A stretch of 64,000 bases of DNA. It comes from Ramlibacter sp. WS9 (lineage in GTDB: Bacteria > Pseudomonadota > Gammaproteobacteria > Burkholderiales > Burkholderiaceae_C). The stretch spans positions 1-64,000 of the forward strand of contig NZ_RKMB01000029.1 of NCBI RefSeq assembly GCF_003797765.1. The letters run 5' to 3'. This document shows, piece by piece, positions 1 through 64,000 of the stretch; the first letter of the stretch is position 1; every line of letters begins with the position of its first letter. The translations under genes and the position numbers were made by a program. The notes under the pieces were generated by a model that searched no databases, had not been told where the DNA came from, and saw only the letters and a program-made list of their open reading frames with translations.

Positions 1-84
1 GGTGGGGCACTCTGCGCTGCGAATGTCCCCCGTCGCGGCAAGCCGCTCCCTCCTCCTTTATTTCGCTGCGCAGAGTGCCCCACC
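1..84. repeat. Imperfect inverted repeat at left edge
   Basis: Bases 1-17 are perfectly complementary to 68-84 (arm GGTGGGGCACTCTGCGC). Allowing one mismatch, the pairing extends to 1-23 against 62-84, around a loop of about 38 bases. Bases 68-94 recur at 41686-41712 with 25 of 27 identical, which marks this as a dispersed element rather than a chance palindrome. The window starts inside or at the edge of the element, so its left boundary is unknown. It lies downstream of the leftward Bug-protein gene and could act as a transcription end. No transposase is linked to it. Confidence 0.6.
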
Positions 85-156
85 ACCCCGATCCGGGAAG
101 GCTGTTGGTATTCGGCCGTTGCGCGCCGATGAGATCAGATCCGGCGTGACAACCCC

Positions 157-1110
157 CTACTCCGCCTTGAACCCCGACGCCTTGATCGGCGTTTCCCACT
201 TCTTCAGGTGCTCGGCCTGGGTGGCTCCCAACTGCGGCCCCGGCGCGTGGTTGGGCACCAGGCCGTAGGCATAGATGCGCTCCTGAATCTCCGGCGCCTT
301 CAGCGCGTCGGCGACCGCGCGGTCGATGCGCGCGACGACGTCGGCCGGCATGCCCGGGGGGCCGTACAGACCGAAGAACGCATCGGCCGTGCTGTTGATG
401 CCCTGCTCTTTCAACGTCGGCACATCCGGCAGCGCGCGATTGCGCGCTTCGCCCGTCACCGCCAGGATGCGCACCTTGCCCGCCTTGTGGTGCTCCAGCG
501 TCTCCGACGCCGTGTCGACCATCAGCGGGACCTGCCCGCCGATCAGGTCCTGCGCGGCGGGCGCGCCGCCCTTGTACGCGATGTGCGTGAGCGGAACCCC
601 AGCGGCCTGGCTCAAGAGCATCCCCGCGAAATGCGGCACCGTGCCCGCGCCGGACGTGGCGTAGTTGGCCTTGGTGGGGTTGGCTTTCATCCAGGCCAGC
701 ACCGACTTGAGATCGCCGGCCGGTGCGCCCGGTCCCGCCGTCACCGCGAAGTCGAACGTGACGATGCGCGAGACCGGCGTGAAGTCCTTGATCGGGTCGT
801 ACGGCAGGTTGTTGTAGAGCCAGGGCGCGATCACCATCGCGCCGCTGGGCGACAGCACCAGGTTCTGCCCATCGGGCGGCATGCGCTTGAGCTCGCCGAG
901 GATGAGGCGGCCCGCGGCGCCCGGCTTGTTGTCGACCACGACGTTCTGGCCGAGCGAGACTTTCATTTTTTCGGCGAGCACGCGGGCGATGGTGTCGGCC
1001 GAGCCCCCGGGCGGGAAACCGATCCAGATTTTCATCGTTCGCTCTTGCGCCAGCACGGCGGGAGCGGCGAGCGTGGCCGCGGCGAGGGCGGCGAATTGGC
1101 GGCGTTTCAT
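157..1110 (-). CDS. Bug-family tripartite tricarboxylate transporter substrate-binding protein
   Basis: This 317-residue periplasmic binding protein belongs to the Bug/TctC family, which is hugely expanded in Burkholderiales and binds small carboxylates. The N-terminus carries a Tat-like leader (MKRRQFAALAAATLAAPAVLAQ), followed by the family's conserved early motif IWIGFPPGGSADTIAR and the later segment VVDNKPGAAGRL. Length is typical. The ATG at 1110 has an AAGGAG ribosome site. No TctA or TctB membrane genes are adjacent, so it is an orphan binding protein, as most Bug proteins are. It is divergent from the amidohydrolase at 1214, and its ligand may be a substrate of that enzyme (inference). 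Confidence 0.93.
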   Translation of the reverse strand: MKRRQFAALAAATLAAPAVLAQERTMKIWIGFPPGGSADTIARVLAEKMKVSLGQNVVVDNKPGAAGRLILGELKRMPPDGQNLVLSPSGAMVIAPWLYNNLPYDPIKDFTPVSRIVTFDFAVTAGPGAPAGDLKSVLAWMKANPTKANYATSGAGTVPHFAGMLLSQAAGVPLTHIAYKGGAPAAQDLIGGQVPLMVDTASETLEHHKAGKVRILAVTGEARNRALPDVPTLKEQGINSTADAFFGLYGPPGMPADVVARIDRAVADALKAPEIQERIYAYGLVPNHAPGPQLGATQAEHLKKWETPIKASGFKAE

Positions 1111-1213
1111 GAGCGGCTCCTTCGGTAATCGGGTAAATTTATCGGATGCATGCTAACTCGCCATCAGGGCGGACCCGTGCGGAGACAAAAGTACCACAAC
1201 AGGAGAAGTACGC

Positions 1214-2194
1214 ATGACGGTCATCGATGTCCACACCCACATGTTCACCACCCAGTGGCTCGAACTGCTCAAGAAGGAAGGCGGCCAGTACAACATCCAG
1301 ACGCGCCCGGACGGGCAGCAGGAAATCTTCCGCGGCAACACCCCGGTCGTGCTGCCGCAGAAAGGCCATTTCGACTGGGCCCTGCGCATCAAGCACATGG
1401 ACGAGGCCGGCGTCGATGTTTCCGTGGTCTCGCTCACCTGCCCCAACGTGTACTGGGGCGGCGAGGAAGTGAGCTGCCGCGCGGCGGCTGAAGCCAACGA
1501 CAACGTGGCGCAGGCGCAAGGGAAGTACCCCGACCGCATTCGCTGGTTCGCGTCCTTGCCATGGGAGTACCCGCAGCGCGCCATCGAGGAGCTGAACCGC
1601 AGCTGCGTTCAAGGCGCCGTGGGCGTGATGGTGCTGGCCAATGTGGCGGGCAAGAGCCTCACCGACCCGATGTTCGCGCCGATCTGGGCCGAAATCGACA
1701 AGCGCTCCCTGCCGGTGCTCGTGCACCCCACGGACCCACCGGGCGTCGACCTGATGGACATGGCCAAGTTCGACTTGAGCTGGTCCGTCGGCTTCATGTT
1801 CGACACCACGCTCGCGATCACGCGGATGATCTTCGAAGGCTTCTTCGACCAGTACCCGAACATGAAGGTCATCGCCTCGCACGGCGGCGGCACCCTGCCC
1901 TACCTGGTCGGGCGTTTTGAAAAGGGCGATGAGGTGGAGCTGCCTTCTCGCCGCCAGATGAAGCGCAAGCCCGCCGACTACCTGCGCCACATCTATTACG
2001 ACAGCATCACCTACGACGTGCGCAGCTTGAAGTACCTGATCGAGATCGTCGGCCCCGAGCACGTGATGTTCGGCACGGACTGGCCGCATTGGGTGCACGA
2101 CACGAAGGGCGCGTTTACGAACACCGCGCGGTTGCCCGAAGCGCAGATGCAAGCGGTGCGCTCCGGGAATGCGGTGAGGGTGTTCGGGTTCTAG
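1214..2194 (+). CDS. ACMSD-like amidohydrolase (metal-dependent decarboxylase/hydrolase)
   Basis: This 326-residue TIM-barrel amidohydrolase belongs to the family of 2-amino-3-carboxymuconate-6-semialdehyde decarboxylase. The metal ligands are recognisable: HxH near the start (IDVHTHMF, residues 5-11), a histidine in VLVHPTDP, another in VIASHGGG, and the late aspartate in FGTDWPHW. The family decarboxylates or hydrolyses aromatic breakdown products with a bound divalent metal. The start is supported by AGGAG upstream of the ATG. Its divergent partner is a Bug-type carboxylate-binding protein, which fits an aromatic or carboxylic acid pathway. The exact substrate cannot be read from sequence. 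Confidence 0.9.
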   Translation: MTVIDVHTHMFTTQWLELLKKEGGQYNIQTRPDGQQEIFRGNTPVVLPQKGHFDWALRIKHMDEAGVDVSVVSLTCPNVYWGGEEVSCRAAAEANDNVAQAQGKYPDRIRWFASLPWEYPQRAIEELNRSCVQGAVGVMVLANVAGKSLTDPMFAPIWAEIDKRSLPVLVHPTDPPGVDLMDMAKFDLSWSVGFMFDTTLAITRMIFEGFFDQYPNMKVIASHGGGTLPYLVGRFEKGDEVELPSRRQMKRKPADYLRHIYYDSITYDVRSLKYLIEIVGPEHVMFGTDWPHWVHDTKGAFTNTARLPEAQMQAVRSGNAVRVFGF

Positions 2195-2198
2195 CGGG

Positions 2199-3905
2199 TC
2201 AGGGAAGGCTCTCGGCCGGCGGAAAGACGAGGGTGAACGTCGCGCCTTCACCCGGCGCCGCCTCGACCTGCACGTTACCGCCATGCCGCTCCATGATGCG
2301 CCTGACGTTGGCCAGTCCCATGCCGGTCCCCTCGAAGGCAGCAACGGTGTGCAGGCGCTCGAACGGCCGGAACAGCCGGCCGGCCTGCGCCATGTCGAAA
2401 CCGATCCCGTTGTCGCTGATGCGGACCCGGCTGCCGCCCGCAGGATCGGCTTCGCCCTCGACCCGGATCTGCGGCTGCTCGCGCCCCCGGCTGTACTTCA
2501 CTGCGTTGGAGAGCAGGTTGACCAGCGCGAGCAGCAGCAGCGAAGGATCGCCGCGCACGGTCGGCAGCGGGCCGATCACCCACGCGACCGGGGCGCCGGT
2601 ATCGGTGGCCAAGGTGTTTCGCGCTTCCTGCAGCAGCAGATTCAAGTCCACCGCTTCCGCGTCGATTTCTTTCTGGCCGAGCCGGGCGAACTCGAGCAAG
2701 CTGCGGATCATGCGATGCGCCGTACTGGCGGCGCCGATGATGCGTTCCAGGTGCGACGCGTCCTTCTCCCCGATCAGGTGACCGCTTTGACGCTGGATCA
2801 CCTGGGCGAACGCGCCGATGGTGACGATCGGCTGCTGCAGGTCATGCGCCAGCCCACCGGCGAAAGCGTCCAGGTCGCGATTGGCGGCTTCCAGCTTGGT
2901 ACTGAGGCGCTGCAGATCTTCGGCGCGGCGCCGCTGGGCCTCGTTGGCTTCGACCAGCCGCGCGTACAGCATGCTGTTTTCGAGCAAGAGCACGGCCAGG
3001 ATGAAGCTGCTCGCCACAAGCCCGTACACGCGCCCGATGTACCACCCCAGGTCGTAGCGCGCATGGTTGAAAACCGAGGCCAGCGCCGAGTCCGCGGCCC
3101 ACACGCACAACACCACCATCAGCCACAGGTCGATGACCGAGTGGGGGCGGCGCCACGCGAGCAGCGCGAACGCGGCGAGGCACACCAGCCATGTGAGGGT
3201 TGCCACCGCCGCCTTCGCCTGCGCGTCCATGTGGCCCGCCATCAGCGGCAATTGCAGCGATGTCCAGCGGGCGACCGCGACGCATGCCACCGCGACCGCC
3301 AATGTGAGCCCGATCCCCACCGCCAGCTCGACCATGGCCCTGGCGCTGGACACCGGGCGCGCGTGATGACCGCGTCCCGTCAGCAGCGTGTAGCCCATGA
3401 CGAGCAGCGGAAACCCGGCGTGCCAGAGAAAGTAGAGCCAGGCGGTGGTCTGCCCGCCGCCCATCAGCCCGCCGGGCGCGAACAAGCCGGGGAAGCTGAG
3501 GGCATGCGCAACGGCCATGAGCGCGCTGAACAGGTAGGCGCAAGCCAGCACGAGGAGTCCGCGGAACCTCAGGATCGTGTATTGCCCGAGCAGCAGCGTC
3601 ATCGTGATCATGTCGACGACGATCAAGGCCGACTGGTAGATGGGCAGGAAGGCCGGCACTTGCGGCCAGGGGACCTTTGCGGATGGAGCCAACGCGAGAA
3701 ACAGGGCCACGGAAAGAAGCCCCACGGCCCACGCGGCGTACCACTGGCTGCGGCCGGGACTCAGGGTGGAGAGGAAGGGGGACCGGCTGCTTGCGACGTA
3801 GCCCTGGTCCACGCGCCGCGCGTCGAACGCATACGCAGCGTCGTGGCCGCGATCACCGGTGTCGGACCGCCACGCGAGGCTCTCAAGTGCTCGTTGAGCT
3901 TCCAT
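2199..3905 (-). CDS. MASE4-domain sensor histidine kinase
   Basis: The predicted product is 568 residues. The frame stays open further upstream, but the ATG at 3905 has a strong GGGAGGAAG ribosome site and gives a sensible N-terminus. Residues about 55-310 form several membrane helices matching the MASE4 sensor domain, including LPIYQSALIVVDMIT and LMAVAHALSFPG. The phosphoacceptor His354 lies in GGLAHDLQQPI. The ATPase has the N-box around Asn466-Asn467, DNGIGFD (498-504) and GTGMGL (526-531). It has no linked response regulator, so it is an orphan kinase whose signal is unknown. It is divergent from the VWA gene at 4144, across about 240 bp that must hold both promoters. Confidence 0.9.
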   Translation of the reverse strand: MEAQRALESLAWRSDTGDRGHDAAYAFDARRVDQGYVASSRSPFLSTLSPGRSQWYAAWAVGLLSVALFLALAPSAKVPWPQVPAFLPIYQSALIVVDMITMTLLLGQYTILRFRGLLVLACAYLFSALMAVAHALSFPGLFAPGGLMGGGQTTAWLYFLWHAGFPLLVMGYTLLTGRGHHARPVSSARAMVELAVGIGLTLAVAVACVAVARWTSLQLPLMAGHMDAQAKAAVATLTWLVCLAAFALLAWRRPHSVIDLWLMVVLCVWAADSALASVFNHARYDLGWYIGRVYGLVASSFILAVLLLENSMLYARLVEANEAQRRRAEDLQRLSTKLEAANRDLDAFAGGLAHDLQQPIVTIGAFAQVIQRQSGHLIGEKDASHLERIIGAASTAHRMIRSLLEFARLGQKEIDAEAVDLNLLLQEARNTLATDTGAPVAWVIGPLPTVRGDPSLLLLALVNLLSNAVKYSRGREQPQIRVEGEADPAGGSRVRISDNGIGFDMAQAGRLFRPFERLHTVAAFEGTGMGLANVRRIMERHGGNVQVEAAPGEGATFTLVFPPAESLP

Positions 3906-4143
3906 ACTTCCTCCCTCGAGGCGCGGCAAATGCCCGCTCGTGAAATATACGCGGGTTAGGGCTTGCAGAGAAGCGACACGTGGAAGCAACGCGCGGCTAT
4001 CGCGACTCGCCCGAGGCAACCACGCGGGCTGAAAGAAGATGTCTAGTATTTTTGGCGTATGTACCGCGCTTGCTTCATTGAGATAAGCTGTCCGGTGAAC
4101 GACCTGCCCATGCGATGAGAAAGCCCAGTTCGAGGCGCTGACC

Positions 4144-5181
4144 ATGTTTTTCTTGTGGCCGCAATATCTTTGGTTGCTGGTGGCTCTGCCCCTGCTGCCA
4201 TTGCTGTACCTGTGGCTGCTGCGCCGGCGGGGTAAGCCCGCTGTGCGTTACAGCAGCCTGGGCGTCGTGCGGGCCGCTGTAGCTGGAACGCACTGGCGGC
4301 GGCACGTGCCGCCCGCACTGGTGCTGCTCGCATGTTCAGTGCTGCTGGTTGCGGCCGCGCGGCCCGCCGCGCAGGTGACGCTGCCCTGGGCGCGGGCGAC
4401 GATCATGCTGTCCATCGACGTGTCGCTCAGCATGCGCGTCACCGACGTCAAGCCGACGCGGCTGGTGGCGGCACAAGACGCGGCGAAACTGTTCCTGCGC
4501 GACCTCCCCAGGAACATCGAGGTGGGGCTGGTCACTTTCGCCGGCAGCAGCCAGATCGCGCAGCGCGCCACGCTGGACCGCGCCCTGCTCGTCGAGGCCA
4601 TCAACGGCTTCCAGATGCAGATGGGAACGGCCGTCGGCAGTTCGATCGTCCAGTGCCTGGCCGAGCTGTTTCCCGATCACGGCATCGACGTGGGCGACAT
4701 GGTGTTCGGCAGCAAGCGGCAAGGGCGCAGCCTGGACGACAGGGCCAAGCCACCGCCCAAGCAGATCGAACCGGTGGCGCCGGGTTCGTACAACTCGGCC
4801 GCCATCATTCTCCTGAGCGACGGCCGCCGCACCACCGGCATCGACACGCTGGTGGCGGCAAAGATGGCGGCCGACCGCGGCGTGCGCATTTACGTCGTAG
4901 GACTGGGAACAGTCGATGGCGAAGCCTTCTCCGCCGAAGGCATGCCGATGTACCTGCGGCTGGACGAGCCGACGCTGCGCGAAGTGGCGCGCATGACCGG
5001 CGGTGAATACCACCATGCCGACACGGCGGAGAGATTGCGCAGCGTGTATGAGACGCTCGGCTCGCGCCTGCAGGTGCAGACGCGCGAGACCGAGCTCGCG
5101 GGGCCCCTCGCATTGATCGCGGCACTGCTGGCGGGCGCGGCTGCAGTGCTGTCGCTGATCTGGTTCCGGCGCATCGCGTAA
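4144..5181 (+). CDS. Membrane-anchored VWA domain protein (BatA-like)
   Basis: This 345-residue protein has two N-terminal hydrophobic helices (about 6-26 and 57-72), a von Willebrand A domain, and a C-terminal helix (about 319-340) followed by a short basic tail. The metal-ion-dependent adhesion site reads SIDVSLSM, with Asp92, Ser94 and Ser96. The topology matches BatA/BatB proteins of aerotolerance or MoxR-associated loci. No MoxR ATPase or DUF58 partner is next to it, which is unusual for that group. The VWA core has an insertion of about 35 residues (KRQGRSLDDRAKPPPKQ region). A GAGG site precedes the ATG. Confidence 0.88.
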   Translation: MFFLWPQYLWLLVALPLLPLLYLWLLRRRGKPAVRYSSLGVVRAAVAGTHWRRHVPPALVLLACSVLLVAAARPAAQVTLPWARATIMLSIDVSLSMRVTDVKPTRLVAAQDAAKLFLRDLPRNIEVGLVTFAGSSQIAQRATLDRALLVEAINGFQMQMGTAVGSSIVQCLAELFPDHGIDVGDMVFGSKRQGRSLDDRAKPPPKQIEPVAPGSYNSAAIILLSDGRRTTGIDTLVAAKMAADRGVRIYVVGLGTVDGEAFSAEGMPMYLRLDEPTLREVARMTGGEYHHADTAERLRSVYETLGSRLQVQTRETELAGPLALIAALLAGAAAVLSLIWFRRIA

Positions 5182-5208
5182 GCAATCAGACGACGGGCGA
5201 AGGCGGAC

Positions 5209-6135
5209 TCATCGCCCCCAGGCCCGGCCGATGGCCGAAAGCGCGGCCTCCACGACCGGCGACCGGGGCGCCGCTGCGCGCGCGATGAAGCAAAGCGAGG
5301 TCGGCAGCGCGACGCGGTCCGCGATCACCAGCCCCTCCGCCTGGCTGAGCTGGATGGCCGTCGCATCACGCGCCAGTGCCAGGCCCACGCCGGAGCGCAC
5401 GAGCGCCAGCATCGACACCTCCTGGTCCACCAACGACACGCCGCGCTGCTTCAAGCCCAGCGGCTCGAGCGTCGCCGCGAGCAGCCGGGCGTGAACGGAG
5501 TCCGGGGGTGTGACGATCCAGGGCAACGCCATCAGCCCGGCCCAGTCCTGGCCGTGCACGCGCGATTCCCAGCCACGCGGGGCGATCACGCGGTAGGTGA
5601 AACGCGTCAGCACTTCGCTGTGCAGTTTCACGGCCTTCGCCTCGCCGCGCAGCGCGGCCGCGTCAGCCACCGGATCACCGACGTAGTAGCCGACGTCGAT
5701 CTCACGCGCGAGCAGCCGCTCCAGCGTGTTGCCGCTCATCCCGTGGCGCAGCTCCGGACGGATCTCGGGCGCCTGCGCAACCAGCTCCTGCAGGAACGCC
5801 CCGAGCCGGGTGAACTCCGGGTCAAGGATCGTGCCGATGCGCAGCTTGCCGCGCACCCGTGCGGTGAGGCGCTGGGCCGCCACCGAAAAGTCGGCGAGCC
5901 CTTCGAGCGCCCGCTCCGCGTGCGGAAGGAGCGCCAGCCCGTCGGGCGTAAGCGCCACGCCGGCGGATTCACGTGTGAACAGCTCCAGTTGAAGCAGGCT
6001 CTGCAGCTCCTTCAGCTGCAGGCTGACCGCCGGCTGGCTGAGGAACAATTTTTCCGCCGCGCGCGACACGTTGCGCTCGCGCGCGACGGTGACGAAGGTG
6101 TGCAGCAGGCGGGTGTCGAGGGGGCGGGACGTCAT
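5209..6135 (-). CDS. LysR-family transcriptional regulator
   Basis: This 308-residue protein has an N-terminal winged helix-turn-helix (residues about 8-67, with [24 protein letters not shown] split across the recognition helix) and a C-terminal periplasmic-binding-like effector domain. It is transcribed away from the GMC oxidoreductase gene at 6207 across 71 bp. This is the classical arrangement for a LysR regulator controlling its divergent neighbour. I could not see a clear dyad in this short gap, so regulation is inferred from layout only. Confidence 0.93.
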
Positions 6136-6206
6136 TTGCGCAGCTTATATCACCCGGGCCCGATCTCATTGGACCGGGCAGCGCGGCGGGCCTAGATTCG
6201 CTGGCC

Positions 6207-7874
6207 ATGAGCACCCTCCCCGCATCTCCCTGCCTCGAAGTCGACTACATCATCGTGGGCGGCGGTTCCGCCGGCGCACTGCTGGCGAATCGCCTCAGCG
6301 CCGATCCGGAATGCAGCGTCCTTCTTCTCGAAGCGGGCGGGGCCGACACCTATCCCTGGATCCACATTCCGGTGGGCTACCTGTACTGCATCGACAACCC
6401 GCGCACGGACTGGCGCTTCCGCACCGAGCCCGACGCGGGCCTCAACGGCCGCTCGTTGCTGTACCCGCGCGGCAAGGTGCTGGGCGGCTGTTCCAGCATC
6501 AACGGCATGCTCTACATGCGGGGCCAGGCGCGCGACTACGACGCCTGGGCGGCCCTGACCGGCGAGCGCGAATGGGACTGGGCGCACGCCCTGCCGGACT
6601 TCATGTGCCACGAGAACCACCACCGCGCCCGCGCGGCGGGCGAAGCCGATGCGACCCTTCGCGGTGCCCATGGCGCGGGCGGTGAGTGGCGCGTGGAAAA
6701 GCAGCGGCTGCGCTGGGACTTGCTCGACGCTTTCGCGCGCGCCGCGCAGCAGGCTGGTGTGCCGGCGACGGAAGACTTCAACCGCGGCGACAACGAAGGC
6801 GTCGGCTATTACGAGGTGAACCAGAAGGATGGCTGGCGCTGGAACACATCCAAGGCTTTCCTGCGCCCGGTGCGGCACAGGCGCAACCTGCGCGTCCTGA
6901 CCCACGCGCGCGTGTCGCGCCTGCTGATCGCGAACAGCGCGGGGACAGGTCCTGTGTGCCAGGGCGTCGAAGCGGTGGTGGGCCAGGAGCAGCTGCAGGC
7001 CCGGGCAAAACGGGAAGTGATTCTTGCCGCGGGCGCCATCGGCACACCGCAGCTGCTCCAGCTGTCCGGCATCGGCCCGGGCGCGCTCCTGCAGCGCCAC
7101 GGCATCCCGGTGGTGCGCGAATTGCGTGGCGTTGGCGGCAACCTGCAGGACCACTTGCAGGTGCGCGCCGTCTTCAAGGTGCAAGGCGCCAAGACCCTCA
7201 ACACCATTGCCAACAGCTGGTGGGGCAAGGCGATGATCGGTGCGGAATACGCGCTGCGCCGCACCGGCCCCATGAGCATGGCGCCTTCGCAGCTGTGCGC
7301 CATCACGCGCAGCGACCCCGCGCAGCCGCACGCCAACATTCAATACCACGTACAGCCGCTCAGCCTGCCCGCGTTCGGCAAGCCACTGCACGGCTTCCCG
7401 GCGTTCACGGCCAGCGTGTGCAATCTGAACCCGAGCAGCCGCGGCACGGTGACCATCCGCGGCGCCGACCCGGACCTCGCGCCCGCGATCGCGCCCAACT
7501 ACCTGAGCACGACAGAGGACCGTCAGGTGGCCGCCGACTCGCTGCGGGTCACGCGACGCATCGTCGCGCAGCCCGCGCTGGCCCCGTACAAGCCGGCGGA
7601 ATTCCTGCCAGGTGCGCACTTCGAGTCCGACGACGACCTAGCCCGGCTGGCGGGCGACATCGCAACCACCATCTTCCACCCGGTAGGCACAGCGCGCATG
7701 GGCCGCGCGAGCGATGCCGATGCGGTGGTCGATCCGCACCTGCGTGTGATCGGCGTTCGCAACCTGCGCGTGGTGGACGCCAGCGTGATGCCAACGATCA
7801 CCAGCGGCAACACCAACAGCCCGACTCTCATGGTCGCGGAGAAAGCGGCCCGCTGGATTCTGGCGGGCCGCTAA
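6207..7874 (+). CDS. GMC-family FAD-dependent oxidoreductase
   Basis: This 555-residue flavoprotein belongs to the glucose-methanol-choline oxidoreductase family, related to choline and alcohol dehydrogenases. The FAD-binding dinucleotide fold is at the N-terminus ([19 protein letters not shown], residues about 12-30). The GMC signature [16 protein letters not shown] follows, and the C-terminus has the catalytic His region ([10 protein letters not shown]) and the family ending around [16 protein letters not shown]. Members oxidise alcohols and pass electrons to quinone or other acceptors. The alcohol substrate is not predictable. It is divergent from the LysR gene at 5209-6135. Confidence 0.93.
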
Positions 7875-7908
7875 CGGGAAGCTGACGGGAAGGGCTTTCG
7901 CCCGGCTT

Positions 7909-8973
7909 TTAGAAGCTGTGGCGCACGCCGAATTCGTAGCCGTTCGACGAACCGTTGGGCGCCGTCACCGCGCCATTGAGCGACTGCGCGGCGCCGCCGC
8001 TGTTGGCGACGTGCGCGAACGTTCCGTAGAGCGCAGTCCGCTTGCTCAGGTTGTGCACGTAGCCCAGCGCCAGTTTCTTGGTGGTGGGATTGCCGGCCGA
8101 GTCGAGCTTGTAGCGCGAGTACGAAGCGCGGATCACGCCGGCGCCGACCGGCACGTGCGTGCCGACCAGGTAGCCGTTGCCATCCACGGCGCCGATGCTG
8201 TCGCTGGCGTAGTGCGCCATGACTTTCGCCGCGCCGAAGTCCCACGAACCGCCGACGTTGTTCTGGCGGACGTCACCACTCAGGTATGAGGTGCGGCTGA
8301 CGGCGAGGGCGACGTCGAACGGGCCGCTGCCGAAGCCAACCAGCGCACCGGTGCCACGGCCGTCGCTCGAGTTGGCGGCGCTGCTGGGGTTCTCGCCCAT
8401 GTAGTGCTGCACGGTGCCGTAGAAGCCGCTGCCGTGGCCCCAGCCGTTCGTGTTGTACAGATAGGCGATGGAGTTCGATGCGCGCACGTAGGTCGGCATG
8501 CCGCCGATGGGCGACATCAAGGTCTGCGTGGTACCGACGCCGTCGGTGCCGAACGCGTCGAAGATACTGACGATGCGGAACTGCGGCGTGTAGTCGCGCC
8601 CGAAGCGCAGCTCGCCCCAGCTGCCCGCCAGGCTCACCGTGGACTGCCGGTTGAAGGTCAGCCCGCCGCCGCCCGAGCCGCCCGACGGCTGGTTGTTGGT
8701 GCTGGTTCCCTGGCCCGAGCCATCGTCGTTGTTGAGGCCGGCCTCGAGAACGAACGATGCGGACATACCGCCGCCCAGGTCTTCGACACCGCGAAAGCCG
8801 ATGGCCGAAGCGTTGTAGCCGGAGCTCTTGAGCTGCGTCATGCTGGAAACGCTGCCGGTGCCGCGCGCCAGTGCCGCGTCCACCCGGCCATACAGCGTGA
8901 CGGAAGATTGTGCGCATGCTGCGCCGGCTGCGAGTGCCGCGATGCCGGCGAGTGCGATCTTTGTGCGATTCAT
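7909..8973 (-). CDS. Gram-negative porin (Burkholderiales OmpC-type)
   Basis: This is a 354-residue outer-membrane trimeric beta-barrel porin. The start at ATG 8973 gives a clean Sec signal peptide (MNRTKIALAGIAALAAGAACAQ), then the hallmark first strand SSVTLYGRVDAAL. The last residues are GVRHSF, with the terminal phenylalanine used for outer-membrane insertion. It has Gly/Ser-rich loops, including GSGQGTSTNNQPSGGSGGGG in an early external loop. It supplies general diffusion of small solutes. It stands alone, convergent with the GMC gene and downstream of the SEL1-like gene. Confidence 0.94.
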   Translation of the reverse strand: MNRTKIALAGIAALAAGAACAQSSVTLYGRVDAALARGTGSVSSMTQLKSSGYNASAIGFRGVEDLGGGMSASFVLEAGLNNDDGSGQGTSTNNQPSGGSGGGGLTFNRQSTVSLAGSWGELRFGRDYTPQFRIVSIFDAFGTDGVGTTQTLMSPIGGMPTYVRASNSIAYLYNTNGWGHGSGFYGTVQHYMGENPSSAANSSDGRGTGALVGFGSGPFDVALAVSRTSYLSGDVRQNNVGGSWDFGAAKVMAHYASDSIGAVDGNGYLVGTHVPVGAGVIRASYSRYKLDSAGNPTTKKLALGYVHNLSKRTALYGTFAHVANSGGAAQSLNGAVTAPNGSSNGYEFGVRHSF

Positions 8974-9185
8974 GAAAACTGTCTCTCCAAGTATGTGTTG
9001 TGAAGCAGCGTCCACCGTGAACGCCGCAATTCATTGCACCGCGCCCGCGCGTTGGAGAAAAGAACATCCGGGGAACAAACAGGCGCCAGACATGCGTGCA
9101 GTTGCGACGCTGCGACGCGAGGCCTTCGACCGCAATGAAAGCAGCGAGCGAGCACGCTTTTTGTTGCGGCCCGCGCGCGCCCATC

Positions 9186-10715
9186 TCAGCACTCGCCGAG
9201 CATCTCCTTGAGCAGCGGACCGGCGCGCGCGGCCCAGTGCCGGCCGAAGCCATAGTGGGACCACGACCGGCCAATCTCCGCGGCGAAGAACCGTTCCTCG
9301 GGGATGGCCAGCGCCTCGAATACCTGCCGCTGCACCTTGGCCTTTTGCGAGGCGGCGGAGCCCAGCGTGCGTTCGGCGTCGAAGAACGAGGCCGCCCGCT
9401 GCAGTTCCGTCTTCATGGACTCCTGCAACGCGGGGACCAGCCGGCCTTTCGGGTTTTCGGTGTACGTGCCCGGAATGAGCAGGCCCCATGCGCGGATGTC
9501 GCGCCGCGCGTTGAAGTTGAGCGCCTCCCTGCGCGTCAAGTGGAACGCGCGTGCGAGCGTGAGCCGCGCTGCCAGCTCCGCATCCATCGCGCGCACCTTC
9601 TCCACGATCGAACTTTCGATCGCGGCGGGCAACGCCGGCAGCGGCAGCACCAGCGTCTGCAACAGTTCACGGGCCGGGCGATCGCCGCGCTCGGCCGCGC
9701 GAGTCAGCCAATGCACACCCCGCTCGGCTTTCTCCAGCGACGTCGCCTCCTTCAGCAGGAAGGCGCCCAGCTTTCGCTGGGCCTGCACGACGCCCGCGTG
9801 CGCCGCCTTCTCCAGGAAGAATCGCGCCGCCTCCTGGTTGCCGGCAACGCTGCGGCAATCCGCGGCCACCTCGTAGAGACGGTGCCAGGCTTCGGGCTGC
9901 CCCGCATCCGCCGCGCGCAACAGCAGCGCCGTCGCGCGCCGGAGGTTCTTCTGCGCCACCAGCGCGTGCGGCAGCAGGCACCCATAGGCCATGCCGGCCA
10001 GTGCACATCCAAGAACATACTGCGCTTGCACGTCCGCATGCTCGCTGCGGAAAGACAGGCTCGACTCCACCAGTTCGACAGGCAGGTCGAGCGCGCAGTT
10101 GGCGTTGCTTTCGCTGCCGCTGTTGCTCGCCAGGTGAACGAACGATAAGACTATCTCCGCAGTCGCCGCGTCCAGCACCGGCGGTGCCGTGAGCGCGGCG
10201 TACCCCTTCAGGCAATAGCGGGCGCCTTGCACATCCGCGAGCCGCAGCGCTTGGCGCGCGCCGGCCAGCATCACCTCGCGCGTGTCGAGCAATTCGCGCG
10301 GAATGCGCGAGTCGAGCGTCTTTGCGAATGTTTTCGCGTCTTCGACACCTGCTGTCTCGGTGTCCGGGAAATGTCCGGAGCGTTCGAGCCATTGCCGCGC
10401 CTCAGCGCACTCGGATCGCAGTGCATGCCACACACCCAGCTTCAGCATGGCGGCCTCGCAGCCCAACCGCGCCGCGGCGGCCAGCGTGGCCCTGGCGTCC
10501 TGCGCGATGAGCAGCTCCAGCGGCACCATTTCGCCGACCAGCACGATGGCGCACGGAGACTCCCTGATCAGCTCCTGCTGCAGGTACGCAAGGCCCAGCT
10601 TGAAGTTCTGCGAGAAGCCGGCTTTCCCGCCGAACAGGCGGGTCGCCATTTCCAAACATGCCTGGGTGTCGCCGCGCCGTGCCGCATCCCTCAGGAAGAT
10701 GTCATCGCGCCGCAT
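9186..10715 (-). CDS. SEL1/TPR-like repeat protein of unknown function
   Basis: The predicted product is 509 residues. The middle half contains SEL1-like helical repeats, for example ATALLLRAADAGQPEAWHRL, ARFFLEKAAHAGVVQAQRKL and GVHWLTRAAERGDRPARELL. Such repeats make protein-binding solenoids. The C-terminal 130 residues (from about 375) are not recognisable. There is no signal peptide, so it is probably cytoplasmic. I chose ATG 10715, which follows AGGTGG, over an in-frame GTG nine bases upstream that lacks a ribosome site. No enzymatic motif was seen. Partners are unknown. Confidence 0.75.
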   Translation of the reverse strand: MRRDDIFLRDAARRGDTQACLEMATRLFGGKAGFSQNFKLGLAYLQQELIRESPCAIVLVGEMVPLELLIAQDARATLAAAARLGCEAAMLKLGVWHALRSECAEARQWLERSGHFPDTETAGVEDAKTFAKTLDSRIPRELLDTREVMLAGARQALRLADVQGARYCLKGYAALTAPPVLDAATAEIVLSFVHLASNSGSESNANCALDLPVELVESSLSFRSEHADVQAQYVLGCALAGMAYGCLLPHALVAQKNLRRATALLLRAADAGQPEAWHRLYEVAADCRSVAGNQEAARFFLEKAAHAGVVQAQRKLGAFLLKEATSLEKAERGVHWLTRAAERGDRPARELLQTLVLPLPALPAAIESSIVEKVRAMDAELAARLTLARAFHLTRREALNFNARRDIRAWGLLIPGTYTENPKGRLVPALQESMKTELQRAASFFDAERTLGSAASQKAKVQRQVFEALAIPEERFFAAEIGRSWSHYGFGRHWAARAGPLLKEMLGEC

Positions 10716-10761
10716 GCGTTCCACCTTGCCCGCGCGCGCGCCCCTTCAGGCCCGTGCGCCT

Positions 10762-11946
10762 TCACTGCTGCTTCCGCTGCACGAACAGGTTGCGCTTGGC
10801 GTCCTCAGGATAGGCAAACGTGACGCCAGCGCCCTTCACCAACCCGACCACCAGCATGTTTTCGGAGATCGCTTCCTTGTCGTCGAGCGAAAAGGGCTTC
10901 TCGTAAGTAGCGACGACGCCGTAGTAGATACGCTGGATGTTCTCCAGCGCGTTCTTCACCGCGACACCGCCCAACTCGCCGTCGCGGATGCCCAGCAGCG
11001 CATACATCAGCAGGTAGGTTGCGTCGTAAGCCTGCGCCGCCGCCATCGGCACCGGGATCCGTTTGGCGCTGAACTTGCGCACGTAGCCGCTCAGGAAAGC
11101 AGCGCGCCGCTCGTTGCTCGGCTCCGCGATGAAGGTCTGCGCCATCAGCGAGCCTTCGGCACCGCCGTACGAGCCGTCGATGTAGTTGGGGAACGACAGC
11201 GGCCAGGCGCCCACCTGCGGCACCCGCCACGCCATGGCCTTGCGGCCATTCGCGATCGCGGCGTTCTCCGGGCCCACCGTGTAGCTCAGCACGACGTTGG
11301 CGCCCGCGGCCTTCGCCGCCGTGAGTTGCGGCGTGAGGTCCCTCACGCCCAGCTGAAAGCGGGCCACGTACACGGGCTTGATGCCGTGCACCGCGAGCGC
11401 CTTCTCCACATCCGCGAGGCCCGCTTCGCCGTAGCCTGTGGTGTCGGCGAAGATCGCCACGCGCTTCCAGCCGCGTTTGAGCACATCGTCGACGATGAAC
11501 GGCGCCTGGATCGCGTCCCGCGCCGAGGTGCGGAAAATGTAGCTTTGCGGCGAGGGGTATTTCGCCGTGATGGGCGTCCCCGTCGCGCAAGGCACGATCA
11601 GCGGCACCTTGCCCTTCTGGAACACGTCGATCGCCTTCATCGCGACGCCGGTGTCGCAGAACCCGATGGCGGCCACGACCTTCTCCGAGACGAGCTCGGT
11701 GGCGCTCGCGGCCGCCGTGTCCGGATTGCCGAAATCGTCCTTGATGACGAGCTCCAGCGGGCGCCCCAGGTAGCCGCCGACGGCGTTGATCTCGTCAACG
11801 GCCATCTTGATGCCGTTCAGCATCGGGACGCCAACGTCCGCCGAGCCGCCGGTGAAGGGCCCGATGACCCCGACACGAAGCGGCGCCTGCTGGGCGAGCG
11901 CGCTTGCGGCCAAGACGGCGGCCGCTACCGCGATGATTCGCTTCAT
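10762..11946 (-). CDS. Branched-chain amino acid-type ABC transporter substrate-binding protein
   Basis: This 394-residue periplasmic protein has the LivK/Leu-Ile-Val-binding fold. It begins with a signal peptide (MKRIIAVAAAVLAASALAQ) and then the family start LRVGVIGPFTGGSADVG. Members bind amino acids, aromatic acids or amides for LivHMGF-type importers. No permease or ATPase gene is adjacent, so it is an orphan or works with a transporter elsewhere. ATG 11946 follows AAGGAA. It lies 41 bases downstream of the very large multidomain gene and may be co-transcribed with it. Confidence 0.92.
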   Translation of the reverse strand: MKRIIAVAAAVLAASALAQQAPLRVGVIGPFTGGSADVGVPMLNGIKMAVDEINAVGGYLGRPLELVIKDDFGNPDTAAASATELVSEKVVAAIGFCDTGVAMKAIDVFQKGKVPLIVPCATGTPITAKYPSPQSYIFRTSARDAIQAPFIVDDVLKRGWKRVAIFADTTGYGEAGLADVEKALAVHGIKPVYVARFQLGVRDLTPQLTAAKAAGANVVLSYTVGPENAAIANGRKAMAWRVPQVGAWPLSFPNYIDGSYGGAEGSLMAQTFIAEPSNERRAAFLSGYVRKFSAKRIPVPMAAAQAYDATYLLMYALLGIRDGELGGVAVKNALENIQRIYYGVVATYEKPFSLDDKEAISENMLVVGLVKGAGVTFAYPEDAKRNLFVQRKQQ

Positions 11947-11987
11947 GTGATGGTTCCTTCGGTGGTGCGCCCCAGTCGGCGCGCGTC

Positions 11988-14900
11988 TCAATTGGTCGGC
12001 GCGATGAGGCTCCAGTTCTGGTTGTTGCCTCCGTTGCACGGCCAGGTGATCAGGGCGGTGTCCAGCGCGGTTGCGGAGCCTGGCACGTCCAGGCAGGCGC
12101 CGGACGCGCGGTTGCGCAGCGTGGCCCCCGTTTGCGTCCATTGCGTCGTCGTGCCCGCCGTACAGGCCGTCTGGACGACCGGGCCGCCGCTGGTGGCGGT
12201 GTTGCTCTGGGCGACGCACAAGCCGCTGTGCTTGGCGACGAACTGGACGTAACCGCCGGAGGAGTTCACCGTGAACTGCTCATTGGTGGCACTGCCGCAA
12301 GTCCATTGGATGACGACCGCGCCGGCGGCAGGCGATGCGCCGCGGATGTTGACGCACAGGTTGTTCAGCGCGGAGCGGACCCGCACCAACGGGGGTGGCG
12401 TGGCGCCGGGGTTGTCGAGCGAACGCACGTACTCGGCCAGTGCGGTCTGGTCGGCTGACGACAGCGAGGCCGCGTTGCCGTGCGCGGACGTGAACACGTT
12501 CTGGACCTGCGCGGCCTGCCCGTTGTGGAAGAACGACGGGTTGCTCCATGTGCCGAACAGCGTGGGCGTGTCGAAGCCGACACCGGCCAGCGGCTGGTTG
12601 TTGCCCTTGCCGGACGATGCCTGGATCGTGCCCACGTCGTGCCGCAGGCCGTCCTGCATATTGGCGCCGGTGTGGCAGGTCGCGCACTGTGCCGACGCGA
12701 AGAGCTGCTGTCCGCGCACGGCGTTGACGGTGAGGCTGCCGTCCGCGTTGCGGGCCGGGCTGCGCATGTAGCGGTTGAGCGAACCGAGGTAGGCCGCGAG
12801 GTCGTCGAGCTCCGCGCTCTTGCCCGCCTTGGCCGCCCCCAGGGGATCGGACGTCGCGGCGAAGTCCGCGTTGCTCATGAACCCGGTTCCGCCGAACGCG
12901 CCGCGGATGTCGTTCTCGAAGTCCTGCACCTCGTTGAAGTTGGCGCTCCAGTGCAGGCTGCCGTGCCCCGTTCCCTGGCGGCCCAGCAGGCTGATGGTGC
13001 GGCGCAGGCCCTCGCCTCGCTGGGTGAAGTCCCACACCATGCCGTCGTCGCTGCCGTCGGCGTGGCAGCTCGCGCACGACATGTAGTTGTCACGGCTCAT
13101 GCGGCGGTCGGCGGCGTTGTAGAACATCTGCTTGCCACGCAAGGCGGCGGCGCTGAGCGTCTCCAGCGCCACGGTCGGCACGGTTTGCAGCAACGTGGCC
13201 GCGGCGGTCTGGCTTGTCAGCACGCCGGCGACGTCGTGCACCGTCACGTTGCGGTCCAGGAAGTTGTTGACGAACAGGCGCTTGCGCGCTGCGTCCAGGT
13301 AGAGGCCGTGCGGCGCCTTGCCCACATCGGTGATTTCGCCACGGATCGCACGGCTGTACGAGTCGACGATGGCAACGCGATTGCCTTCCATCTGGGCGAC
13401 GAACATGTAGTCGCCGCTGGGCGCGTACAGCACGGCGCGGGCCGGCGCGCGGTCGTCGAAGTCCAGCTGGTCGGCGAACACCTCGGACGCCTGCTGCAGA
13501 TCGACCTGCGACAGGATGGAGCGCACCGTGCGGTCATGCTCCAGCGGCTGCCCGTCGCGGTTCAGCCCGCGCAGGATGTTGTCCTTTTTCGACGGCAGCG
13601 CCGCGCGCTTTCCGCTGGGCGCGATCACCACCTGGCTCAGGTAGTTGGGCACGCCGCGGGCGCGGCTTTCGTCGTCCACCGTGGTGGTGTCGACGCGCAG
13701 CGGTATCGTCGAGGCCAGCGAGAGCGACGTCAGGCTCACTTTGTGCAACTGCCCGCCTTGGGCTGTCGACTTGAAGCGCGTGACGTAGGCCGCCTGCGAA
13801 TCCGCGCTGACGGCCACGCCGCGCACGGCACCGGCCAGCGGCACGGTGCCGGTGCGTGCGCCCGTGGCCGGGTCGAACGTGACGAGCGACGACTTGCTCT
13901 CCAGCGTCAGCAGGCCTTTCGACCGGTCGGGCGTGAACACCACGCCGTAGGGCCCGCTGCCGTAGTCGAGCGTCACGGTGGCGGAGAGGCTGCCGTCGAC
14001 GGCGTTGAGCGCAACCAGCTTGTCGTCGTCCTGCACCGTCACCCAGATGCGCCCGTCGGGGCCCACGGCTAACGTGCGTGGCTCGTTGCCCACGCGCACT
14101 TCCCAGCGTTTGGCGAGTGTCTGCGCGTCGATGGATGAGACCGTGCCGCTGTCGGGGTTGACGCTGTAGACGGCGTTGGCGTCGCCGGCGATGTTGGTGG
14201 TGTGCGTGGGCGCAGATGCCGTGACGGGCTCGATGACCGTCACCAGGGAGTTGTAGTACGTTTCCAGGCCGCTCGTGCTGCGAACGGTGAGCGTGATGTT
14301 GTAGTGGCCGGCCTTGGTGTACGAGTAGCTGGCGCTCGGCGAAGACGAGAATGCGGTGCGCGTGCCGTCGCCGAAATTCCAGCTGTACGTCGCGGTCCCG
14401 CTCAAGACCGTGGGGCTGAAGTTCAGCTGGCCGTTCACCAGCTTCGGGTCAGTCCCCAGGCCCGGGTCGCCAACGACGGGCAGCGCGCGCAGCTGCGTCA
14501 CGTCGGTGTCGCCGAGCACGCGGTTGTACACGCGCACGTCGGCCAGCGTGCCGCGGAAGAAGTCGGCATTGCCCTGGATCTGGCCGAGGAGCTGGAAGCG
14601 ATTGCCCAGGCCCAGCGCTCCGGTGCGGCCTACCGCGGACGACTTCACTCCGTTCACGTACATGGTCTGCGCGCCGGAGGCGGCGTCGCGCGTCAGCACG
14701 ATGTGCTGCCAGGCGCCGTTGTTCACGGCCGCCGCCGACTTGAGGCCCGGGTTGTTTGCCGCGACGTCGCCCACGGACAGGTTGATGCGGCCGGTGTTGT
14801 CGATCCAGCCCCAGAACACGTCGTCCGCGCCGCCGCTCTGGTCGCGCCCGAAGATGCCGGGCGCCGTCCACGGCACGCTGGTGCCGACCTGGGTGGTCTT

Positions 14901-16682
14901 CATGTAGAAGCTGAGCGAGGCCGAGCCGCCAAGGGCCGAGGCGACGTTGTCGTCCTTGAGCGCGACACCACCGGTGCGCTGGCTGAAGTTCAGGCCGATG
15001 TTCTCGAAGGCATCCGTGGCCGTGGCCGTGCCGTTGTTCTGGCCGATCTGGTCGGCCAGCGTGCGGCCCAGCGTCCAGTAGTGCGCCAGGTTGATGTCGG
15101 TCGCGTTGCCGGTGATGAAGGTTGCCTTGTATTCCGTGCCGACGGCGTTGCCGGCATAGTCTTTCATGCCGTTGACGGGCAGCACGACCTCGTAGGTGGT
15201 GCTGGGCTGCAGCGGCTGGGCCGGGAAGAAGTTGACGATGCCCAGCTGCACGCTGTACGTACCCGCCAGCGCGTTGCCGCCGACCGGGCGCACGATGAAC
15301 GTGCTGGTGTTGACGGTCTCGGGCAGGATGCTGTCGGTCATGCCCAAGCCGATGCGCGAAGTCAGCGCCTGCTGGCGCGCGCCATTGGCCGGCGACATCG
15401 CCTTGACGACGGGCCGGGTAGTGTCCGGCAGGGTCGAGTGAACCATGAAGGCGCTGCCCGAGCCGTGGTCATTGCCGACGAACAGCAGGTTGCCGAACGG
15501 TGCGACTTGACCGTGGTCGGAATGGGATTCGTCTTCCGAACCGGGCGGGAACATGCCGCCGCGGCCCACCTCGACGTGCTGCATCGGGTTGCTGACGTCG
15601 ATCTTGTGGACCTTGTGCTGTGCGCCCTGGAACACGTAGTCGTCCTGGGTTGCGCAATACAGCTGCTCGTCGACGACGGCCCGGTTGTCACCGGCCACGA
15701 ACCGGCTGCGATCGGCCAGGTTGTAGCTGAACATGCGCGCGCCAAAGCCGCGTACGGAGCCGTACAGATTCAGCCCATCGAAACAGGTGGCGTAATAGAA
15801 GGGCGCTGCGCCGACCGTGTCGAGCACCTTGGGGTTCAGCGGATCGGAAATGTCCAGGCTGGCGATGCCGTCCGTGTTTTCCATCGAGGTCAGCACCAGG
15901 TGATTTCCCATCGTGAAGATGGGGCCGATCCGGAACCCGCCCAGCTCGCCGGTGGGCACCGGGTTGGGCTTGCCGGCGCCGCGATTGGCGAGCACCGCAT
16001 TCGCCGGGTCGCGCGCGTCGATGATGTACATGCCGTCGTTCGCCGAGGCGACATACAGGTAGGGCGCCTGCCACCAGAGCTGCCAGCTCACATTGGCGTA
16101 GTCGCCGGCATTGACCGTGGGCAACGCGAGCTTCTTGACCTGGATCACGTTGTTGATGTCGGTGAAGTCCCAGAACTCGACGCCCTTGGTGGTCGCGATC
16201 GAGACATAGACCTTGCCGCCGATGGTGGAGGTGCCGAAGGAATGCGCTTCGCGGAACTCCGAGGTCCGCCCCTCGGGTTCGTAGATGCGCTTGACCAGCT
16301 GGATCGCCCGTGGGTTGGAGACGTCATACAGCAGGAATCCCCCCGGGCCCGCGCCGCTGTCGGGCGCGAACATCGTGAGGAAGTAGCCGTTGATCATGAT
16401 GCCCGCGTTCAACCCGAAGGCCTTCCGGCCCGGGTAGGTTTCGGGGGTGCCCTCTTCGTCGCGGCGGATCCAGGAGACAGGCTGGAAGAGTTCGGCCTGG
16501 GTGTACGACAGGTTGCCCAGGCCTGGGCCCTGCAAGGGGAACGGCCCGACGGCCAGGGCCGAGACGGCCGTGCTCATCTGGCTCAGCGAGGTGAGCGGAC
16601 TTTGGCCATTGACCGCGGCGTGGCCCAGCAGCGCGGCGAACAAGAGCCCCAGCACCGAGAACAGTCTTCTGAGTATCATCAT
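11988..16682 (-). CDS. Secreted multidomain protein: LVIVD propeller, Ig-like, LamG, PKD, YVTN propeller, di-haem cytochrome c, ricin lectin
   Basis: This product has 1564 residues. In order they show: a signal peptide (1-22); LVIVD-type propeller repeats (about 90-420, for example FLLYDVSNPRAIQLVKRI); a bacterial Ig-like domain (about 424-526); a LamG/concanavalin-like jelly roll (about 529-733); a PKD domain (about 745-817, YSWNFGDGT); a YVTN/YncE-type propeller (about 830-1155); a cytochrome c region with two covalent haem motifs, CASCH (Cys1203-His1207) and CATCH (Cys1333-His1337); and a ricin-type beta-trefoil (about 1432-1561) with QW repeats. Haem attachment requires export to the periplasm or beyond. 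The layout suggests a carbohydrate-targeted redox protein, but no reaction can be assigned. AGGAG precedes the tandem ATG codons. Confidence 0.9.
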   Translation of the reverse strand: MMILRRLFSVLGLLFAALLGHAAVNGQSPLTSLSQMSTAVSALAVGPFPLQGPGLGNLSYTQAELFQPVSWIRRDEEGTPETYPGRKAFGLNAGIMINGYFLTMFAPDSGAGPGGFLLYDVSNPRAIQLVKRIYEPEGRTSEFREAHSFGTSTIGGKVYVSIATTKGVEFWDFTDINNVIQVKKLALPTVNAGDYANVSWQLWWQAPYLYVASANDGMYIIDARDPANAVLANRGAGKPNPVPTGELGGFRIGPIFTMGNHLVLTSMENTDGIASLDISDPLNPKVLDTVGAAPFYYATCFDGLNLYGSVRGFGARMFSYNLADRSRFVAGDNRAVVDEQLYCATQDDYVFQGAQHKVHKIDVSNPMQHVEVGRGGMFPPGSEDESHSDHGQVAPFGNLLFVGNDHGSGSAFMVHSTLPDTTRPVVKAMSPANGARQQALTSRIGLGMTDSILPETVNTSTFIVRPVGGNALAGTYSVQLGIVNFFPAQPLQPSTTYEVVLPVNGMKDYAGNAVGTEYKATFITGNATDINLAHYWTLGRTLADQIGQNNGTATATDAFENIGLNFSQRTGGVALKDDNVASALGGSASLSFYMKTTQVGTSVPWTAPGIFGRDQSGGADDVFWGWIDNTGRINLSVGDVAANNPGLKSAAAVNNGAWQHIVLTRDAASGAQTMYVNGVKSSAVGRTGALGLGNRFQLLGQIQGNADFFRGTLADVRVYNRVLGDTDVTQLRALPVVGDPGLGTDPKLVNGQLNFSPTVLSGTATYSWNFGDGTRTAFSSSPSASYSYTKAGHYNITLTVRSTSGLETYYNSLVTVIEPVTASAPTHTTNIAGDANAVYSVNPDSGTVSSIDAQTLAKRWEVRVGNEPRTLAVGPDGRIWVTVQDDDKLVALNAVDGSLSATVTLDYGSGPYGVVFTPDRSKGLLTLESKSSLVTFDPATGARTGTVPLAGAVRGVAVSADSQAAYVTRFKSTAQGGQLHKVSLTSLSLASTIPLRVDTTTVDDESRARGVPNYLSQVVIAPSGKRAALPSKKDNILRGLNRDGQPLEHDRTVRSILSQVDLQQASEVFADQLDFDDRAPARAVLYAPSGDYMFVAQMEGNRVAIVDSYSRAIRGEITDVGKAPHGLYLDAARKRLFVNNFLDRNVTVHDVAGVLTSQTAAATLLQTVPTVALETLSAAALRGKQMFYNAADRRMSRDNYMSCASCHADGSDDGMVWDFTQRGEGLRRTISLLGRQGTGHGSLHWSANFNEVQDFENDIRGAFGGTGFMSNADFAATSDPLGAAKAGKSAELDDLAAYLGSLNRYMRSPARNADGSLTVNAVRGQQLFASAQCATCHTGANMQDGLRHDVGTIQASSGKGNNQPLAGVGFDTPTLFGTWSNPSFFHNGQAAQVQNVFTSAHGNAASLSSADQTALAEYVRSLDNPGATPPPLVRVRSALNNLCVNIRGASPAAGAVVIQWTCGSATNEQFTVNSSGGYVQFVAKHSGLCVAQSNTATSGGPVVQTACTAGTTTQWTQTGATLRNRASGACLDVPGSATALDTALITWPCNGGNNQNWSLIAPTN

Positions 16683-16775
16683 TTGTCTCCTGAATCTTTC
16701 ATGCTCGTCGCCGGCGTCGCCGGCTTTTCATCCCTGCGTCCGGGGTGCCTCTATGCTGGGGCTCGCCCGGAGGGA

Positions 16776-17648
16776 TTACGCGGGTTGTGACTCGTACAGC
16801 TGCCAGGCTTTCTCGGCACTGGCGTTCTCGTGGATCATGGCCATCAGCGCGCGCACCACGGCTTGCGGATTGCGGTGCTGGTAGACGTTGCGGCCGTAGA
16901 CCAGGCCCACCGCGCCTTGATCGAGCAGCTGGCGCGAGCGCACCAGCACCTGCTGCAGGTCCTCCTTGCCGCCGCCGCGCACGAGCACGGGGCAACGTGC
17001 GGCCTGCACCACGCGGTGGAACTCCTTGGGGTCGCTCGTCGGGTCCGCCTTGATGATGTCGGCGCCCATCTCGCGCGCGAGGCGCACCAGCGTGACGATC
17101 TTGTCGGCGTCGCCGTCCACCATGTAGCCGCCGCGCTCCGTCTGCGGCGCCATCACCAGCGGCTCGATCATCAGCGGCATGCCGTACCGGTCGCAGTCGG
17201 CGCGCACGCGCGCGATGTTCTGCACGCACTGGCGGAACAGGTCGGGTTCGTCGGGCAGCATGAACAGGTTCACCACCGCGCAGGCCGCGTCCATCTGGAC
17301 TGCCGGCAGCACCGGGTCTTGCTCGTTCTGCAGCACGGCCCACATGCTGCGGTGGCGCGTTGCGTTGTAGGGGTTGCCCATGTCCAGCCGCATCACGAGC
17401 TGCGGGCGGTCGCGCCCGTGCTTCTGCACCAGGTCGGCCTGGCCGTAGGCGAGCTGGATGGCGTCGGGACGCGCCGCCACCAGCTTGCCGATCACGGCTT
17501 CCATGTCTTCCAGGCCCGCCAGGAAGCTGGGCTCGTTGCACACGCCATGGTCCACCGCGATATCGAGGCATCGTCCCGCGTTCAACAGACGGTTCAGCCT
17601 GGCTTCTTTTTTCTGCATCATCTTTCCTTCTAGACAAATCTTGGGCAT
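16776..17648 (-). CDS. Class I (DeoC/LacD/LsrF-type) aldolase
   Basis: This TIM-barrel aldolase of about 290 residues is related to DhnA-type fructose-bisphosphate aldolases and LsrF. Recognisable parts are the early LDIAVDHGV strand, the Schiff-base strand with lysine in ADIIKADPTSD, and the phosphate-binding ends PVLVRGGGKED and GAVGLVYGRNVYQH. The presence of a phosphate site suggests a phosphorylated ketose substrate. ATG 17648 follows GGAGAGG. A second ATG pair at 17621/17618 has its own AAGGA, and many relatives start near there, so the start is uncertain. It follows the aldo/keto reductase by 85 bases and probably belongs to the same catabolic operon. Confidence 0.85.
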   Translation of the reverse strand: MPKICLEGKMMQKKEARLNRLLNAGRCLDIAVDHGVCNEPSFLAGLEDMEAVIGKLVAARPDAIQLAYGQADLVQKHGRDRPQLVMRLDMGNPYNATRHRSMWAVLQNEQDPVLPAVQMDAACAVVNLFMLPDEPDLFRQCVQNIARVRADCDRYGMPLMIEPLVMAPQTERGGYMVDGDADKIVTLVRLAREMGADIIKADPTSDPKEFHRVVQAARCPVLVRGGGKEDLQQVLVRSRQLLDQGAVGLVYGRNVYQHRNPQAVVRALMAMIHENASAEKAWQLYESQPA

Positions 17649-17733
17649 GAGCCTCTCCAACCGAGGGCCCTGCCGCTCTCAGCAAATGCGCGATTCACAG
17701 ATCGCGCGGACGGTGTAGGGACGAATGTGCGCG

Positions 17734-18714
17734 CTAGAACGACGCGCCCAGGTGGCGCGCTGCCGCGCCTTCGATCGCCGCGAGTTCCTCGCGACCCAGT
17801 TCGACCTTGCCGGCACCGGCGTTCTGCACGGCCTGCCGCGATGTGCGGGCGCCGCACAGCGCGACCGACACGGTGCCGTGCCGCAGGGTCCAGGCAATCA
17901 TCATCTGCGCGAACGAGCAGTCCAGGCGATGGCGCAGCGGCTCGAGTTCGGCGAAGAAATGCGCGAGCTTGGTCCGGTTGGCCGGCGAGAAGCGCGGCTC
18001 GTCGGCGCGCTGGTCATCGCCGGTGAAGCGGCGGTCGGCGTCCATGGGCCCGGCCAGCAGGCCCATGGCCAGCGACGAGTAGCCCATGATGCCGACGTGG
18101 TAGTCCGCGCAGATGGGGCGCAGCGTCGTTTCGATCTCGCGGTCGATCAGGCTGTAGCGCTCCTGGATCGCGTCGACCGGGCCGCACTTCACGTATTCCA
18201 GCAGCGTCTCGGGGCTGACGTTGCTGACGCCGATGGCGCGGATCTTTCCCTGCGCCTTCAGGTCCAGCAGCGCGCCCATCGTCTCGGCCACCGGCGTCTG
18301 GGCATCCTGCCAGTGCGTGATGTAGAGATCGATGTAGTCGGTCTGCAACCGCGCGAGGCTTTGCTCGACTTCGTGGAAGATCGATTCGCGGCCCAGGTGG
18401 CGGTACACCGGCGTGCCGTCCTCGTCGAAGAAGTGCGTGCCCTGGCGCGTGTGCCACACCAGCCCGCACTTGGTGGCGACGATGGCTTCGTGGCGGCGGC
18501 CTTTCAGTGCCGTGCCCACCAGGCGCTCCGCGTGGCCGAGGCCGTAGGCGGGCGCGGTGTCGATCATCTGGACACCGGCGTCCAGCGAGGCACGGATCGC
18601 ATCGACGGCGGCGGCATCATCGTTGCCGCCCCACATCCATCCGCCCATCGCCCAGGTGCCGAGGCCCACGTCCTCGCACTCGATCCCGGATTTTCCGAGC
18701 TTGGTCTTGCTCAT
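17734..18714 (-). CDS. Aldo/keto reductase
   Basis: This 326-residue NAD(P)H-dependent (beta/alpha)8 oxidoreductase carries the catalytic tetrad: Asp and Tyr in MIDTAPAYGLG, Lys in IVATKCGL, and His in LYITHWQD. It reduces aldehydes or ketones, or oxidises the matching alcohols. The ATG at 18714 overlaps the stop of the upstream permease by four bases (ATGA), so it is translationally coupled to the sugar ABC transporter and almost certainly acts on the transported compound or its breakdown products. The frame is open further upstream, but that part lies over the permease coding sequence. Confidence 0.9.
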   Translation of the reverse strand: MSKTKLGKSGIECEDVGLGTWAMGGWMWGGNDDAAAVDAIRASLDAGVQMIDTAPAYGLGHAERLVGTALKGRRHEAIVATKCGLVWHTRQGTHFFDEDGTPVYRHLGRESIFHEVEQSLARLQTDYIDLYITHWQDAQTPVAETMGALLDLKAQGKIRAIGVSNVSPETLLEYVKCGPVDAIQERYSLIDREIETTLRPICADYHVGIMGYSSLAMGLLAGPMDADRRFTGDDQRADEPRFSPANRTKLAHFFAELEPLRHRLDCSFAQMMIAWTLRHGTVSVALCGARTSRQAVQNAGAGKVELGREELAAIEGAAARHLGASF

Positions 18715-19748
18715 CTCTTGGCTTTCGTGTTGTTCATCAGGTGGTCGATCGTCACGGCCGCCAGCAGGATCAGCCCCTTGATGACGTCCTGCCAGTACGG
18801 GGAGACGTCCAGCAGGATCAGCGAGCTGGTGACGACCGACAGCAGGGCCAAGCCGAGCACCGCGCCCAGCACGGTGCCGGAGCCGCCCTTCAGGCTGGCG
18901 CCGCCGATCACCGCCGCGGCGATCACGTTGAGTTCCATGCCGACGCCGAAGGTGGGCGTGGCGGCGCCGAAGCGCGCGGTGTACACGACGCCGGCCACGC
19001 CCGCGAGCGCGGAGCACAGCACCGTCACCCAGAACTTCACGCGGCCGGTGCGGATGCCGGCATACAGCGCGGCCTTCTCATTGCTGCCGGTGTAGAACAC
19101 CTTGCGGAAGATCGTGGCGTGGCGCAGCGCGAGGTCGCTGATGAGGACGATCACCGCGAAAATCAGGATCACCGTGGGAATGCCGAACACCGAGCCCTGG
19201 CCGATGAACTTGAATTCAGGCGGCAAGGCGAACAGCGATTGCGGCGTTCCCTGCGTGGCGGCCAGGCACAGGCCGCGCACGATCACCATGAAGGCGAGCG
19301 AGGCGATGAAGTGGTTCAGGCCGATGCGCGTGACGCAGCCACCAATCATCGCGCCGATGGCGGCGCTCGCGGCGATGGCCACGAGGCTCGCGGTCCAGGG
19401 GTCCAGCCCCATGAGGAACAGCTTGCCGGTCACCACCATCGCGAGGCATACGACGGAGCCGACCGCGAGGTCGATGCCGCCGACGATCAGCAGGATCGTC
19501 ATGCCGACCACGACGATGCCCTCGATGGAGAACGAGAGCAGCATCGCGCGGATGTTGTCCCAGGTGAGGAAGTACGGCGAAGCAAAGCTCATCCCGGCAC
19601 ACATCACCGCGATGATCAGCAGGAGGCCCGCCTCCCGCATGTTCGTCAGCTTCATTTTCGGCATTCCCTGGCCGCCGCGTTGCGGATCCGACGGCGCCAT
19701 ACCGGCGGGCAGCACGCCTGTAGCCGTGGGGGACTCTAGTTTAGACAT
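18711..19748 (-). CDS. Sugar ABC transporter permease (RbsC type)
   Basis: This 345-residue inner-membrane permease of the ribose/xylose/AI-2 class has about ten hydrophobic helices and the family motifs VVVGMTILLIVGGIDLAVGS and AAAVIGGASLKGGSGTVLGAV. It forms the channel for a monosaccharide or polyol delivered by the periplasmic protein at 21277-22320. ATG 19748 overlaps the stop of the ATPase gene by one base (TGATG), and its own stop overlaps the reductase start by four. A hydrophilic tail of about 45 residues precedes the first helix. Confidence 0.93.
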   Translation of the reverse strand: MSKLESPTATGVLPAGMAPSDPQRGGQGMPKMKLTNMREAGLLLIIAVMCAGMSFASPYFLTWDNIRAMLLSFSIEGIVVVGMTILLIVGGIDLAVGSVVCLAMVVTGKLFLMGLDPWTASLVAIAASAAIGAMIGGCVTRIGLNHFIASLAFMVIVRGLCLAATQGTPQSLFALPPEFKFIGQGSVFGIPTVILIFAVIVLISDLALRHATIFRKVFYTGSNEKAALYAGIRTGRVKFWVTVLCSALAGVAGVVYTARFGAATPTFGVGMELNVIAAAVIGGASLKGGSGTVLGAVLGLALLSVVTSSLILLDVSPYWQDVIKGLILLAAVTIDHLMNNTKAKR

Positions 19749-21280
19749 CAATGCGCCTCCTGTGCGCTGAAACCCGAGGCCAGCCGCAGCAGGCTTTCCT
19801 CGGTCATATCTTCGGCGGCGAGTTCGCCGGCGATTCGGCCTTCGTGGATCACCAGTGCGCGGTCGCACAGGCCGATGATCTCGGGCAGCTCGGAAGAAAT
19901 CACGATCACGCCCACGCCCTGGTCCGCGAGTTCGCGCAGGATGTGGTGGATCTCGGACTTGGCGCCCACGTCCACGCCGCGCGTGGGTTCATCCATCCAC
20001 AGCACCGCGGGTTTCGTCGCGAGCAGCTTGGCGATGGCCACCTTCTGCTGGTTGCCGCCGGACAGGCTGGACGCCTCGGCGGAAACGCCGTTGCATTTGA
20101 GCTTCAGGCTCGTCCCCAGGTCGGTGGCGAGCTTTCGCTGCGCCGCGCCCTGCACCCAGCCCCAGCGCGAACTCACGCGCTGCAAGGCCATTGAGCAGAT
20201 GTTCTGCGCGACCGACATATCGAGAAAGAGCCCCGCCGCCTTGCGGTCTTCGCTCAGGTAACCGATGCCGTGCCGCAGCGCGTCCGCGTACTTGCGGATG
20301 GTGAGCGGCTTGCCCTTCAGGTGCACCGTGCCGCGCCGCGTGCGGCGCAACCCGCAGACTGACTCCGCCAGCTCGCTGCGGCCCGCGCCCATCAGCCCTG
20401 CGATGCCGAGGATTTCCCCGCGCCTGACCTTGAACGAGATGCCATGCACGCGCTCGCCGTCGGCGATGTCGTCGACTTCCATCAGGCAGTCCGACTCGTC
20501 GTTGGCCGCGTGCGCGCCCAGTTTCGGCGGGTAGTACTGGCCCAGGTCACGGCCGACCATGCTGCGCACCAAGTCGTCGGGCGTGATGCTCTCGATGGCG
20601 CCGCAGAACACATCGCGGCCGTCGCGCAGCACGGTGGCGCGGTCGCAGTGCTCGAATATTTCCGCCATGCGATGGCTGATGTAGACGATGCCGATGCCCT
20701 GCTCCTTCAGCTCGTGCAGCACCTGGAACAGCGCGACGGATTCCACCTCGGTGAGCGCGGCGGTCGGCTCGTCCAGGATCAGCACCTTGCATTCCAGCGA
20801 GAGCGCTTTTGCGATCTCCACCAGCTGCTGCTGCGAGAGACTGAGTTCGTCCACGCGGCGCTTCGGGTCGATGTCCTGGCCCAGGCGCTTCAAGAGCGCG
20901 CGAGCGCGCTCGTTCAGGGCCGCGTAGTCCATCCAGCCGCGGCGGCTGGCGTTGATCTCCGGCATGAAGACGTTCTCGGCGACCGTCGCGTCGCCGCACA
21001 GCGCGATCTCCTGGTGCACCAGGCCCACGCCCAGCCGCATGGCGTGGGCCGGCCCGTCGATCCTGACGATCTCGCCGTCGAGGATGACGGTGCCCTCGTC
21101 CGGCTCGTGGATGCCCGCGATGATTTTCATCAGCGTGGACTTCCCGGCGCCGTTCTCGCCGCACAAGGCATGGATTTCGCCCTTGCGCAACGAGAAGTGG
21201 ACACCGGCGAGCGCACGCGACGCGCCGAAGCTCTTCTGGATGCCGCGCAGTTCAAGCACCGGCGCGTCCGCGTTCGTCAT
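19748..21280 (-). CDS. Sugar ABC transporter ATP-binding protein (RbsA type, two nucleotide-binding domains)
   Basis: This 510-residue protein has duplicated ABC ATPase domains. The first domain is complete: Walker A GENGAGKST, signature LSLSQQQ and Walker B LILDEPTAAL. The second has a degenerate Walker A (GLMGAGRSEL), a good signature LSGGNQQK and Walker B LWMDEPTRGVDVG. This asymmetry is normal for the RbsA/MglA family. It powers uptake with the permease encoded next. ATG 21280 overlaps the stop of the binding-protein gene by four bases. Confidence 0.95.
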   Translation of the reverse strand: MTNADAPVLELRGIQKSFGASRALAGVHFSLRKGEIHALCGENGAGKSTLMKIIAGIHEPDEGTVILDGEIVRIDGPAHAMRLGVGLVHQEIALCGDATVAENVFMPEINASRRGWMDYAALNERARALLKRLGQDIDPKRRVDELSLSQQQLVEIAKALSLECKVLILDEPTAALTEVESVALFQVLHELKEQGIGIVYISHRMAEIFEHCDRATVLRDGRDVFCGAIESITPDDLVRSMVGRDLGQYYPPKLGAHAANDESDCLMEVDDIADGERVHGISFKVRRGEILGIAGLMGAGRSELAESVCGLRRTRRGTVHLKGKPLTIRKYADALRHGIGYLSEDRKAAGLFLDMSVAQNICSMALQRVSSRWGWVQGAAQRKLATDLGTSLKLKCNGVSAEASSLSGGNQQKVAIAKLLATKPAVLWMDEPTRGVDVGAKSEIHHILRELADQGVGVIVISSELPEIIGLCDRALVIHEGRIAGELAAEDMTEESLLRLASGFSAQEAH

Positions 21281-22320
21281 TCGTTGATGCCTTTGGTGCC
21301 ACGGCGAGCGAGGTACTTGTCCCAGTAGAAGTCGTCGGCGTTCGCCTTGCTGACGACCGACAGCCCGTTGTCCAGGAACGGCACGGCCATGGGGTTGGCC
21401 TTGTTGCGCTTGGCGTCGTTCATCGGGTCGATGAGGTTCGCGTTCTTCGCCAGGAACAGCATCATCATGCCCATGTAGCCCTGCACGCCCTGGTTCGGGT
21501 TGATGGAGCCGAACACTTCGCCCGACTTGATCATGTCGAGGATCTTGGCGTTGACGTCGCAGCACATCACGCGGATGTTCTTCTTGGTCTCGACCTTGGC
21601 CTGCGCCGCGCCCAGCGCCGAGTTGGCTTCGGGCATGAAGATGGCGCCGAGGTTGGGGTTGGCCTGCGCCAGGCTCAGCGTCGCCTGGTAAGCCTTGTTC
21701 GGGTCCTGGTTGCTGGCGGCGCGGCCGACCAGCTTCATGCCCGGGTGCTTGGCCTTCATCTGCCCGACGAAGGCGGCGATGCGGCGATCGTGGTTGTCCT
21801 GGCCCGGGTTCTCCAGCACGGCGTAGTCGCCCTTGCCGCCCAGCGAAGCGGCGATCGCGTCGGCGGCCTGCGAACCTTCACGGTCGTTGTCGGAGGTGAC
21901 GAACGAGACGCGCTTGGAGTTCGGCGAGTCCGCGGCGAACGTGACCACGGGGATGCCCATGGCGGCCGCACGATTGATCGGCTCGATGAACGGGTCGGGG
22001 TTCATCGGGTGCAGCAGGATGCCGGCGGGCTTGCGCGCCAGCTCCTGTTCGAACGACGCCAGCTGCTTGTTGACGTCGTATTCGGGCGTGCCCGTGTAGC
22101 GCGTCTTCACGCCCAGCGTGCGGCCCAGCTGCTTCATCATTTCGTAGACCGGGAACCAGTACTCGACACCCGAGACCATCACGTTCATCACGTAGACGTC
22201 GCTCGGGTTGCCGCGCAGACCCGTGGAAGCGGGTTGGGCAGCAGCTTGCGCCAACGCGGCTGCGGAACCGGCCAGGCCGGCTCCGGCCAGGGCCGCGGTT
22301 TTCAGGAAATCTCGCCTCAT
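21277..22320 (-). CDS. Sugar/polyol ABC transporter substrate-binding protein (RbsB-like)
   Basis: This 347-residue periplasmic binding protein has the ribose/galactose-binding fold. The leader MRRDFLKTAALAGAGLAG carries a twin-arginine motif (RRDFLK), so export by Tat is likely. The hinge and ligand regions resemble RbsB-like proteins (PAGILLHPMNPDPFIEPINRA, VSFVTSDNDREGSQAADAI). It is the first gene of the leftward transporter operon, 132 bp from the divergent kinase gene, with an operator-like palindrome between them. The ligand is not known. The linked kinase and dehydrogenase favour a polyol or ketose. Confidence 0.92.
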   Translation of the reverse strand: MRRDFLKTAALAGAGLAGSAAALAQAAAQPASTGLRGNPSDVYVMNVMVSGVEYWFPVYEMMKQLGRTLGVKTRYTGTPEYDVNKQLASFEQELARKPAGILLHPMNPDPFIEPINRAAAMGIPVVTFAADSPNSKRVSFVTSDNDREGSQAADAIAASLGGKGDYAVLENPGQDNHDRRIAAFVGQMKAKHPGMKLVGRAASNQDPNKAYQATLSLAQANPNLGAIFMPEANSALGAAQAKVETKKNIRVMCCDVNAKILDMIKSGEVFGSINPNQGVQGYMGMMMLFLAKNANLIDPMNDAKRNKANPMAVPFLDNGLSVVSKANADDFYWDKYLARRGTKGINE

Positions 22321-22385
22321 CGTCTTCTCCTCGTAAGGGTGGATGCCACTTTAGACGCCGACGAAGCGCCACTTGGCAAAAGGGT

Positions 22386-22401
22386 CGTTGTCATGACAAC
22401 G
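22386..22401. promoter_or_regulatory. 16-bp perfect palindrome, probable GntR operator O1
   Basis: The sequence CGTTGTCATGACAACG is a perfect palindrome in the divergent gap between the transporter operon and the kinase operon. Its TTGT..ACAA core has the shape of GntR-family sites. A GntR/UTRA regulator is encoded at the end of the rightward operon, so this is the obvious candidate operator. It overlaps the proposed -35 box of the kinase promoter, which would fit repression. A second copy with 13 of 16 bases identical lies at 22476-22491. Confidence 0.6.
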
Positions 22402-22417
22402 GAATAGAATGTATGAC
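22388..22417 (+). promoter_or_regulatory. Candidate sigma-70 promoter for the kinase operon
   Basis: A -35 box TTGTCA (22388-22393) and a -10 box TATGAC (22412-22417) are separated by 18 bases. They sit about 35 bases upstream of the kinase ATG at 22453. The -35 box lies inside the 16-bp palindrome. The assignment rests on sequence resemblance only. Confidence 0.35.
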
Positions 22418-22452
22418 GCCAATTCCAAACATTCACTAGGAGAAACCCTGAA

Positions 22453-23970
22453 ATGAATTCCAAGTTTTTGGGCCACGATGTCATAACAATGAAAAACGAC
22501 ATCTTCATCGGGATCGACATGGGCTCGACCGGTTTGAAGGCAGTCGCGTTCGACGGGGAGACGGGCCTGGGGCTCGCCACCGCTGGTAGCGCACTGCCTT
22601 TCATCCGCTTGCCTGAAGGGGGCTGCGAGCTCGAAGCCGCGGCCATCGAATCAACACTCATGCAGGCTTTGCAGAGCATCGCGTCGCAGTTGGGCCCTCG
22701 CGCCGCGCAGGTGCGGGCCCTCAGCTGCACCGGCCACGGTGCGGGCCTCTATGCACTGGACAAGCAGGGGCAGCTGCTCCGCGGCCGCGCCGTTGCGTCG
22801 ACCGACCAGCGCGCGTCGGCGCGGGCACGGGCTCTTGCGCTGCGCCAGGGCGCCGAGCTGTTCGAGGAGGTCGGCTTCCAGCCCTGGGCCGGCCAGCCCC
22901 TGCTGATCGCCGCGCAGTTGTACGGCGGCGACGCGGTTCACACCGGCGCGATCCATCGCCTGCTGTTCGCCAAGGACTATCTGGGCCTGCTGCTCACAGG
23001 CGAGATGGCCACGGATGCCAGCGATGCCAGCACCGGCGGCCTGTTGTCGGAGCAGACGGGAACCTGGTCGCGGCTCGCCAGTTGCGCGGCCGACCTGTCC
23101 GATCTCGGCCCCGCGACGCTCGCGCCCATCTTGCCGAGCGGCTCGATCATCGGCACGCTGTTGCCGGCGCGCGCCGCGCAGTGCGGCCTGCCGGCTGGCC
23201 TGCCTGTGGCGATCAGCGCGATCGACCTGCTCGCGTCGCTGGCTGCCGTGGGCGCGCCGCAGCGCGGCCAGGCGGTCGCGGTGCTGGGCACCTGGTGCGT
23301 CAACGCGGTCGTCGACGACCAACGTGAGGCCAAGCCCGCCATCGGCGGGATCGTGAATTTCGGCGCCCCCGGCCGGCGCCTGTACCTGGAGAACAGCCCT
23401 TCGTCGATGGCGAACGTATCCTGGCTCGCCAGGACGGTGGGCTTCGACAGCGCGGCGCAGGCCGTCGATTGCGCGATGACCGTGCCGCTCGGCGCGCATG
23501 GCCTTCGCTTCATGCCGTTCATCAACGGTGGCGGCGGGCCCGAAGGCGCTTCCGCAGGGTTCATCGGCCTCACCTCGCATCATGACCGCTCGCACATGGC
23601 CCGCGCCGTGGTCGATGCAGTGGCGGCGCTGCACGCGAGGCACCTGGCCCGGCTTGCGTCGTTCGGCCTGGGCGTGCGCGGCCGGGTGGCGGCACTGGGC
23701 GGCGGCGCGCGCGACGCGCGGCTGGTGCGGCTCATCGCATCCTTCCTCGGCCACCCGCTCGAGCGCTGCGGCGACGACGAGACCGGCGCGCGCGGCGCCG
23801 CGCTCTACGCCGCCCAATCGCAGGGCGCCGGCCTGCCCCAGCCTTCCATCGAAGTGGTGGAACACGACACGCAAGAGGCTACCGCCCACGCGGACTATTA
23901 CGACAGCTTCCACGAACTGGTGGACACCCTCGCACCCGCGTTCGCGCAACTGGCGGAGGCACGGCAATGA
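22453..23970 (+). CDS. FGGY-family carbohydrate/polyol kinase
   Basis: This 505-residue kinase has the actin-like ATPase fold of the FGGY family (xylulose, glycerol, erythritol, AI-2 kinases). The phosphate-1 motif IFIGIDMGSTGLKAV is at residues 17-31, and the adenosine region VAALGGGARDARLV is in the C-terminal half. It phosphorylates a sugar or polyol after uptake. ATG 22453 has AGGAG eleven bases upstream. A later ATG at 22489 gives a more typical family N-terminus but lacks a ribosome site. Its stop overlaps the next start (ATGA). It pairs with a GlpD-like dehydrogenase, as EryA does with EryB in erythritol loci, but specificity cannot be assigned. Confidence 0.9.
   Translation: MNSKFLGHDVITMKNDIFIGIDMGSTGLKAVAFDGETGLGLATAGSALPFIRLPEGGCELEAAAIESTLMQALQSIASQLGPRAAQVRALSCTGHGAGLYALDKQGQLLRGRAVASTDQRASARARALALRQGAELFEEVGFQPWAGQPLLIAAQLYGGDAVHTGAIHRLLFAKDYLGLLLTGEMATDASDASTGGLLSEQTGTWSRLASCAADLSDLGPATLAPILPSGSIIGTLLPARAAQCGLPAGLPVAISAIDLLASLAAVGAPQRGQAVAVLGTWCVNAVVDDQREAKPAIGGIVNFGAPGRRLYLENSPSSMANVSWLARTVGFDSAAQAVDCAMTVPLGAHGLRFMPFINGGGGPEGASAGFIGLTSHHDRSHMARAVVDAVAALHARHLARLASFGLGVRGRVAALGGGARDARLVRLIASFLGHPLERCGDDETGARGAALYAAQSQGAGLPQPSIEVVEHDTQEATAHADYYDSFHELVDTLAPAFAQLAEARQ
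22476..22491. promoter_or_regulatory. Second operator-like site (O2) inside the kinase 5' end
   Basis: CGATGTCATAACAATG matches the upstream perfect palindrome at 13 of 16 positions. The two centres are 90 bp apart. It lies within the first codons of the kinase if translation begins at 22453, and covers the alternative ATG at 22489. A second site at this distance would suit a roadblock or looping mechanism by the GntR regulator (inference). Confidence 0.45.
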
Positions 23971-25742
23971 GCGAGCAGCGTTCCGCATTCACGCGCTGCG
24001 TCTCGCTGGCGGGCGCGCATTTCTCCACGGTGATCGTGGGTGCCGGCATCAATGGCGCGGGTGTGTTCCGCGACCTGTCGCTGCAGGGCGTGCATTGCCT
24101 CATCGTCGACAAGGGCGACTTCGCGGCCGGTGCGAGCAGTGCGCCGTCGCGCATGATCCACGGCGGCCTGCGCTACCTCGAGAACGGTGATTTTTCGCTG
24201 GTGGCCGAGGCCACGCGCGAACGCAACCTGCTGCTGCGCAATGCGCCGCACCTGGTGCGGCCGCTCAAGACGGTGGTGCCGCTGTCGAGCCACTTCGGCG
24301 GGCTGTTCGGCAGCATCTTGCGCTTTGTCGGCTTCACCCCGTCGCCGCGCACGCGCGGACTGTTCGCCGTGGCCCTGGGGCTGCGGCTGTATGACCTGCT
24401 CGGGCGCCGCCAACGCCGCATGCCCGGCCACCAGATCTCGCGCGTGCCCTCGGCCGACGGTGCGCTGTTTCGTGCGTCGGTGCGCTGGACGGCCACCTAC
24501 TTCGACGCGTGGATCAGCCACCCCGAGTGGTTGATCATGGAACTGCTGGCCGACGCGCACCGCGACGAGCCACGGTCCGCCGCCGCCAACTACTGCCGCG
24601 TGGTGCGCTGCGAAGGCAACGCCGTCACGCTGCGCGACGAGATCACCGGCGAAGAGGTGCAAGTCACGGCGGACACGGTGGTCAACGCCACCGGCGCGTG
24701 GCTGGACCGCTCGGCCGCGGCGCTGAACGGCGCGGGCGCGCGCATCATGGGCACGAAGGGCTCGCACTTGGTCCTGGACCATCCGGCGCTGTGGGACTCG
24801 CTGGACGGCCGCATGGCCTACTTCGAGGCCTCCGATGGGCGTGTCTGCATCGTCTACCCCTTCCTCGACCGCATCCTGGTCGGTTCCACCGACATCCCCG
24901 TCGACGACCCGGACCAGGTCGCCACCGAGCCGGCCGAGATCGACTACCTGCTGGACGTGTTGCGCGAACTGTTCCCGCAACTGCGCTTCGCCCTCGCCGA
25001 CGTGGTCTACACCTACGTCGGCGTGCGCCCGCTGGCACGCTCGGACGCCGACCGGCCGGGACAGATCTCGCGCGACCATGCCGTCGCCATCGACCCGCCC
25101 AATGCGACGCGCAGCGTGCCCATGATCTGCCTGGTGGGCGGCAAGTGGACCACCTTCCGCGCGCTGGCGACGGAGGCGGCGGACGAAGTGCTGCGCCTGT
25201 TGGGCGTGCCGCGCACGCAATCGACCGAGCTGCTGCCCATCGGCGGCGGGGCGGACTGGCCGGCGGACACCACGTCGATGGCCGGCTTCCTCGCACGCAT
25301 CGAGGCGGCGACGGGCCTGGACGCGCAACGCGTCGCGGATCTCGTCAGCCGCTACGGCTCCCGCGCGCAAACACTGGCGGAAACGTTCGCGGCCGACGGC
25401 GACGTGCGGTTGCGGCACGCGCCCGCCTACTCCGTCGGCGAGATTCGCTACCTCTGCCTGCACACCGGCGTCACGCACCTCGTGGACCTCGTGATCCGCC
25501 GCACGCTGCTGGCCATTCGTGGCCATGTGACGGAGGCTCTGCTGTCGGAGCTGACGGAGATCGCCGCGTCAGCGCTGCACTGGGACAGCCCACGGCGGCT
25601 CGAAGAGTTCCAGGCCTGCTTTGAAACACTGCGCGACCGGCATCACGTGCGATTCGAGCCTGTACGGCAACCGCTGCCGGAGGTTTCTGTTTTCGATGCA
25701 TCATTGCGCTCCGACCCGATCACTACCCCGCTTGCCACGTGA
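23967..25742 (+). CDS. GlpD-like FAD-dependent polyol-phosphate dehydrogenase
   Basis: This 591-residue flavoprotein is homologous to aerobic glycerol-3-phosphate dehydrogenase and to erythritol-phosphate dehydrogenase EryB. The FAD fold motif is TVIVGAGINGAGVFRDL near residue 20, followed by the family segment PSRMIHGGLRYLE and the C-terminal extension characteristic of GlpD. It is expected to oxidise a phosphorylated polyol to a ketose phosphate at the membrane and reduce quinone. ATG 23967 overlaps the kinase stop, and its own stop overlaps the GntR start. This context points to oxidation of the kinase product rather than general glycerol metabolism. Confidence 0.9.
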   Translation: MSEQRSAFTRCVSLAGAHFSTVIVGAGINGAGVFRDLSLQGVHCLIVDKGDFAAGASSAPSRMIHGGLRYLENGDFSLVAEATRERNLLLRNAPHLVRPLKTVVPLSSHFGGLFGSILRFVGFTPSPRTRGLFAVALGLRLYDLLGRRQRRMPGHQISRVPSADGALFRASVRWTATYFDAWISHPEWLIMELLADAHRDEPRSAAANYCRVVRCEGNAVTLRDEITGEEVQVTADTVVNATGAWLDRSAAALNGAGARIMGTKGSHLVLDHPALWDSLDGRMAYFEASDGRVCIVYPFLDRILVGSTDIPVDDPDQVATEPAEIDYLLDVLRELFPQLRFALADVVYTYVGVRPLARSDADRPGQISRDHAVAIDPPNATRSVPMICLVGGKWTTFRALATEAADEVLRLLGVPRTQSTELLPIGGGADWPADTTSMAGFLARIEAATGLDAQRVADLVSRYGSRAQTLAETFAADGDVRLRHAPAYSVGEIRYLCLHTGVTHLVDLVIRRTLLAIRGHVTEALLSELTEIAASALHWDSPRRLEEFQACFETLRDRHHVRFEPVRQPLPEVSVFDASLRSDPITTPLAT

Positions 25743-26494
25743 ACAGTTCGACCTTTCCGACTCCCGCCCTCGACCGAAATTCCGGCTCCCCCCTGTGGGC
25801 GCAGTTCCGCGACGCATTGCGAGCGCAGATCCTCGGCGGCGAGTTCCCCGCAGGCACCAAGCTGCCCACCGAAGCACAGCTCGGCGAGCAGTACGGCATT
25901 TCAAGAATCGTTGTCAGGGAGGCATTGGCCGACCTGGTGCGCAACGGCCTCATCTACAAGATCCGAGGCCAGGGCGCTTTCATCCAGGCGCGAGAGCGGG
26001 ACGAAGACTTCGTCTCCACTGTGCTGGGCTTTTCCGACGAGATGCAGCGCAAGGGCCGCACCGTGCGCACCCAGGTGTTGCAGCAGGAATTGCGCGAAGC
26101 CAACGAGCGTGAGGCGCGCTCGCTGGACCTGAAGCCCGGCGACCAGGTCGTCGCGCTCAGGCGCCTGCGCAGCGTCGACGATGAGCTTCAGTTGCTGGTG
26201 GAGACGGCCGTGCCCGCCGACCTGGCGCCCGGGCTGCACCGCACGCGGCTGGAGAACCGCTCGCTGTACGACGTGCTGCGCCGGCAATACGGCCTGCGCA
26301 TCGTGCGCGCCGAACGCTGGATCGACGCCGTCATGCCGGATCAACCGACCAGCAACCTGCTGGGCATCACCGGCGTCGAGCCCCTGATGCGCATCGAGTC
26401 CATCGCGTACAGCAGCAACGGCCGGCCGCTGGAGCACTACACCGCGCTCCACCGCTGCCAGTCGAGCCGTCTGCACGTGCAGACGACGACGTAG
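25739..26494 (+). CDS. GntR-family (HutC/UTRA) transcriptional regulator
   Basis: This 251-residue protein has an N-terminal GntR winged helix (about 18-80; LPTEAQLGEQYGISRIVVRE is the recognition region) and a C-terminal UTRA effector domain (about 95-240) of the kind that binds sugars or sugar phosphates. It starts at GTG 25739, overlapping the dehydrogenase stop (GTGA), so it is the last gene of the kinase operon and probably controls it. The palindromes at 22386-22401 and 22476-22491 are its likely targets. It is convergent with the pirin gene. Confidence 0.93.
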   Translation: MNSSTFPTPALDRNSGSPLWAQFRDALRAQILGGEFPAGTKLPTEAQLGEQYGISRIVVREALADLVRNGLIYKIRGQGAFIQARERDEDFVSTVLGFSDEMQRKGRTVRTQVLQQELREANEREARSLDLKPGDQVVALRRLRSVDDELQLLVETAVPADLAPGLHRTRLENRSLYDVLRRQYGLRIVRAERWIDAVMPDQPTSNLLGITGVEPLMRIESIAYSSNGRPLEHYTALHRCQSSRLHVQTTT

Positions 26495-26506
26495 GCAAAG
26501 GGCGGG

Positions 26507-27382
26507 CTAACGGTAGACCGGCACGGTCCCGGAGCCCGTGCGCCGGTCACCTTCCGCCACCATCTTCCGACGAAGTTCGGCGATGCGGTTTTCTCCGGCC
26601 TCGAGGGCTTGCGCCGTCGTGTGGACGGAATAGTTGCCCAGATGCAGATCGTGCTCGTGTGGTGCGGCCGAACCGAGGACAAATACTGCATCTTCCGCGC
26701 CAGTGTTTTTCAGCGCGATCGGAGCTTCACTGTCTTCGAACACGGCCATCTCGCCGGCGGGTACGGGCGCTTCAGCATCCACCGCACCCGAGGCCACGGC
26801 CATCCACGCGACCGAATGCCCCGCTGGCGGCTGGTACGTCCACGATTCGCCGGGCCGCAACGTCACAAGCAGGTAGTTGACGCCGCCCCACGCCGGCACG
26901 GGACTGTCCACGCCGGCGTAGCTGCCGACGATGACGTGCGCCGGCCCCGCGCGCCGCATGGCGTCCGCTTCGATGTAGCGGCTTTGCGGCGGCGCGTTCT
27001 CGAGCTCGGGCGGCAGCGCCAGCCAGAGCTGGAAGCCCTGCACGCGCGGCACGTCGGCCGGGGACATTTCCTGCCCGTGCCAGACGCCGCCGCCGGCCCG
27101 CATCCATTCGACGGCGCCGTAGCCCAGCGTGCCCGAACCGGCTTCCGCGTCTTCGAAATGCATCTGGCCTTTCGCCAAGACAGTGACGGTGGCGATGCCC
27201 GAGTGCGGATGAATCGGCATCCGGGGGCCCGCCGGCCCGCGCAGGTCCATGTCGAAGATGTCGAGGAAGACGAAAGGCTTGAGATATTCACCCAGGTCGG
27301 AAGGGCTCATCAGCCGCGTGATGGGGCCGTGGCCCTGGCCTCGGGTGCGGTGCAGGATGCGGCGGGCGGTGGAGGTATTCAT
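26507..27382 (-). CDS. Pirin family protein
   Basis: This 291-residue bicupin has a pirin N-terminal domain (about 15-120) containing metal-ligand motifs such as PIHPHSGIATVT and GVWHGQEMS, and a C-terminal pirin domain. Bacterial pirins are iron-binding proteins reported as quercetinases or as redox-responsive regulators. It has no signal peptide and is probably cytoplasmic. It is transcribed alone, convergent with the GntR gene. Confidence 0.92.
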   Translation of the reverse strand: MNTSTARRILHRTRGQGHGPITRLMSPSDLGEYLKPFVFLDIFDMDLRGPAGPRMPIHPHSGIATVTVLAKGQMHFEDAEAGSGTLGYGAVEWMRAGGGVWHGQEMSPADVPRVQGFQLWLALPPELENAPPQSRYIEADAMRRAGPAHVIVGSYAGVDSPVPAWGGVNYLLVTLRPGESWTYQPPAGHSVAWMAVASGAVDAEAPVPAGEMAVFEDSEAPIALKNTGAEDAVFVLGSAAPHEHDLHLGNYSVHTTAQALEAGENRIAELRRKMVAEGDRRTGSGTVPVYR

Positions 27383-27473
27383 GTTCCGTATGTTGGGGCC
27401 GCTGATGCGTCTTCACTAGACCCCAAACTCACGCCACACCGTTGCTGGAAATGGGACGATGCCGCGAAGAGGC

Positions 27474-27517
27474 ATGTCAAATATTTTTGATACCGATAAG
27501 TTCAATATATTTGACAT
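27474..27517. promoter_or_regulatory. 11-bp inverted repeat upstream of the XRE gene
   Basis: ATGTCAAATAT (27474-27484) and its exact complement ATATTTGACAT (27507-27517) face each other across 22 bases, with centres 33 bp apart (about three helical turns). The block is strikingly AT-rich for this genome. It lies 30 bases upstream of the XRE start at 27547, so it is a good candidate for an autoregulatory operator. The right arm contains TTGACA (27511-27516), which with TACCCT (27534-27539, spacing 17) forms a possible promoter. That promoter would put the transcript start very close to the ATG. Confidence 0.5.
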
Positions 27518-27546
27518 ATCGTTTGGGCGTCGATACCCTGCCAGTC

Positions 27547-28047
27547 ATGCCCTTACTGAAGGAACTCGGCGCTGCGGTCCGCCAGCGAAGGCGAGAGATG
27601 GGACTGAGCCAGCAGCAGTTGGCTCACCTCGTCGAGTTGTCGCGAGCCACCATCAACGAGCTTGAAATGGGCAAACTCAAAGACTTAAGCGCGCGCCGGA
27701 TCGAGCGCCTCGCAAACGAGCTAGGCTTCGCCGTGGGACTCGTCGGCACACTGCGCCCCAAGGGCAGGGGCGCGCTGAAAGTGGCGGCTGGGATTGCCAG
27801 CGTGCCGTACAAGGCCGAGATGCCAGCCAGCGCGCTGTTCGACTCCCTCAAAGCCGGGGTTGTCGCGCCCGCGTACATCCCGCATCTGCGAACCCTGTTG
27901 GACGAGGCACCGGTGGCCATCCTTGCAGAGATCGCCGACGAGCTCGAGTCGCACGGCTTGCCAAAATTGGCGACATGGAAGCGGATGGGTATGCTCGCTG
28001 GCGTACTGAGATGCGATAGGCCCTTGTGGCAAAGCCTCGCGAAATGA
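27547..28047 (+). CDS. XRE-family helix-turn-helix regulator
   Basis: This 166-residue protein has an N-terminal XRE helix-turn-helix (about 5-60; GLSQQQLAHLVELSRATINE is the DNA-reading part) resembling HipB or antitoxin-type regulators. Its C-terminal region of about 100 residues is unassigned. I chose ATG 27547 because the helix-turn-helix begins just after it and the operator-like repeat ends 30 bases upstream. The frame is open further up to 27442. Its TGA overlaps the ATG of the following serine hydrolase gene by four bases. No toxin gene is adjacent, so it is either a solitary regulator or an orphan antitoxin. Confidence 0.82.
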   Translation: MPLLKELGAAVRQRRREMGLSQQQLAHLVELSRATINELEMGKLKDLSARRIERLANELGFAVGLVGTLRPKGRGALKVAAGIASVPYKAEMPASALFDSLKAGVVAPAYIPHLRTLLDEAPVAILAEIADELESHGLPKLATWKRMGMLAGVLRCDRPLWQSLAK

Positions 28048-29267
28048 GGCTGACACACATGCGCATCGTCGCGCACTTGCTGCTCGTGTGTCTTGCAGCA
28101 GCCGCCCTCCTCGCGCACGCACAGCCGCAGGCCCCCGCGGCCGGCGCGCTGGCGCAGCACCTCGTCGGCAGCGCGCAGCCGGAGCGCTTGATCGAATCGT
28201 TCGGCGGCGCGCTGGAAAGGCGCCTGCCGCATCGCGTGGTGCGCAAGGGCGAACACACTTCGGCACTGCCTTCCGCGGCCGGCGAAATCGCATTCACCTA
28301 TGCCCATGAAGGAACACGCCGCAACGTCGACGACTATCTGGCGAACCAGCGCGTCACCGGCTTGCTGGCGATCAAGGACGACACCGTCGTGCTGGAGCGT
28401 TATCGCCATGGACACAACGCCGGTAGTCGCTTCCTGTCTGCGTCGATGGCGAAGTCGATCGTCGGCCTGCTGGTCGGGGTTGCGCTGCACGAGGGCCACA
28501 TCCGGTCCATCGACGATCTCGCGAAGGTCTATGTGCCCGCGCTGTCAGGCAACCCGTACGGCGAGACCTCGATCCGCCACCTGTTGCAGATGTCGTCCGG
28601 CATCGATTTCGCCGAGCGCTATGACGGGCGCGACGACCTGGTGGCCCTCATTCAAAACACAATCGGCCAGCAGTCCGCGGGCGGCGCCGCCGTGCTCGTG
28701 CCGTATGGCAAACGGCGTGTCGATGCCGGCAAGGTGTTCTATTACTCCTCGGCCGACACGCAGGCGCTGGGCCTGGTGCTGCGCGGCGCGACGGGCGTGC
28801 CTGTCGCGGACTACTTCGGCACGCGCATATGGCAGCCGATGGGCGCGCAGGACGACGCGAGCTTCCTCATCGACGCGGCCGGGCAGGAAGCCACCTTCGC
28901 CTTCCTGCACGCCACGCTGCGGGACTTCGGGCGTTTGGGACGGCTGCTCGCGAACGGCGGCGCGGCCCGCGGCAAGCAGGTCATCCCGCCGGCGTGGCTG
29001 CAAGAAGCCACCGAAGGCAGCCAGCCGCACATGCAGCCTTTCGTCGCCAGCTCGTACTTCGGCTACGGCTACCACTTCTGGACGTTCCCCGGCGCGAAGC
29101 GGCGCTTCGCGCTCATCGGCGTGAGGGGCCAGGTGATCTTCGTCGATCCTGAACTTCGCCTGGTCCTGGTCCAGACCGCGGCCTGGAAGACCCCTGGCGA
29201 CCGGGCCGCCCGCGCGGAATTGCTGGCGTTGTGGCGCGGACTCGTGGAGCACTACGGCAGCTGGTAG
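28044..29267 (+). CDS. Serine hydrolase, class C beta-lactamase-like
   Basis: This 407-residue protein has the beta-lactamase/penicillin-binding fold. An N-terminal signal peptide is visible (MRIVAHLLLVCLAAAALLAHAQ after a few lead residues). The catalytic SxxK motif is SMAK in FLSASMAKSIVGLL, and the second-motif tyrosine is in FYYSSADTQALG. Relatives include esterases, D-aminopeptidases and amide hydrolases, and true beta-lactam activity is not implied. The ATG at 28044 overlaps the XRE stop (ATGA), so the two are translationally coupled. A paralogue follows 164 bases downstream. Confidence 0.85.
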   Translation: MRLTHMRIVAHLLLVCLAAAALLAHAQPQAPAAGALAQHLVGSAQPERLIESFGGALERRLPHRVVRKGEHTSALPSAAGEIAFTYAHEGTRRNVDDYLANQRVTGLLAIKDDTVVLERYRHGHNAGSRFLSASMAKSIVGLLVGVALHEGHIRSIDDLAKVYVPALSGNPYGETSIRHLLQMSSGIDFAERYDGRDDLVALIQNTIGQQSAGGAAVLVPYGKRRVDAGKVFYYSSADTQALGLVLRGATGVPVADYFGTRIWQPMGAQDDASFLIDAAGQEATFAFLHATLRDFGRLGRLLANGGAARGKQVIPPAWLQEATEGSQPHMQPFVASSYFGYGYHFWTFPGAKRRFALIGVRGQVIFVDPELRLVLVQTAAWKTPGDRAARAELLALWRGLVEHYGSW

Positions 29268-29431
29268 CGCGCCCTCGCGCGGCCGCATCCACAGGAGTGG
29301 CGTCCTCCGAGGACGCGGCACTCTGGTTGTAGCGGCGCGATTGCAGCGTCTGGCGCCGCCGACGTGTGCACCTGGACATTGACGTGGGCGCAAGGCGCAG
29401 AATCGCTGCTTCGATCACCCACGGCACCCTC

Positions 29432-30655
29432 ATGAAACTCAAGAAGATCGCTCTCGGCCTCGTCGCCGTCCTGGCAGTGGCCGCGACAGCCGGCTGGTTC
29501 ACGCTGGACAAGGAAACGCGTGGCCTGCTTGCCACGGTGCCCACCAACCGCGACCTGCTGTTCTGGAGCCAGCCGCAGCGCGACGCTGCGTTCCGCGCGC
29601 TCGATCGCCTGCCCGTGCTGGCCAAGTCGCGCCTTGTTGCGGCTGGCGGAACGGCGACGCCGTTGCCGCCCGGCCCGCCGCTCAAACTGCCCGTGGATAT
29701 CGACGCCTACATGGCCGGCCAGCGCAGCGCGGCGCTGCTGATCGTGCACGACGGCAAGCTGCGCATGGAGCGCTACGGCCTGGGCTTTGACGGCAGCGGG
29801 CGCTGGACATCGTTCTCCGTCGCGAAATCGATGACGTCGACGCTGGTGGGCGCCGCCATCCGCGACGGGCACATCAAGAGCATGGACGACAAGGTCAGCG
29901 ACTACATCCCGCAGATGAAGGGCTCGGCCTACGACGAAGTGAGCGTGCGCCAGTTACTGACGATGACCTCGGGCATCGCCTGGAATGAAGACTATGCGGA
30001 CCCGAAGTCGGATGTGGCGCAGTTCAACAAGCACCAGCCCGAAGAAGGCGTCGATGCGCTGGTGAGCTACATGCGGCGCCTGCCGCGCGCGGTACCGGCC
30101 GGCACGCGCTGGAACTACAGCACGGGCGAGACCAATCTGGTCGGCATCCTCGTCAGCCAGGCAGTGAAGAAGCCGCTGGCCACGTACCTCTCAGAGAAGG
30201 TGTGGGCGCCCGCCGGCATGGAGCAGCAAGCCACCTGGCTTTTGAGCAAGACCGGGCAAGAGATCAGCGGCTGCTGCATCCAGGCGGCTGCACGGGACTA
30301 TGCGCGCTTCGGGCAGTTCATCCTCGGCGGTGCGCGCGTCAACGGCCAGGCCATCGTGCCGGACGGTTGGCTGGCCGAAGCCACGAGCAAACGCACCGGC
30401 ATCGGCCAGGATGGGCGCGGGTACGGATATCAGTGGTGGACGTATGACGACGGTAGCTTCGCAGCGCGCGGGATCTTCGGGCAGGGGATCTTCATCGACC
30501 CGAAGCGGAAGATCGTGATCGTGTCGAATGCGAATTGGGCTGGGGGTGCGAGGGATAAGGAAGCGAGCCCGGCGCGGGAAGCGTTCTACAAGGCGGTGCA
30601 GAAGGCGGTGGATGATGAGGTGGGCGGAGCGCCGGCCGCCGTCCAACCGAAGTGA
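29432..30655 (+). CDS. Serine hydrolase, class C beta-lactamase-like (second copy)
   Basis: This 407-residue homologue of the preceding hydrolase begins with a membrane anchor or signal helix (MKLKKIALGLVAVLAVAATAGW). The SxxK motif is SVAK in TSFSVAKSMTSTL, and the second motif is in RWNYSTGETNLVG. It is probably periplasmic and acts on peptides, esters or amides. The 164-bp gap to the first hydrolase contains a 17-base palindrome (29300-29316, arm GCGTCCTC) but no gene. The low similarity between the two copies outside the motifs suggests an old duplication or independent recruitment. Confidence 0.88.
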   Translation: MKLKKIALGLVAVLAVAATAGWFTLDKETRGLLATVPTNRDLLFWSQPQRDAAFRALDRLPVLAKSRLVAAGGTATPLPPGPPLKLPVDIDAYMAGQRSAALLIVHDGKLRMERYGLGFDGSGRWTSFSVAKSMTSTLVGAAIRDGHIKSMDDKVSDYIPQMKGSAYDEVSVRQLLTMTSGIAWNEDYADPKSDVAQFNKHQPEEGVDALVSYMRRLPRAVPAGTRWNYSTGETNLVGILVSQAVKKPLATYLSEKVWAPAGMEQQATWLLSKTGQEISGCCIQAAARDYARFGQFILGGARVNGQAIVPDGWLAEATSKRTGIGQDGRGYGYQWWTYDDGSFAARGIFGQGIFIDPKRKIVIVSNANWAGGARDKEASPAREAFYKAVQKAVDDEVGGAPAAVQPK

Positions 30656-30680
30656 TCGACGGGGACGCGTGCGACGACCG

Positions 30681-31850
30681 TCACAACGCTTCCCCCCCTT
30701 CATTCAGCACGTTCAAGTACGCGTCGTACACGAACACGCGATTCCTTCTTTGCCCGGTCAGTTCCCGCGCAATCCCCATCTCCACCAGCGCCACCATCGC
30801 CTTGCTCGCCGTCGGAAAACTGATGCCGGCCGTCGCGCCGATCTGCCGCAGGCTGCACAACGGTCGCTGGCGCAGCGTGTCGAGCACCCGCAGCACGCTG
30901 GCGTTGCGCCCACGCATTTCCTGCACGCGCTGCGTGTCCTGCCGGAACAGTTCCACCAGGCGCCGTGCCGTCTGTACCGCGCTCTCGGCCGTCTGCTCCA
31001 CGCCTTCGAGGAAAAAGTCGACCCACGCCTCCCAGTCGCCTTCGACACGCACCCGGTCCAGCAGCTCGTAGTAGATGGTGCGGTGCTGCTTCAAGTAGAG
31101 GCTGAGGTACAGCAGCGGCTGGCGCAGTACGCCGCCTTCGTGGAGCATCATGGCAATCAACAGGCGGCCCAGACGCCCGTTGCCATCCAGGAACGGGTGA
31201 ATGGTTTCGAACTGCACATGCGCCAACGCGGCCTTGATCAGAACCGGCAGCCTGCCGGCCGGCGCTTCGTCGTGGATGAAAGCCTCCAGCGCTGCCATGC
31301 AGGCTTCGACCTCATTCGGCGGCGGCGGCACGAATCGCGCGTTGCCCGGCCGGGTGCCGCCGATCCAGTTCTGGCTGCGGCGAAACTCACCGGGGTCCTT
31401 GTCGCTGCCGCGCCCCCGCGCCATCAGCTGCGCGTGCATCTCGCGCAGCAGCCGGTTGCACAAGGGAAAGCCTTCGCGCAAGCGGGCCATGCCGTGCTCC
31501 AGCGCAGCGACGTAGTCGGAAACTTCGACCACGTCGTCGAAAGGAACGCCGGGCAGTTCGTTCAGCTCGAACAGCAGCAGGTCCGACAGGGATGATTGCG
31601 TGCCCTCGATCTGCGATGACAGCACGGCCTCGCGCCGCACGTAGGCATAGAGAAAGAGCTGCGGATCGGGCAGCAGGAGCGCGATGCTGTCCAGCCGCCC
31701 CAGGGCCAGAGTGGCTCGCTCCAGCAGGGCTTGGCGCTCGCCGGTCAGCTCGAGTGCAAACGTCGGGGGCAGTGGGTGCGGTACGAAGGCGCGGACGGTT
31801 TCACTGCCAGCAACGCTACTGGCGTAGCGACCCGTGGCTTCACGGCGCAT
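30681..31850 (-). CDS. Fic family protein with C-terminal winged helix
   Basis: This 389-residue protein has a DUF4172-like N-terminal part, a Fic core and a C-terminal winged-helix region (about 320-385). The catalytic motif HPFLDGNGRLGR is intact at His218-Arg229, so AMP transfer to a target hydroxyl is predicted. The N-terminal inhibitory helix motif is SSQIEG, with Glu82 and Gly83, placing it in the self-inhibited class II Fic group. The start at ATG 31850 gives the usual MRREATGRY beginning. It is divergent from the dehalogenase gene. The winged helix suggests it may also regulate its own AT-rich promoter. Confidence 0.92.
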   Translation of the reverse strand: MRREATGRYASSVAGSETVRAFVPHPLPPTFALELTGERQALLERATLALGRLDSIALLLPDPQLFLYAYVRREAVLSSQIEGTQSSLSDLLLFELNELPGVPFDDVVEVSDYVAALEHGMARLREGFPLCNRLLREMHAQLMARGRGSDKDPGEFRRSQNWIGGTRPGNARFVPPPPNEVEACMAALEAFIHDEAPAGRLPVLIKAALAHVQFETIHPFLDGNGRLGRLLIAMMLHEGGVLRQPLLYLSLYLKQHRTIYYELLDRVRVEGDWEAWVDFFLEGVEQTAESAVQTARRLVELFRQDTQRVQEMRGRNASVLRVLDTLRQRPLCSLRQIGATAGISFPTASKAMVALVEMGIARELTGQRRNRVFVYDAYLNVLNEGGEAL

Positions 31851-31874
31851 GGCGAGGCCTTGCTGCGAAGTTTG

Positions 31875-31893
31875 AATAAGATAATTTCTTATT
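31875..31893. promoter_or_regulatory. Inverted repeat in the fic/dehalogenase intergenic region
   Basis: AATAAGA (31875-31881) pairs with TCTTATT (31887-31893) around a five-base spacer. It lies 25 bases upstream of the fic start in an AT-rich stretch (about 31870-32047) that stands out from the surrounding GC-rich DNA. It is a plausible operator or promoter element for fic. The remaining intergenic sequence holds no recognisable gene. Confidence 0.35.
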
Positions 31894-32047
31894 AAACACA
31901 AACGGACTTTACTTTAATAATTTCGCTGACTCAACTGCAAGCACGAAGCCCGCAAAGCAGGTTTTTCGTCATTGCATTCGTTTTAGTCACGTATATTCGA
32001 CATTTCGGACTATTAATACCATTCGAAGTATCAAATAAAGTATCGCC

Positions 32048-32725
32048 ATGGAAAAGCCCAAGGCCGTACTGTTCGACGCCTACGGCACGCTGTTCGACGT
32101 GTACAGCGTGGGCCTGCTCGCGGAACAGCTGTTTCCGGGCCAGGGTGCGGCGCTGGGCGTGCTCTGGCGCGACAAGCAGATCGAATACACGCGGTTGGTC
32201 ACCACCAGCAACGGTGGCGAGCACTACAAGCCGTTCTGGGAACTGACGCGCGCCGGCCTGCGCTTTGCGTGCAAGCGCCTTTCGCTCGATCTCACGCCCG
32301 CGAGCGAAGAGCGGCTGATGAACCAGTACCGCCATCTCTCCGCCTTCCCTGAAAACAAGGAAGTGCTGGCCGCGCTCAAGGCCCGTGGCGTGGTCACGGG
32401 CATCCTGTCCAACGGCGACCCGGAGATGCTGGGCGTGGCCGTGCGCAGCGCGGGGCTGGATGGCCTGCTCGATCACGTGCTGAGCGTCGACGCCGTGCGC
32501 AAATACAAGACCCATCCCGATGCCTATGCGTTGGGGCCCCAGGCAACCAAGCTGGAGCGCAAGCAGATCGCCTTCGTCAGCTGCAACGGCTGGGACGCGC
32601 TGGCCGCCACCTGGTACGGATTTCGCACGCTGTGGGTCAACCGCTACCAATTGCCATTCGAGGAACTGGGCACGCAGCCCACACGCACCGGCACGAGCCT
32701 GCGCGATGTCCTCGGCTTTTTTTGA
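32048..32725 (+). CDS. Haloacid dehalogenase, type II (L-2-haloacid dehalogenase family)
   Basis: This 225-residue HAD-superfamily enzyme shows all type II dehalogenase motifs: the nucleophile Asp in [14 protein letters not shown], motif [13 protein letters not shown], the lysine in [14 protein letters not shown], and the active-site segment [16 protein letters not shown] with Ser, Asn and Asp. The family converts 2-haloacids to 2-hydroxyacids with inversion, for example chloroacetate to glycolate. It is followed after 25 bases by malate synthase G, so the two are probably one transcript. A role in feeding two-carbon acids into central metabolism is inferred. Confidence 0.92.
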
Positions 32726-32750
32726 TCAACATTCATCCTGGAGAAGAACC

Positions 32751-34958
32751 ATGACCTCCCGCACATCAGTTCACGGCCTGCAAGTCGCGACCGAGCTTCA
32801 CAGTTTCATCGAACAGAAAGTGCTGCCCGGCACCGGCGTGGACAGCGCCGCTTTCTGGAAGGGCTTCGACGCGATCGTCGCTGACCTCGCGCCCAAGAAC
32901 ATCGCCTTGCTGGCCGAACGCGACCGCCTGCAAACCGAGATGGACAGCTGGCACAAGGCCAACCCGGGCCCGATCCGCGACATGAAGGCCTATCGCGCCT
33001 TCCTGGAAAAAATCGGCTACCTGGTGCCGGCACCTGCGCAGGTGACGGCGACCACGACCAACGTCGATGACGAGCTGGCGCTGCAGGCCGGCCCGCAGCT
33101 GGTGGTGCCTGTCCTCAACGCCCGCTACGCGCTGAACGCGGCCAACGCGCGCTGGGGCTCGCTGTACGACGCGCTCTATGGCACCGACGTGATCCCTGAA
33201 ACCGAAGGCGTCGAAAAGGGCAAGGGCTACAACCCCGCGCGCGGCGCCAAGGTCATCGCCTACGCCCGCAAGACACTGGACCAGGCGGCGCCGCTGGCAG
33301 AAGGTTCACACGCCGACGCCACGGGCTACAAAGTCGACGGCGGCAAGCTGGCCGTGAGCCTGAAGGACGGCAAGACGACGGGCCTGAAGGACGCCGCGCA
33401 GTTCGCCGGCTACCAGGGCGACGCGGCCGCGCCTTCTTCGGTGCTGATCAAGCACAACGACATCCACATCGACATCCAGATCGACCGCAGCACCGCCATC
33501 GGCAAGACCGATGCCGCCGGCGTGAGCGACGTGGTGCTGGAAGCCGCGCTGTCCACCATCCTCGACCTGGAAGACTCGGTGGCCGTGGTGGATGCAGAAG
33601 ACAAGGTGCTGGCGTACAGCAACTGGCTGGGCATCCTGCAGGGCACGTTGACCGAGCAGGTGTCCAAGGGCGGCAAGACCTTCACGCGCGGGCTCAACCC
33701 CGACCGCGTGTATACCGGCCCGAACGGCGGCGAAGTGACGCTGCACGGCCGCTCGCTGATGTTCGTGCGCAATGTCGGCCACCTGATGACCAACCCCGCC
33801 ATCCTGTATGGGGACGGCAAGGAAATCCCGGAAGGCATTCTCGACGCGGTGGTCACCACCGCCATCGCCATCCATGACCTGAAGCGCAAGGACCAGCCGG
33901 GCATCAAGAACTCGCGCAAGGGCTCGGTCTACATCGTCAAGCCCAAGATGCACGGCCCGGCCGAAGCGGCCTTTGCCTCGGAGCTGTTCAGCCGCGTCGA
34001 GAAGGTGCTGGGCCTGCCGGAGAACACCGTCAAGCTGGGCATCATGGACGAAGAGCGCCGCACCAGCGTCAACCTCAAGGCCTGTATCGCCGAAACGGCG
34101 GCTCGCGTGGCCTTCATCAACACGGGCTTCCTGGACCGCACGGGCGACGAGATCCACACCGCCATGCATGCGGGCGCGATGATGCGCAAGCCGCTGATGA
34201 AGAACACCAACTGGCTGCGCGCTTACGAGATGAGCAACGTGCAGATCGGCCTGGCCTGCGGGCTTCGCGGCCGCGCCCAGATCGGCAAGGGCATGTGGGC
34301 CATGCCCGACCTGATGGCCGAGATGATGAAGCAGAAGATCGCGCATCCGCAGGCCGGCGCCAACACGGCGTGGGTGCCCTCGCCCACCGCCGCGACGCTG
34401 CACGCGCTGCACTACCACCAGGTCAACGTGGCCGAGTTGCAAAAGAGCATGGAGATCTTCGTGAACGAGAAGAAGTCGCTGGCGATGGAAGAGAACCTGC
34501 TCGACGCGATCCTGCAGATTCCCACGGCGCTGATGCCCTTCTGGACCGACGCCGAGATCCAGGCGGAACTGGACAACAACGCCCAGGGCATCCTCGGCTA
34601 CGTGGTGCGCTGGGTCGACCAGGGCGTGGGCTGCTCCAAGGTGCCCGACATCCACAACGTGGGCCTGATGGAAGACCGCGCCACGCTGCGCATCTCCAGC
34701 CAGCACATCGCCAACTGGCTGCTGCACGGCGTGGCGTCGAAAGAGCGCGTCGAGCAAACCATGCGCCGCATGGCCGCCGTGGTGGACGGCCAGAACGCGG
34801 GCGACCCGCTTTACAAGCCGATGGCCGGGAATTTCGAGAAGTCGGCCGCGTACCAGGCTGCTTGCGACCTGGTGTTCAAGGGCCTGGAGCAGCCGAGCGG
34901 CTACACCGAGCCGCTGCTGCATGCCTGGCGCTTGAAGGTGAAGGCTGGGACCGCCTGA
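32751..34958 (+). CDS. glcB: Malate synthase G
   Basis: This 735-residue enzyme, close to the usual length of about 723, condenses glyoxylate with acetyl-CoA to make malate. Typical family segments are present: [39 protein letters not shown], and the acidic [17 protein letters not shown] near the active site. ATG 32751 is preceded by GGAG, ten bases upstream. It is cytoplasmic. The gene sits directly behind the dehalogenase, and no isocitrate lyase or glycolate oxidase is in the window. Confidence 0.96.
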
Positions 34959-35062
34959 CCTCACCGTTCAGGGGGCCTGTGGGGCCCGTGCGACGATAAT
35001 GCGTAACCGGATATTTCGAGAACGCGCACATCCCCGGTTCACGTGCTAAAAAGTTGCTACAT

Positions 35063-35094
35063 AACGTTTCGGTGCTGAGGGGTACCGAAACGTT
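35063..35094. promoter_or_regulatory. 11-bp perfect hairpin upstream of the DUF1631 gene
   Basis: AACGTTTCGGT (35063-35073) is exactly complementary to ACCGAAACGTT (35084-35094) across a ten-base loop. It ends 26 bases before the DUF1631 start and about 100 bases after the glcB stop. A short TTTT follows at 35097-35100. It could be the glcB terminator, a leader hairpin or an operator. Sequence alone does not decide. Confidence 0.45.
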
Positions 35095-35120
35095 GCGCTT
35101 TTCAGGCCACAAGCAACAAC

Positions 35121-37610
35121 ATGGCTACGCATTCCACCGCTCTGCAACACTGTTTCAATGAGGTCGCCACATCGGCGCCGATGGCGCTGGAGCGGTGCCT
35201 GAATCAGGTCGTCACTTCGCTGCAAGACGCGGAGCTCAAAACCAGCCAATCGGGCGACCGCACCGAACTCGGCGAGGCCTGGCGCGAGCTGCAGCGGCAA
35301 CAGCCGGTTTGGTGCAAACGGTACCCCGACGAACTGCGCGCCGCGTTCACCGCCGACCAGGGCAAGGACGCAGCTGCACGCGCGCCCGCGGCACGGCATA
35401 CGCCCAACCTCGAGCTGTCGCTGATGGACGACTCCGCCATCGACGGCGCCATCGAGTCCTCGCGCCTGGTGAGCCACGTGATGCCCATCGTCGAACGGCC
35501 GGTGTCGGAACTCGACGCGCTGGTCAGTTCCGCGATGGGGCTGGCCACCGTGCGGCCGGAGCTGAACCCCCTGCGTCCGGAAATCTTCGCGCAAAGCTTG
35601 CGGGCCCTGATCAACGGCGCACAGGTCAAGCCCGCCACCGGATCGCTCTGGATGAAGCACATGGCCGAGCCGCTCGGCCAGGAGTTGCAAAGCCTTTACC
35701 AACGGCTGGTCACACAGCTGAAGGACGCGAATGTCCAGGCCGCCGAATACCGCGTTACGCAGGCAGCAGGCGCGCCGGCGCGCGCGCAGGGCGCACCGGG
35801 TGTTGCTGCTGATGCGGCTGCCGATGGCAGCGGTGGTGCCAGCAATAGTGGCGGTGGCAGCGGCAGTACCGGTGCCCAGGCCAACCGGGGCAGCACGCCG
35901 TCCGCGGGCGGCCACCCTGGGTCCGCGGGCCAGGAGTTGCCATCGGGTTTCGCCTCGCTTTCCAGCCGGCAGATCAGCCACGCCCTGCTGCGCGACTTCG
36001 TGTCGCACGGGGCCGGCGAGCACGCGACGCAGGTATTGCCGGCGTCGTACTACGCGGAAGTGGACCGCGAACTGGAGCGGCTACAAGCCGAAGCCCAGGG
36101 CGAGCGCGATGTCGCACCCGAACCGCCCGTCCCGGCCAGTTACCGCGACATGCCCGCGGTGGACCGCCCCCAGCGCAACATCGGCGTCCAGAGCCGGCTG
36201 AACAGCGAGGTCTGGGGCGATTACGCGCATTCGCACGAGCGCTCGCTGGTGCGCACGCGGCTGCGCAAGGACGCCACCCAGGTAGCGCAGGTGCTGGGCC
36301 TGGAACTGGTTCGCAAGGTGGTCAACCAGATCGCGCAGGATCCGCGGCTGCTCGGCCCGGTGCGCGAAGCGATCGTGGCGCTGGAGCCGTCGCTGCTGCG
36401 CCTGGCCATGGTGGATCCGCGCTTCTTCACCGAAGAAGAACACCCGGGCCGGCTGCTGATGGAGCGCGTGGCGCTGCGCAGCTTCAAGTACAACGACGAG
36501 TTCAGCAAGGAATTTGCGAGCTTCTTCGACGGCGTGCAGGGTTCGTTCAACGAGCTGAACAAGGCCGAGATTCCCGACGCCCAGCCCTTCGATCTGATGC
36601 TCAAGGGACTCGAGGCCGTGTGGGCGGAGCAGGACCGCATCGAGTCCGACCCGCTGGAGCAGGCGGTCGCCGCGATGCGGTTCGCCGAACGCCGCCAGGC
36701 CGAAGCCGACCAGATCGCCTGGGGCCTGAGCACCCGGCCCGACCTGGAAACCGTGCCGTCGGTGGTGCAGGATTTCCTGTTCGGGCCATGGGCCCTGGTG
36801 CTGGCGCACGCGCGGCTCACCGACGGCGCCAACCGCATCGACCCGCAGGGCTATCTCTCCGTCATTACCGATCTGCTCTGGAGCGTGAAGCCGGAAGTGA
36901 CGATGCGCCAGCCGGCACAGCTCTTCGAGCGGATCCCGCCCCTGCTGGCCAAGCTGCGCGAGGGTCTCGCGCTGGTGGGGCAGGAAGCCGATGAATCGTT
37001 TTTCCAGGAGCTGATGGAACTGCATCGCCCGGTGCTCAAGCTGCGCCGTGCGAAGTCGCGGCAGGACGCTCTCGAGTCCGGGCACGCGCCGCTCAGTGCG
37101 ATGGACGCCGATCGCGTGCGGCTGGAGGACCCCGATCCCGAGGAGAAAGCCGCCAAGTCCGGCCAGCCCTGGATGAGCGCCAACGAGCTGAGCGCACTGG
37201 GTTTCCAGGAGACGATGCCCACCGACATGGCGCAGCTGTGGGCGGAAGAAGAGACCTCGCGGCCGGCGCCGTTGGAGCCCGCCCCGGCAGTGGCCGTGGC
37301 AGTGGCCAAAGCGCCGCCGCCGCCCGCCGTCGTGCTGGACCCGGACACCGTGCTGGCCAACCTGCGCGAAGGCGACTGGATCGACCTGTATTCCAAGCGC
37401 CGCTGGCTGCGCGCCCAGCTGATCTGGGCCAGCACCAAGGGCACGCTGTTCATGTTCGTGAGCCACGGCGGGCAGCCGCACTCGATGACCAAGCGGATCT
37501 GCGAGCGGTTGATCCGCGACCGCTTCCTGCGCCCGGTGCGCATGCACGGCGTGGTGGCCGGCGCCCTCGACGCCGTGGGGCGTGAAGAACCTGCCGACGC
37601 GACGGCCTGA
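35121..37610 (+). CDS. DUF1631 family protein
   Basis: This 829-residue protein of unknown function belongs to the DUF1631 family of beta- and gammaproteobacteria. The N-terminal third is helical. A low-complexity Gly/Ser/Ala linker spans roughly residues 225-275, and another Ala/Pro-rich linker precedes the last 100 residues. The C-terminal segment (LREGDWIDLYSKRRWLRAQL onward) is a compact beta-rich module reminiscent of PilZ-like domains, but I do not see a clear c-di-GMP motif. There is no signal peptide. It is followed, after 60 bases, by a histidine kinase gene in the same direction. Confidence 0.85.
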   Translation: MATHSTALQHCFNEVATSAPMALERCLNQVVTSLQDAELKTSQSGDRTELGEAWRELQRQQPVWCKRYPDELRAAFTADQGKDAAARAPAARHTPNLELSLMDDSAIDGAIESSRLVSHVMPIVERPVSELDALVSSAMGLATVRPELNPLRPEIFAQSLRALINGAQVKPATGSLWMKHMAEPLGQELQSLYQRLVTQLKDANVQAAEYRVTQAAGAPARAQGAPGVAADAAADGSGGASNSGGGSGSTGAQANRGSTPSAGGHPGSAGQELPSGFASLSSRQISHALLRDFVSHGAGEHATQVLPASYYAEVDRELERLQAEAQGERDVAPEPPVPASYRDMPAVDRPQRNIGVQSRLNSEVWGDYAHSHERSLVRTRLRKDATQVAQVLGLELVRKVVNQIAQDPRLLGPVREAIVALEPSLLRLAMVDPRFFTEEEHPGRLLMERVALRSFKYNDEFSKEFASFFDGVQGSFNELNKAEIPDAQPFDLMLKGLEAVWAEQDRIESDPLEQAVAAMRFAERRQAEADQIAWGLSTRPDLETVPSVVQDFLFGPWALVLAHARLTDGANRIDPQGYLSVITDLLWSVKPEVTMRQPAQLFERIPPLLAKLREGLALVGQEADESFFQELMELHRPVLKLRRAKSRQDALESGHAPLSAMDADRVRLEDPDPEEKAAKSGQPWMSANELSALGFQETMPTDMAQLWAEEETSRPAPLEPAPAVAVAVAKAPPPPAVVLDPDTVLANLREGDWIDLYSKRRWLRAQLIWASTKGTLFMFVSHGGQPHSMTKRICERLIRDRFLRPVRMHGVVAGALDAVGREEPADATA

Positions 37611-37670
37611 AACTGCTACTTGGGGACACGCCGGGTCCCGGGCGCTGATGATAAAGGTTACAGTTCGCTC

Positions 37671-39749
37671 ATGCGCAGCGGAGAGGCAGTCAAATTCAAG
37701 GTGTTGACGACGGCGGATACGCCGGCTCGCGAGTTGAGCGACGCCGACGCGCGCCGTCAGGCCGCGCGCGTCGAGGCCATCGCGCGGGCCCAGCACGAAC
37801 TGGCGGTGAGCGATGCGGATGAACAAGCGCTGACGGCGCGCATCGCCGAAATGGCGCAGGACGTCCTGGCCGCCGACGGCGCCGCGTTCGGGGTGTTGGA
37901 GGGCAACGGGCTGCGCGTGCGATCGGTCTACGGCGTCGCGCTGGACCAGGTCGGCACCCTCGTGCCCCTCGAGGGCAGCCTCTCGGGACTGACCGTGTGC
38001 TCTCAGCGGATTCTGCGCAGCGACGACGTCGACACCGACCGGCGCGTGCACCGCACGGTCCCGCCGCAGCCCTGGAAGTCCATCATGTGCGCGCCGTTGC
38101 GCCAGAGGCAGGAGACGGTGGGCGTCATCAGCGTGATGTCGCTGCAGCCCGGCTTCTTCACGCAGGCAGACGAGACCGCGCTCGAGCTTCTGGCCGAGTC
38201 GCTGGGTGCGGTGCTGCAGCGGCGCCGCCATGCCGCGCAGCTGGCGGCGTCGGAGTCGCAGTACAAATCGCTCTTCATCGACAACCCGCAGCCGATGTGC
38301 GTGTACGACCCCGGCACGCTGAAGTTCCTGGCCGTCAACGCCGCGTGGGTGGCGCAGTACGGGCGCAGCGAGGCCGAGTTCCTGGCCATGTCCATCGAAG
38401 CGATGCGACCGCCGGAGGATGTCGAGGCCTGGCGCCGGGAGATGGCCGCCAAGCCGTTGGTCGGCCCGGCCCGGCGCCGTGGCCGCCACCAGCGCAAGAA
38501 CGGCGAGGTGATCCACGTCGACACCTTCTCGAACGACATCCTCTTCGAAGGCCGCGCCGCCAGGCTGGTGCTGGCGATCGACATCACCGAGCAGCTCGAC
38601 GCCTCGGACGGCCTTCGCCGCAGCGAGGCACGCTTTCGCGCCCTGACGGAGCTGTCGGTCGACTGGTACTGGGAGCAGGACGCGCAGTTCCGTTTCATCG
38701 CCATCGAAGGCGGCGGCAGCACGTACCCGCCGGGCCTGCTGCCACCGGGGCAGATACTGGGCAAGGCGCGGTGGGAGCTGGAAGACACGGAGGCCGACGA
38801 GGACGCCTGGGTGCAGCATCGCGCCCAGCTGGAACGGCATGAGCCGTTCCGCGACTTCGTGGTGCGCCGGCGCATTGCGGACGGCAGCGTGCGGCAGCTG
38901 GCCCTGGCGGGTGTGCCCGTTTTCGACGGCCAGGGCCGCTTCACCGGCTATCGCGGCGTGGGCCGCGACATCACCGACCAGCGGCGCGCGCAGGACGAGA
39001 TCGCGCGCCTGAACGCGGAGCTGGAAGAGCGCGTGGGGCTTCGCACCGCGCAGCTGGAAGCAGCCAACGCCGAACTCGAAGCCTTCTCGTATTCCATCGC
39101 GCACGATCTGCGTTCGCCGCTCACGTCCATCGACGGTTTCAGCCACTCGCTGGACGAACTGTGCTCGCCCGCGCTGGGCGAGCAGGGCCGCCACTACGTG
39201 CGCCGCATCCGCGCCGGCGTGCGGCAGATGAGCGAACTCACGGACGCCATGCTCTCGCTCGCGCAATTGTCGCGCGTGCGGCTGAGGTGGGAGCCCGTCG
39301 ATTTGGCGGAGATCGCGCGCAAGGTGTTCGCGCAGCTGCGCGAAGGCGAGCCGCACCGCGAAGGCACGCTGGAGACGCCGAGCCGCCTGCCTGCGCACGG
39401 CGACCCGCGCCTCTTGGCCCAGGTCGTCGCCAACCTGGTGGGCAACGCGTGGAAATTTTCGGCCCACAAACCCATCGCGTCGATCCGGTTCGGCTGCACG
39501 AAGCAGGATGCCGGCGACCCGGTCTACTTCGTCGCCGACAACGGGGCGGGCTTCGACATGGCGCATGCCTCGCGACTGTTCGGCGCCTTCCAGCGCCTGC
39601 ACTCGCCCAGCGAGTTCGACGGCACGGGCATCGGGCTGGCGCTGGTGCAGAAGATCGTCACGCGGCACGGCGGACGGATCTGGGCGCACGCGGTGCCGGG
39701 CCGGGGGGCGACTTTCTATTTCACGCTGGCGGACGAGCCGCTCACCTGA
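37671..39749 (+). CDS. GAF/PAS sensor histidine kinase
   Basis: This kinase of about 692 residues lacks transmembrane helices. Its order is GAF (about 35-190), two PAS domains (about 195-310 and 320-440), a coiled coil, HisKA with His478 in YSIAHDLRSPLTSIDGF, and a HATPase with DNGAGFDM and GTGIGLAL motifs. It resembles phytochrome-like cytosolic kinases but without an obvious chromophore cysteine. I chose ATG 37671 over an in-frame TTG at 37620. No response regulator is adjacent. The last 34 bases overlap the end of the convergent GST gene. Confidence 0.9.
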   Translation: MRSGEAVKFKVLTTADTPARELSDADARRQAARVEAIARAQHELAVSDADEQALTARIAEMAQDVLAADGAAFGVLEGNGLRVRSVYGVALDQVGTLVPLEGSLSGLTVCSQRILRSDDVDTDRRVHRTVPPQPWKSIMCAPLRQRQETVGVISVMSLQPGFFTQADETALELLAESLGAVLQRRRHAAQLAASESQYKSLFIDNPQPMCVYDPGTLKFLAVNAAWVAQYGRSEAEFLAMSIEAMRPPEDVEAWRREMAAKPLVGPARRRGRHQRKNGEVIHVDTFSNDILFEGRAARLVLAIDITEQLDASDGLRRSEARFRALTELSVDWYWEQDAQFRFIAIEGGGSTYPPGLLPPGQILGKARWELEDTEADEDAWVQHRAQLERHEPFRDFVVRRRIADGSVRQLALAGVPVFDGQGRFTGYRGVGRDITDQRRAQDEIARLNAELEERVGLRTAQLEAANAELEAFSYSIAHDLRSPLTSIDGFSHSLDELCSPALGEQGRHYVRRIRAGVRQMSELTDAMLSLAQLSRVRLRWEPVDLAEIARKVFAQLREGEPHREGTLETPSRLPAHGDPRLLAQVVANLVGNAWKFSAHKPIASIRFGCTKQDAGDPVYFVADNGAGFDMAHASRLFGAFQRLHSPSEFDGTGIGLALVQKIVTRHGGRIWAHAVPGRGATFYFTLADEPLT

Positions 39750-40405
39750 ATGCGGCGGGAGAGTTCGCTGCTGCGCGCGATCAGGAAGTCGTGCAGCAGC
39801 CGCGGGTACTCGGCCGACACCGCTTGATTGACCGACGGCCGCGCGGCCAGGGCTTGGCGCCAGGCGTGGACTCTGGGCGTCTCTCCGAAAAGGCCGGCCT
39901 CGCCCAGCGACTCGAACACGTCGAAGTAGCGAAACACCGGGCCGAACACCGCGTCGACCAGCCCGAAGCGTGCGCCGGCAAACCATGGGCCGCCGGCGTG
40001 CAGCGCTTGTTCCACCTGCATGAACTTTGCGCCCAGCTCTTCGCGGCGTGCCTGCAACGCCGGCGCATCGGGCGCGTTGTAGAACGCCGCGATGGTGTTG
40101 AGGATGGCCGAGCCGAACTCCATCCAGCCCCGTTCGCGTGCGCGCTCCAGGGCGCCCTGCGGATGCAGCCGCGGCGCGAGCGTTTCGTCGAGGTATTCGC
40201 AGATCACCGCGGATTCGAACAGGGGCTCGTCCTGCACCAGCAGCACCGGCGTCTTGCCCAAGGGCGAGATGGCCCGGAACCAGTCGGGCTTGGCCGCCAG
40301 GTCGACATGGCGCCGCTCGAACGGCACGCCCTTTTCGGCGAGCACGATGGCGGCTCGCTGCACGTAGGGGCACAAGTGATGGCTGACGAGCGTGTAGTGG
40401 TGCAT
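39716..40405 (-). CDS. Glutathione S-transferase family protein
   Basis: This 229-residue protein has an N-terminal thioredoxin-like domain (LVSHHLCPYVQRAAIVLAEK, ISPLGKTPVLLV, FESAVICEYLDE) and a C-terminal helical domain. The CPYVQ motif places a cysteine at the active site, as in omega/beta or Grx-like classes. It conjugates or reduces with glutathione, and the glutathione synthesis genes lie 7-10 kb away. It is divergent from the LysR gene at 40478, with paired operator-like sites between and inside them. Confidence 0.92.
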   Translation of the reverse strand: MHHYTLVSHHLCPYVQRAAIVLAEKGVPFERRHVDLAAKPDWFRAISPLGKTPVLLVQDEPLFESAVICEYLDETLAPRLHPQGALERARERGWMEFGSAILNTIAAFYNAPDAPALQARREELGAKFMQVEQALHAGGPWFAGARFGLVDAVFGPVFRYFDVFESLGEAGLFGETPRVHAWRQALAARPSVNQAVSAEYPRLLHDFLIARSSELSRRIQVSGSSASVK

Positions 40406-40447
40406 GGGGCCGTGTTCCGTTTGCGTGGAGGGGAAGCGAACTGTAGG

Positions 40448-40463
40448 ATTGCAAAGTCGCAAT
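40448..40463. promoter_or_regulatory. LysR-type operator, copy 1
   Basis: ATTGCAAAGTCGCAAT is an interrupted palindrome with five-base arms (ATTGC/GCAAT), in the 72-bp gap between the GST gene and the LysR gene. It matches the T-N11-A form of LysR boxes. A second copy differing at only two central bases lies 42 bp away, at 40490-40505. Confidence 0.6.
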
Positions 40464-40477
40464 GAAAATAGGCGTCC

Positions 40478-41383
40478 ATGAAAACTGGCATTGCAAGATC
40501 GCAATATGCGTTGACGGCGTCCGACCTCGAGTTGTTGCTCGCGCTGGTGCGCGGCGGAACGTTGGCGGAAGCGGCGGAACGCCTGGCCGCCGACGCATCG
40601 ACCGTGTTTCGCGGCGTGCAGCGCATCGAGAAGAGCCTCGGCCAGCGGCTGTTCGAGCGCACTCGCCAGGGCTACCTCGCGTCGGAGGCGACGCTGGAGA
40701 TCGCGCGCCATGCCGAGCGCATCGAAGCCGAGCTGGAAGCAGCGCGCCTCGCGACGCAGGGAAAGGATGCAGAGGTGACCGGGCGGGTCCGCGTCACCAC
40801 CACCGACTCGGTCTTGCGCGGCCTGGTGCTGCCCTGCCTGCCCGCGCTGGCGGCGAAACACCCGCTATTGCAACTCGAGTTGCGATCCGCCAACGAACTG
40901 GTGAGCCTGACGCGTCGCGATGCCGACCTGGCGCTGCGTGCCACGCCCAAGGCGCCCGACCATCTGGTGGGCCGGCACTTCGGCGCGATCCGCTTCGTGC
41001 CATGCGTCGCGCGGGCAATGCCGGCCGCGCGGCGGCGCAAGCCCCTCGCCGAGCACGACTGGATCGCGCCCGACGAAGCCATGCCCGATCACCCATCCGT
41101 GCGCTGGCGCCGCAAGCACCTGCCCAAGCTCGCGCCTCGGCACCTGGTGGATGGAATCGTCGCGGTCGTCGATGCAGTGAAGGCGGGCCTGGGGGTGGGC
41201 ATCGTGCCGCTCTTCATGCTGGAGGCGGAGCCGCAATTGGTCGCGCTTTCGGAGCCGCTGGAGGGTTGCGAGTCGCAGCTGTGGCTGTTGGCGCACCCGG
41301 AGTCCCGGCACCTCCGGCGGATCGCCGCGGTGTACCAGCACTTCGCGCAGGCAATCCGGTTGCCGGATAAACTGAAGCGATGA
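40478..41383 (+). CDS. LysR-family transcriptional regulator
   Basis: This 301-residue protein has an N-terminal winged helix (about 12-70, LLLALVRGGTLAEAAERLAA followed by DASTVFRGVQRIEK) and a substrate-binding-like effector domain. It is divergent from the GST gene, which it probably controls. Two near-identical ATTGC-N6-GCAAT sites flank its start codon, the second inside codons 5-10, so autoregulation is likely. Its stop overlaps the start of the small CWC gene by four bases. Confidence 0.93.
   Translation: MKTGIARSQYALTASDLELLLALVRGGTLAEAAERLAADASTVFRGVQRIEKSLGQRLFERTRQGYLASEATLEIARHAERIEAELEAARLATQGKDAEVTGRVRVTTTDSVLRGLVLPCLPALAAKHPLLQLELRSANELVSLTRRDADLALRATPKAPDHLVGRHFGAIRFVPCVARAMPAARRRKPLAEHDWIAPDEAMPDHPSVRWRRKHLPKLAPRHLVDGIVAVVDAVKAGLGVGIVPLFMLEAEPQLVALSEPLEGCESQLWLLAHPESRHLRRIAAVYQHFAQAIRLPDKLKR
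40490..40505. promoter_or_regulatory. LysR-type operator, copy 2 (inside the regulator gene)
   Basis: ATTGCAAGATCGCAAT differs from copy 1 only by AG to GA in the centre, and its arms are identical. It lies inside the first codons of the LysR gene, with its centre 42 bp (about four helical turns) from copy 1. Same-face spacing fits cooperative binding by a LysR tetramer (inference). Confidence 0.55.
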
Positions 41384-41601
41384 CACTCGACACCGTTTCC
41401 ACAGCCGAGCGCTGCCCTTTGTGCGGGCAGGGCAATCAGTGCGCGATGGAGGTCGAAAGGGCCACCGGCAAGAAGCAGCCGCCGTGCTGGTGCACGCGGG
41501 TGAATTTCAGCGCGGAGTTGCTGGCGCAATTGCCTGTGGAAGCGCGGGGTAAGGCGTGTATTTGCGAGGCTTGCGCGCGCGAGGTGTCATTGCGGGCTTG
41601 A
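41380..41601 (+). CDS. Small cysteine-rich CWC family protein
   Basis: This 73-residue protein matches the cysteine-rich CWC family. Cysteines are arranged as CPLCGQGNQC, then PPCWC, then CICEAC, consistent with binding of zinc or another metal. Function is not known. The ATG overlaps the LysR stop (ATGA), so it is translationally coupled to the regulator. Confidence 0.85.
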   Translation: MTLDTVSTAERCPLCGQGNQCAMEVERATGKKQPPCWCTRVNFSAELLAQLPVEARGKACICEACAREVSLRA

Positions 41602-41685
41602 CCCAGTACTGCCCGACATCTGATCTCATCGAAGCGCGCTGCACAGCGACCTGTGCGGAGCCATGGACGCCGGGTGGCCGATGCA

Positions 41686-41712
41686 GCGCAGAGTGCCCCG
41701 CCGCCCCGATCC
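41686..41712. repeat. Partial copy of the left-edge repeat
   Basis: This 27-base stretch matches bases 68-94 of the window at 25 of 27 positions (two A/G differences). It lies in a 296-bp gap between the CWC gene and the CoA transferase. The opposite arm of the left-edge element is not present here, so this is a half copy or decayed copy. Confidence 0.5.
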
Positions 41713-41867
41713 CGCCCGCCATGTCGACATGGATTTCCCGAGGACTCGCCCATTTTTTTTCAGCTGCATCTACCGCTTGGCCGCTGACTGAGTGTTCTCC
41801 TCCGGACACTAGTTTTTGGTTGACCCGCAATCCATGGCTCGTTGGCCGATGTCGCCGCAGGCACGCA

Positions 41868-41897
41868 TGGATGCCGGAACGAGTCCGGCATGACAGC
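41868..41897. repeat. Dispersed hairpin repeat, copy 1
   Basis: An eight-base stem (ATGCCGGA/TCCGGCAT) with a five-base loop lies at the 3' end of the CoA transferase gene, between convergent genes. It shares its flanks (TGGAT and ATGACA) and exact architecture with the hairpin at 62957-62986. Stem differences between the copies compensate each other, which points to a repeat family that probably doubles as a bidirectional terminator. Confidence 0.5.
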
Positions 41898-43838
41898 TCA
41901 GTTGGCCAATCGCCCGTCCAGCTTCGCCTTCAAGAACCCGCCCGTCCCATACCGCGTCACACGGCTGTAGAACCGGTCGGTCAGCCGCGTCACCATCGCC
42001 GAGTACTCGTCCACCAGGCCCGGCAGGATGGTGAAGTTGTCGTAGTTCACGACCACGGCCACACGCTGGTCCGCCGACTTCACCATCGGCTCCAGCAAAT
42101 GCGCCACCGCCTGCTCGATCTCTGCGATGGCGCCCTGATTGTTGATCGCAAGCCCTTCGAAGTTGATGAAGAGCAGCCGATGATCGCGATCGAATTCGAA
42201 GCGCTCGTGCAACGGTTTGGCCAGCAGGCGCTCCCGCAATCCCAAAGCGGAGGCGGCGAAGATCGCCGGGTCCATCAGCTTCAGCTCGGTGCTGATCGCG
42301 GGCATGAAGTCCATCTGCGCCAGCACGTCGCGCTCCAGGTCGATGCCCGGCGCAATCTCCATCAACTCCAGGCCGCCGTCGGCCAGGCGGAACACGCAGC
42401 GCTCCGTCACGTACAGCACCTGCTGCCCGCGGCGGCGTGCTTCCCGGCCGCTGAAGGTGCGGTGCTCGACCTGCTTGACGAATTTGCGCATCGTGCCTTC
42501 GCTCTCGATGCGCAGCTTGCCATCTTCCAGCTTCACGGCCAGGTCGCCGGCGGTGAAGGTGCCGACGAACACCACGGTCTTCGCGTTCTGGCTGATGTTG
42601 ATGAAGCCGCCGGCGCCGGCCAGGCGCGGCCCGAACTTGCTGACGTTGAGGTTTCCTTCGGCATCGGCCTGCGCCAGGCCCAGCACCGCAAGATGCAGCC
42701 CGCCGCCGTCGTAGAAATCGAACTGGCTGGGCTGGTCGATCACGGCTTGCGCGTTCACGGCCGCACCGAACGACAGGCCGCTCGCCGGAATTCCCCCGAT
42801 CACGCCGGGCTCGGCCGTGAGCGTGACCAGGTCGATCACACGCTCTTCCGCCGCGACGGCGGCCACGCCTTCGGGCATGCCGATGCCGAGGTTCACGACG
42901 CTGTTGGCCTTCAGCTCCAATGCGGCGCGGCGCGCGATGATCTTGCGCTCGCTCATCGGCATTGGCGCGAGCTGGTCCATCGGCAAGCGGATCTCGCCCG
43001 AGTACGCCGGGTTGTACTGCTCGCTGAAGGTCTGCATGTGGTACGCCGGGTTGGTGGCCACCACCACGGCGTCAACCAGCACGCCGGGCACCTTCACCTG
43101 GCGCGGGTGCAGCGTGCCGCGTTCGGCCATGCGTTCCACTTGCGCGATGACGATGCCGCCGGAATTGCGCGCCGCCATTGCGATCGCGAGCGCTTCCAGC
43201 GTCAACGCCTCGCGCTCCATCGTGAGGTTGCCGTCCGGGTCGGCCGTGGTCGCGCGGATGATGCCCACCGAGATCGGGAAGGCCTTGTAGAACAGGTACT
43301 CCTGGCCGTCGATCTCCATCAGGCGAACCAGGTCCTCCGTGGTGCGCGCGTTGATCTTGCCGCCGCCGTGGCGCGGATCGACGAAGGTGTCCAGGCCGAC
43401 ACGCGTCAAGGTGCCCGGCTTGCCGGCCGCGATGTCGCGGAACAGGTGCGCCAGCACGCCTTGGGGCAGGTTGTAGGCCTCGATCTCGTTGGCCACGGCC
43501 AGCTTCTGCAGGGCCGGCACCAGGCCCCAGTGGCCGCCGACGACGCGGCGGACCATGCCGGCATGACCGAGGTGGTTGAGGCCGCGCGTCTTGCCGTCGC
43601 CCTGCCCCGCCGCATAGACCAGCGTCAGCGCATGGGGCGAGCCGGTGCCGGTCTCGGCCTGGGTCGCGAGAAAGCGGGCTTCCAGCGCCACCGCGATCTC
43701 TTCGGCAAAGCCGATGCCGACGAAGCCGCCGGTGGCGACGGTGTCGCCGTCGTGGATGAGCCGGACGGCCTCGGCCGCGGTCACCACCTTGTTGCGGCGG
43801 CTGCCCAGCGGCGCGTGTGAGTTCAAGTCGGTCTGCAC
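41898..43838 (-). CDS. Acyl-CoA:carboxylate CoA transferase (family I)
   Basis: This 646-residue family I CoA transferase carries alpha- and beta-type halves in one chain. The alpha half starts at [23 protein letters not shown]. The beta half has the active-site glutamate in [10 protein letters not shown] (Glu343). Single-chain enzymes of the YdiF kind are usually about 520-530 residues. Here an additional C-terminal module of about 120 residues follows (from about 525). GTG 43838 is preceded by AAGGAG at good spacing. An in-frame ATG at 43871 lacks a site. It swaps CoA between acids such as acetate and 3-keto acids. It is divergent from the exporter at 43937. Confidence 0.9.
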
Positions 43839-43936
43839 GGCGGTCTCCTTGGTGGCATCTGCACCTATCATCGTGAGGAAACCCGCCTCACGACTTCAGG
43901 AAAACCCATGGGACCGACAGCTTCCGGGATGCCGCC

Positions 43937-45403
43937 TTGACCCGCGGCACCAGCCTGGCCGAACTGCGCGAGCGCTATGGCCCGCGCTATCGCTGGCTGC
44001 TGTTGCTTTCCGTGATGATCGGCACGATGGCGTCGATCATGTCGTCGACCATCATCAACGTGGGCATCCCGGACATGAGCCAGCAATTCGCGCTGGGCCA
44101 GGAGCGCGCCCAGTGGGTGAGCTCCGGCTTCATGGTGGCGATGACGGTGTCGATGCTCACCACGCCCTGGCTGCTCGCGCGGTACGGCTACCGCCACACC
44201 TACGTCGCGACCATGCTGTTGCTGATGGCCGGTGGCATCGTCGGCGGCTTCGCCGAGCACTTTCCTGTCGTGCTGGCGGCGCGCGTGGCCGAGGGCCTGG
44301 CAGCCGGCGTGGTGCAGCCGATCCCGGCCATCATCATCCTGCGCGCGTTCGAGCCCCACGAGCAAGGGCGCGCCAGCGGCGTGTTCGGCATGGGCGTGGT
44401 GCTGGCGCCGGCGATCGGCCCCAGCATCGGCGGCGTGCTGGTCGACCTGTTCGGCTGGCGCTCGCTGTTCTTCATGGTGATCCCGTTCTGCATCGCCTCG
44501 CTGGTGATGGCGATAAGGTTCGTCCCCACCACGGCGCCCGGCGGCGCGGCCGCGCAACGCAGCGGCATGATCGACTGGCGCGGCCTGCTGCTGGGCGCCG
44601 TCGGCACGCTGTGCCTGCTCAACGGCCTGGTGCAGCTTCACTCGGGCGGCGCCGAGGCGGCCGTCTTGCTGTTGGGTGCGGCGGTTTCGCTGGTGGCGTT
44701 CATTGCCTGGCAACGGCGCTTCAAAGCGCAGGGCGGCCAGCCGCTGATGGACCTGGCGCTCTTCGGCCACCGCACCTTCGCGATGGGCAGCATCGTGGCC
44801 TTCATCTACGGCACGGCCCTCTTCGGCTCGACCTACCTGCTGCCGGTCTACATGCAGCTGGCGCTGCGGCTGTCACCGTCCTATGTAGGCACCATCCTGC
44901 TGCCGGCGGGGGTGATCCTGGCTTTCACCATCGCCTTGGTCGGAAGGCTCGCGGACCGGCAGCCCACCCACGTGCTGGTGAGCACCGGCCTGGCACTGCT
45001 GGCGCTCTCCTTCGCGTTGATGGTGACCATCGGCCTGGATTCGCCGCTGTGGCTGCTGGTGGCCTGGGCCATCCTGGGGCGGATCGGGCTGGGGTTCATC
45101 CTGCCATCGCTCAACATCGGCTCGATGCGCTCGCTCGACAAGGAGCTGATCCCGCAGGGCTCCAGCGCGATCAACTTCGTGCGCATCCTGGGCGGCGCGG
45201 CCGGGGTCAGCCTGTGCGGCATCGCGTTGGAATGGCGGATCGCGGCGCATGGCGATTCGCTCACGAACCCGGTCACGAGCGTGGCGCGGCTGGCCGCGTT
45301 CAACGAAGTCTTTTGGATGCTGGCCGGGCTATGCGCGCTGGCGATGGTGGCCGCATGGCGGCTGCGCGCAGCCCCCACGGCCGCGCCGGACGGGTCAAAA
45401 TAG
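43937..45403 (+). CDS. DHA2-family MFS exporter (EmrB/QacA type)
   Basis: This 488-residue inner-membrane protein has about fourteen hydrophobic helices and the motifs of drug:proton antiporters, including LARYGYRHTYVATMLLLMAG and the motif C-like GVVLAPAIGPSIGGVLVD. It expels hydrophobic compounds. The frame has no ATG before the first helix, so TTG 43937 is the only reasonable start. No membrane-fusion partner (EmrA) or regulator is adjacent. It is followed five bases later by the glutamine amidotransferase gene. Confidence 0.9.
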   Translation: MTRGTSLAELRERYGPRYRWLLLLSVMIGTMASIMSSTIINVGIPDMSQQFALGQERAQWVSSGFMVAMTVSMLTTPWLLARYGYRHTYVATMLLLMAGGIVGGFAEHFPVVLAARVAEGLAAGVVQPIPAIIILRAFEPHEQGRASGVFGMGVVLAPAIGPSIGGVLVDLFGWRSLFFMVIPFCIASLVMAIRFVPTTAPGGAAAQRSGMIDWRGLLLGAVGTLCLLNGLVQLHSGGAEAAVLLLGAAVSLVAFIAWQRRFKAQGGQPLMDLALFGHRTFAMGSIVAFIYGTALFGSTYLLPVYMQLALRLSPSYVGTILLPAGVILAFTIALVGRLADRQPTHVLVSTGLALLALSFALMVTIGLDSPLWLLVAWAILGRIGLGFILPSLNIGSMRSLDKELIPQGSSAINFVRILGGAAGVSLCGIALEWRIAAHGDSLTNPVTSVARLAAFNEVFWMLAGLCALAMVAAWRLRAAPTAAPDGSK

Positions 45404-45407
45404 TCCC

Positions 45408-46172
45408 ATGTGCCAACTGCTCGGGATGAATTGCAATACGCCGACCGACGTGACGTTCAGCTTCACCGGCTTTGCCCAGCGCGGCGGCCGCACCGACCAT
45501 CACGCCGACGGCTGGGGCATCGCCTTTTTCGAAGGCGCGGGCCTGCGGCATTTCGTGGACCACCAGCCGGCGTGCGAATCGCCCGTGGCCGAGCTGATCC
45601 GCCGCTACCCGATCAAGAGCCGCAACGTCGTCGCGCACATTCGCAAGGCGACGCAGGGCGCGGTCGCGCTGGAGAACTGCCACCCCTTCGTGCGCGAGCT
45701 GTGGGGCCGCTACTGGGTGTTCGCGCACAACGGCAACCTGGAGAATTTTCATCCGCGGCTGCATGCGAGCTTCAAGCCGGTGGGCGACACCGACAGCGAG
45801 CGCGCCTTCTGCTGGCTGATGCAGGAAATGGCGAAGTCGCACGCCGGCGTGCCCAGCGTGGAAGAGCTGACGCTGACGCTGCGCGAACTCACGCCGCGCA
45901 TCGCGTCGCACGGCACGTTCAACTTCATGTTGTCAAACGGTCATGCCCTGTGGGCGCATTGCTCGACCAACCTGTTCTTCGTCGAACGCAAGCATCCGTT
46001 CGCCCATGCGCATCTGGCCGATGAGGACTTGTCGATCGACTTCGCGCGCAACACTTCGCCGCAAGACAAGGTGGCGGTGGTGGTCACGGCACCGCTGACG
46101 ACCAACGAGGACTGGGCGCGGATGAGCAGCGGCGAACTGCGCGTCTTCGTCGACGGCGCGGCCGTGGCCTGA
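45408..46172 (+). CDS. Class II glutamine amidotransferase (YafJ-like)
   Basis: This 254-residue Ntn-type amidotransferase domain protein has the catalytic Cys2 exposed after removal of Met1 (MCQLLGMNCN). Conserved family pieces include HHADGWGIAFFEG, HIRKATQGAVALENCHPF and WVFAHNGNLENF. It resembles YafJ/DUF4444-type proteins, which lack a synthetase partner domain. The amide donor would be glutamine, and the acceptor is unknown. It starts four bases after the MFS stop and is probably co-transcribed. Confidence 0.92.
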   Translation: MCQLLGMNCNTPTDVTFSFTGFAQRGGRTDHHADGWGIAFFEGAGLRHFVDHQPACESPVAELIRRYPIKSRNVVAHIRKATQGAVALENCHPFVRELWGRYWVFAHNGNLENFHPRLHASFKPVGDTDSERAFCWLMQEMAKSHAGVPSVEELTLTLRELTPRIASHGTFNFMLSNGHALWAHCSTNLFFVERKHPFAHAHLADEDLSIDFARNTSPQDKVAVVVTAPLTTNEDWARMSSGELRVFVDGAAVA

Positions 46173-46318
46173 AGGCCGCGCCGGGGGCGTTTGCCTAAGC
46201 CGATCCCGGCAAATCACCCAACCCGCTTACGCCGATTCCCTAAGCCTGCGGCCCTCCCCGCTGCTTTACTACACACATGGCCGGCACCCCCGTCGGCCGC
46301 TGTGCAAGGAGTCGGAAA

Positions 46319-46846
46319 ATGTCAGCTCGCCAAATCATCGACTGGTCGGAAACGGCGACCTGCGCTTTCGACCTGGTCGCGCGCGAGTTCGTCGTGGTGA
46401 CTGCGGACGGCGCCGACCTGAGAGCCTTCTCCCCGCTGTGTGCCCTGCTGCGCCGCATGCGCAAGGCCTTCGGCCTGGAGGCCGCGTTCATCTCCGAAGG
46501 CAGCGACGGCGAGACCGCCGTCCGCTGCCACGACGACGGATCGGACGGCGAGTGCGACCCGCTTCAATCGCTGTTCGGCCTGCGCCTGCTGGCCGAGACC
46601 GCCCCCGAGACCTGCAGCAGCACTTACGACGCCGTCCCGGTGATCACGAGCGATGGCATGGAACACGGCACGCTGTGCTTCCGCGTGGCCGGTGCGGACA
46701 GCGGCGACGCGCCCGACCGCGCCGCGCTGCGGTCGGTGGCCCGGCTGATCGCGAACTGGTTCGAGGACGCCGAGCTGTCGCTGAGCGGCTTCGCGCCGCT
46801 GGCGGGCGCGTCCGTCATGGGCAGCCTCTCGGCCACGGTCTACTGA
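46319..46846 (+). CDS. GAF-like domain protein
   Basis: This protein of about 175 residues has the pattern of a single GAF domain (RMRKAFGLEAAFISEGSDGE, then VPVITSDGMEHGTLCFRVAG, then an amphipathic C-terminal helix). It has no output domain, so it may be a stand-alone sensor or may regulate another protein. AGGAG sits eight bases before ATG 46319, which decides the start over an upstream in-frame ATG. The 146-bp gap before it has no recognisable feature. It is convergent with gshB. Confidence 0.75.
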   Translation: MSARQIIDWSETATCAFDLVAREFVVVTADGADLRAFSPLCALLRRMRKAFGLEAAFISEGSDGETAVRCHDDGSDGECDPLQSLFGLRLLAETAPETCSSTYDAVPVITSDGMEHGTLCFRVAGADSGDAPDRAALRSVARLIANWFEDAELSLSGFAPLAGASVMGSLSATVY

Positions 46847-46853
46847 GGCTGCC

Positions 46854-47801
46854 TCAATCCGCCATCGCCGCTTCCAACGCGTCGATGAACATTGCCGGCA
46901 CGTCGAAGCCGGCCTGCTGGGTAATCTCCTGGAAGCAGGTCGGGCTGGTGACGTTGATTTCGGTGAGGCAGTCGCCGATCACATCCAACCCCACCAGCAA
47001 CAGGCCGCGCGAAGCGAGTACCGGCCCCAGCGCATTGGCGATCTCGTAGTCGCGCTTGGACAGCGGCTGCGCGACGCCTTTGCCGCCGGCGGCCAGGTTG
47101 CCGCGGATCTCGCTGCCCTGCGGGATGCGCGCCAGGCTGAACGGCACCGGCTTTCCGTCGATCACCAGGATCCGCTTGTCGCCTTGCGCGATCTCGGGCA
47201 CGAAGCGCTGGACCATGATGGTCGTGGTGCCGCCGCGGTTGAGCGTCTCGATGATGGAGCCCAGATTCAGCCCATCCGCGCCGACGCGAAAGATGCCCAT
47301 GCCGCCCATGCCGTCCAGGGGCTTGAGGATGATGTCCTTGTGCTGGGCGTGGAACTGCTTCACGTCCTCTTCGTCGCGTGTCACGAGCGTGGGGCTGGTG
47401 AAGGCCGCGAACTCCATGATCGCGAGCTTCTCCGGATGGTCGCGCAGCGACGCGGGCTTGTTGAAGACGCGCGCGCCCTCGCGCTCGGCCTGTTCGAGCA
47501 GGTGCGTGGCGTAGAAGTACTCGCTGTCGAACGGCGGGTCCTTGCGCATGATGATCGCGTCGAAGTCTTTCAACGCTCGCACGCCTTCATGCCCGACCTG
47601 GAACCATTCGTCCAGGGTGCCGGTGAGGGTGATCTCGCGCACGCGTGCCTTGACGACGTCGCCGCCGCGCCAGGAAAGATGGCACGGCTCGCAGGCCGCC
47701 ACGCGGTGGCCGCGGCGCTGCGCCTCGCGCATCATGGAAAAAGTGGTGTCCTTGTAGGTCTTGAAGACTTCCAGCGGGTCGGCGACGAAGAGGATGTTCA
47801 T
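46854..47801 (-). CDS. gshB: Glutathione synthase
   Basis: This 315-residue ATP-grasp enzyme joins gamma-glutamylcysteine and glycine. Characteristic segments are MNILFVADPLEVFKTYKDTT, the early FDAIIMRKDPPFDSEYF, the ATP-grasp loop LKPLDGMGGMGIFRV, and the C-terminal LDVIGDCLTEINVTSPT metal-ligand region. Length is typical. It is on the same strand as gshA, from which it is separated only by kup. Confidence 0.97.
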   Translation of the reverse strand: MNILFVADPLEVFKTYKDTTFSMMREAQRRGHRVAACEPCHLSWRGGDVVKARVREITLTGTLDEWFQVGHEGVRALKDFDAIIMRKDPPFDSEYFYATHLLEQAEREGARVFNKPASLRDHPEKLAIMEFAAFTSPTLVTRDEEDVKQFHAQHKDIILKPLDGMGGMGIFRVGADGLNLGSIIETLNRGGTTTIMVQRFVPEIAQGDKRILVIDGKPVPFSLARIPQGSEIRGNLAAGGKGVAQPLSKRDYEIANALGPVLASRGLLLVGLDVIGDCLTEINVTSPTCFQEITQQAGFDVPAMFIDALEAAMAD

Positions 47802-47880
47802 AGGCTGGGCTCGGTTTGCCCGTACTGTTGCACAAATCCGATGACCCCGTGCGTCCGGCTGCTGCTGCCGGGCCGGCGCA

Positions 47881-49749
47881 TCAGATTTCGATCTTCGACC
47901 CGAGCTCCACCACCGAGTTGTTCGGCAGCCGCAGGAAGTCAGCCGCCGCGCTGGCGTTGTGGTGCATCTGCGCGAACAGCTTTTCGCGCCACGGTGCCAT
48001 CCCGCTGCCGATGCTGGGAATGACCGTGTCGCGCGAGAGGAAGTAGCTGGTCTTCATCTGCTCGATCTCGCAGCCGCGGGCGCGGATCTGCTCCAGCGCG
48101 CGCGGCAGGTCGGGGTCGTTCTTGAAGCCGTAGTGCACGATGACCTGCCAGCAGTCGTGGCCGAGGGCCTCGATCTCGACCCGCTTGTTCATGCCGATCC
48201 ATGGCACCTCGTGGCTGCGCACCGTGCAAAAGAGGTTGTGCTCGTGCAGCACCTTGTTGTGCTTGAGGTTGTGCAGCAGCGCATTCGGTACCGTGCCGGG
48301 CTCGGCCGTGAGGAACACCGCCGTGCCTTCGACGCGCGTCGGCGGGCTGACGAACACCGCTTCGAGGAAGCTGCTCAGGTCGATCGCGTCGGCCTTCAAC
48401 TTGTCGTTGAGGATGGCGCGTCCGCGCTTCCACGTCATCATCAGCGTGAACACCGCGCCGCCGATGACGAGCGGGAACCACCCGCCGTGGAACAGCTTCA
48501 GCATGTTCGACGCGAAGAAGGTGAGGTCGATCAGGAAGAACCAGCCGGTGGCGGCGATGCACAGCGCCAACGGGTACTTCCAGCCGTAGCGGATCACGAA
48601 GAACGTGAGTGTCGTCGTGATGAGCATGTCGAGCGTGACGGCGATGCCATAGGCCGCGGCCAATGCGCTGGACGAGCGGAACATCACCACCGCCAGCACG
48701 ATGGCCACGAACAGGCCCCAGTTGACCAGCGGGATGTAGATCTGGCCCGTGTCGCGCACGCTGGTGTGCTGGATGTTCAGGCGCGGCAGGTAGCCCAGCT
48801 GGATGGCCTGCTTGGTCACGCTGAAAGCGCCGGTGATCAGCGCCTGCGACGCGACTACGCCGGCCAGCGTCGCCAGCACCACCAGCGGCAGCTGGGCCCA
48901 GTCCGGCGCCATCAGGAAGAATGGGTTCTTCACCGCTTCGGGGCGCGCCAGCAGCAACGCACCCTGGCCGAAGTAGTTGAGCACCAGCGACGGCATGACG
49001 ATCGCGAACCAGGCCAGCCGAATCGGCTTTTTGCCGAAGTGGCCCAAGTCGGCGTAGAGCGCTTCGGCCCCGGTGACGCACAGCACGACTGCGCCGAGGA
49101 TGATGAAGGTGGTGCCCGGGTTGTGCCACATGAACAGCACCGCGTAATGCGGGCTGATCGCGCCCAGGATCTCCGGATGCTGCACGATGTGCGAGACGCC
49201 GAGCAGCGCCAGCACGCCGAACCACAGCAAGGTCACGGGGCCGAAGAAGCGGCCGATGCCGCCGGTGCCGCGCTTTTGCACGGCGAACAGGCACAGCAGG
49301 ACGATGAGCGTGAGCGGGACCACCCAGTCCTTGAACACCGGCGACACGACCTCCAGGCCTTCGATGGCCGACAGCACCGTGATCGCGGGTGTGATGACCC
49401 CGTCGCCATAGAACAGCGAGGTGCCGAAGATGCCGATGCCCAGCAGCCACTTGCGCAGTTCCGGCTTGTCCTTCACGGCTTGCGACGCGAGGGCCAGCAT
49501 GGCGATCAACCCGCCCTCCCCGTTGTTGTCCGCGCGCAGCACCAGCACGACGTACTTGATCGAGACGATGACGGTGAGCGTCCAGAAGAAGATGGACAGG
49601 ATGCCGTAGACGTTGGCGTGGGTGAACGGAACGTGCCCCGATCCGAAGACTTCTTTGACCGCGTAAAGGACACTGGTGCCGATGTCGCCATAGACGACGC
49701 CGATGGCGCCGAGCGTGAGCGCCGCGAGCGGAGATTTCGAGCTTTGCAC
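47881..49749 (-). CDS. kup: Low-affinity potassium uptake protein Kup
   Basis: This 622-residue K+:H+ symporter has about twelve membrane helices and a C-terminal cytoplasmic domain. The family start [23 protein letters not shown] and the segment [18 protein letters not shown], split across helix 2, are diagnostic. Translation begins at GTG 49749. It lies between gshA and gshB on the same strand, with gaps of 132 and 79 bases. Confidence 0.97.
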
Positions 49750-49881
49750 TAAGACGCCCCGTTCTTGGGGCCGCAGGGGCCGGCCGGCGGGGTTCCGTTA
49801 CCTTTGGGATCGATATTGTGCGCCCGGGCCCGCCGCAAAACCGTGCATGTTGCAGCGCAGCAACGGGGCCGCCACTCTAGA

Positions 49882-51177
49882 TCAATCGTAGGTTTCCGCG
49901 TCCGGATCGGTCGCTTCCAGTTCGTAGCTGGCCGCAAGCATGGCCAGCCGGCCGATCACGCCGTACATGTAGAAGCGGTTCGGGGCGCTGGCGCCGGGCT
50001 TCTCGCCAGGTTGAGGTAAGCGCGTACTCTCGGCAAACGCGAGAGGCACGAAGCTGGCGCCCGGTGCGTTGAGGTTCTCGTCGATGCCGCGGTCAGCATG
50101 AACGCGGTAGAAGCCGCCGACCACGTAGCGGTCCATCATGTAGACCACCGGCTCGGCCACGGCGTCGTTGATGCGCTCGTTGGTCAGCACGCCTTCCTGG
50201 ATGATGACCTGATTGACCTCCTGGCCGTCCTTGATGACGGCCATCTTGTTCTTGGTCTTGCGGTTCAGGTCGTCCAGGTCCTTCACGTCGCGCACCGTCA
50301 TGATGCCCATGCCGTAGGTGCCGTTGTCGGCCTTCACCACCACGAACGGCTTCTCGTTGATGCCGTATTCCTTGTACTTCTTTCGGACCTTGGTGAGCAG
50401 CGCGTCGACGTTGGTCCTGAGGCACTCCATGCCGGTGCCTTCGGCGAAGTTCACTTCGCCGCACATGTTGAACATCGGGTTGATGAGCCACGGGTCGATG
50501 CCCAGCAGCTTGCCGAAACGCTTGGAGACTTCCTCGTAGCTCTTGAAGTGATTGCTCTTGCGCCGCACCGACCAGCCCGCGTGCAACGGCGGCAGCAGGT
50601 ACTGCTCGTGGATGTCTTCCAGGATGCCGGGAATGCCCGTCGACAGGTCGTTATTGAGCAGGATGGTGCAGGGGTCGAAGTCCTTCAGCCCCAGCCGGCG
50701 CTTCGTGCGCACCACCGGCTCCAGCAACACCGAGCCGCCACCTGGCAGCTCGATCGTCGTCGGCTCCTTGATGTCGGGGCTGATCGAGCCGATCCGCACG
50801 TTCAGGCCGGCCATGTGGAAGATGCGCTTCAACTGGGCCAGGTTGCTCAGATAGAAGGTATTGCGGGTGTGGTTCTCGGGAATCACCAGCAGGTTCTTGG
50901 CCTCGGGGCAGATCTTCTCGATCGCGGCCATCGCCGACTGCACGGCCAGCGGCAGCATCTCGGGCGTCAGGTTGTTCCAGCCGCCGGGGTACAGGTTGGT
51001 GTCGACCGGGGCCAGCTTGAACCCGGCATTGCGGATATCGACCGAGCTGTAGAACGGCGGCGTGTGCTCCATCCACTCCAGGCGGAACCAGCGTTCGATG
51101 GCGGGCATGGACTCGAGCACGCGTTGCTCAAGCTCGTTGATGGGGCCGGTCAGGGCCGTGATGAGATGGGGAACCAT
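49882..51177 (-). CDS. gshA: Glutamate-cysteine ligase (proteobacterial type)
   Basis: This 431-residue enzyme belongs to the betaproteobacterial glutamate-cysteine ligase family, unrelated in sequence to E. coli GshA. It forms gamma-glutamylcysteine. Typical sequences include MVPHLITALTGPINELE at the N-terminus, VDTNLYPGGWNNL, and the ATP-binding VVVKADNGTYGMGIMTVRD. Length is as expected. It precedes kup and gshB on the minus strand. Confidence 0.95.
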   Translation of the reverse strand: MVPHLITALTGPINELEQRVLESMPAIERWFRLEWMEHTPPFYSSVDIRNAGFKLAPVDTNLYPGGWNNLTPEMLPLAVQSAMAAIEKICPEAKNLLVIPENHTRNTFYLSNLAQLKRIFHMAGLNVRIGSISPDIKEPTTIELPGGGSVLLEPVVRTKRRLGLKDFDPCTILLNNDLSTGIPGILEDIHEQYLLPPLHAGWSVRRKSNHFKSYEEVSKRFGKLLGIDPWLINPMFNMCGEVNFAEGTGMECLRTNVDALLTKVRKKYKEYGINEKPFVVVKADNGTYGMGIMTVRDVKDLDDLNRKTKNKMAVIKDGQEVNQVIIQEGVLTNERINDAVAEPVVYMMDRYVVGGFYRVHADRGIDENLNAPGASFVPLAFAESTRLPQPGEKPGASAPNRFYMYGVIGRLAMLAASYELEATDPDAETYD

Positions 51178-51264
51178 GCGGCCCTCGCGCCTTGCTTGTG
51201 GGAATATCTGACAGGAATTGTAGGGATTTGGGGGCGGCCGCGCCCGTTACAAGGGACGGACGGT

Positions 51265-52281
51265 TCAGGCCGGCTGCGCCAGGGGCAGGTTCAACAGCAG
51301 GTTCTGCGGCTTGAGCCGCAGGCTTTCCATCTCGTCCTTGGCCATCGCGAGGTACACCGGGTGGCCGGCGATCTCCGGCCGCATGGCGGACGGCTCCACG
51401 AACTCCAGGCGGAAGAGGCACAGCAGGCGGCGCATCCGATCTTCGGTGGCGTCCTTGCCCTCGTACAGGTCGTTGAGCAGTTGGCTGGCCTGCGCATCCA
51501 GGCCGACGTGCCAGACCCAGTTCTCGTCGTCGATCGCGCGCTCGGGCTCGATCCGCACGGCGCAACCCAGGAAATGCTCGACCCAGCTTTCCAGCACCAC
51601 GCACAGCGCGGCGAGCGCCGGGTGGCCGTGATTGAGGCTCACGACGAAATCATGGCTTTCGTCGCGCGCCCAGTAGTCGTCTGCATTGGTGTCGTGCAAG
51701 ACGTCGAGTTCGGCCTCGCGCAGTGGCGCGCCGCCCTGTTTGAGCAGCTCGCCGACGGTGCCGAAGTTGGCCGCCAATGCATGGCGTTCCACGGTTTCGT
51801 CGTCGGCCGCCATCACCTGCCCGTCCGGCTGGATGGAGATGCGCTGGCGGCGGAACAGCATCTCCGCTGCCCGTGCCTGCATCGGCTTGGCGTCGTCGCC
51901 CAGGATGTGCCGCAGCAGCACCTGGGTGAGCACGTGCACCAGCAGCGGCGGAACGTCGACGCCTTCGCCACGGAACAGGGCCGCGTAGCTCGCTTCCAGT
52001 GTGTCGTGGGCGAGCAGGCGCTTGCGAAAGCGCAGCCAGATGGCGTAGCTCTCGCGCGCGTTCTCGTCCGTCACGGCAGCCAGCATGGCGGGCGCCACGT
52101 CGGCACGTGGGTCTTCCAGCAGGAATTCGCGCAGCGCGAGTTCGCCGGCGCAGGACTCCGGCACCGGCGCCAGCTCGGGCCGGTCCATCAGGTGCCGCAG
52201 GAAGCCGTCGGTGACCACCAGGTGGCCTTCAGGGGTTCGATCGAGCAGCACATAGCCGCAGCTGCGCCAGAAATCATGCAT
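51265..52281 (-). CDS. DUF6352 family protein
   Basis: This 338-residue protein of unknown function begins MHDFWRSCGYVLLDRTPEG and matches the DUF6352 family of Burkholderiales. It is acidic and helical, with no signal peptide, membrane helix or enzymatic motif that I recognise. It follows proA by 44 bases, with a hairpin repeat between them, and may be the last gene of that long transcript. Confidence 0.8.
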   Translation of the reverse strand: MHDFWRSCGYVLLDRTPEGHLVVTDGFLRHLMDRPELAPVPESCAGELALREFLLEDPRADVAPAMLAAVTDENARESYAIWLRFRKRLLAHDTLEASYAALFRGEGVDVPPLLVHVLTQVLLRHILGDDAKPMQARAAEMLFRRQRISIQPDGQVMAADDETVERHALAANFGTVGELLKQGGAPLREAELDVLHDTNADDYWARDESHDFVVSLNHGHPALAALCVVLESWVEHFLGCAVRIEPERAIDDENWVWHVGLDAQASQLLNDLYEGKDATEDRMRRLLCLFRLEFVEPSAMRPEIAGHPVYLAMAKDEMESLRLKPQNLLLNLPLAQPA

Positions 52282-52297
52282 GTTGTTTAGTCAGTTG

Positions 52298-52321
52298 GGG
52301 ACAGAGCTGAAGATCTGTCCC
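52298..52321. repeat. Hairpin at the proA 3' end
   Basis: GGGACAGA (52298-52305) pairs with TCTGTCCC (52314-52321) across eight bases. It begins immediately after the proA stop. It resembles the short GGGACAG-type repeats scattered in betaproteobacterial genomes (general knowledge, not checked). It may attenuate read-through into the DUF6352 gene. There is no clear T-run. Confidence 0.45.
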
Positions 52322-52325
52322 GCAA

Positions 52326-53606
52326 TCAGGTCCGGATCTCGCCGTCGCCGAGCACCACCCACTTCAGCGACGTCAGGCCTTCGATGCCGACGGGGCCGCG
52401 CGCGTGGAACTTGTCGGTGCTGATGCCGATCTCGGCGCCCAGGCCGAACTCGAAGCCATCCGCAAACCGCGGGCTGGTGTTGACCATGACGCTGGCCGAA
52501 TCGACCTCGCGCAGGAAGCGTTGCGAATGCATGTGATCGCGCGTGATGATCGCGTCGGTGTGGTGGCTGCTGTAGCGGTTGATGTGGGCGATGGCGGCGT
52601 CGAGGCCGTCCACCACCTTGATGCTGATGATGGGCGCGAGGTATTCCTCGTACCAGTCCTGCTCGGTGGCGGCTTTCAGGTTCGCACCGTTCACCGTGGC
52701 GAGGATGGCCCGCGACTCTTCGTCGCAGCGCATCTCCACGCCCTTGGCCGCGAACACCGCGCCGATCTTCGGCAGGAATTCTTTTGCTACGCCGCGCGCC
52801 ACCAGCAGGCCTTCGATGGCGTTGCAAGGGCTGTACTTCTGGGTCTTGGCGTTGTCGGTCACCTTCACGGCCATCGCGATGTCGCAAGGATCATCGACGT
52901 AGACATGGCAGTTGCCGTCCAGGTGCTTGATGACGGGCACCTTGGCGTCACGGCTGATGCGTTCGATAAGGCCCTTGCCGCCGCGCGGGATGATCACGTC
53001 GACGAACTGCGGCATGGTGATGAGCTGCCCCACGGCTTCGCGATCGGTGGTCTGGACCAACTGCACACCTTCGGCGGGAAAGCCGGCTTCAGCCAGTGCC
53101 TGCTGCACCAGGCGGGCCAGCGCCTTGTTGGAATCGATGGCTTCGGAACCGCCGCGCAGCACGCAGGCATTGCCGCTCTTGATCGACAGGCTGGCCGCTT
53201 CGATCGTCACGTTGGGCCGGCTCTCGTAGATCATGCCGAACACGCCGATGGGCACACGCATCTGCCCGACGCGAATGCCGCTGGGTTGCTGCTTCAGCCC
53301 GCTGATCTCGCCGATGATGTCGGGCATCGCGGCCAGCTGCTCGCAGCCTTGGGCCACGGTTTCGATGATCTTCGGGGTGAGCTTGAGGCGGTCGACCATC
53401 GGCGCAGGCAGCCCGGCGGCCGTCGCGCGCTCGAGGTCCTTGGCGTTGTCGGCTTGCAGGGATTCGGTGTTGGTGCGCAGCAGGGCGGCCAGGGCTCGCA
53501 GGGCCTTGTTCCTGGTGGCGGCATCGGCGCGCGCCATGAAGGTCGAGGCCTCGCGGGCCTGAGAACCCACGGATTGCATGTATTCGGCGACGTTGAACGC
53601 GTTCAT
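52326..53606 (-). CDS. proA: Glutamate-5-semialdehyde dehydrogenase (gamma-glutamyl phosphate reductase)
   Basis: This 426-residue NADPH-dependent enzyme reduces gamma-glutamyl phosphate to glutamate-5-semialdehyde in proline synthesis. Diagnostic segments include [17 protein letters not shown], the cysteine-containing [16 protein letters not shown], and [22 protein letters not shown]. Length is normal. It closes the leuS-lptE-...-holA-proA run. RocD, encoded two genes upstream, produces the same semialdehyde from ornithine. Confidence 0.97.
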
Positions 53607-53619
53607 GGGCTGAATTATC

Positions 53620-53702
53620 CCCTCTCCCTCTGGGAGAGGGTTAGGGTGAGGGCATTCCGGGCATGCAGACCCTCACCCCTGCCCTCTCCCGGAGGGAGAG
53701 GG
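53620..53702. repeat. Inverted pair of 33-bp GC-rich repeat units
   Basis: Unit 1 (53620-53652) and unit 2 (53670-53702, opposite orientation) match at 29 of 33 positions. Each contains its own small palindrome (CCCTCTCCC/GGGAGAGGG). The pair lies between holA and proA. Unit 2 encodes the last nine residues of HolA (PSPSGRGQG) and its TGA stop. Similar elements are common intergenic repeats in proteobacteria, but that was not checked here. Confidence 0.75.
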
Positions 53703-54755
53703 AGAAAGAGAAGAACACTCGCTGCACAACGTAAACGCCAGCTTGTGCAATGCCTGCCAACCATCCGTCGGCCAGCCGGGCGCCTTCAGGCCCTTGACGA
53801 TGCCGTCCACGAGGTGCGCAGAGTGCAGCAGGTTGTCCAGCGCCGTCGTCGTGAGCCGCGGCAGCACGCGTTCGAACAACCGCTCCTTCAGGCCCCAGAC
53901 GCGTTGCTCGCGCAAGGCCATCGGCAGCGGCCGGCCTGCGGCCATTGCGTCCTTGACGCGCTTCAAGGCGCGGATGTCTTCCGACAGCGTGTAGTGCACC
54001 AACACCTCGGCCTCACCCTCGGCTTTCAAACCGTCGAGCATGCGTTGCACCCGGCCGGCCTGGCCGGCGAGAACAGCCTCGGACAACTTGAAGACGTCAT
54101 AGCGGGCGACGTTAAGGACGGCGCTTTCCACCTGCTCGAACCCCAGCTCCCCTTCCGGATACAGCAAGCCGAGTTTCTGGATTTCCTGGTGCGCGGCCAG
54201 CAGGTTGCCCTCCACGCGGTCGGCGAAGAACTGCAGCGTGCGCTGGCCTTCGTCACCGCCCACCACGCGCTGGCCCTGCCGCGCGAGGCGCTGTGCGATC
54301 CATTGCGGCAGCACGGGACGCTCCACCGGCTCGACCTGCAGCGTCACGCCATGCGCGTCCAGCGCGCCGAACCAGGCGCCGGTGCGAGTCTGCTTGTCGA
54401 GTTTGGGCAGGAGCACCAACGTCAGCGTGCTGTCGTTGCCGGGCGAGCCCTCGGCCAACTGTTGAAGCGCCGGGCTGCCCTCCTTGCCGGGCTTGCCCGA
54501 GGGAATGCGGATCTCGACGATCTGCTTGTCGGCGAACAGGCTGAGCGAGCCGCCCGCCGCCAACACCTCGCTCCAGTCGAAGTGCGCGCCGGCGACGGTG
54601 TGCACGGTGCGCTCCGTGTAGCCCTGGCCGCGCGCAGCCGCGCGAATGGCGTCGGCCGCTTCCTGCACCAGCAGGGGCTCGTCGCCGTACACGGTGTACA
54701 GCGGGCGCAGGCCTTTTTGCAGGTGCTGGGTCAGTTGGGGGGCGGCGAGCTGCAT
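53673..54755 (-). CDS. holA: DNA polymerase III subunit delta
   Basis: This 360-residue clamp-loader delta subunit opens the beta clamp. Family segments are visible: LRPLYTVYGDEPLLVQEAADAIR, LSLFADKQIVEIRIPSGKPG, and the C-terminal helical collar with VHYTLSEDIRALKRV. The normal C-terminus ends near LHKLAFTLCSEC. The final residues and the stop are supplied by the adjacent repeat unit, so the tail is probably not native. It lies 25 bases downstream of rocD. Confidence 0.96.
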   Translation of the reverse strand: MQLAAPQLTQHLQKGLRPLYTVYGDEPLLVQEAADAIRAAARGQGYTERTVHTVAGAHFDWSEVLAAGGSLSLFADKQIVEIRIPSGKPGKEGSPALQQLAEGSPGNDSTLTLVLLPKLDKQTRTGAWFGALDAHGVTLQVEPVERPVLPQWIAQRLARQGQRVVGGDEGQRTLQFFADRVEGNLLAAHQEIQKLGLLYPEGELGFEQVESAVLNVARYDVFKLSEAVLAGQAGRVQRMLDGLKAEGEAEVLVHYTLSEDIRALKRVKDAMAAGRPLPMALREQRVWGLKERLFERVLPRLTTTALDNLLHSAHLVDGIVKGLKAPGWPTDGWQALHKLAFTLCSECSSLSPSPSGRGQG

Positions 54756-54780
54756 GCCGCCAAGTTTAAGGGGCGGCGGC

Positions 54781-56109
54781 TCAGGCGGGCAGGCGATCGC
54801 TCTGGTTCTCGGTTTCCAGCAACGCGTCGATCTTCTGCGCCAAGTTAAGCGAGGCGCCCGACATCAGGCCAAGCTCGACGCACTTCTCCAGCACCACGCG
54901 CCGGAAGATGCCGATCGCGTCCTCGATCAGGCCTTCGGTGATCGTGAGCGGCGGTGCGAAGCGGATGACGGTTTCGTGCGTGTCCTTGGACAGCACACCG
55001 CGCGCGGCGAGGCGCTCGATGATTTCCCGCCCGCTGGCGAGCTTGGGGTCGAGGTCCACGCCCACCCACAGGCCACGGCCGCGCACGTCGCGGATCAGCC
55101 CGTGGCTGTCTTGCATGACCTCACGCAGGCCGGAGATCAGCTGTTCCCCCAGGCGCGCACTGCGCTCGACGAGCTGCTCGTCCTCGATCACCTGGAGGGC
55201 TTCGAGGCCGACGGCGGCCGCCAGCGCATTGCCGCCGAAGGTCGAGCCGTGGCTACCCGGGCTGAAGACATCCATCACCTTCGCGTCGGCCAGGAAAGCA
55301 CTCACCGGCATCACGCCGCCGCCCAGCGCCTTGCCCAGGATCAGCGCGTCGGGGCGGATGCCTTCGTGCTCGAAAGCGAACAGCTTTCCGGTGCGGCCCA
55401 GGCCGGCCTGGATCTCGTCGTCGATCAGCAGGATGTTGTTCTGGATGCACCATTCGCGCAGCTGCTTGAAGAAGCCCCGCGGCGGCACGACGATGCCGGC
55501 CTCGCCCTGGATCGGTTCGATCAACACGGCGCAGGTGTTGGCCGTGGTGGCAGCGCGGACGCTGTTCATGTCGCCGAAATCGAAATGCGCGAAGCCGGGC
55601 GCGAACGGGCCGAAGCCATCACGGTAGTCGTCCTCGGTGGAGAAGCCCACGATGGTGCTGGTGCGGCCGTGGAAATTGCCGCGTGCGACCAGGATCTGCG
55701 CTTGCCCTGCGGGGATGCCCTTGACGCGGTAGCCCCAGCGGCGCGCGCACTTGATCGCCGTTTCCACGCCTTCGGCGCCCGTGGTCATCGGCAGTGCGCG
55801 ATCGAAACCGCTCATGGCGCACAGCTTTTCCAGGAACGGGCCCAGCGCGGTGCCGTGATACGCACGCGAGGTCACAGCCACTTTCTCGAGCTGGCGCTGC
55901 GCGGCGGCGACCACGCGCGGGTGAAGGTGGCCATGGCTGACGGCGGAATACGCACTCATCATGTCGATGTACTCGCGGCCCTCGACGTCCCAGACGATAC
56001 AGTCCTTGGCGTGGTCGACCACCACGGGAATGGGCGCGTAGTTGCGTGCGCCGAAGCGCGCTTCCTTGCGGATGAATTCCTGCGTCGCGGTGTGGGTCGT
56101 GCGGTCCAT
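54781..56109 (-). CDS. rocD: Ornithine--oxo-acid aminotransferase
   Basis: This 442-residue PLP enzyme is a class III aminotransferase. It converts ornithine and 2-oxoglutarate to glutamate-5-semialdehyde and glutamate. Features are FGARNYAPIPVVVDHAKDC at the start, the PLP lysine in ALILGKALGGGVMPVSAF, and LLIDDEIQAGLGRTGK before it. ATG 56109 has GGGAG nine bases upstream. It is unusual here because it separates lptE from holA. Acetylornithine aminotransferase is a less likely alternative. Confidence 0.9.
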   Translation of the reverse strand: MDRTTHTATQEFIRKEARFGARNYAPIPVVVDHAKDCIVWDVEGREYIDMMSAYSAVSHGHLHPRVVAAAQRQLEKVAVTSRAYHGTALGPFLEKLCAMSGFDRALPMTTGAEGVETAIKCARRWGYRVKGIPAGQAQILVARGNFHGRTSTIVGFSTEDDYRDGFGPFAPGFAHFDFGDMNSVRAATTANTCAVLIEPIQGEAGIVVPPRGFFKQLREWCIQNNILLIDDEIQAGLGRTGKLFAFEHEGIRPDALILGKALGGGVMPVSAFLADAKVMDVFSPGSHGSTFGGNALAAAVGLEALQVIEDEQLVERSARLGEQLISGLREVMQDSHGLIRDVRGRGLWVGVDLDPKLASGREIIERLAARGVLSKDTHETVIRFAPPLTITEGLIEDAIGIFRRVVLEKCVELGLMSGASLNLAQKIDALLETENQSDRLPA

Positions 56110-56211
56110 GGCGTTTGCTCCCGTTGATAGGAAGAGTCTAGGCCTGGGCACGCTGCGGCGGGCGCACATCGGCGCATTCGGCGCAGCGGCAACGGCAGGG
56201 AATTCGCCGTT

Positions 56212-56232
56212 TCACTTCCGAATCGGAAGTGA
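56212..56232. promoter_or_regulatory. 21-bp perfect palindrome upstream of rocD
   Basis: TCACTTCCGA (56212-56221) and TCGGAAGTGA (56223-56232) are exact complements around one central base. It lies in the 155-bp gap between the Lrp/AsnC gene and rocD, about 103 bases upstream of the rocD start. No T-run follows on the minus strand, so an operator, probably for the adjacent Lrp-type regulator, is favoured over a terminator. Confidence 0.55.
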
Positions 56233-56264
56233 CGTAGGACGAGCCTCCAGGCGCGTGCAGGCGG

Positions 56265-56738
56265 CTATGCCGCCTTGGGCAGCGGAAAGCCGGCGAATTC
56301 CTTGATGGTCTGCAGCTCGATGTTGGTGACGATCTTCTCGACGCCGAGCGACGCGTCGTCCAGCCAGGCGTTGATCAGCCGGTGGTAATGCGCGAGATTC
56401 GGGCAGGCCACGCGCACCAGGTAGTCGTAGCGCCCGCTCACGATGTAGCAGGCCACGACTTCGGGCGAGGCGGCCATCCGCTTTTCGAATCGCTGGATCA
56501 CGGCCTGGCGCTGGTCTTTCAACGCAATCTCCGCGAAGACGCAGATCTGCTCGCCCAAGGCGCTGCGGCTCACCAGTGCGCGGTAGCCTTCGATGACGCC
56601 TTCGGCTTCGAGCTTGCGCACGCGGTTGAGCGTTGCGCGGGCCGACAGGTGGATTGCCTCCGAGAGCGCCTGCACGGTGACGCGGCCGTCCTGCTGGAGC
56701 ATGTCGAGCAGCTTCAGGTCCGCGCGATCGAGCTCCAT
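56265..56738 (-). CDS. Lrp/AsnC-family transcriptional regulator
   Basis: This 157-residue protein has an N-terminal helix-turn-helix (LDRADLKLLDMLQQDGRVTV then HLSARATLNRVRKLEAEGVIEGY) and a C-terminal RAM/AsnC ligand domain. Such proteins form octamers and respond to amino acids. It starts 11 bases after the lptE stop and lies directly before rocD, so it probably regulates rocD in response to ornithine or arginine (inference). Confidence 0.94.
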   Translation of the reverse strand: MELDRADLKLLDMLQQDGRVTVQALSEAIHLSARATLNRVRKLEAEGVIEGYRALVSRSALGEQICVFAEIALKDQRQAVIQRFEKRMAASPEVVACYIVSGRYDYLVRVACPNLAHYHRLINAWLDDASLGVEKIVTNIELQTIKEFAGFPLPKAA

Positions 56739-56749
56739 GGTGCCGGGAG

Positions 56750-57250
56750 CTACAGGGTCTTGACCGCGGCCAGCCGCCGCATCAGCTGCTGCACGATGTC
56801 GGTCTGCATGTCGCGGTACAGCAGGTTCTCTTCCGCTTCCTTGGCCAGAACCGCCGATTCGCTGAAGCTGATGTCGCGCTGTTGCAGCAGCTCGGTTTCG
56901 GGGATGAGGTCCTTGCCCTGCGGCGTTCGCAGCCGAAACTTCATGCGCGTGCGCAGCTGGAATTCGCGCACCTGGCCCGACGCCGTCAGGCCGACCACGA
57001 CTTTCTCGCGTTGCTCGGACAGCACGTCCAGCACCACCTGGGCCGTGTCGCGTGGGCCTGTGGCATCGAGCACTGCAAGACCGCTGCTGTGCGCGATGGT
57101 GCGGCGCAGCTCGGCGCCCAGCGACGAGTTGCCCGGGGCCGCAACGTAGATGCTGCTGAAGACGAAGTTGGGTGCCTGGCGCAGCTGGAAGCCGCACGCG
57201 GAAAGCACCAGTGCGGAACCGACGACGGCAACGAGATTGCGCCGGTTCAT
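56750..57250 (-). CDS. lptE: LPS-assembly lipoprotein LptE
   Basis: This 166-residue outer-membrane lipoprotein plugs the LptD barrel and aids lipopolysaccharide export. The lipobox is LSAC with Cys19 (VLSACGFQLRQ), and GFQLRQAPNFVFSSIYVAAPG matches the family's opening. ATG 57250 overlaps the leuS stop by one base (TGATG). The usual next gene holA is displaced by lrp and rocD. Confidence 0.93.
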   Translation of the reverse strand: MNRRNLVAVVGSALVLSACGFQLRQAPNFVFSSIYVAAPGNSSLGAELRRTIAHSSGLAVLDATGPRDTAQVVLDVLSEQREKVVVGLTASGQVREFQLRTRMKFRLRTPQGKDLIPETELLQQRDISFSESAVLAKEAEENLLYRDMQTDIVQQLMRRLAAVKTL

Positions 57251-59877
57251 CAGATCACCACGTTCACGAGGCGGCCGGGAACCACGATCACCTTCTTGGG
57301 CGATGCGCCCGCCGCATGCGCGGCGAAGGCTTCGCTGGCGACGGCCAGCTTCTCGATCTCCTGCTTGCTGGCCGTGGCCGGCACCCGCACCGAGCCGCGG
57401 TGCTTGCCGTTGATCTGCAGCACAAGCTCGATCTCGTCCTGCTGGAGCGCTTGCTCGTCGACCTTGGGCCACGGCGCGTCCAGCAGCTCCTGGCCGAACA
57501 GCTTCGCATAGCCAAGCGAATGCCAGAGCTCCTGGGCGATGTGGGGCGTTGCCGGATGCAGCGTGCGCAGCAGGATGCCGAAGCCCTCTTCCACCGCCGC
57601 TCGGTCGCCGCCTTCGAGCGGGCGCTTGAAATCTTCCAGCGCATTGAGCAGCTTCATGGCGCCCGACACCACCGTGTTGTACTGCATGCGCTGATAGTCG
57701 TAGTCGACCTGCTTCAGCACCGAGTGGACTTCGAAGCGCAGGGCCTTCGCTTCCTTGCCCATGGTGCCGTCCGCGGCGGCCGGCTGCATGGCACCGAGCT
57801 TGTAGCCGAAGTTCCAGACGCGCCGCAGGAAGCGGAACGAGCCTTCCAGCGCGGCGTCGTTCCACTCCAGCGTGGCCTCGGGCGGCGCCGTGAACATGGT
57901 GTAGATGCGGGCCGTGTCGGCGCCGAATTTCTCGATGATGTCCTGCGGATCGACACCGTTGTTCTTGGACTTGGACATCGTGGTCCAACCCTCGTACGTC
58001 ACCGGCAGGCCGTCGGCCTTGGCCGTGGCGGAAATCACCTTGGCGTGCTCGTCGCGCACGATATCCAGTTCGTGAGCCCAGAAGTAGTGCTTGCCTGCCT
58101 TTTCGCCGGTGCGCACGAAGGCTTCGTTCAGCACCATGCCCTGCGTCAGCAGCTTCATGAACGGCTCGTCGGCCTTCACGAGGCCCATGTCGCGCATCAC
58201 CTTGGTCCAGAAGCGCGCATACAGCAGGTGCAGGATGGCGTGCTCGATGCCGCCGATGTACTGGTCCATCGGCATCCAGTACGCGGTGCCCGAGGCGACC
58301 ATCGCCAAATCGTTCTTCGGGTCGCAGTAGCGCATGTAGTACCAGGACGAATCCACGAACGTGTCCATGGTGTCGGTCTCGCGGCGCGCCGGCTTGCCGC
58401 AGATCGGGCACTCGCAGGCCAGGAAATCCTCGCGCTTGTTCAGCGGATTGCCCGAACCGTCCGGCACGCAATCCTGCGGCAGTACAACCGGCAGATCCTT
58501 CTCGGGCACCGGCACCGCACCGTGCTCTTCGCAATGGATGATGGGGATGGGCGTGCCCCAGTAGCGCTGGCGGCTGATGCCCCAGTCGCGCAAGCGCCAG
58601 GTCGTCTTCTTCTCGCCCAGGCCCTTTTGCTCGACGGCGTGAGCCACTGCATTGACGGCGTCCTTGTACGAGAAGCCGCTGAAGATGTCGGAGTTGATGG
58701 TGACGCCGCGCTCCTTGTCGCCGTACCAGTCGTGCCACTGCTTGTAGTCGTAGTGCTCGCCGTCCACGTGCACCACCTGCATGATCGGCAGGTTGTACTT
58801 CAGCGCGAACGCGAAGTCGCGCTCGTCGTGGCCGGGCACGCCCATCACGGCGCCGTCGCCGTAGCTCATGAGCACGTAGTTGCCGACCCACACGTCGATC
58901 GGCTCGCCGGTGATGGGGTGGAACACCACGAGGCCCGTGGGCATGCCTTCCTTCTCGCGCAGCGCGAGTTCGGCTTCGGTCGTGCCGCCCTTCTTGCACT
59001 CCTCGATGAAGGCGGCCAGGCGCTGGTTGGTCCGCGCGGCATGGGCCGCCAGCGGATGCTCCGGTGCCACGGCGCAGAACGTCACGCCCATGATGGTGTC
59101 GGCCCGCGTGGTGAAGACGTACATGCGGCCGTCGCCGATCAGCTCGCCGTGCCAGTCGCGGATGGCGTGGGTGAAGGCGAAGCGCACGCCCTCGCTCTTG
59201 CCGATCCAGTTTTCCTGCATCAGCTTCACGCGTTCGGGCCAGCCCGGCAGCTTGTTCTGCACGTGGTCCAGCAACTCCTCGGCGTACTCCGTGATCTTCA
59301 GGTAGTAGCCGGGAATCTCGCGCTTTTCGACCGGGGCGCCGGTGCGCCAGCCCTTGCCGTCGATCACCTGCTCGTTGGCCAGCACGGTCTGGTCGACCGG
59401 GTCCCAGTTGACGACCTGGGTCTTGCGGTAAGCAATGCCCTTGTCCAGCATCTTGAGGAACAGCCACTGGTTCCACTTGTAGTATTCCGGATCGCAGGTG
59501 GCCACCTCGCGCGACCAGTCGATGGCCAAGCCCATCGCCTGCATCTGCTTCTTCATGTAGGCGATGTTGTCGTAGGTCCACTTCGCGGGCGGCACCTTGT
59601 TCTTCATCGCCGCGTTCTCGGCCGGCAGGCCGAAGGCGTCCCATCCCATCGGCATCAGCACGTTGTAGCCGTTCATGCGCAGGTAGCGCGTGAGCATGTC
59701 GTTGATCGTGTAGTTGCGCACATGGCCCATGTGCAGCTTGCCGCTGGGGTAAGGCAGCATCGAGCAGGCGTAGAACTTCTTCTTGCTCGGGTCTTCGGTC
59801 ACGCGGTAGGCGTCGCGCGCGGTCCAGTGGGCCTGCGCGGCGCGTTCTACCTCGGATGGGTTGTATTTTTCTTGCAT
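57250..59877 (-). CDS. leuS: Leucyl-tRNA synthetase
   Basis: This 875-residue class I aminoacyl-tRNA synthetase has the HIGH-type motif in [15 protein letters not shown], the KMSKS-type motif in [12 protein letters not shown], an editing (CP1) domain with [12 protein letters not shown], and a leucine-specific zinc-like segment with cysteines ([12 protein letters not shown]). Length is standard. It sits 58 bases after exbD on the minus strand. Confidence 0.98.
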
Positions 59878-59935
59878 AAAGGGATGGCGGGACGAAAAAG
59901 CCCCGCAACAGGCGATTTTAGGGGCGAGCGCCCGC

Positions 59936-60361
59936 TTAACGCGCGGGTGCCGGCGGTTCGGCGACGAAACCGATCCGGTTCAGCCCCGCCTTCTGGGCTG
60001 CGCCCATTACTTCGACCACCCGCCCGTACGGAACAGACTGGTCCGCGCGCAGCTGCACTTCCATGTCCGGGTTCTGGCGAGCCGCCTCGGCCAGGCGTTC
60101 GGCCAGCCGCTCGGGGGCTGTCGGCCTGTCGTCGACGAAGGTCAGCCCCGCCTTGTCCAGGGCGACGGTGATGAACTTCGGCGCGTCGTTGGGCTTGGCG
60201 GCATCGGTGCGGGGCAGGTCGAGCCGGATCGAGCTGGCCAGCAGCGGCGCCGTGATGATGAAGATCACCACCAGCACCAGCATGACGTCGACCAGCGGCG
60301 TCATGTTGATGTCGCTCATGGGCTGGGGGCCGGGGGTGCGTTCGAGGCGTCCAAAGGCCAT
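59936..60361 (-). CDS. exbD: Biopolymer transport protein ExbD/TolR
   Basis: This 141-residue protein has one N-terminal membrane helix containing the proton-accepting aspartate ([21 protein letters not shown]) and a periplasmic domain ([19 protein letters not shown]). With ExbB it forms a proton-driven motor for TonB- or Tol-type work at the outer membrane. No tonB is adjacent. It starts four bases after the exbB stop. Confidence 0.92.
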
Positions 60362-60365
60362 CCGT

Positions 60366-61013
60366 TCACCCCTGACTGTTATGGGTCAGCAGTTCGCGCA
60401 GGTCGCGCGCGAAGCCTTCCAGGTCGGCTTCGACGCGGCCGATCAGGCGTCCGAAAATGTTGTACCCCAGCACGGCGGGGATGGCGACCGCCAAACCTGC
60501 GGCCGTCATGATCAGCGCCTCGCCCACCGGCCCGGCCACCTTGTCGATGGTGATCTGGCCTGCTGTCGCGATGCCCGTGAGTGCGTGGTAGATGCCCCAG
60601 ACCGTGCCCAGCAGGCCCACGAACGGGGCAGTGGAACCCACCGTTGCCAGCAGGACCTGCCCAAATTGCAGCTTGTCGATAACCAGGTGCAATGCGTCCC
60701 GCAGTACCCGCGTGAGCTGCTGCGAGCGGTCTCCCGCCGCAGCCAGGGAACCGGCAGCGCTGACCTGCGTGGCGGCGATGAGCGGCAGCACCAGAGCTTC
60801 GCGGTCGAAGCCCGAGACCTTTTGCCGCGCTTCCTCGACATTGGGCGATTGCCAGAAGGCTGCCGTGCTGCGTCCGACATCGCGGCTGGCCCGGCGCAAC
60901 AGCCAGGCTTTCCAGAGAATCACGACCCAGCTGGCCACCGACATCGCCAAAAGCAAAGCGGTCACCAGCTTGATGACCGCGTCCCCCTGGTTGAAGAGCT
61001 CCAGCAGGCTCAT
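60366..61013 (-). CDS. exbB: MotA/TolQ/ExbB proton channel family protein
   Basis: This 215-residue membrane protein has three helices. The C-terminal pair carries the conserved TolQ/ExbB region (VGSTAPFVGLLGTVWGIYHALTGIA and GEALIMTAAGLAVAIPAVLGYN). It is the stator partner of the ExbD-like protein encoded next. It starts seven bases after the dapB stop, in the conserved bamE-dapB-exbB-exbD-leuS order. Confidence 0.93.
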   Translation of the reverse strand: MSLLELFNQGDAVIKLVTALLLAMSVASWVVILWKAWLLRRASRDVGRSTAAFWQSPNVEEARQKVSGFDREALVLPLIAATQVSAAGSLAAAGDRSQQLTRVLRDALHLVIDKLQFGQVLLATVGSTAPFVGLLGTVWGIYHALTGIATAGQITIDKVAGPVGEALIMTAAGLAVAIPAVLGYNIFGRLIGRVEADLEGFARDLRELLTHNSQG

Positions 61014-61020
61014 CCGGGGC

Positions 61021-61821
61021 TCATCGGAGATTCAGGACGTCGAACATGTCGAAGAGGCCGCTCTTCTTGCCGGCCAGGAAACGCACGGCGCGCAAGCTGC
61101 CTTCGGCGTAGGTGGAGCGGCTGGCGGACTTGTGCGTGATCTCGATGCGCTCGCCCGTTCCGGCAAACAGCACCGTGTGGTCGCCGACGATGTCGCCGCC
61201 GCGGATCGCGGTGAAGCCGATGGTGGACGGATCGCGCTCACCGGTCACACCCTCGCGTGCGTAGACCGCGCATTCCTTCAGGTCGCGGCCGATCGCCTGC
61301 GCAATCACTTCGCCCATCTTGAGCGCGGTGCCCGAAGGTGCATCCACCTTGTGGCGATGGTGCGCTTCGATGATTTCGATGTCGTAGCCGGTGGACAGGG
61401 CCTTGGCCGCCATCTCGATCAGCTTCATGGTGACGTTGACACCCACGCTCATGTTGGGTGCCAGCATGATGGCGATGTCGCGCGCGGCGTCGGCGATCTG
61501 CGCCTTGTGGTCTTCGGTGAAGCCCGTGGTGCCGATCACGGCGTTGACGCCCAGCTCGCGGCAGACCTTCAGGTGGGCGAGCGTGCCTTCGGGACGGGTG
61601 AAGTCGATCAGCACCTGCGCGTTGGCCAGCGCAGCCCGCATGTCGGCGGAAACCGGCACACCGCTCGCGAGGCCGAGGAACGCGGCGGCATCGTTGCCGA
61701 TGGCGGGGCTGGAAGCGATGTCCAGCGCGCCGGCGAGTTGGCAATCCCCCGACGCGCGGATGGCCTCGATGAGCATGTGGCCCATACGCCCGCTGGCGCC
61801 GGCGACGGCGACCTTGTGCAT
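61021..61821 (-). CDS. dapB: 4-hydroxy-tetrahydrodipicolinate reductase
   Basis: This 266-residue enzyme of lysine and diaminopimelate synthesis has the NAD(P)H motif [18 protein letters not shown] at the N-terminus and the catalytic segment [20 protein letters not shown] chose ATG 61821, which has AGGGG upstream and gives the usual N-terminus. An in-frame ATG at 61854 would add 11 residues. It follows bamE. Confidence 0.96.
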
Positions 61822-61868
61822 GGCTTGCCCCTGGGGTTGCGCTTTCTCGGCCATGAAGGAACCCCCGA

Positions 61869-62426
61869 TCAGCGGGTGGGCGCTTCGAGCGGCGGGTAGC
61901 TCGTCGCGGGCGGCGGCTCGGCGGGTGCCGGCGCGGGCGCCGGTGCCGCGGCCGGTCGGCCGGCGTTGAACTGCTGCAGCTTGTCTTCGCTGGCTTCCAG
62001 CGGCGGCACCTTGGCGTTCTTGTGCTTGCTGCCCAGGGTGGCGACGAACTCGGCTTCGGACGGCATCTCGTCGCCCTCGGCGCGCTCCATCACCCCGCCC
62101 TTGAAGTGCACGGCCAGCTTGCGCTCCTGCGCGGGCACGCCCTGGCGCTTGAGCGTGAAGACGTAGTCCCAGCGCTCGTTGTGGAAGATGCTGGTGACCA
62201 GCGGCGTGCCCAGGATGTCGCGCACCTGCTGGCGCGTCATGCCGGGCTTGACGGCCTCAGCTTGTTCCTTGGAGACGAAATTGCCCTGAACCACCTCGAC
62301 CTTGTACGGCGTGACGATGCCGGCGAGGCGTTGGCTGGCGTTGTCGAAACTGCCGCAGCCGGCCGCGAATGCGCCCGCCGAGAGGGCCAGTGCGAGGCGT
62401 GTTGCGCGAGGGGGAAATGCAGGCAT
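61869..62426 (-). CDS. bamE: Outer membrane assembly lipoprotein BamE (OmlA/SmpA)
   Basis: This 185-residue lipoprotein of the outer-membrane beta-barrel assembly machine has a signal peptide and lipobox AAGC ([18 protein letters not shown]). The BamE core follows ([19 protein letters not shown], then [23 protein letters not shown]). The last 30 residues form an Ala/Pro-rich tail that is longer than in enteric BamE. It is divergent from fur across 70 bp, an arrangement widely conserved in proteobacteria. Confidence 0.95.
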
Positions 62427-62496
62427 GGGTAAACCGCAAGCGATATGATCGAACGATTGTAGCGGCTGCCCCGTGCCGGCCAGCCTGGGGACACAC

Positions 62497-62952
62497 ATGG
62501 CCAACATCGACGAACTCAAGAGCACCGGCCTGAAAGCCACCCTGCCGCGGCTGAAGATCCTGGACGTGTTCCAGAAGGGCCAGCAGCGCCACATGACCGC
62601 CGAGGACGTTTTCCGCGTCCTGCTCGAAGAGCGTTCCGACATCGGCCTGGCTACGGTGTACCGCGTGCTCACGCAATTCGAGCAGGCGGGCATCCTCACG
62701 CGCAGCCACTTCGAAAGCGGCAAGTCCGTCTACGAACTCAACGAGGGCACGCACCACGACCACCTGGTGTGCCTGGATTGCGGCCGGGTGGAAGAGTTCT
62801 ACGACGCGCAGATCGAGGAACGCCAGCACGCGGTCGCCAAGACCAAGGGCTTCGTCATCGCCGAACATGCGCTGAGCCTGTACGCGCACTGCAGCAAGGA
62901 CCCCTGTCCGAACCGTCCGCCGCCGCACCCGAATGGGCATCGGCAGGGATAA
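62497..62952 (+). CDS. fur: Ferric uptake regulator Fur
   Basis: This 151-residue metal-dependent repressor starts [21 protein letters not shown]. The winged helix includes [20 protein letters not shown]. The dimerisation domain has metal ligands in the [11 protein letters not shown] stretch, and a further cysteine pair lies near the end (CSKDPC). ATG 62497 is preceded by GGGG. With Fe2+ it represses iron-uptake genes. It is divergent from bamE. Confidence 0.97.
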
Positions 62953-62956
62953 GGGC

Positions 62957-62986
62957 TGGATCCCGGGTCAAGCCCGGGATGACACC
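62957..62986. repeat. Dispersed hairpin repeat, copy 2
   Basis: An eight-base stem (ATCCCGGG/CCCGGGAT) with loop TCAAG lies between the convergent fur and hprK genes. Flanks TGGAT and ATGACA are shared with copy 1 at 41868-41897. It probably serves as a bidirectional terminator as well. Confidence 0.5.
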
Positions 62987-62999
62987 CGCTTCGCAGGTG

Positions 63000-63950
63000 T
63001 CACTTGTCCTGCTCCATCGCGCGCCGGTGGCGCTCGACGAACTCCTGATACGTGTCCACGCCGCGCAGCTGCAGGATGGTGTTGCGCACCGCGGCTTCCA
63101 CCAGCACGGCGATGTTTCGGCCGGCCACCACCTGGATCACCGCCTTGCGAACCGGCACGCCCAGCACGTCCTGTGTGAGCGGCTCGTAGGGCAGGCGCTC
63201 GTACTCGCGCTCCAGCGTCTCGCGGCGCACCAGGTGAACGATGAGCTTGAGGCGCATCTTCCGCCTCACCGCCGTCTCGCCGAAGATCGCGCGGATGTCG
63301 AGCAGGCCGATGCCGCGCACTTCCAGCAGGTTCTGCAGCAGCTCGGGGCAGCGCCCTTCGATGGTGGTCTGGTTGATGCGAAAGAGGTCGACCGCGTCGT
63401 CGGCCACCAGGCCATTGCCGCGCGAGATGAGCTCCAGGCCCAGCTCGCTTTTGCCCAAGCCGGATTCGCCGGTGATCATCACGCCCAGGCCCAGGATGTC
63501 CATGAACACGCCGTGCATCGAGGTGCGCTCGGCGAAGTGCTTGGACAGGTAGGCGCGCAGCACGTCAATGACGAAGGCCGATGGCTCGTGGGTCGCGAAC
63601 ATCGGGATCTGCGCGCGTTCGCACATCGAGAGCAGCGCGTCCGGAGCGACCTGGTTGTCAGTGAGCACCAGCACCGGCGGCTCCAGCGTCACGATGCGGG
63701 AGATGCGGCGGGCGCAGTCCTCCGCGGTGGCGTTGGTGAGGTAGGCGATCTCGCGCTCGCCCAGGATCTGGACGCGATACGGATGGATGTAGTTGAGGTA
63801 GCCGACCAGGTCCGCGCCCGACCGGGCCGCGCGCACCGCGATCTCGTCGAAGCGCCGCTCGGAGGCACCGAGGCCGGCGACCCATTCCCACTTGAGCTGG
63901 GCCCGGTGGTCTTCGAAGAGGACGTCGGCGCTGACGACGGTGGGCTTCAA
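63000..63950 (-). CDS. hprK: HPr kinase/phosphorylase
   Basis: This protein of about 316 residues phosphorylates HPr on serine. The N-terminal domain begins [20 protein letters not shown]. The kinase domain has Walker [15 protein letters not shown] and the HprK signature [17 protein letters not shown]. The start appears to be TTG 63950, since the family N-terminus begins exactly there, though the frame stays open to the window edge. In many proteobacteria ptsN precedes it. The remaining 50 bases are too short to confirm that. One frame ends with TGA at 63972-63970. Confidence 0.94.
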
Positions 63951-64000
63951 AGCGCTCGCTTCAGCGTGTTCAGGCGGGCTGGGCCGACTGCCAGGTGGCG

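What the first reader, a model, noticed from the sequence alone, without database searches (positions are those of the whole stretch)
11988..16682. 1564-residue secreted fusion of two beta-propellers, LamG, PKD, di-haem cytochrome c and ricin lectin
Seen directly: a signal peptide, LVIVD repeats, an Ig-like domain, a LamG jelly roll, PKD (YSWNFGDGT), YVTN repeats, two CxxCH motifs (Cys1203 and Cys1333 regions) and a C-terminal QW-repeat trefoil, all in one frame. LamG and ricin folds bind carbohydrates, and PKD usually mediates surface assembly. Combining these with a c-type di-haem module suggests a redox enzyme aimed at a polysaccharide or cell surface, or an extracellular electron-transfer protein. 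I do not know a characterised protein with this order. It sits next to a sugar/polyol uptake locus.
Basis: partly seen in the sequence, partly recalled or inferred. Interest (0 to 1): 0.65.

Follow-up and report, generated by a model that had tools for sequence, protein, structure and literature searches.

The report
Sugar-linked secreted two-propeller di-haem enzyme
A bacterium encodes a very large, probably secreted protein that joins two propeller-shaped domains, a two-haem redox unit and sugar-binding domains, and the gene sits in an operon for importing and breaking down a sugar-like compound, which suggests a new kind of built-in oxidising enzyme that feeds that pathway.

Summary
In detail: one 1564-codon frame, minus strand, 11988-16682, with LVIVD propeller, Big_5 Ig, LamG, PKD, YVTN propeller, di-haem module and ricin trefoil. 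The order is not unique: 38 of the 80 retrieved loci have all seven parts; LamG and ricin are optional. The haem part is a CCP/MauG-fold unit laid out, with propeller 2, like hydrazine synthase beta-gamma. By alignment its haem-I pocket lacks the peroxidase Glu and haem II looks bis-His. The gene closes a CUT2-sugar-ABC / aldo-keto reductase / aldolase operon; 45 of 80 loci keep at least two of seven pathway genes nearby, 10 of them outside Burkholderiales with changed order. Unexpected: in 21 of 22 more distant loci examined the same propeller-di-haem module is fused to a galactose-oxidase-like copper radical oxidase with its copper-site residues intact; pocket positions 1258 and 1268 differ between the two types. 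I read the module as a redox partner for an extracellular propeller oxidase whose product is imported. Export, haem loading, activity and substrate are inferred.

The parts
11988..16682 (-). Whole gene: 1564-aa probably secreted two-propeller di-haem protein
16605..16682 (-). Signal-peptide-like N-terminus (about residues 1-26)
   Evidence: hydropathy only; no predictor run
15438..16532 (-). Propeller 1 (LVIVD type, about residues 51-415) with conserved M96, H147, W200, F250, Y297, Y342, D389, D405, H406
   Evidence: LVIVD hit; AF2; matches to WD40-type propellers; conservation
15111..15425 (-). Big_5 Ig-like domain (420-524)
   Evidence: 79 of 80 loci
14499..14975 (-). LamG domain (570-728), optional in the family
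   Evidence: 51 of 80 loci
14256..14429 (-). PKD domain (752-809)
   Evidence: 79 of 80 loci
13203..14207 (-). Propeller 2 (YVTN type, about 826-1160)
   Evidence: VIA-align Z 35.1 to hydrazine synthase beta and Z 35.8 to 1l0q
12399..13190 (-). Di-haem CCP/MauG-fold module (1165-1428): haem I C1203/C1206/H1207 with H1244-W1245, E1251, E1256, F1268; haem II C1333/C1336/H1337 with H1386 and H1401
12003..12395 (-). Ricin-type trefoil (1430-1560), optional in the family
   Evidence: 39 of 80 loci
16776..17660 (-). DeoC/LacD (DhnA-like) aldolase, 93 bases upstream of the gene
17734..18714 (-). Aldo/keto reductase
18711..19868 (-). Sugar ABC permease (BPD_transp_2, CUT2 type)
19748..21271 (-). Sugar ABC ATPase (RbsA-like); start chosen from the profile match
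21277..22320 (-). Sugar-binding protein (Peripla_BP_4)
22453..23970 (+). FGGY carbohydrate kinase, divergent
23967..25742 (+). GlpD-like FAD-dependent dehydrogenase
25739..26494 (+). GntR/UTRA regulator

Best explanation
It is a secreted, two-part oxidoreductase. The front unit (LVIVD propeller plus Ig-like domain) binds and probably acts on an extracellular carbohydrate-like substrate in a conserved pocket; the back unit (PKD hinge, YVTN propeller, di-haem module) takes or gives electrons, or activates the front unit, through haem I, Trp1245 and a bis-His haem II. LamG and ricin domains hold the enzyme on a glycan. The product is taken up by the co-operonic CUT2-type ABC transporter and broken down by the kinase, GlpD-like dehydrogenase, aldo-keto reductase and aldolase. 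Shown by computation: domain make-up, fold class, conserved haem pocket, operon linkage and co-occurrence in one branch, and swap of the front unit for a copper radical oxidase in a sister group. Inferred: export, haem loading, enzyme activity, electron direction, substrate, and that the enzyme feeds the pathway.
For: Linkage: 45 of 80 homologous loci have at least two of seven pathway genes (aldolase, reductase, permease, ATPase, binding protein, kinase, GlpD) within the fetched flanks; 42 have at least two of the first five. 35 are Burkholderiales (30-odd of them the closely related Variovorax and Acidovorax, so not independent); 10 are Inquilinus, Endozoicomonas, Photobacterium, Hahella and Vibrio with different order or orientation. 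Genes on the other side of the window gene at similar distance are not kept: LivK-like in 1, porin 0, the 9186-10391 gene 0 of 80. Co-occurrence in 299 family genomes: the 7 genomes (own included) with a core of at least 70% identity all have the sugar-binding protein; 2 of the other 292 do (Fisher p = 3e-11 without own). The 70% line was drawn after seeing the data; at 65% it is 7 of 9, p = 3e-11, and for any core at 1e-40 it is 7 of 30 against 2 of 269, p = 2e-6. Three of the seven are one genus. Two genomes have the complete 8-gene pathway without this gene, so it is an add-on to a working uptake route. Enzyme-like pocket: Y1200, H1207, H1244, W1245, E1251, D1254, E1256, R1260 in 101 of 101 sequences. 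Front unit: H147, W200, Y342, D389 in 37 of 37. Swap: 21 of 22 distant loci carry a copper radical oxidase in the front slot, with the Cys, Tyr, Tyr-His and His of the copper site in 21 of 21; positions 1258/1268 are D/F in one type and Q/L in the other.
Against: No activity, export or haem data. The transported compound is unknown: PDB matches of the binding protein span several sugars. 35 of 80 loci show fewer than two pathway genes; 12 of these have under 2.2 kb of sequence on one side, the others do not. Of 18 genomes chosen from loci without a neighbouring binding protein, 4 have it elsewhere and 14 lack it at 1e-40, so the enzyme can exist without this pathway, and two pathways exist without the enzyme. 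The front propeller's best solved matches are generic WD40 propellers within 1.2 Z units of each other. The residue switch at 1258/1268 could be plain ancestry: L005, which has no detected front unit, also has Q and L-type letters like the copper-oxidase group. Some invariance is built in by the search pattern.
Confidence: 0.4

Rival explanations
1. A RoxA-like di-haem oxygenase: haem I binds O2 and itself cleaves the extracellular substrate; the propellers only bind and scaffold.
For: By alignment the peroxidase distal Glu is replaced by F (79 of 80) or L (1 of 80; 21 of 21 in the copper-oxidase type); RoxA has hydrophobic F301/F317 around its O2 and no peroxidase activity (passages of PMC6797691); Trp kept at the inter-haem position; PF21419 RoxA-like_Cyt-c hits 20 of 30 full-length relatives, not the window protein at 1e-5.
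Against: The residue before the Trp, Phe301 in RoxA, is an invariant His1244 here (RoxA numbering from the papers; not aligned directly), and E1251, E1256 and D1258 follow it in sequence; the RoxA model gives 21.3 bits against a cut-off of 1000. A shared module behind a copper oxidase is harder to explain.
Confidence: 0.2
2. A peroxidase or electron shuttle: the module removes H2O2 or passes electrons to the cell surface or to other redox enzymes such as LPMOs.
For: CCP/MauG fold with two c-haem motifs (hhalign probability 99.9, E 1.3e-33); c-type cytochromes are reported as LPMO reductants (PMC8981238, PMC12542752: search listing with abstract starts only); copper radical oxidases of the sister group make H2O2 (legend passage of PMC9770985).
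Against: No AA10 LPMO match in the own genome; distal Glu and Pro not kept in the alignment; a pure shuttle needs no conserved acid/base cluster.
Confidence: 0.2
3. MauG/MbnH-like maturase: the di-haem unit oxidises Trp/Tyr residues of its own front propeller (or activates a radical site there) to build a protein-derived cofactor; the front propeller is then the real enzyme.
For: MauG and MbnH models hit 38 of 38 di-haem modules at 1e-3; conserved aromatics W200, Y297, Y342 in the front propeller; the sister front unit is a copper radical oxidase, a class that needs a peroxidase for full activity in vitro and has a dedicated partner peroxidase in some fungi (passages of PMC9770985).
Against: Scores far below the MauG and MbnH cut-offs (44.2 of 443.85; 36.0 of 362.85); a His stands where MauG has its Tyr ligand; no modified residue can be seen from sequence.
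Confidence: 0.15

Closest known systems
Hydrazine synthase beta-gamma (PDB 5c2v; fused in Scalindua) and its homologs outside anammox bacteria (PMC12758564: sections 7 and 8 read, other passages seen)
   Same: YVTN-type propeller followed by a CCP-like di-haem unit; best solved relative of the di-haem profile (3.6e-28); shared SCASCH...G..WD......NT stretch and HG motif aligned to the second haem-II His
   Different: 54.1 bits against a cut-off of 625; no extra Cys for a third haem bond; a Trp as in CCP/MauG, where HZS gamma has His144; front propeller, PKD and lectins added; no alpha-subunit match among the window neighbours that were annotated
Bacterial cytochrome c peroxidase / MauG / BthA superfamily (PF03150)
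   Same: two CxxCH, same fold over 261 aligned columns, Trp between haems
   Different: by alignment distal Glu is F/L, Pro not kept, Gln is Asp (Gln in the copper-oxidase type); second haem-II ligand His rather than Met or Tyr (ligands of CCP and MauG partly recalled)
RoxA rubber dioxygenase and Pseudomonas 10S-DOX
   Same: di-haem enzymes of the CCP fold; Trp302 inter-haem bridge in RoxA; F317 or its equivalent; third His ligand listed for 10S-DOX (passages)
   Different: His1244 before the Trp in place of F301; low model score; no propellers in RoxA (recalled)
Galactose/glyoxal oxidase (AA5 copper radical oxidase)
   Same: an AA5-like oxidase with its Ig-like E-set occupies the same slot in the sister proteins
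   Different: the window protein has no AA5 match and an LVIVD propeller instead

Membership tests
CCP/MauG superfamily (PF03150) | two c-type haem motifs in a CCP fold | tested here: met
CCP/MauG superfamily, peroxidase function | distal Gln, Pro and Glu at haem I (set conserved in bCCP, MauG, BthA per PMC6405878 passages) | tested here: not met
   hhalign puts D1258, T1266, F1268 there; F 34, L 4 of 38 at 1268 and D 35, Q 3 of 38 at 1258. One global alignment with a 3-residue gap nearby; no structure with haem
MauG | Tyr as second haem-II ligand (passages); NCBIfam TIGR03791 cut-off | tested here: not met
   a His 14-20 residues after the H1386 equivalent in 38 of 38; 44.2 bits of 443.85
Hydrazine synthase gamma / beta-gamma | NCBIfam NF052341/NF052342 cut-offs | tested here: not met
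   54.1 of 625 and 40.4 of 1250 bits
Hydrazine synthase gamma / beta-gamma | propeller joined to di-haem unit | tested here: met
Hydrazine synthase gamma / beta-gamma | third Cys near haem I (gamma Cys165 in PMC12758564) | tested here: not met
   the only Cys in 1165-1428 are the four of the CxxCH motifs
RoxA rubber dioxygenase | NF050033 cut-off | tested here: not met
   21.3 of 1000 bits
RoxA rubber dioxygenase | F301/F317 hydrophobic pocket | tested here: inconclusive
   F-like at 1268 but His at 1244, through CCPs; RoxA was not aligned directly
AA5 copper radical oxidase | GO E-set / glyoxal oxidase domain | tested here: not met
   no PF09118 or PF07250 hit in the window protein at E 1; AA5 queries match 0 of the 80 closest loci at 1e-6
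LVIVD-repeat propeller (PF08309) | Pfam gathering score | tested here: met
   21.5 bits, cut-off 20.2, a narrow pass; 14 of 30 relatives at 1e-5
Ricin-type lectin (PF00652) | Pfam gathering score | tested here: met
   71.5 bits, cut-off 29; one full QxW (QNW) and two degenerate repeats (EQF, TQW) in the sequence
Protein exported by a type II system | GspD present and protein found outside | tested here: inconclusive
   GspD 615 bits in own genome; location not testable

The most novel reading that the evidence does not exclude
The PKD-propeller-di-haem module is a general built-in activator or electron partner for extracellular propeller oxidases. In one branch it serves a copper radical oxidase, as separate peroxidases do in some fungi; in the window's branch it serves an LVIVD propeller that is itself a so far unknown oxidase with a His/Asp/Tyr/Trp site, and residues at the haem-I pocket are tuned to the partner.
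Probability: 0.25. Interest if true: 0.85.

Novelty: new variant of a known kind. Interest (0 to 1): 0.6.

Why it matters
If right, bacteria have solved by gene fusion a problem known from copper radical oxidases, which need a haem partner for full activity, and have reused the solution with a second, uncharacterised propeller. It would give an experimentally tractable family (Variovorax, Acidovorax, Caldimonas) for an oxidative route into an unidentified sugar pathway, and another relative for studying the origin of hydrazine synthase beta-gamma.

Tried and rejected
LPMO electron donor: no AA10 match in the own genome. Naming the imported compound: NCBIfam and PDB matches of binding protein, kinase and aldolase stay below naming level, and one literature search gave a single unrelated paper. 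Promoter and terminator scan: 0 promoter-like sites (1.0 expected) and 4 terminator-like sites, all on the plus strand (7.4 expected), no information. First neighbour clustering by longest ORFs was confounded by antisense ORFs at high G+C; replaced by tblastn with window proteins. C300/C343 as a copper-radical Cys: rejected, since both occur in 26 and both are absent in 11 of 37 sequences, which fits a disulfide. GntR and pirin hits (0) were dropped as controls because in the window they lie farther from the gene than the fetched flanks reach.

Literature searches for this architecture (open-access library only): searches gave no paper; (LVIVD with cytochrome c) two papers of other subjects; (galactose-oxidase-like, cytochrome c peroxidase, fusion, copper radical oxidase; at least 3 terms) six papers, seen as a listing only, none announcing such a fusion; eighteen papers including the fungal tandem pair; two searches gave the hydrazine synthase and BthA papers.

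Not selected that way: L002, L005, L124 and the 21 copper-oxidase loci, which came from whole-protein searches; the frame-picking script used HW patterns but lost none of the 22 loci. The 22 distant loci are L107 and L108 plus 20 stretches that cover 21 of the 32 rows under 50% identity; they lie in 19 genomes. In one search the 80 'LVIVD' sequences are 78 of L021-L100 (two too short), L124 and the window; nine of L021-L100 do not match propeller 1 at 1e-5 (L079, L082 and seven Aquimarina-type or L098), though 79 of 80 match the N-terminal half as a whole, some through Big_5. Totals printed are over 84 loci; L002-L005 had none, so they equal counts over 80. In one search, 10 of the 14 loci new were translated and 9 entered the profile (one too long).
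Full report
What is there. The gene is a single frame on the minus strand, 11988-16682, 1564 residues, with a hydrophobic N-terminus and no lipobox-like Cys. Pfam and NCBIfam find, in order, an LVIVD propeller, Big_5, LamG, PKD, a YVTN propeller, a CCP_MauG plus cytochrome c region and a ricin trefoil. CxxCH motifs start at 1203 and 1333. Two AlphaFold2 models cover residues 27-744 and 745-1564 with mean pLDDT 90.1 and 86.2.

How unusual the order is. All seven parts occur in 38 of the 80; propeller 1 is matched in 71, Big_5 in 79, PKD in 79, propeller 2 in 80, the di-haem module in 79, LamG in 51 and ricin in 39. So the constant core is propeller-Ig-PKD-propeller-di-haem and the lectin parts are trimmings. 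Carriers include Caldimonas, Methylibium, Variovorax, Acidovorax, Inquilinus, several Gammaproteobacteria, Aquimarina and Planctomycetota/[15 protein letters not shown] MAGs. It is patchy: 2 of 397 other genomes sampled from the phylum and 29 of 298 other genomes sampled from the family have a match at 1e-40.

The haem module. A profile of 38 modules finds hydrazine synthase gamma first (3.6e-28), then bacterial CCPs. A profile comparison with nine CCP-type proteins of relatives gives probability 99.9, E 1.3e-33, 261 columns. In that alignment Trp1245 takes the place of the inter-haem Trp, Asp1258 that of the distal Gln, Thr1266 that of the Pro and Phe1268 that of the distal Glu; there is a 3-residue gap just before, so single positions are provisional. 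The Gln/Pro/Glu set is described as conserved in bCCP, MauG and BthA (passages of PMC6405878). RoxA, which shows no peroxidase activity, has Phe301 and Phe317 around its haem-bound O2 (passages of PMC6797691). A second His 14-20 residues after the His1386 equivalent, His1401 in the window, is present in 38 of 38 sequences and aligns with the HG of hydrazine synthase gamma, whose haem gamma-II is bis-His (introduction passage of PMC12758564). Haem II is therefore most likely bis-His. Y1200, C1203, C1206, H1207, H1244, W1245, E1251, D1254, E1256, R1260, C1333, C1336, H1337 and H1386 are the same in 101 of 101 sequences. Part of this is selected: one of the two search patterns covers H1244, W1245, F1249 and E1251. 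The 21 copper-oxidase-type sequences, L002, L005 and L124 came from whole-protein searches and show the same letters. Propeller 2 matches hydrazine synthase beta with Z 35.1, rmsd 2.0, 302 aligned, tied with the S-layer propeller 1l0q at Z 35.8. The layout is that of hydrazine synthase beta-gamma, but curated cut-offs for that enzyme are missed by far and key features are absent, so it is a relative, not a member.

The front propeller. Its solved matches are generic WD40-type propellers at Z 25.6-26.8. About one residue per blade near the start of the inner strand is conserved: M96 36/37, H147 37/37, W200 37/37, F250 34/37, Y297 36/37, Y342 37/37, D389 37/37, and D405 and H406 36/37. C300 and C343 come and go together (26 both, 11 neither), a probable disulfide.

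The operon. On the same strand lie a CUT2-type binding protein, ATPase, permease, aldo-keto reductase and DeoC/LacD aldolase, then this gene after a gap of 93 bases; divergently, an FGGY kinase, a GlpD-like dehydrogenase and a GntR regulator. tblastn with these proteins in the 80 loci found aldolase in 40, reductase 40, permease 40, ATPase 41 (two of them, L030 and L050, are distant and stand alone), binding protein 38, kinase 5 and dehydrogenase 5. 45 of 80 have at least two of these seven (42 have at least two of the first five); 35 are Burkholderiales and 10 others, in which the genes lie downstream (Inquilinus), divergent (Endozoicomonas) or in another order or set (Vibrio, Photobacterium, Hahella). 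In most Burkholderiales loci kinase and dehydrogenase lie beyond the fetched flank; they are present where I looked farther (L103, and the kinase and part of the dehydrogenase in L104). Genes on the far side of the window gene are not kept: LivK-like 1, porin 0, the 9186-10391 gene 0 of 80. Of the 35 loci without linkage, 12 have under 2.2 kb on one side; the others are real absences from the flanks. The binding protein is 70-74% identical in Inquilinus, Endozoicomonas and Vibrio. In 299 family genomes it occurs in 9, including all 7 with a core of at least 70% identity; the two others carry the full eight-gene pathway without our gene. The 70% line was chosen after the fact; with all cores at 1e-40 it is 7 of 30 against 2 of 269. 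Among 18 genomes taken from loci without a neighbouring binding protein, 4 have it elsewhere and 14 not; among 5 taken from linked genera all 5 have it. So the link is real in one branch of the family and absent in others.

The swap. Two relatives from the first search looked odd by eye, and Pfam found a galactose-oxidase-like E-set in both. I fetched 20 further stretches with a core of 38-48% identity, covering 21 of the 32 rows under 50%; with those two (as L107, L108) 21 of 22 have an AA5-like front unit and one (L124) the LVIVD unit. In 21 of 21 the Cys, Tyr, Tyr-His and His that form the copper-radical site (assignment recalled from galactose oxidase) are invariant, and a lipobox-like Cys as well. 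The di-haem pocket differs between types at two places: 1258 is D in 78 and E in 2 of 80 against Q in 21 of 21; 1268 is F in 79 and L in 1 of 80 against L in 21 of 21. This may reflect tuning to the partner or simply ancestry: L005, with no front unit detected, is among the three Q at 1258 and four L at 1268. Copper radical oxidases are stated to need activation by horseradish peroxidase for maximum activity in vitro, and some fungi secrete a dedicated partner peroxidase (passages of PMC9770985). I saw no paper that describes a bacterial fusion of this kind; the searches were made, in an open-access library, mostly as listings. A reference in PMC11267884 (passages) names another bacterial AA5 fusion, with a CE3 domain.

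Mechanism proposed. The front propeller-Ig unit is the substrate-side unit; the PKD-propeller-di-haem unit is its redox partner or activator; LamG and ricin parts hold the glycan; the small product enters through the CUT2-type transporter. The first and third statements follow from fold families and conservation, the second from the swap, the fourth from linkage. None is shown by experiment. The direction of electrons, the oxidant (O2 or H2O2) and the substrate are open. I put 0.4 on this reading, with the RoxA-like, peroxidase/shuttle and maturase readings behind it.

Host. The contig holding L022 (Methylibium rhizosphaerae) and contig G551:C149 have the same length, 40,576 bases, and L050's contig (Aquabacterium humicola) and G620:C1 both have 2,296,681, so the window's genome very likely shares its family with these; this is an inference from lengths.

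Noticed in passing
L107, L108, L125-L143 (21 loci): Lipoprotein-like copper radical oxidases fused to the same YVTN-di-haem module, several with PA14 domains; copper-site residues invariant in 21 of 21.
   Followed up: partly
L140 (G588:C1:313000-330000): One 2568-aa frame with a duplicated propeller-di-haem-PA14 block and four CxxCH motifs.
   Followed up: no
L101 and L102: Complete eight-gene sugar pathway in the same order but without the di-haem gene.
   Followed up: yes
L077 and L089 (Vibrio penaeicida TUMSAT-NU1, two contigs): Two family members in one genome, one beside reductase-GlpD-aldolase-kinase, the other beside binding protein-ATPase-permease-reductase.
   Followed up: partly
window 10762-11937 and L048 4376-5491: LivK-like binding protein directly downstream in the window; a 74% identical copy sits between aldolase and the di-haem gene in L048.
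   Followed up: partly
G000 (own genome): The di-haem protein is the only CCP_MauG (PF03150) match reported in the genome at 1e-3.
   Followed up: no
L005: A 784-aa relative with propeller 2 and di-haem module but no front unit detected, its haem-I letters resembling the copper-oxidase type.
   Followed up: no
L082: Homologue frame starts late and the neighbouring aldolase matches in three pieces, possibly sequencing errors in that draft.
   Followed up: no
window 28026-29267 and 29366-30655: Two neighbouring proteins of the Beta-lactamase family PF00144.
   Followed up: no
window 36081-40598, minus strand: A 1505-aa open frame that was not examined.
   Followed up: no
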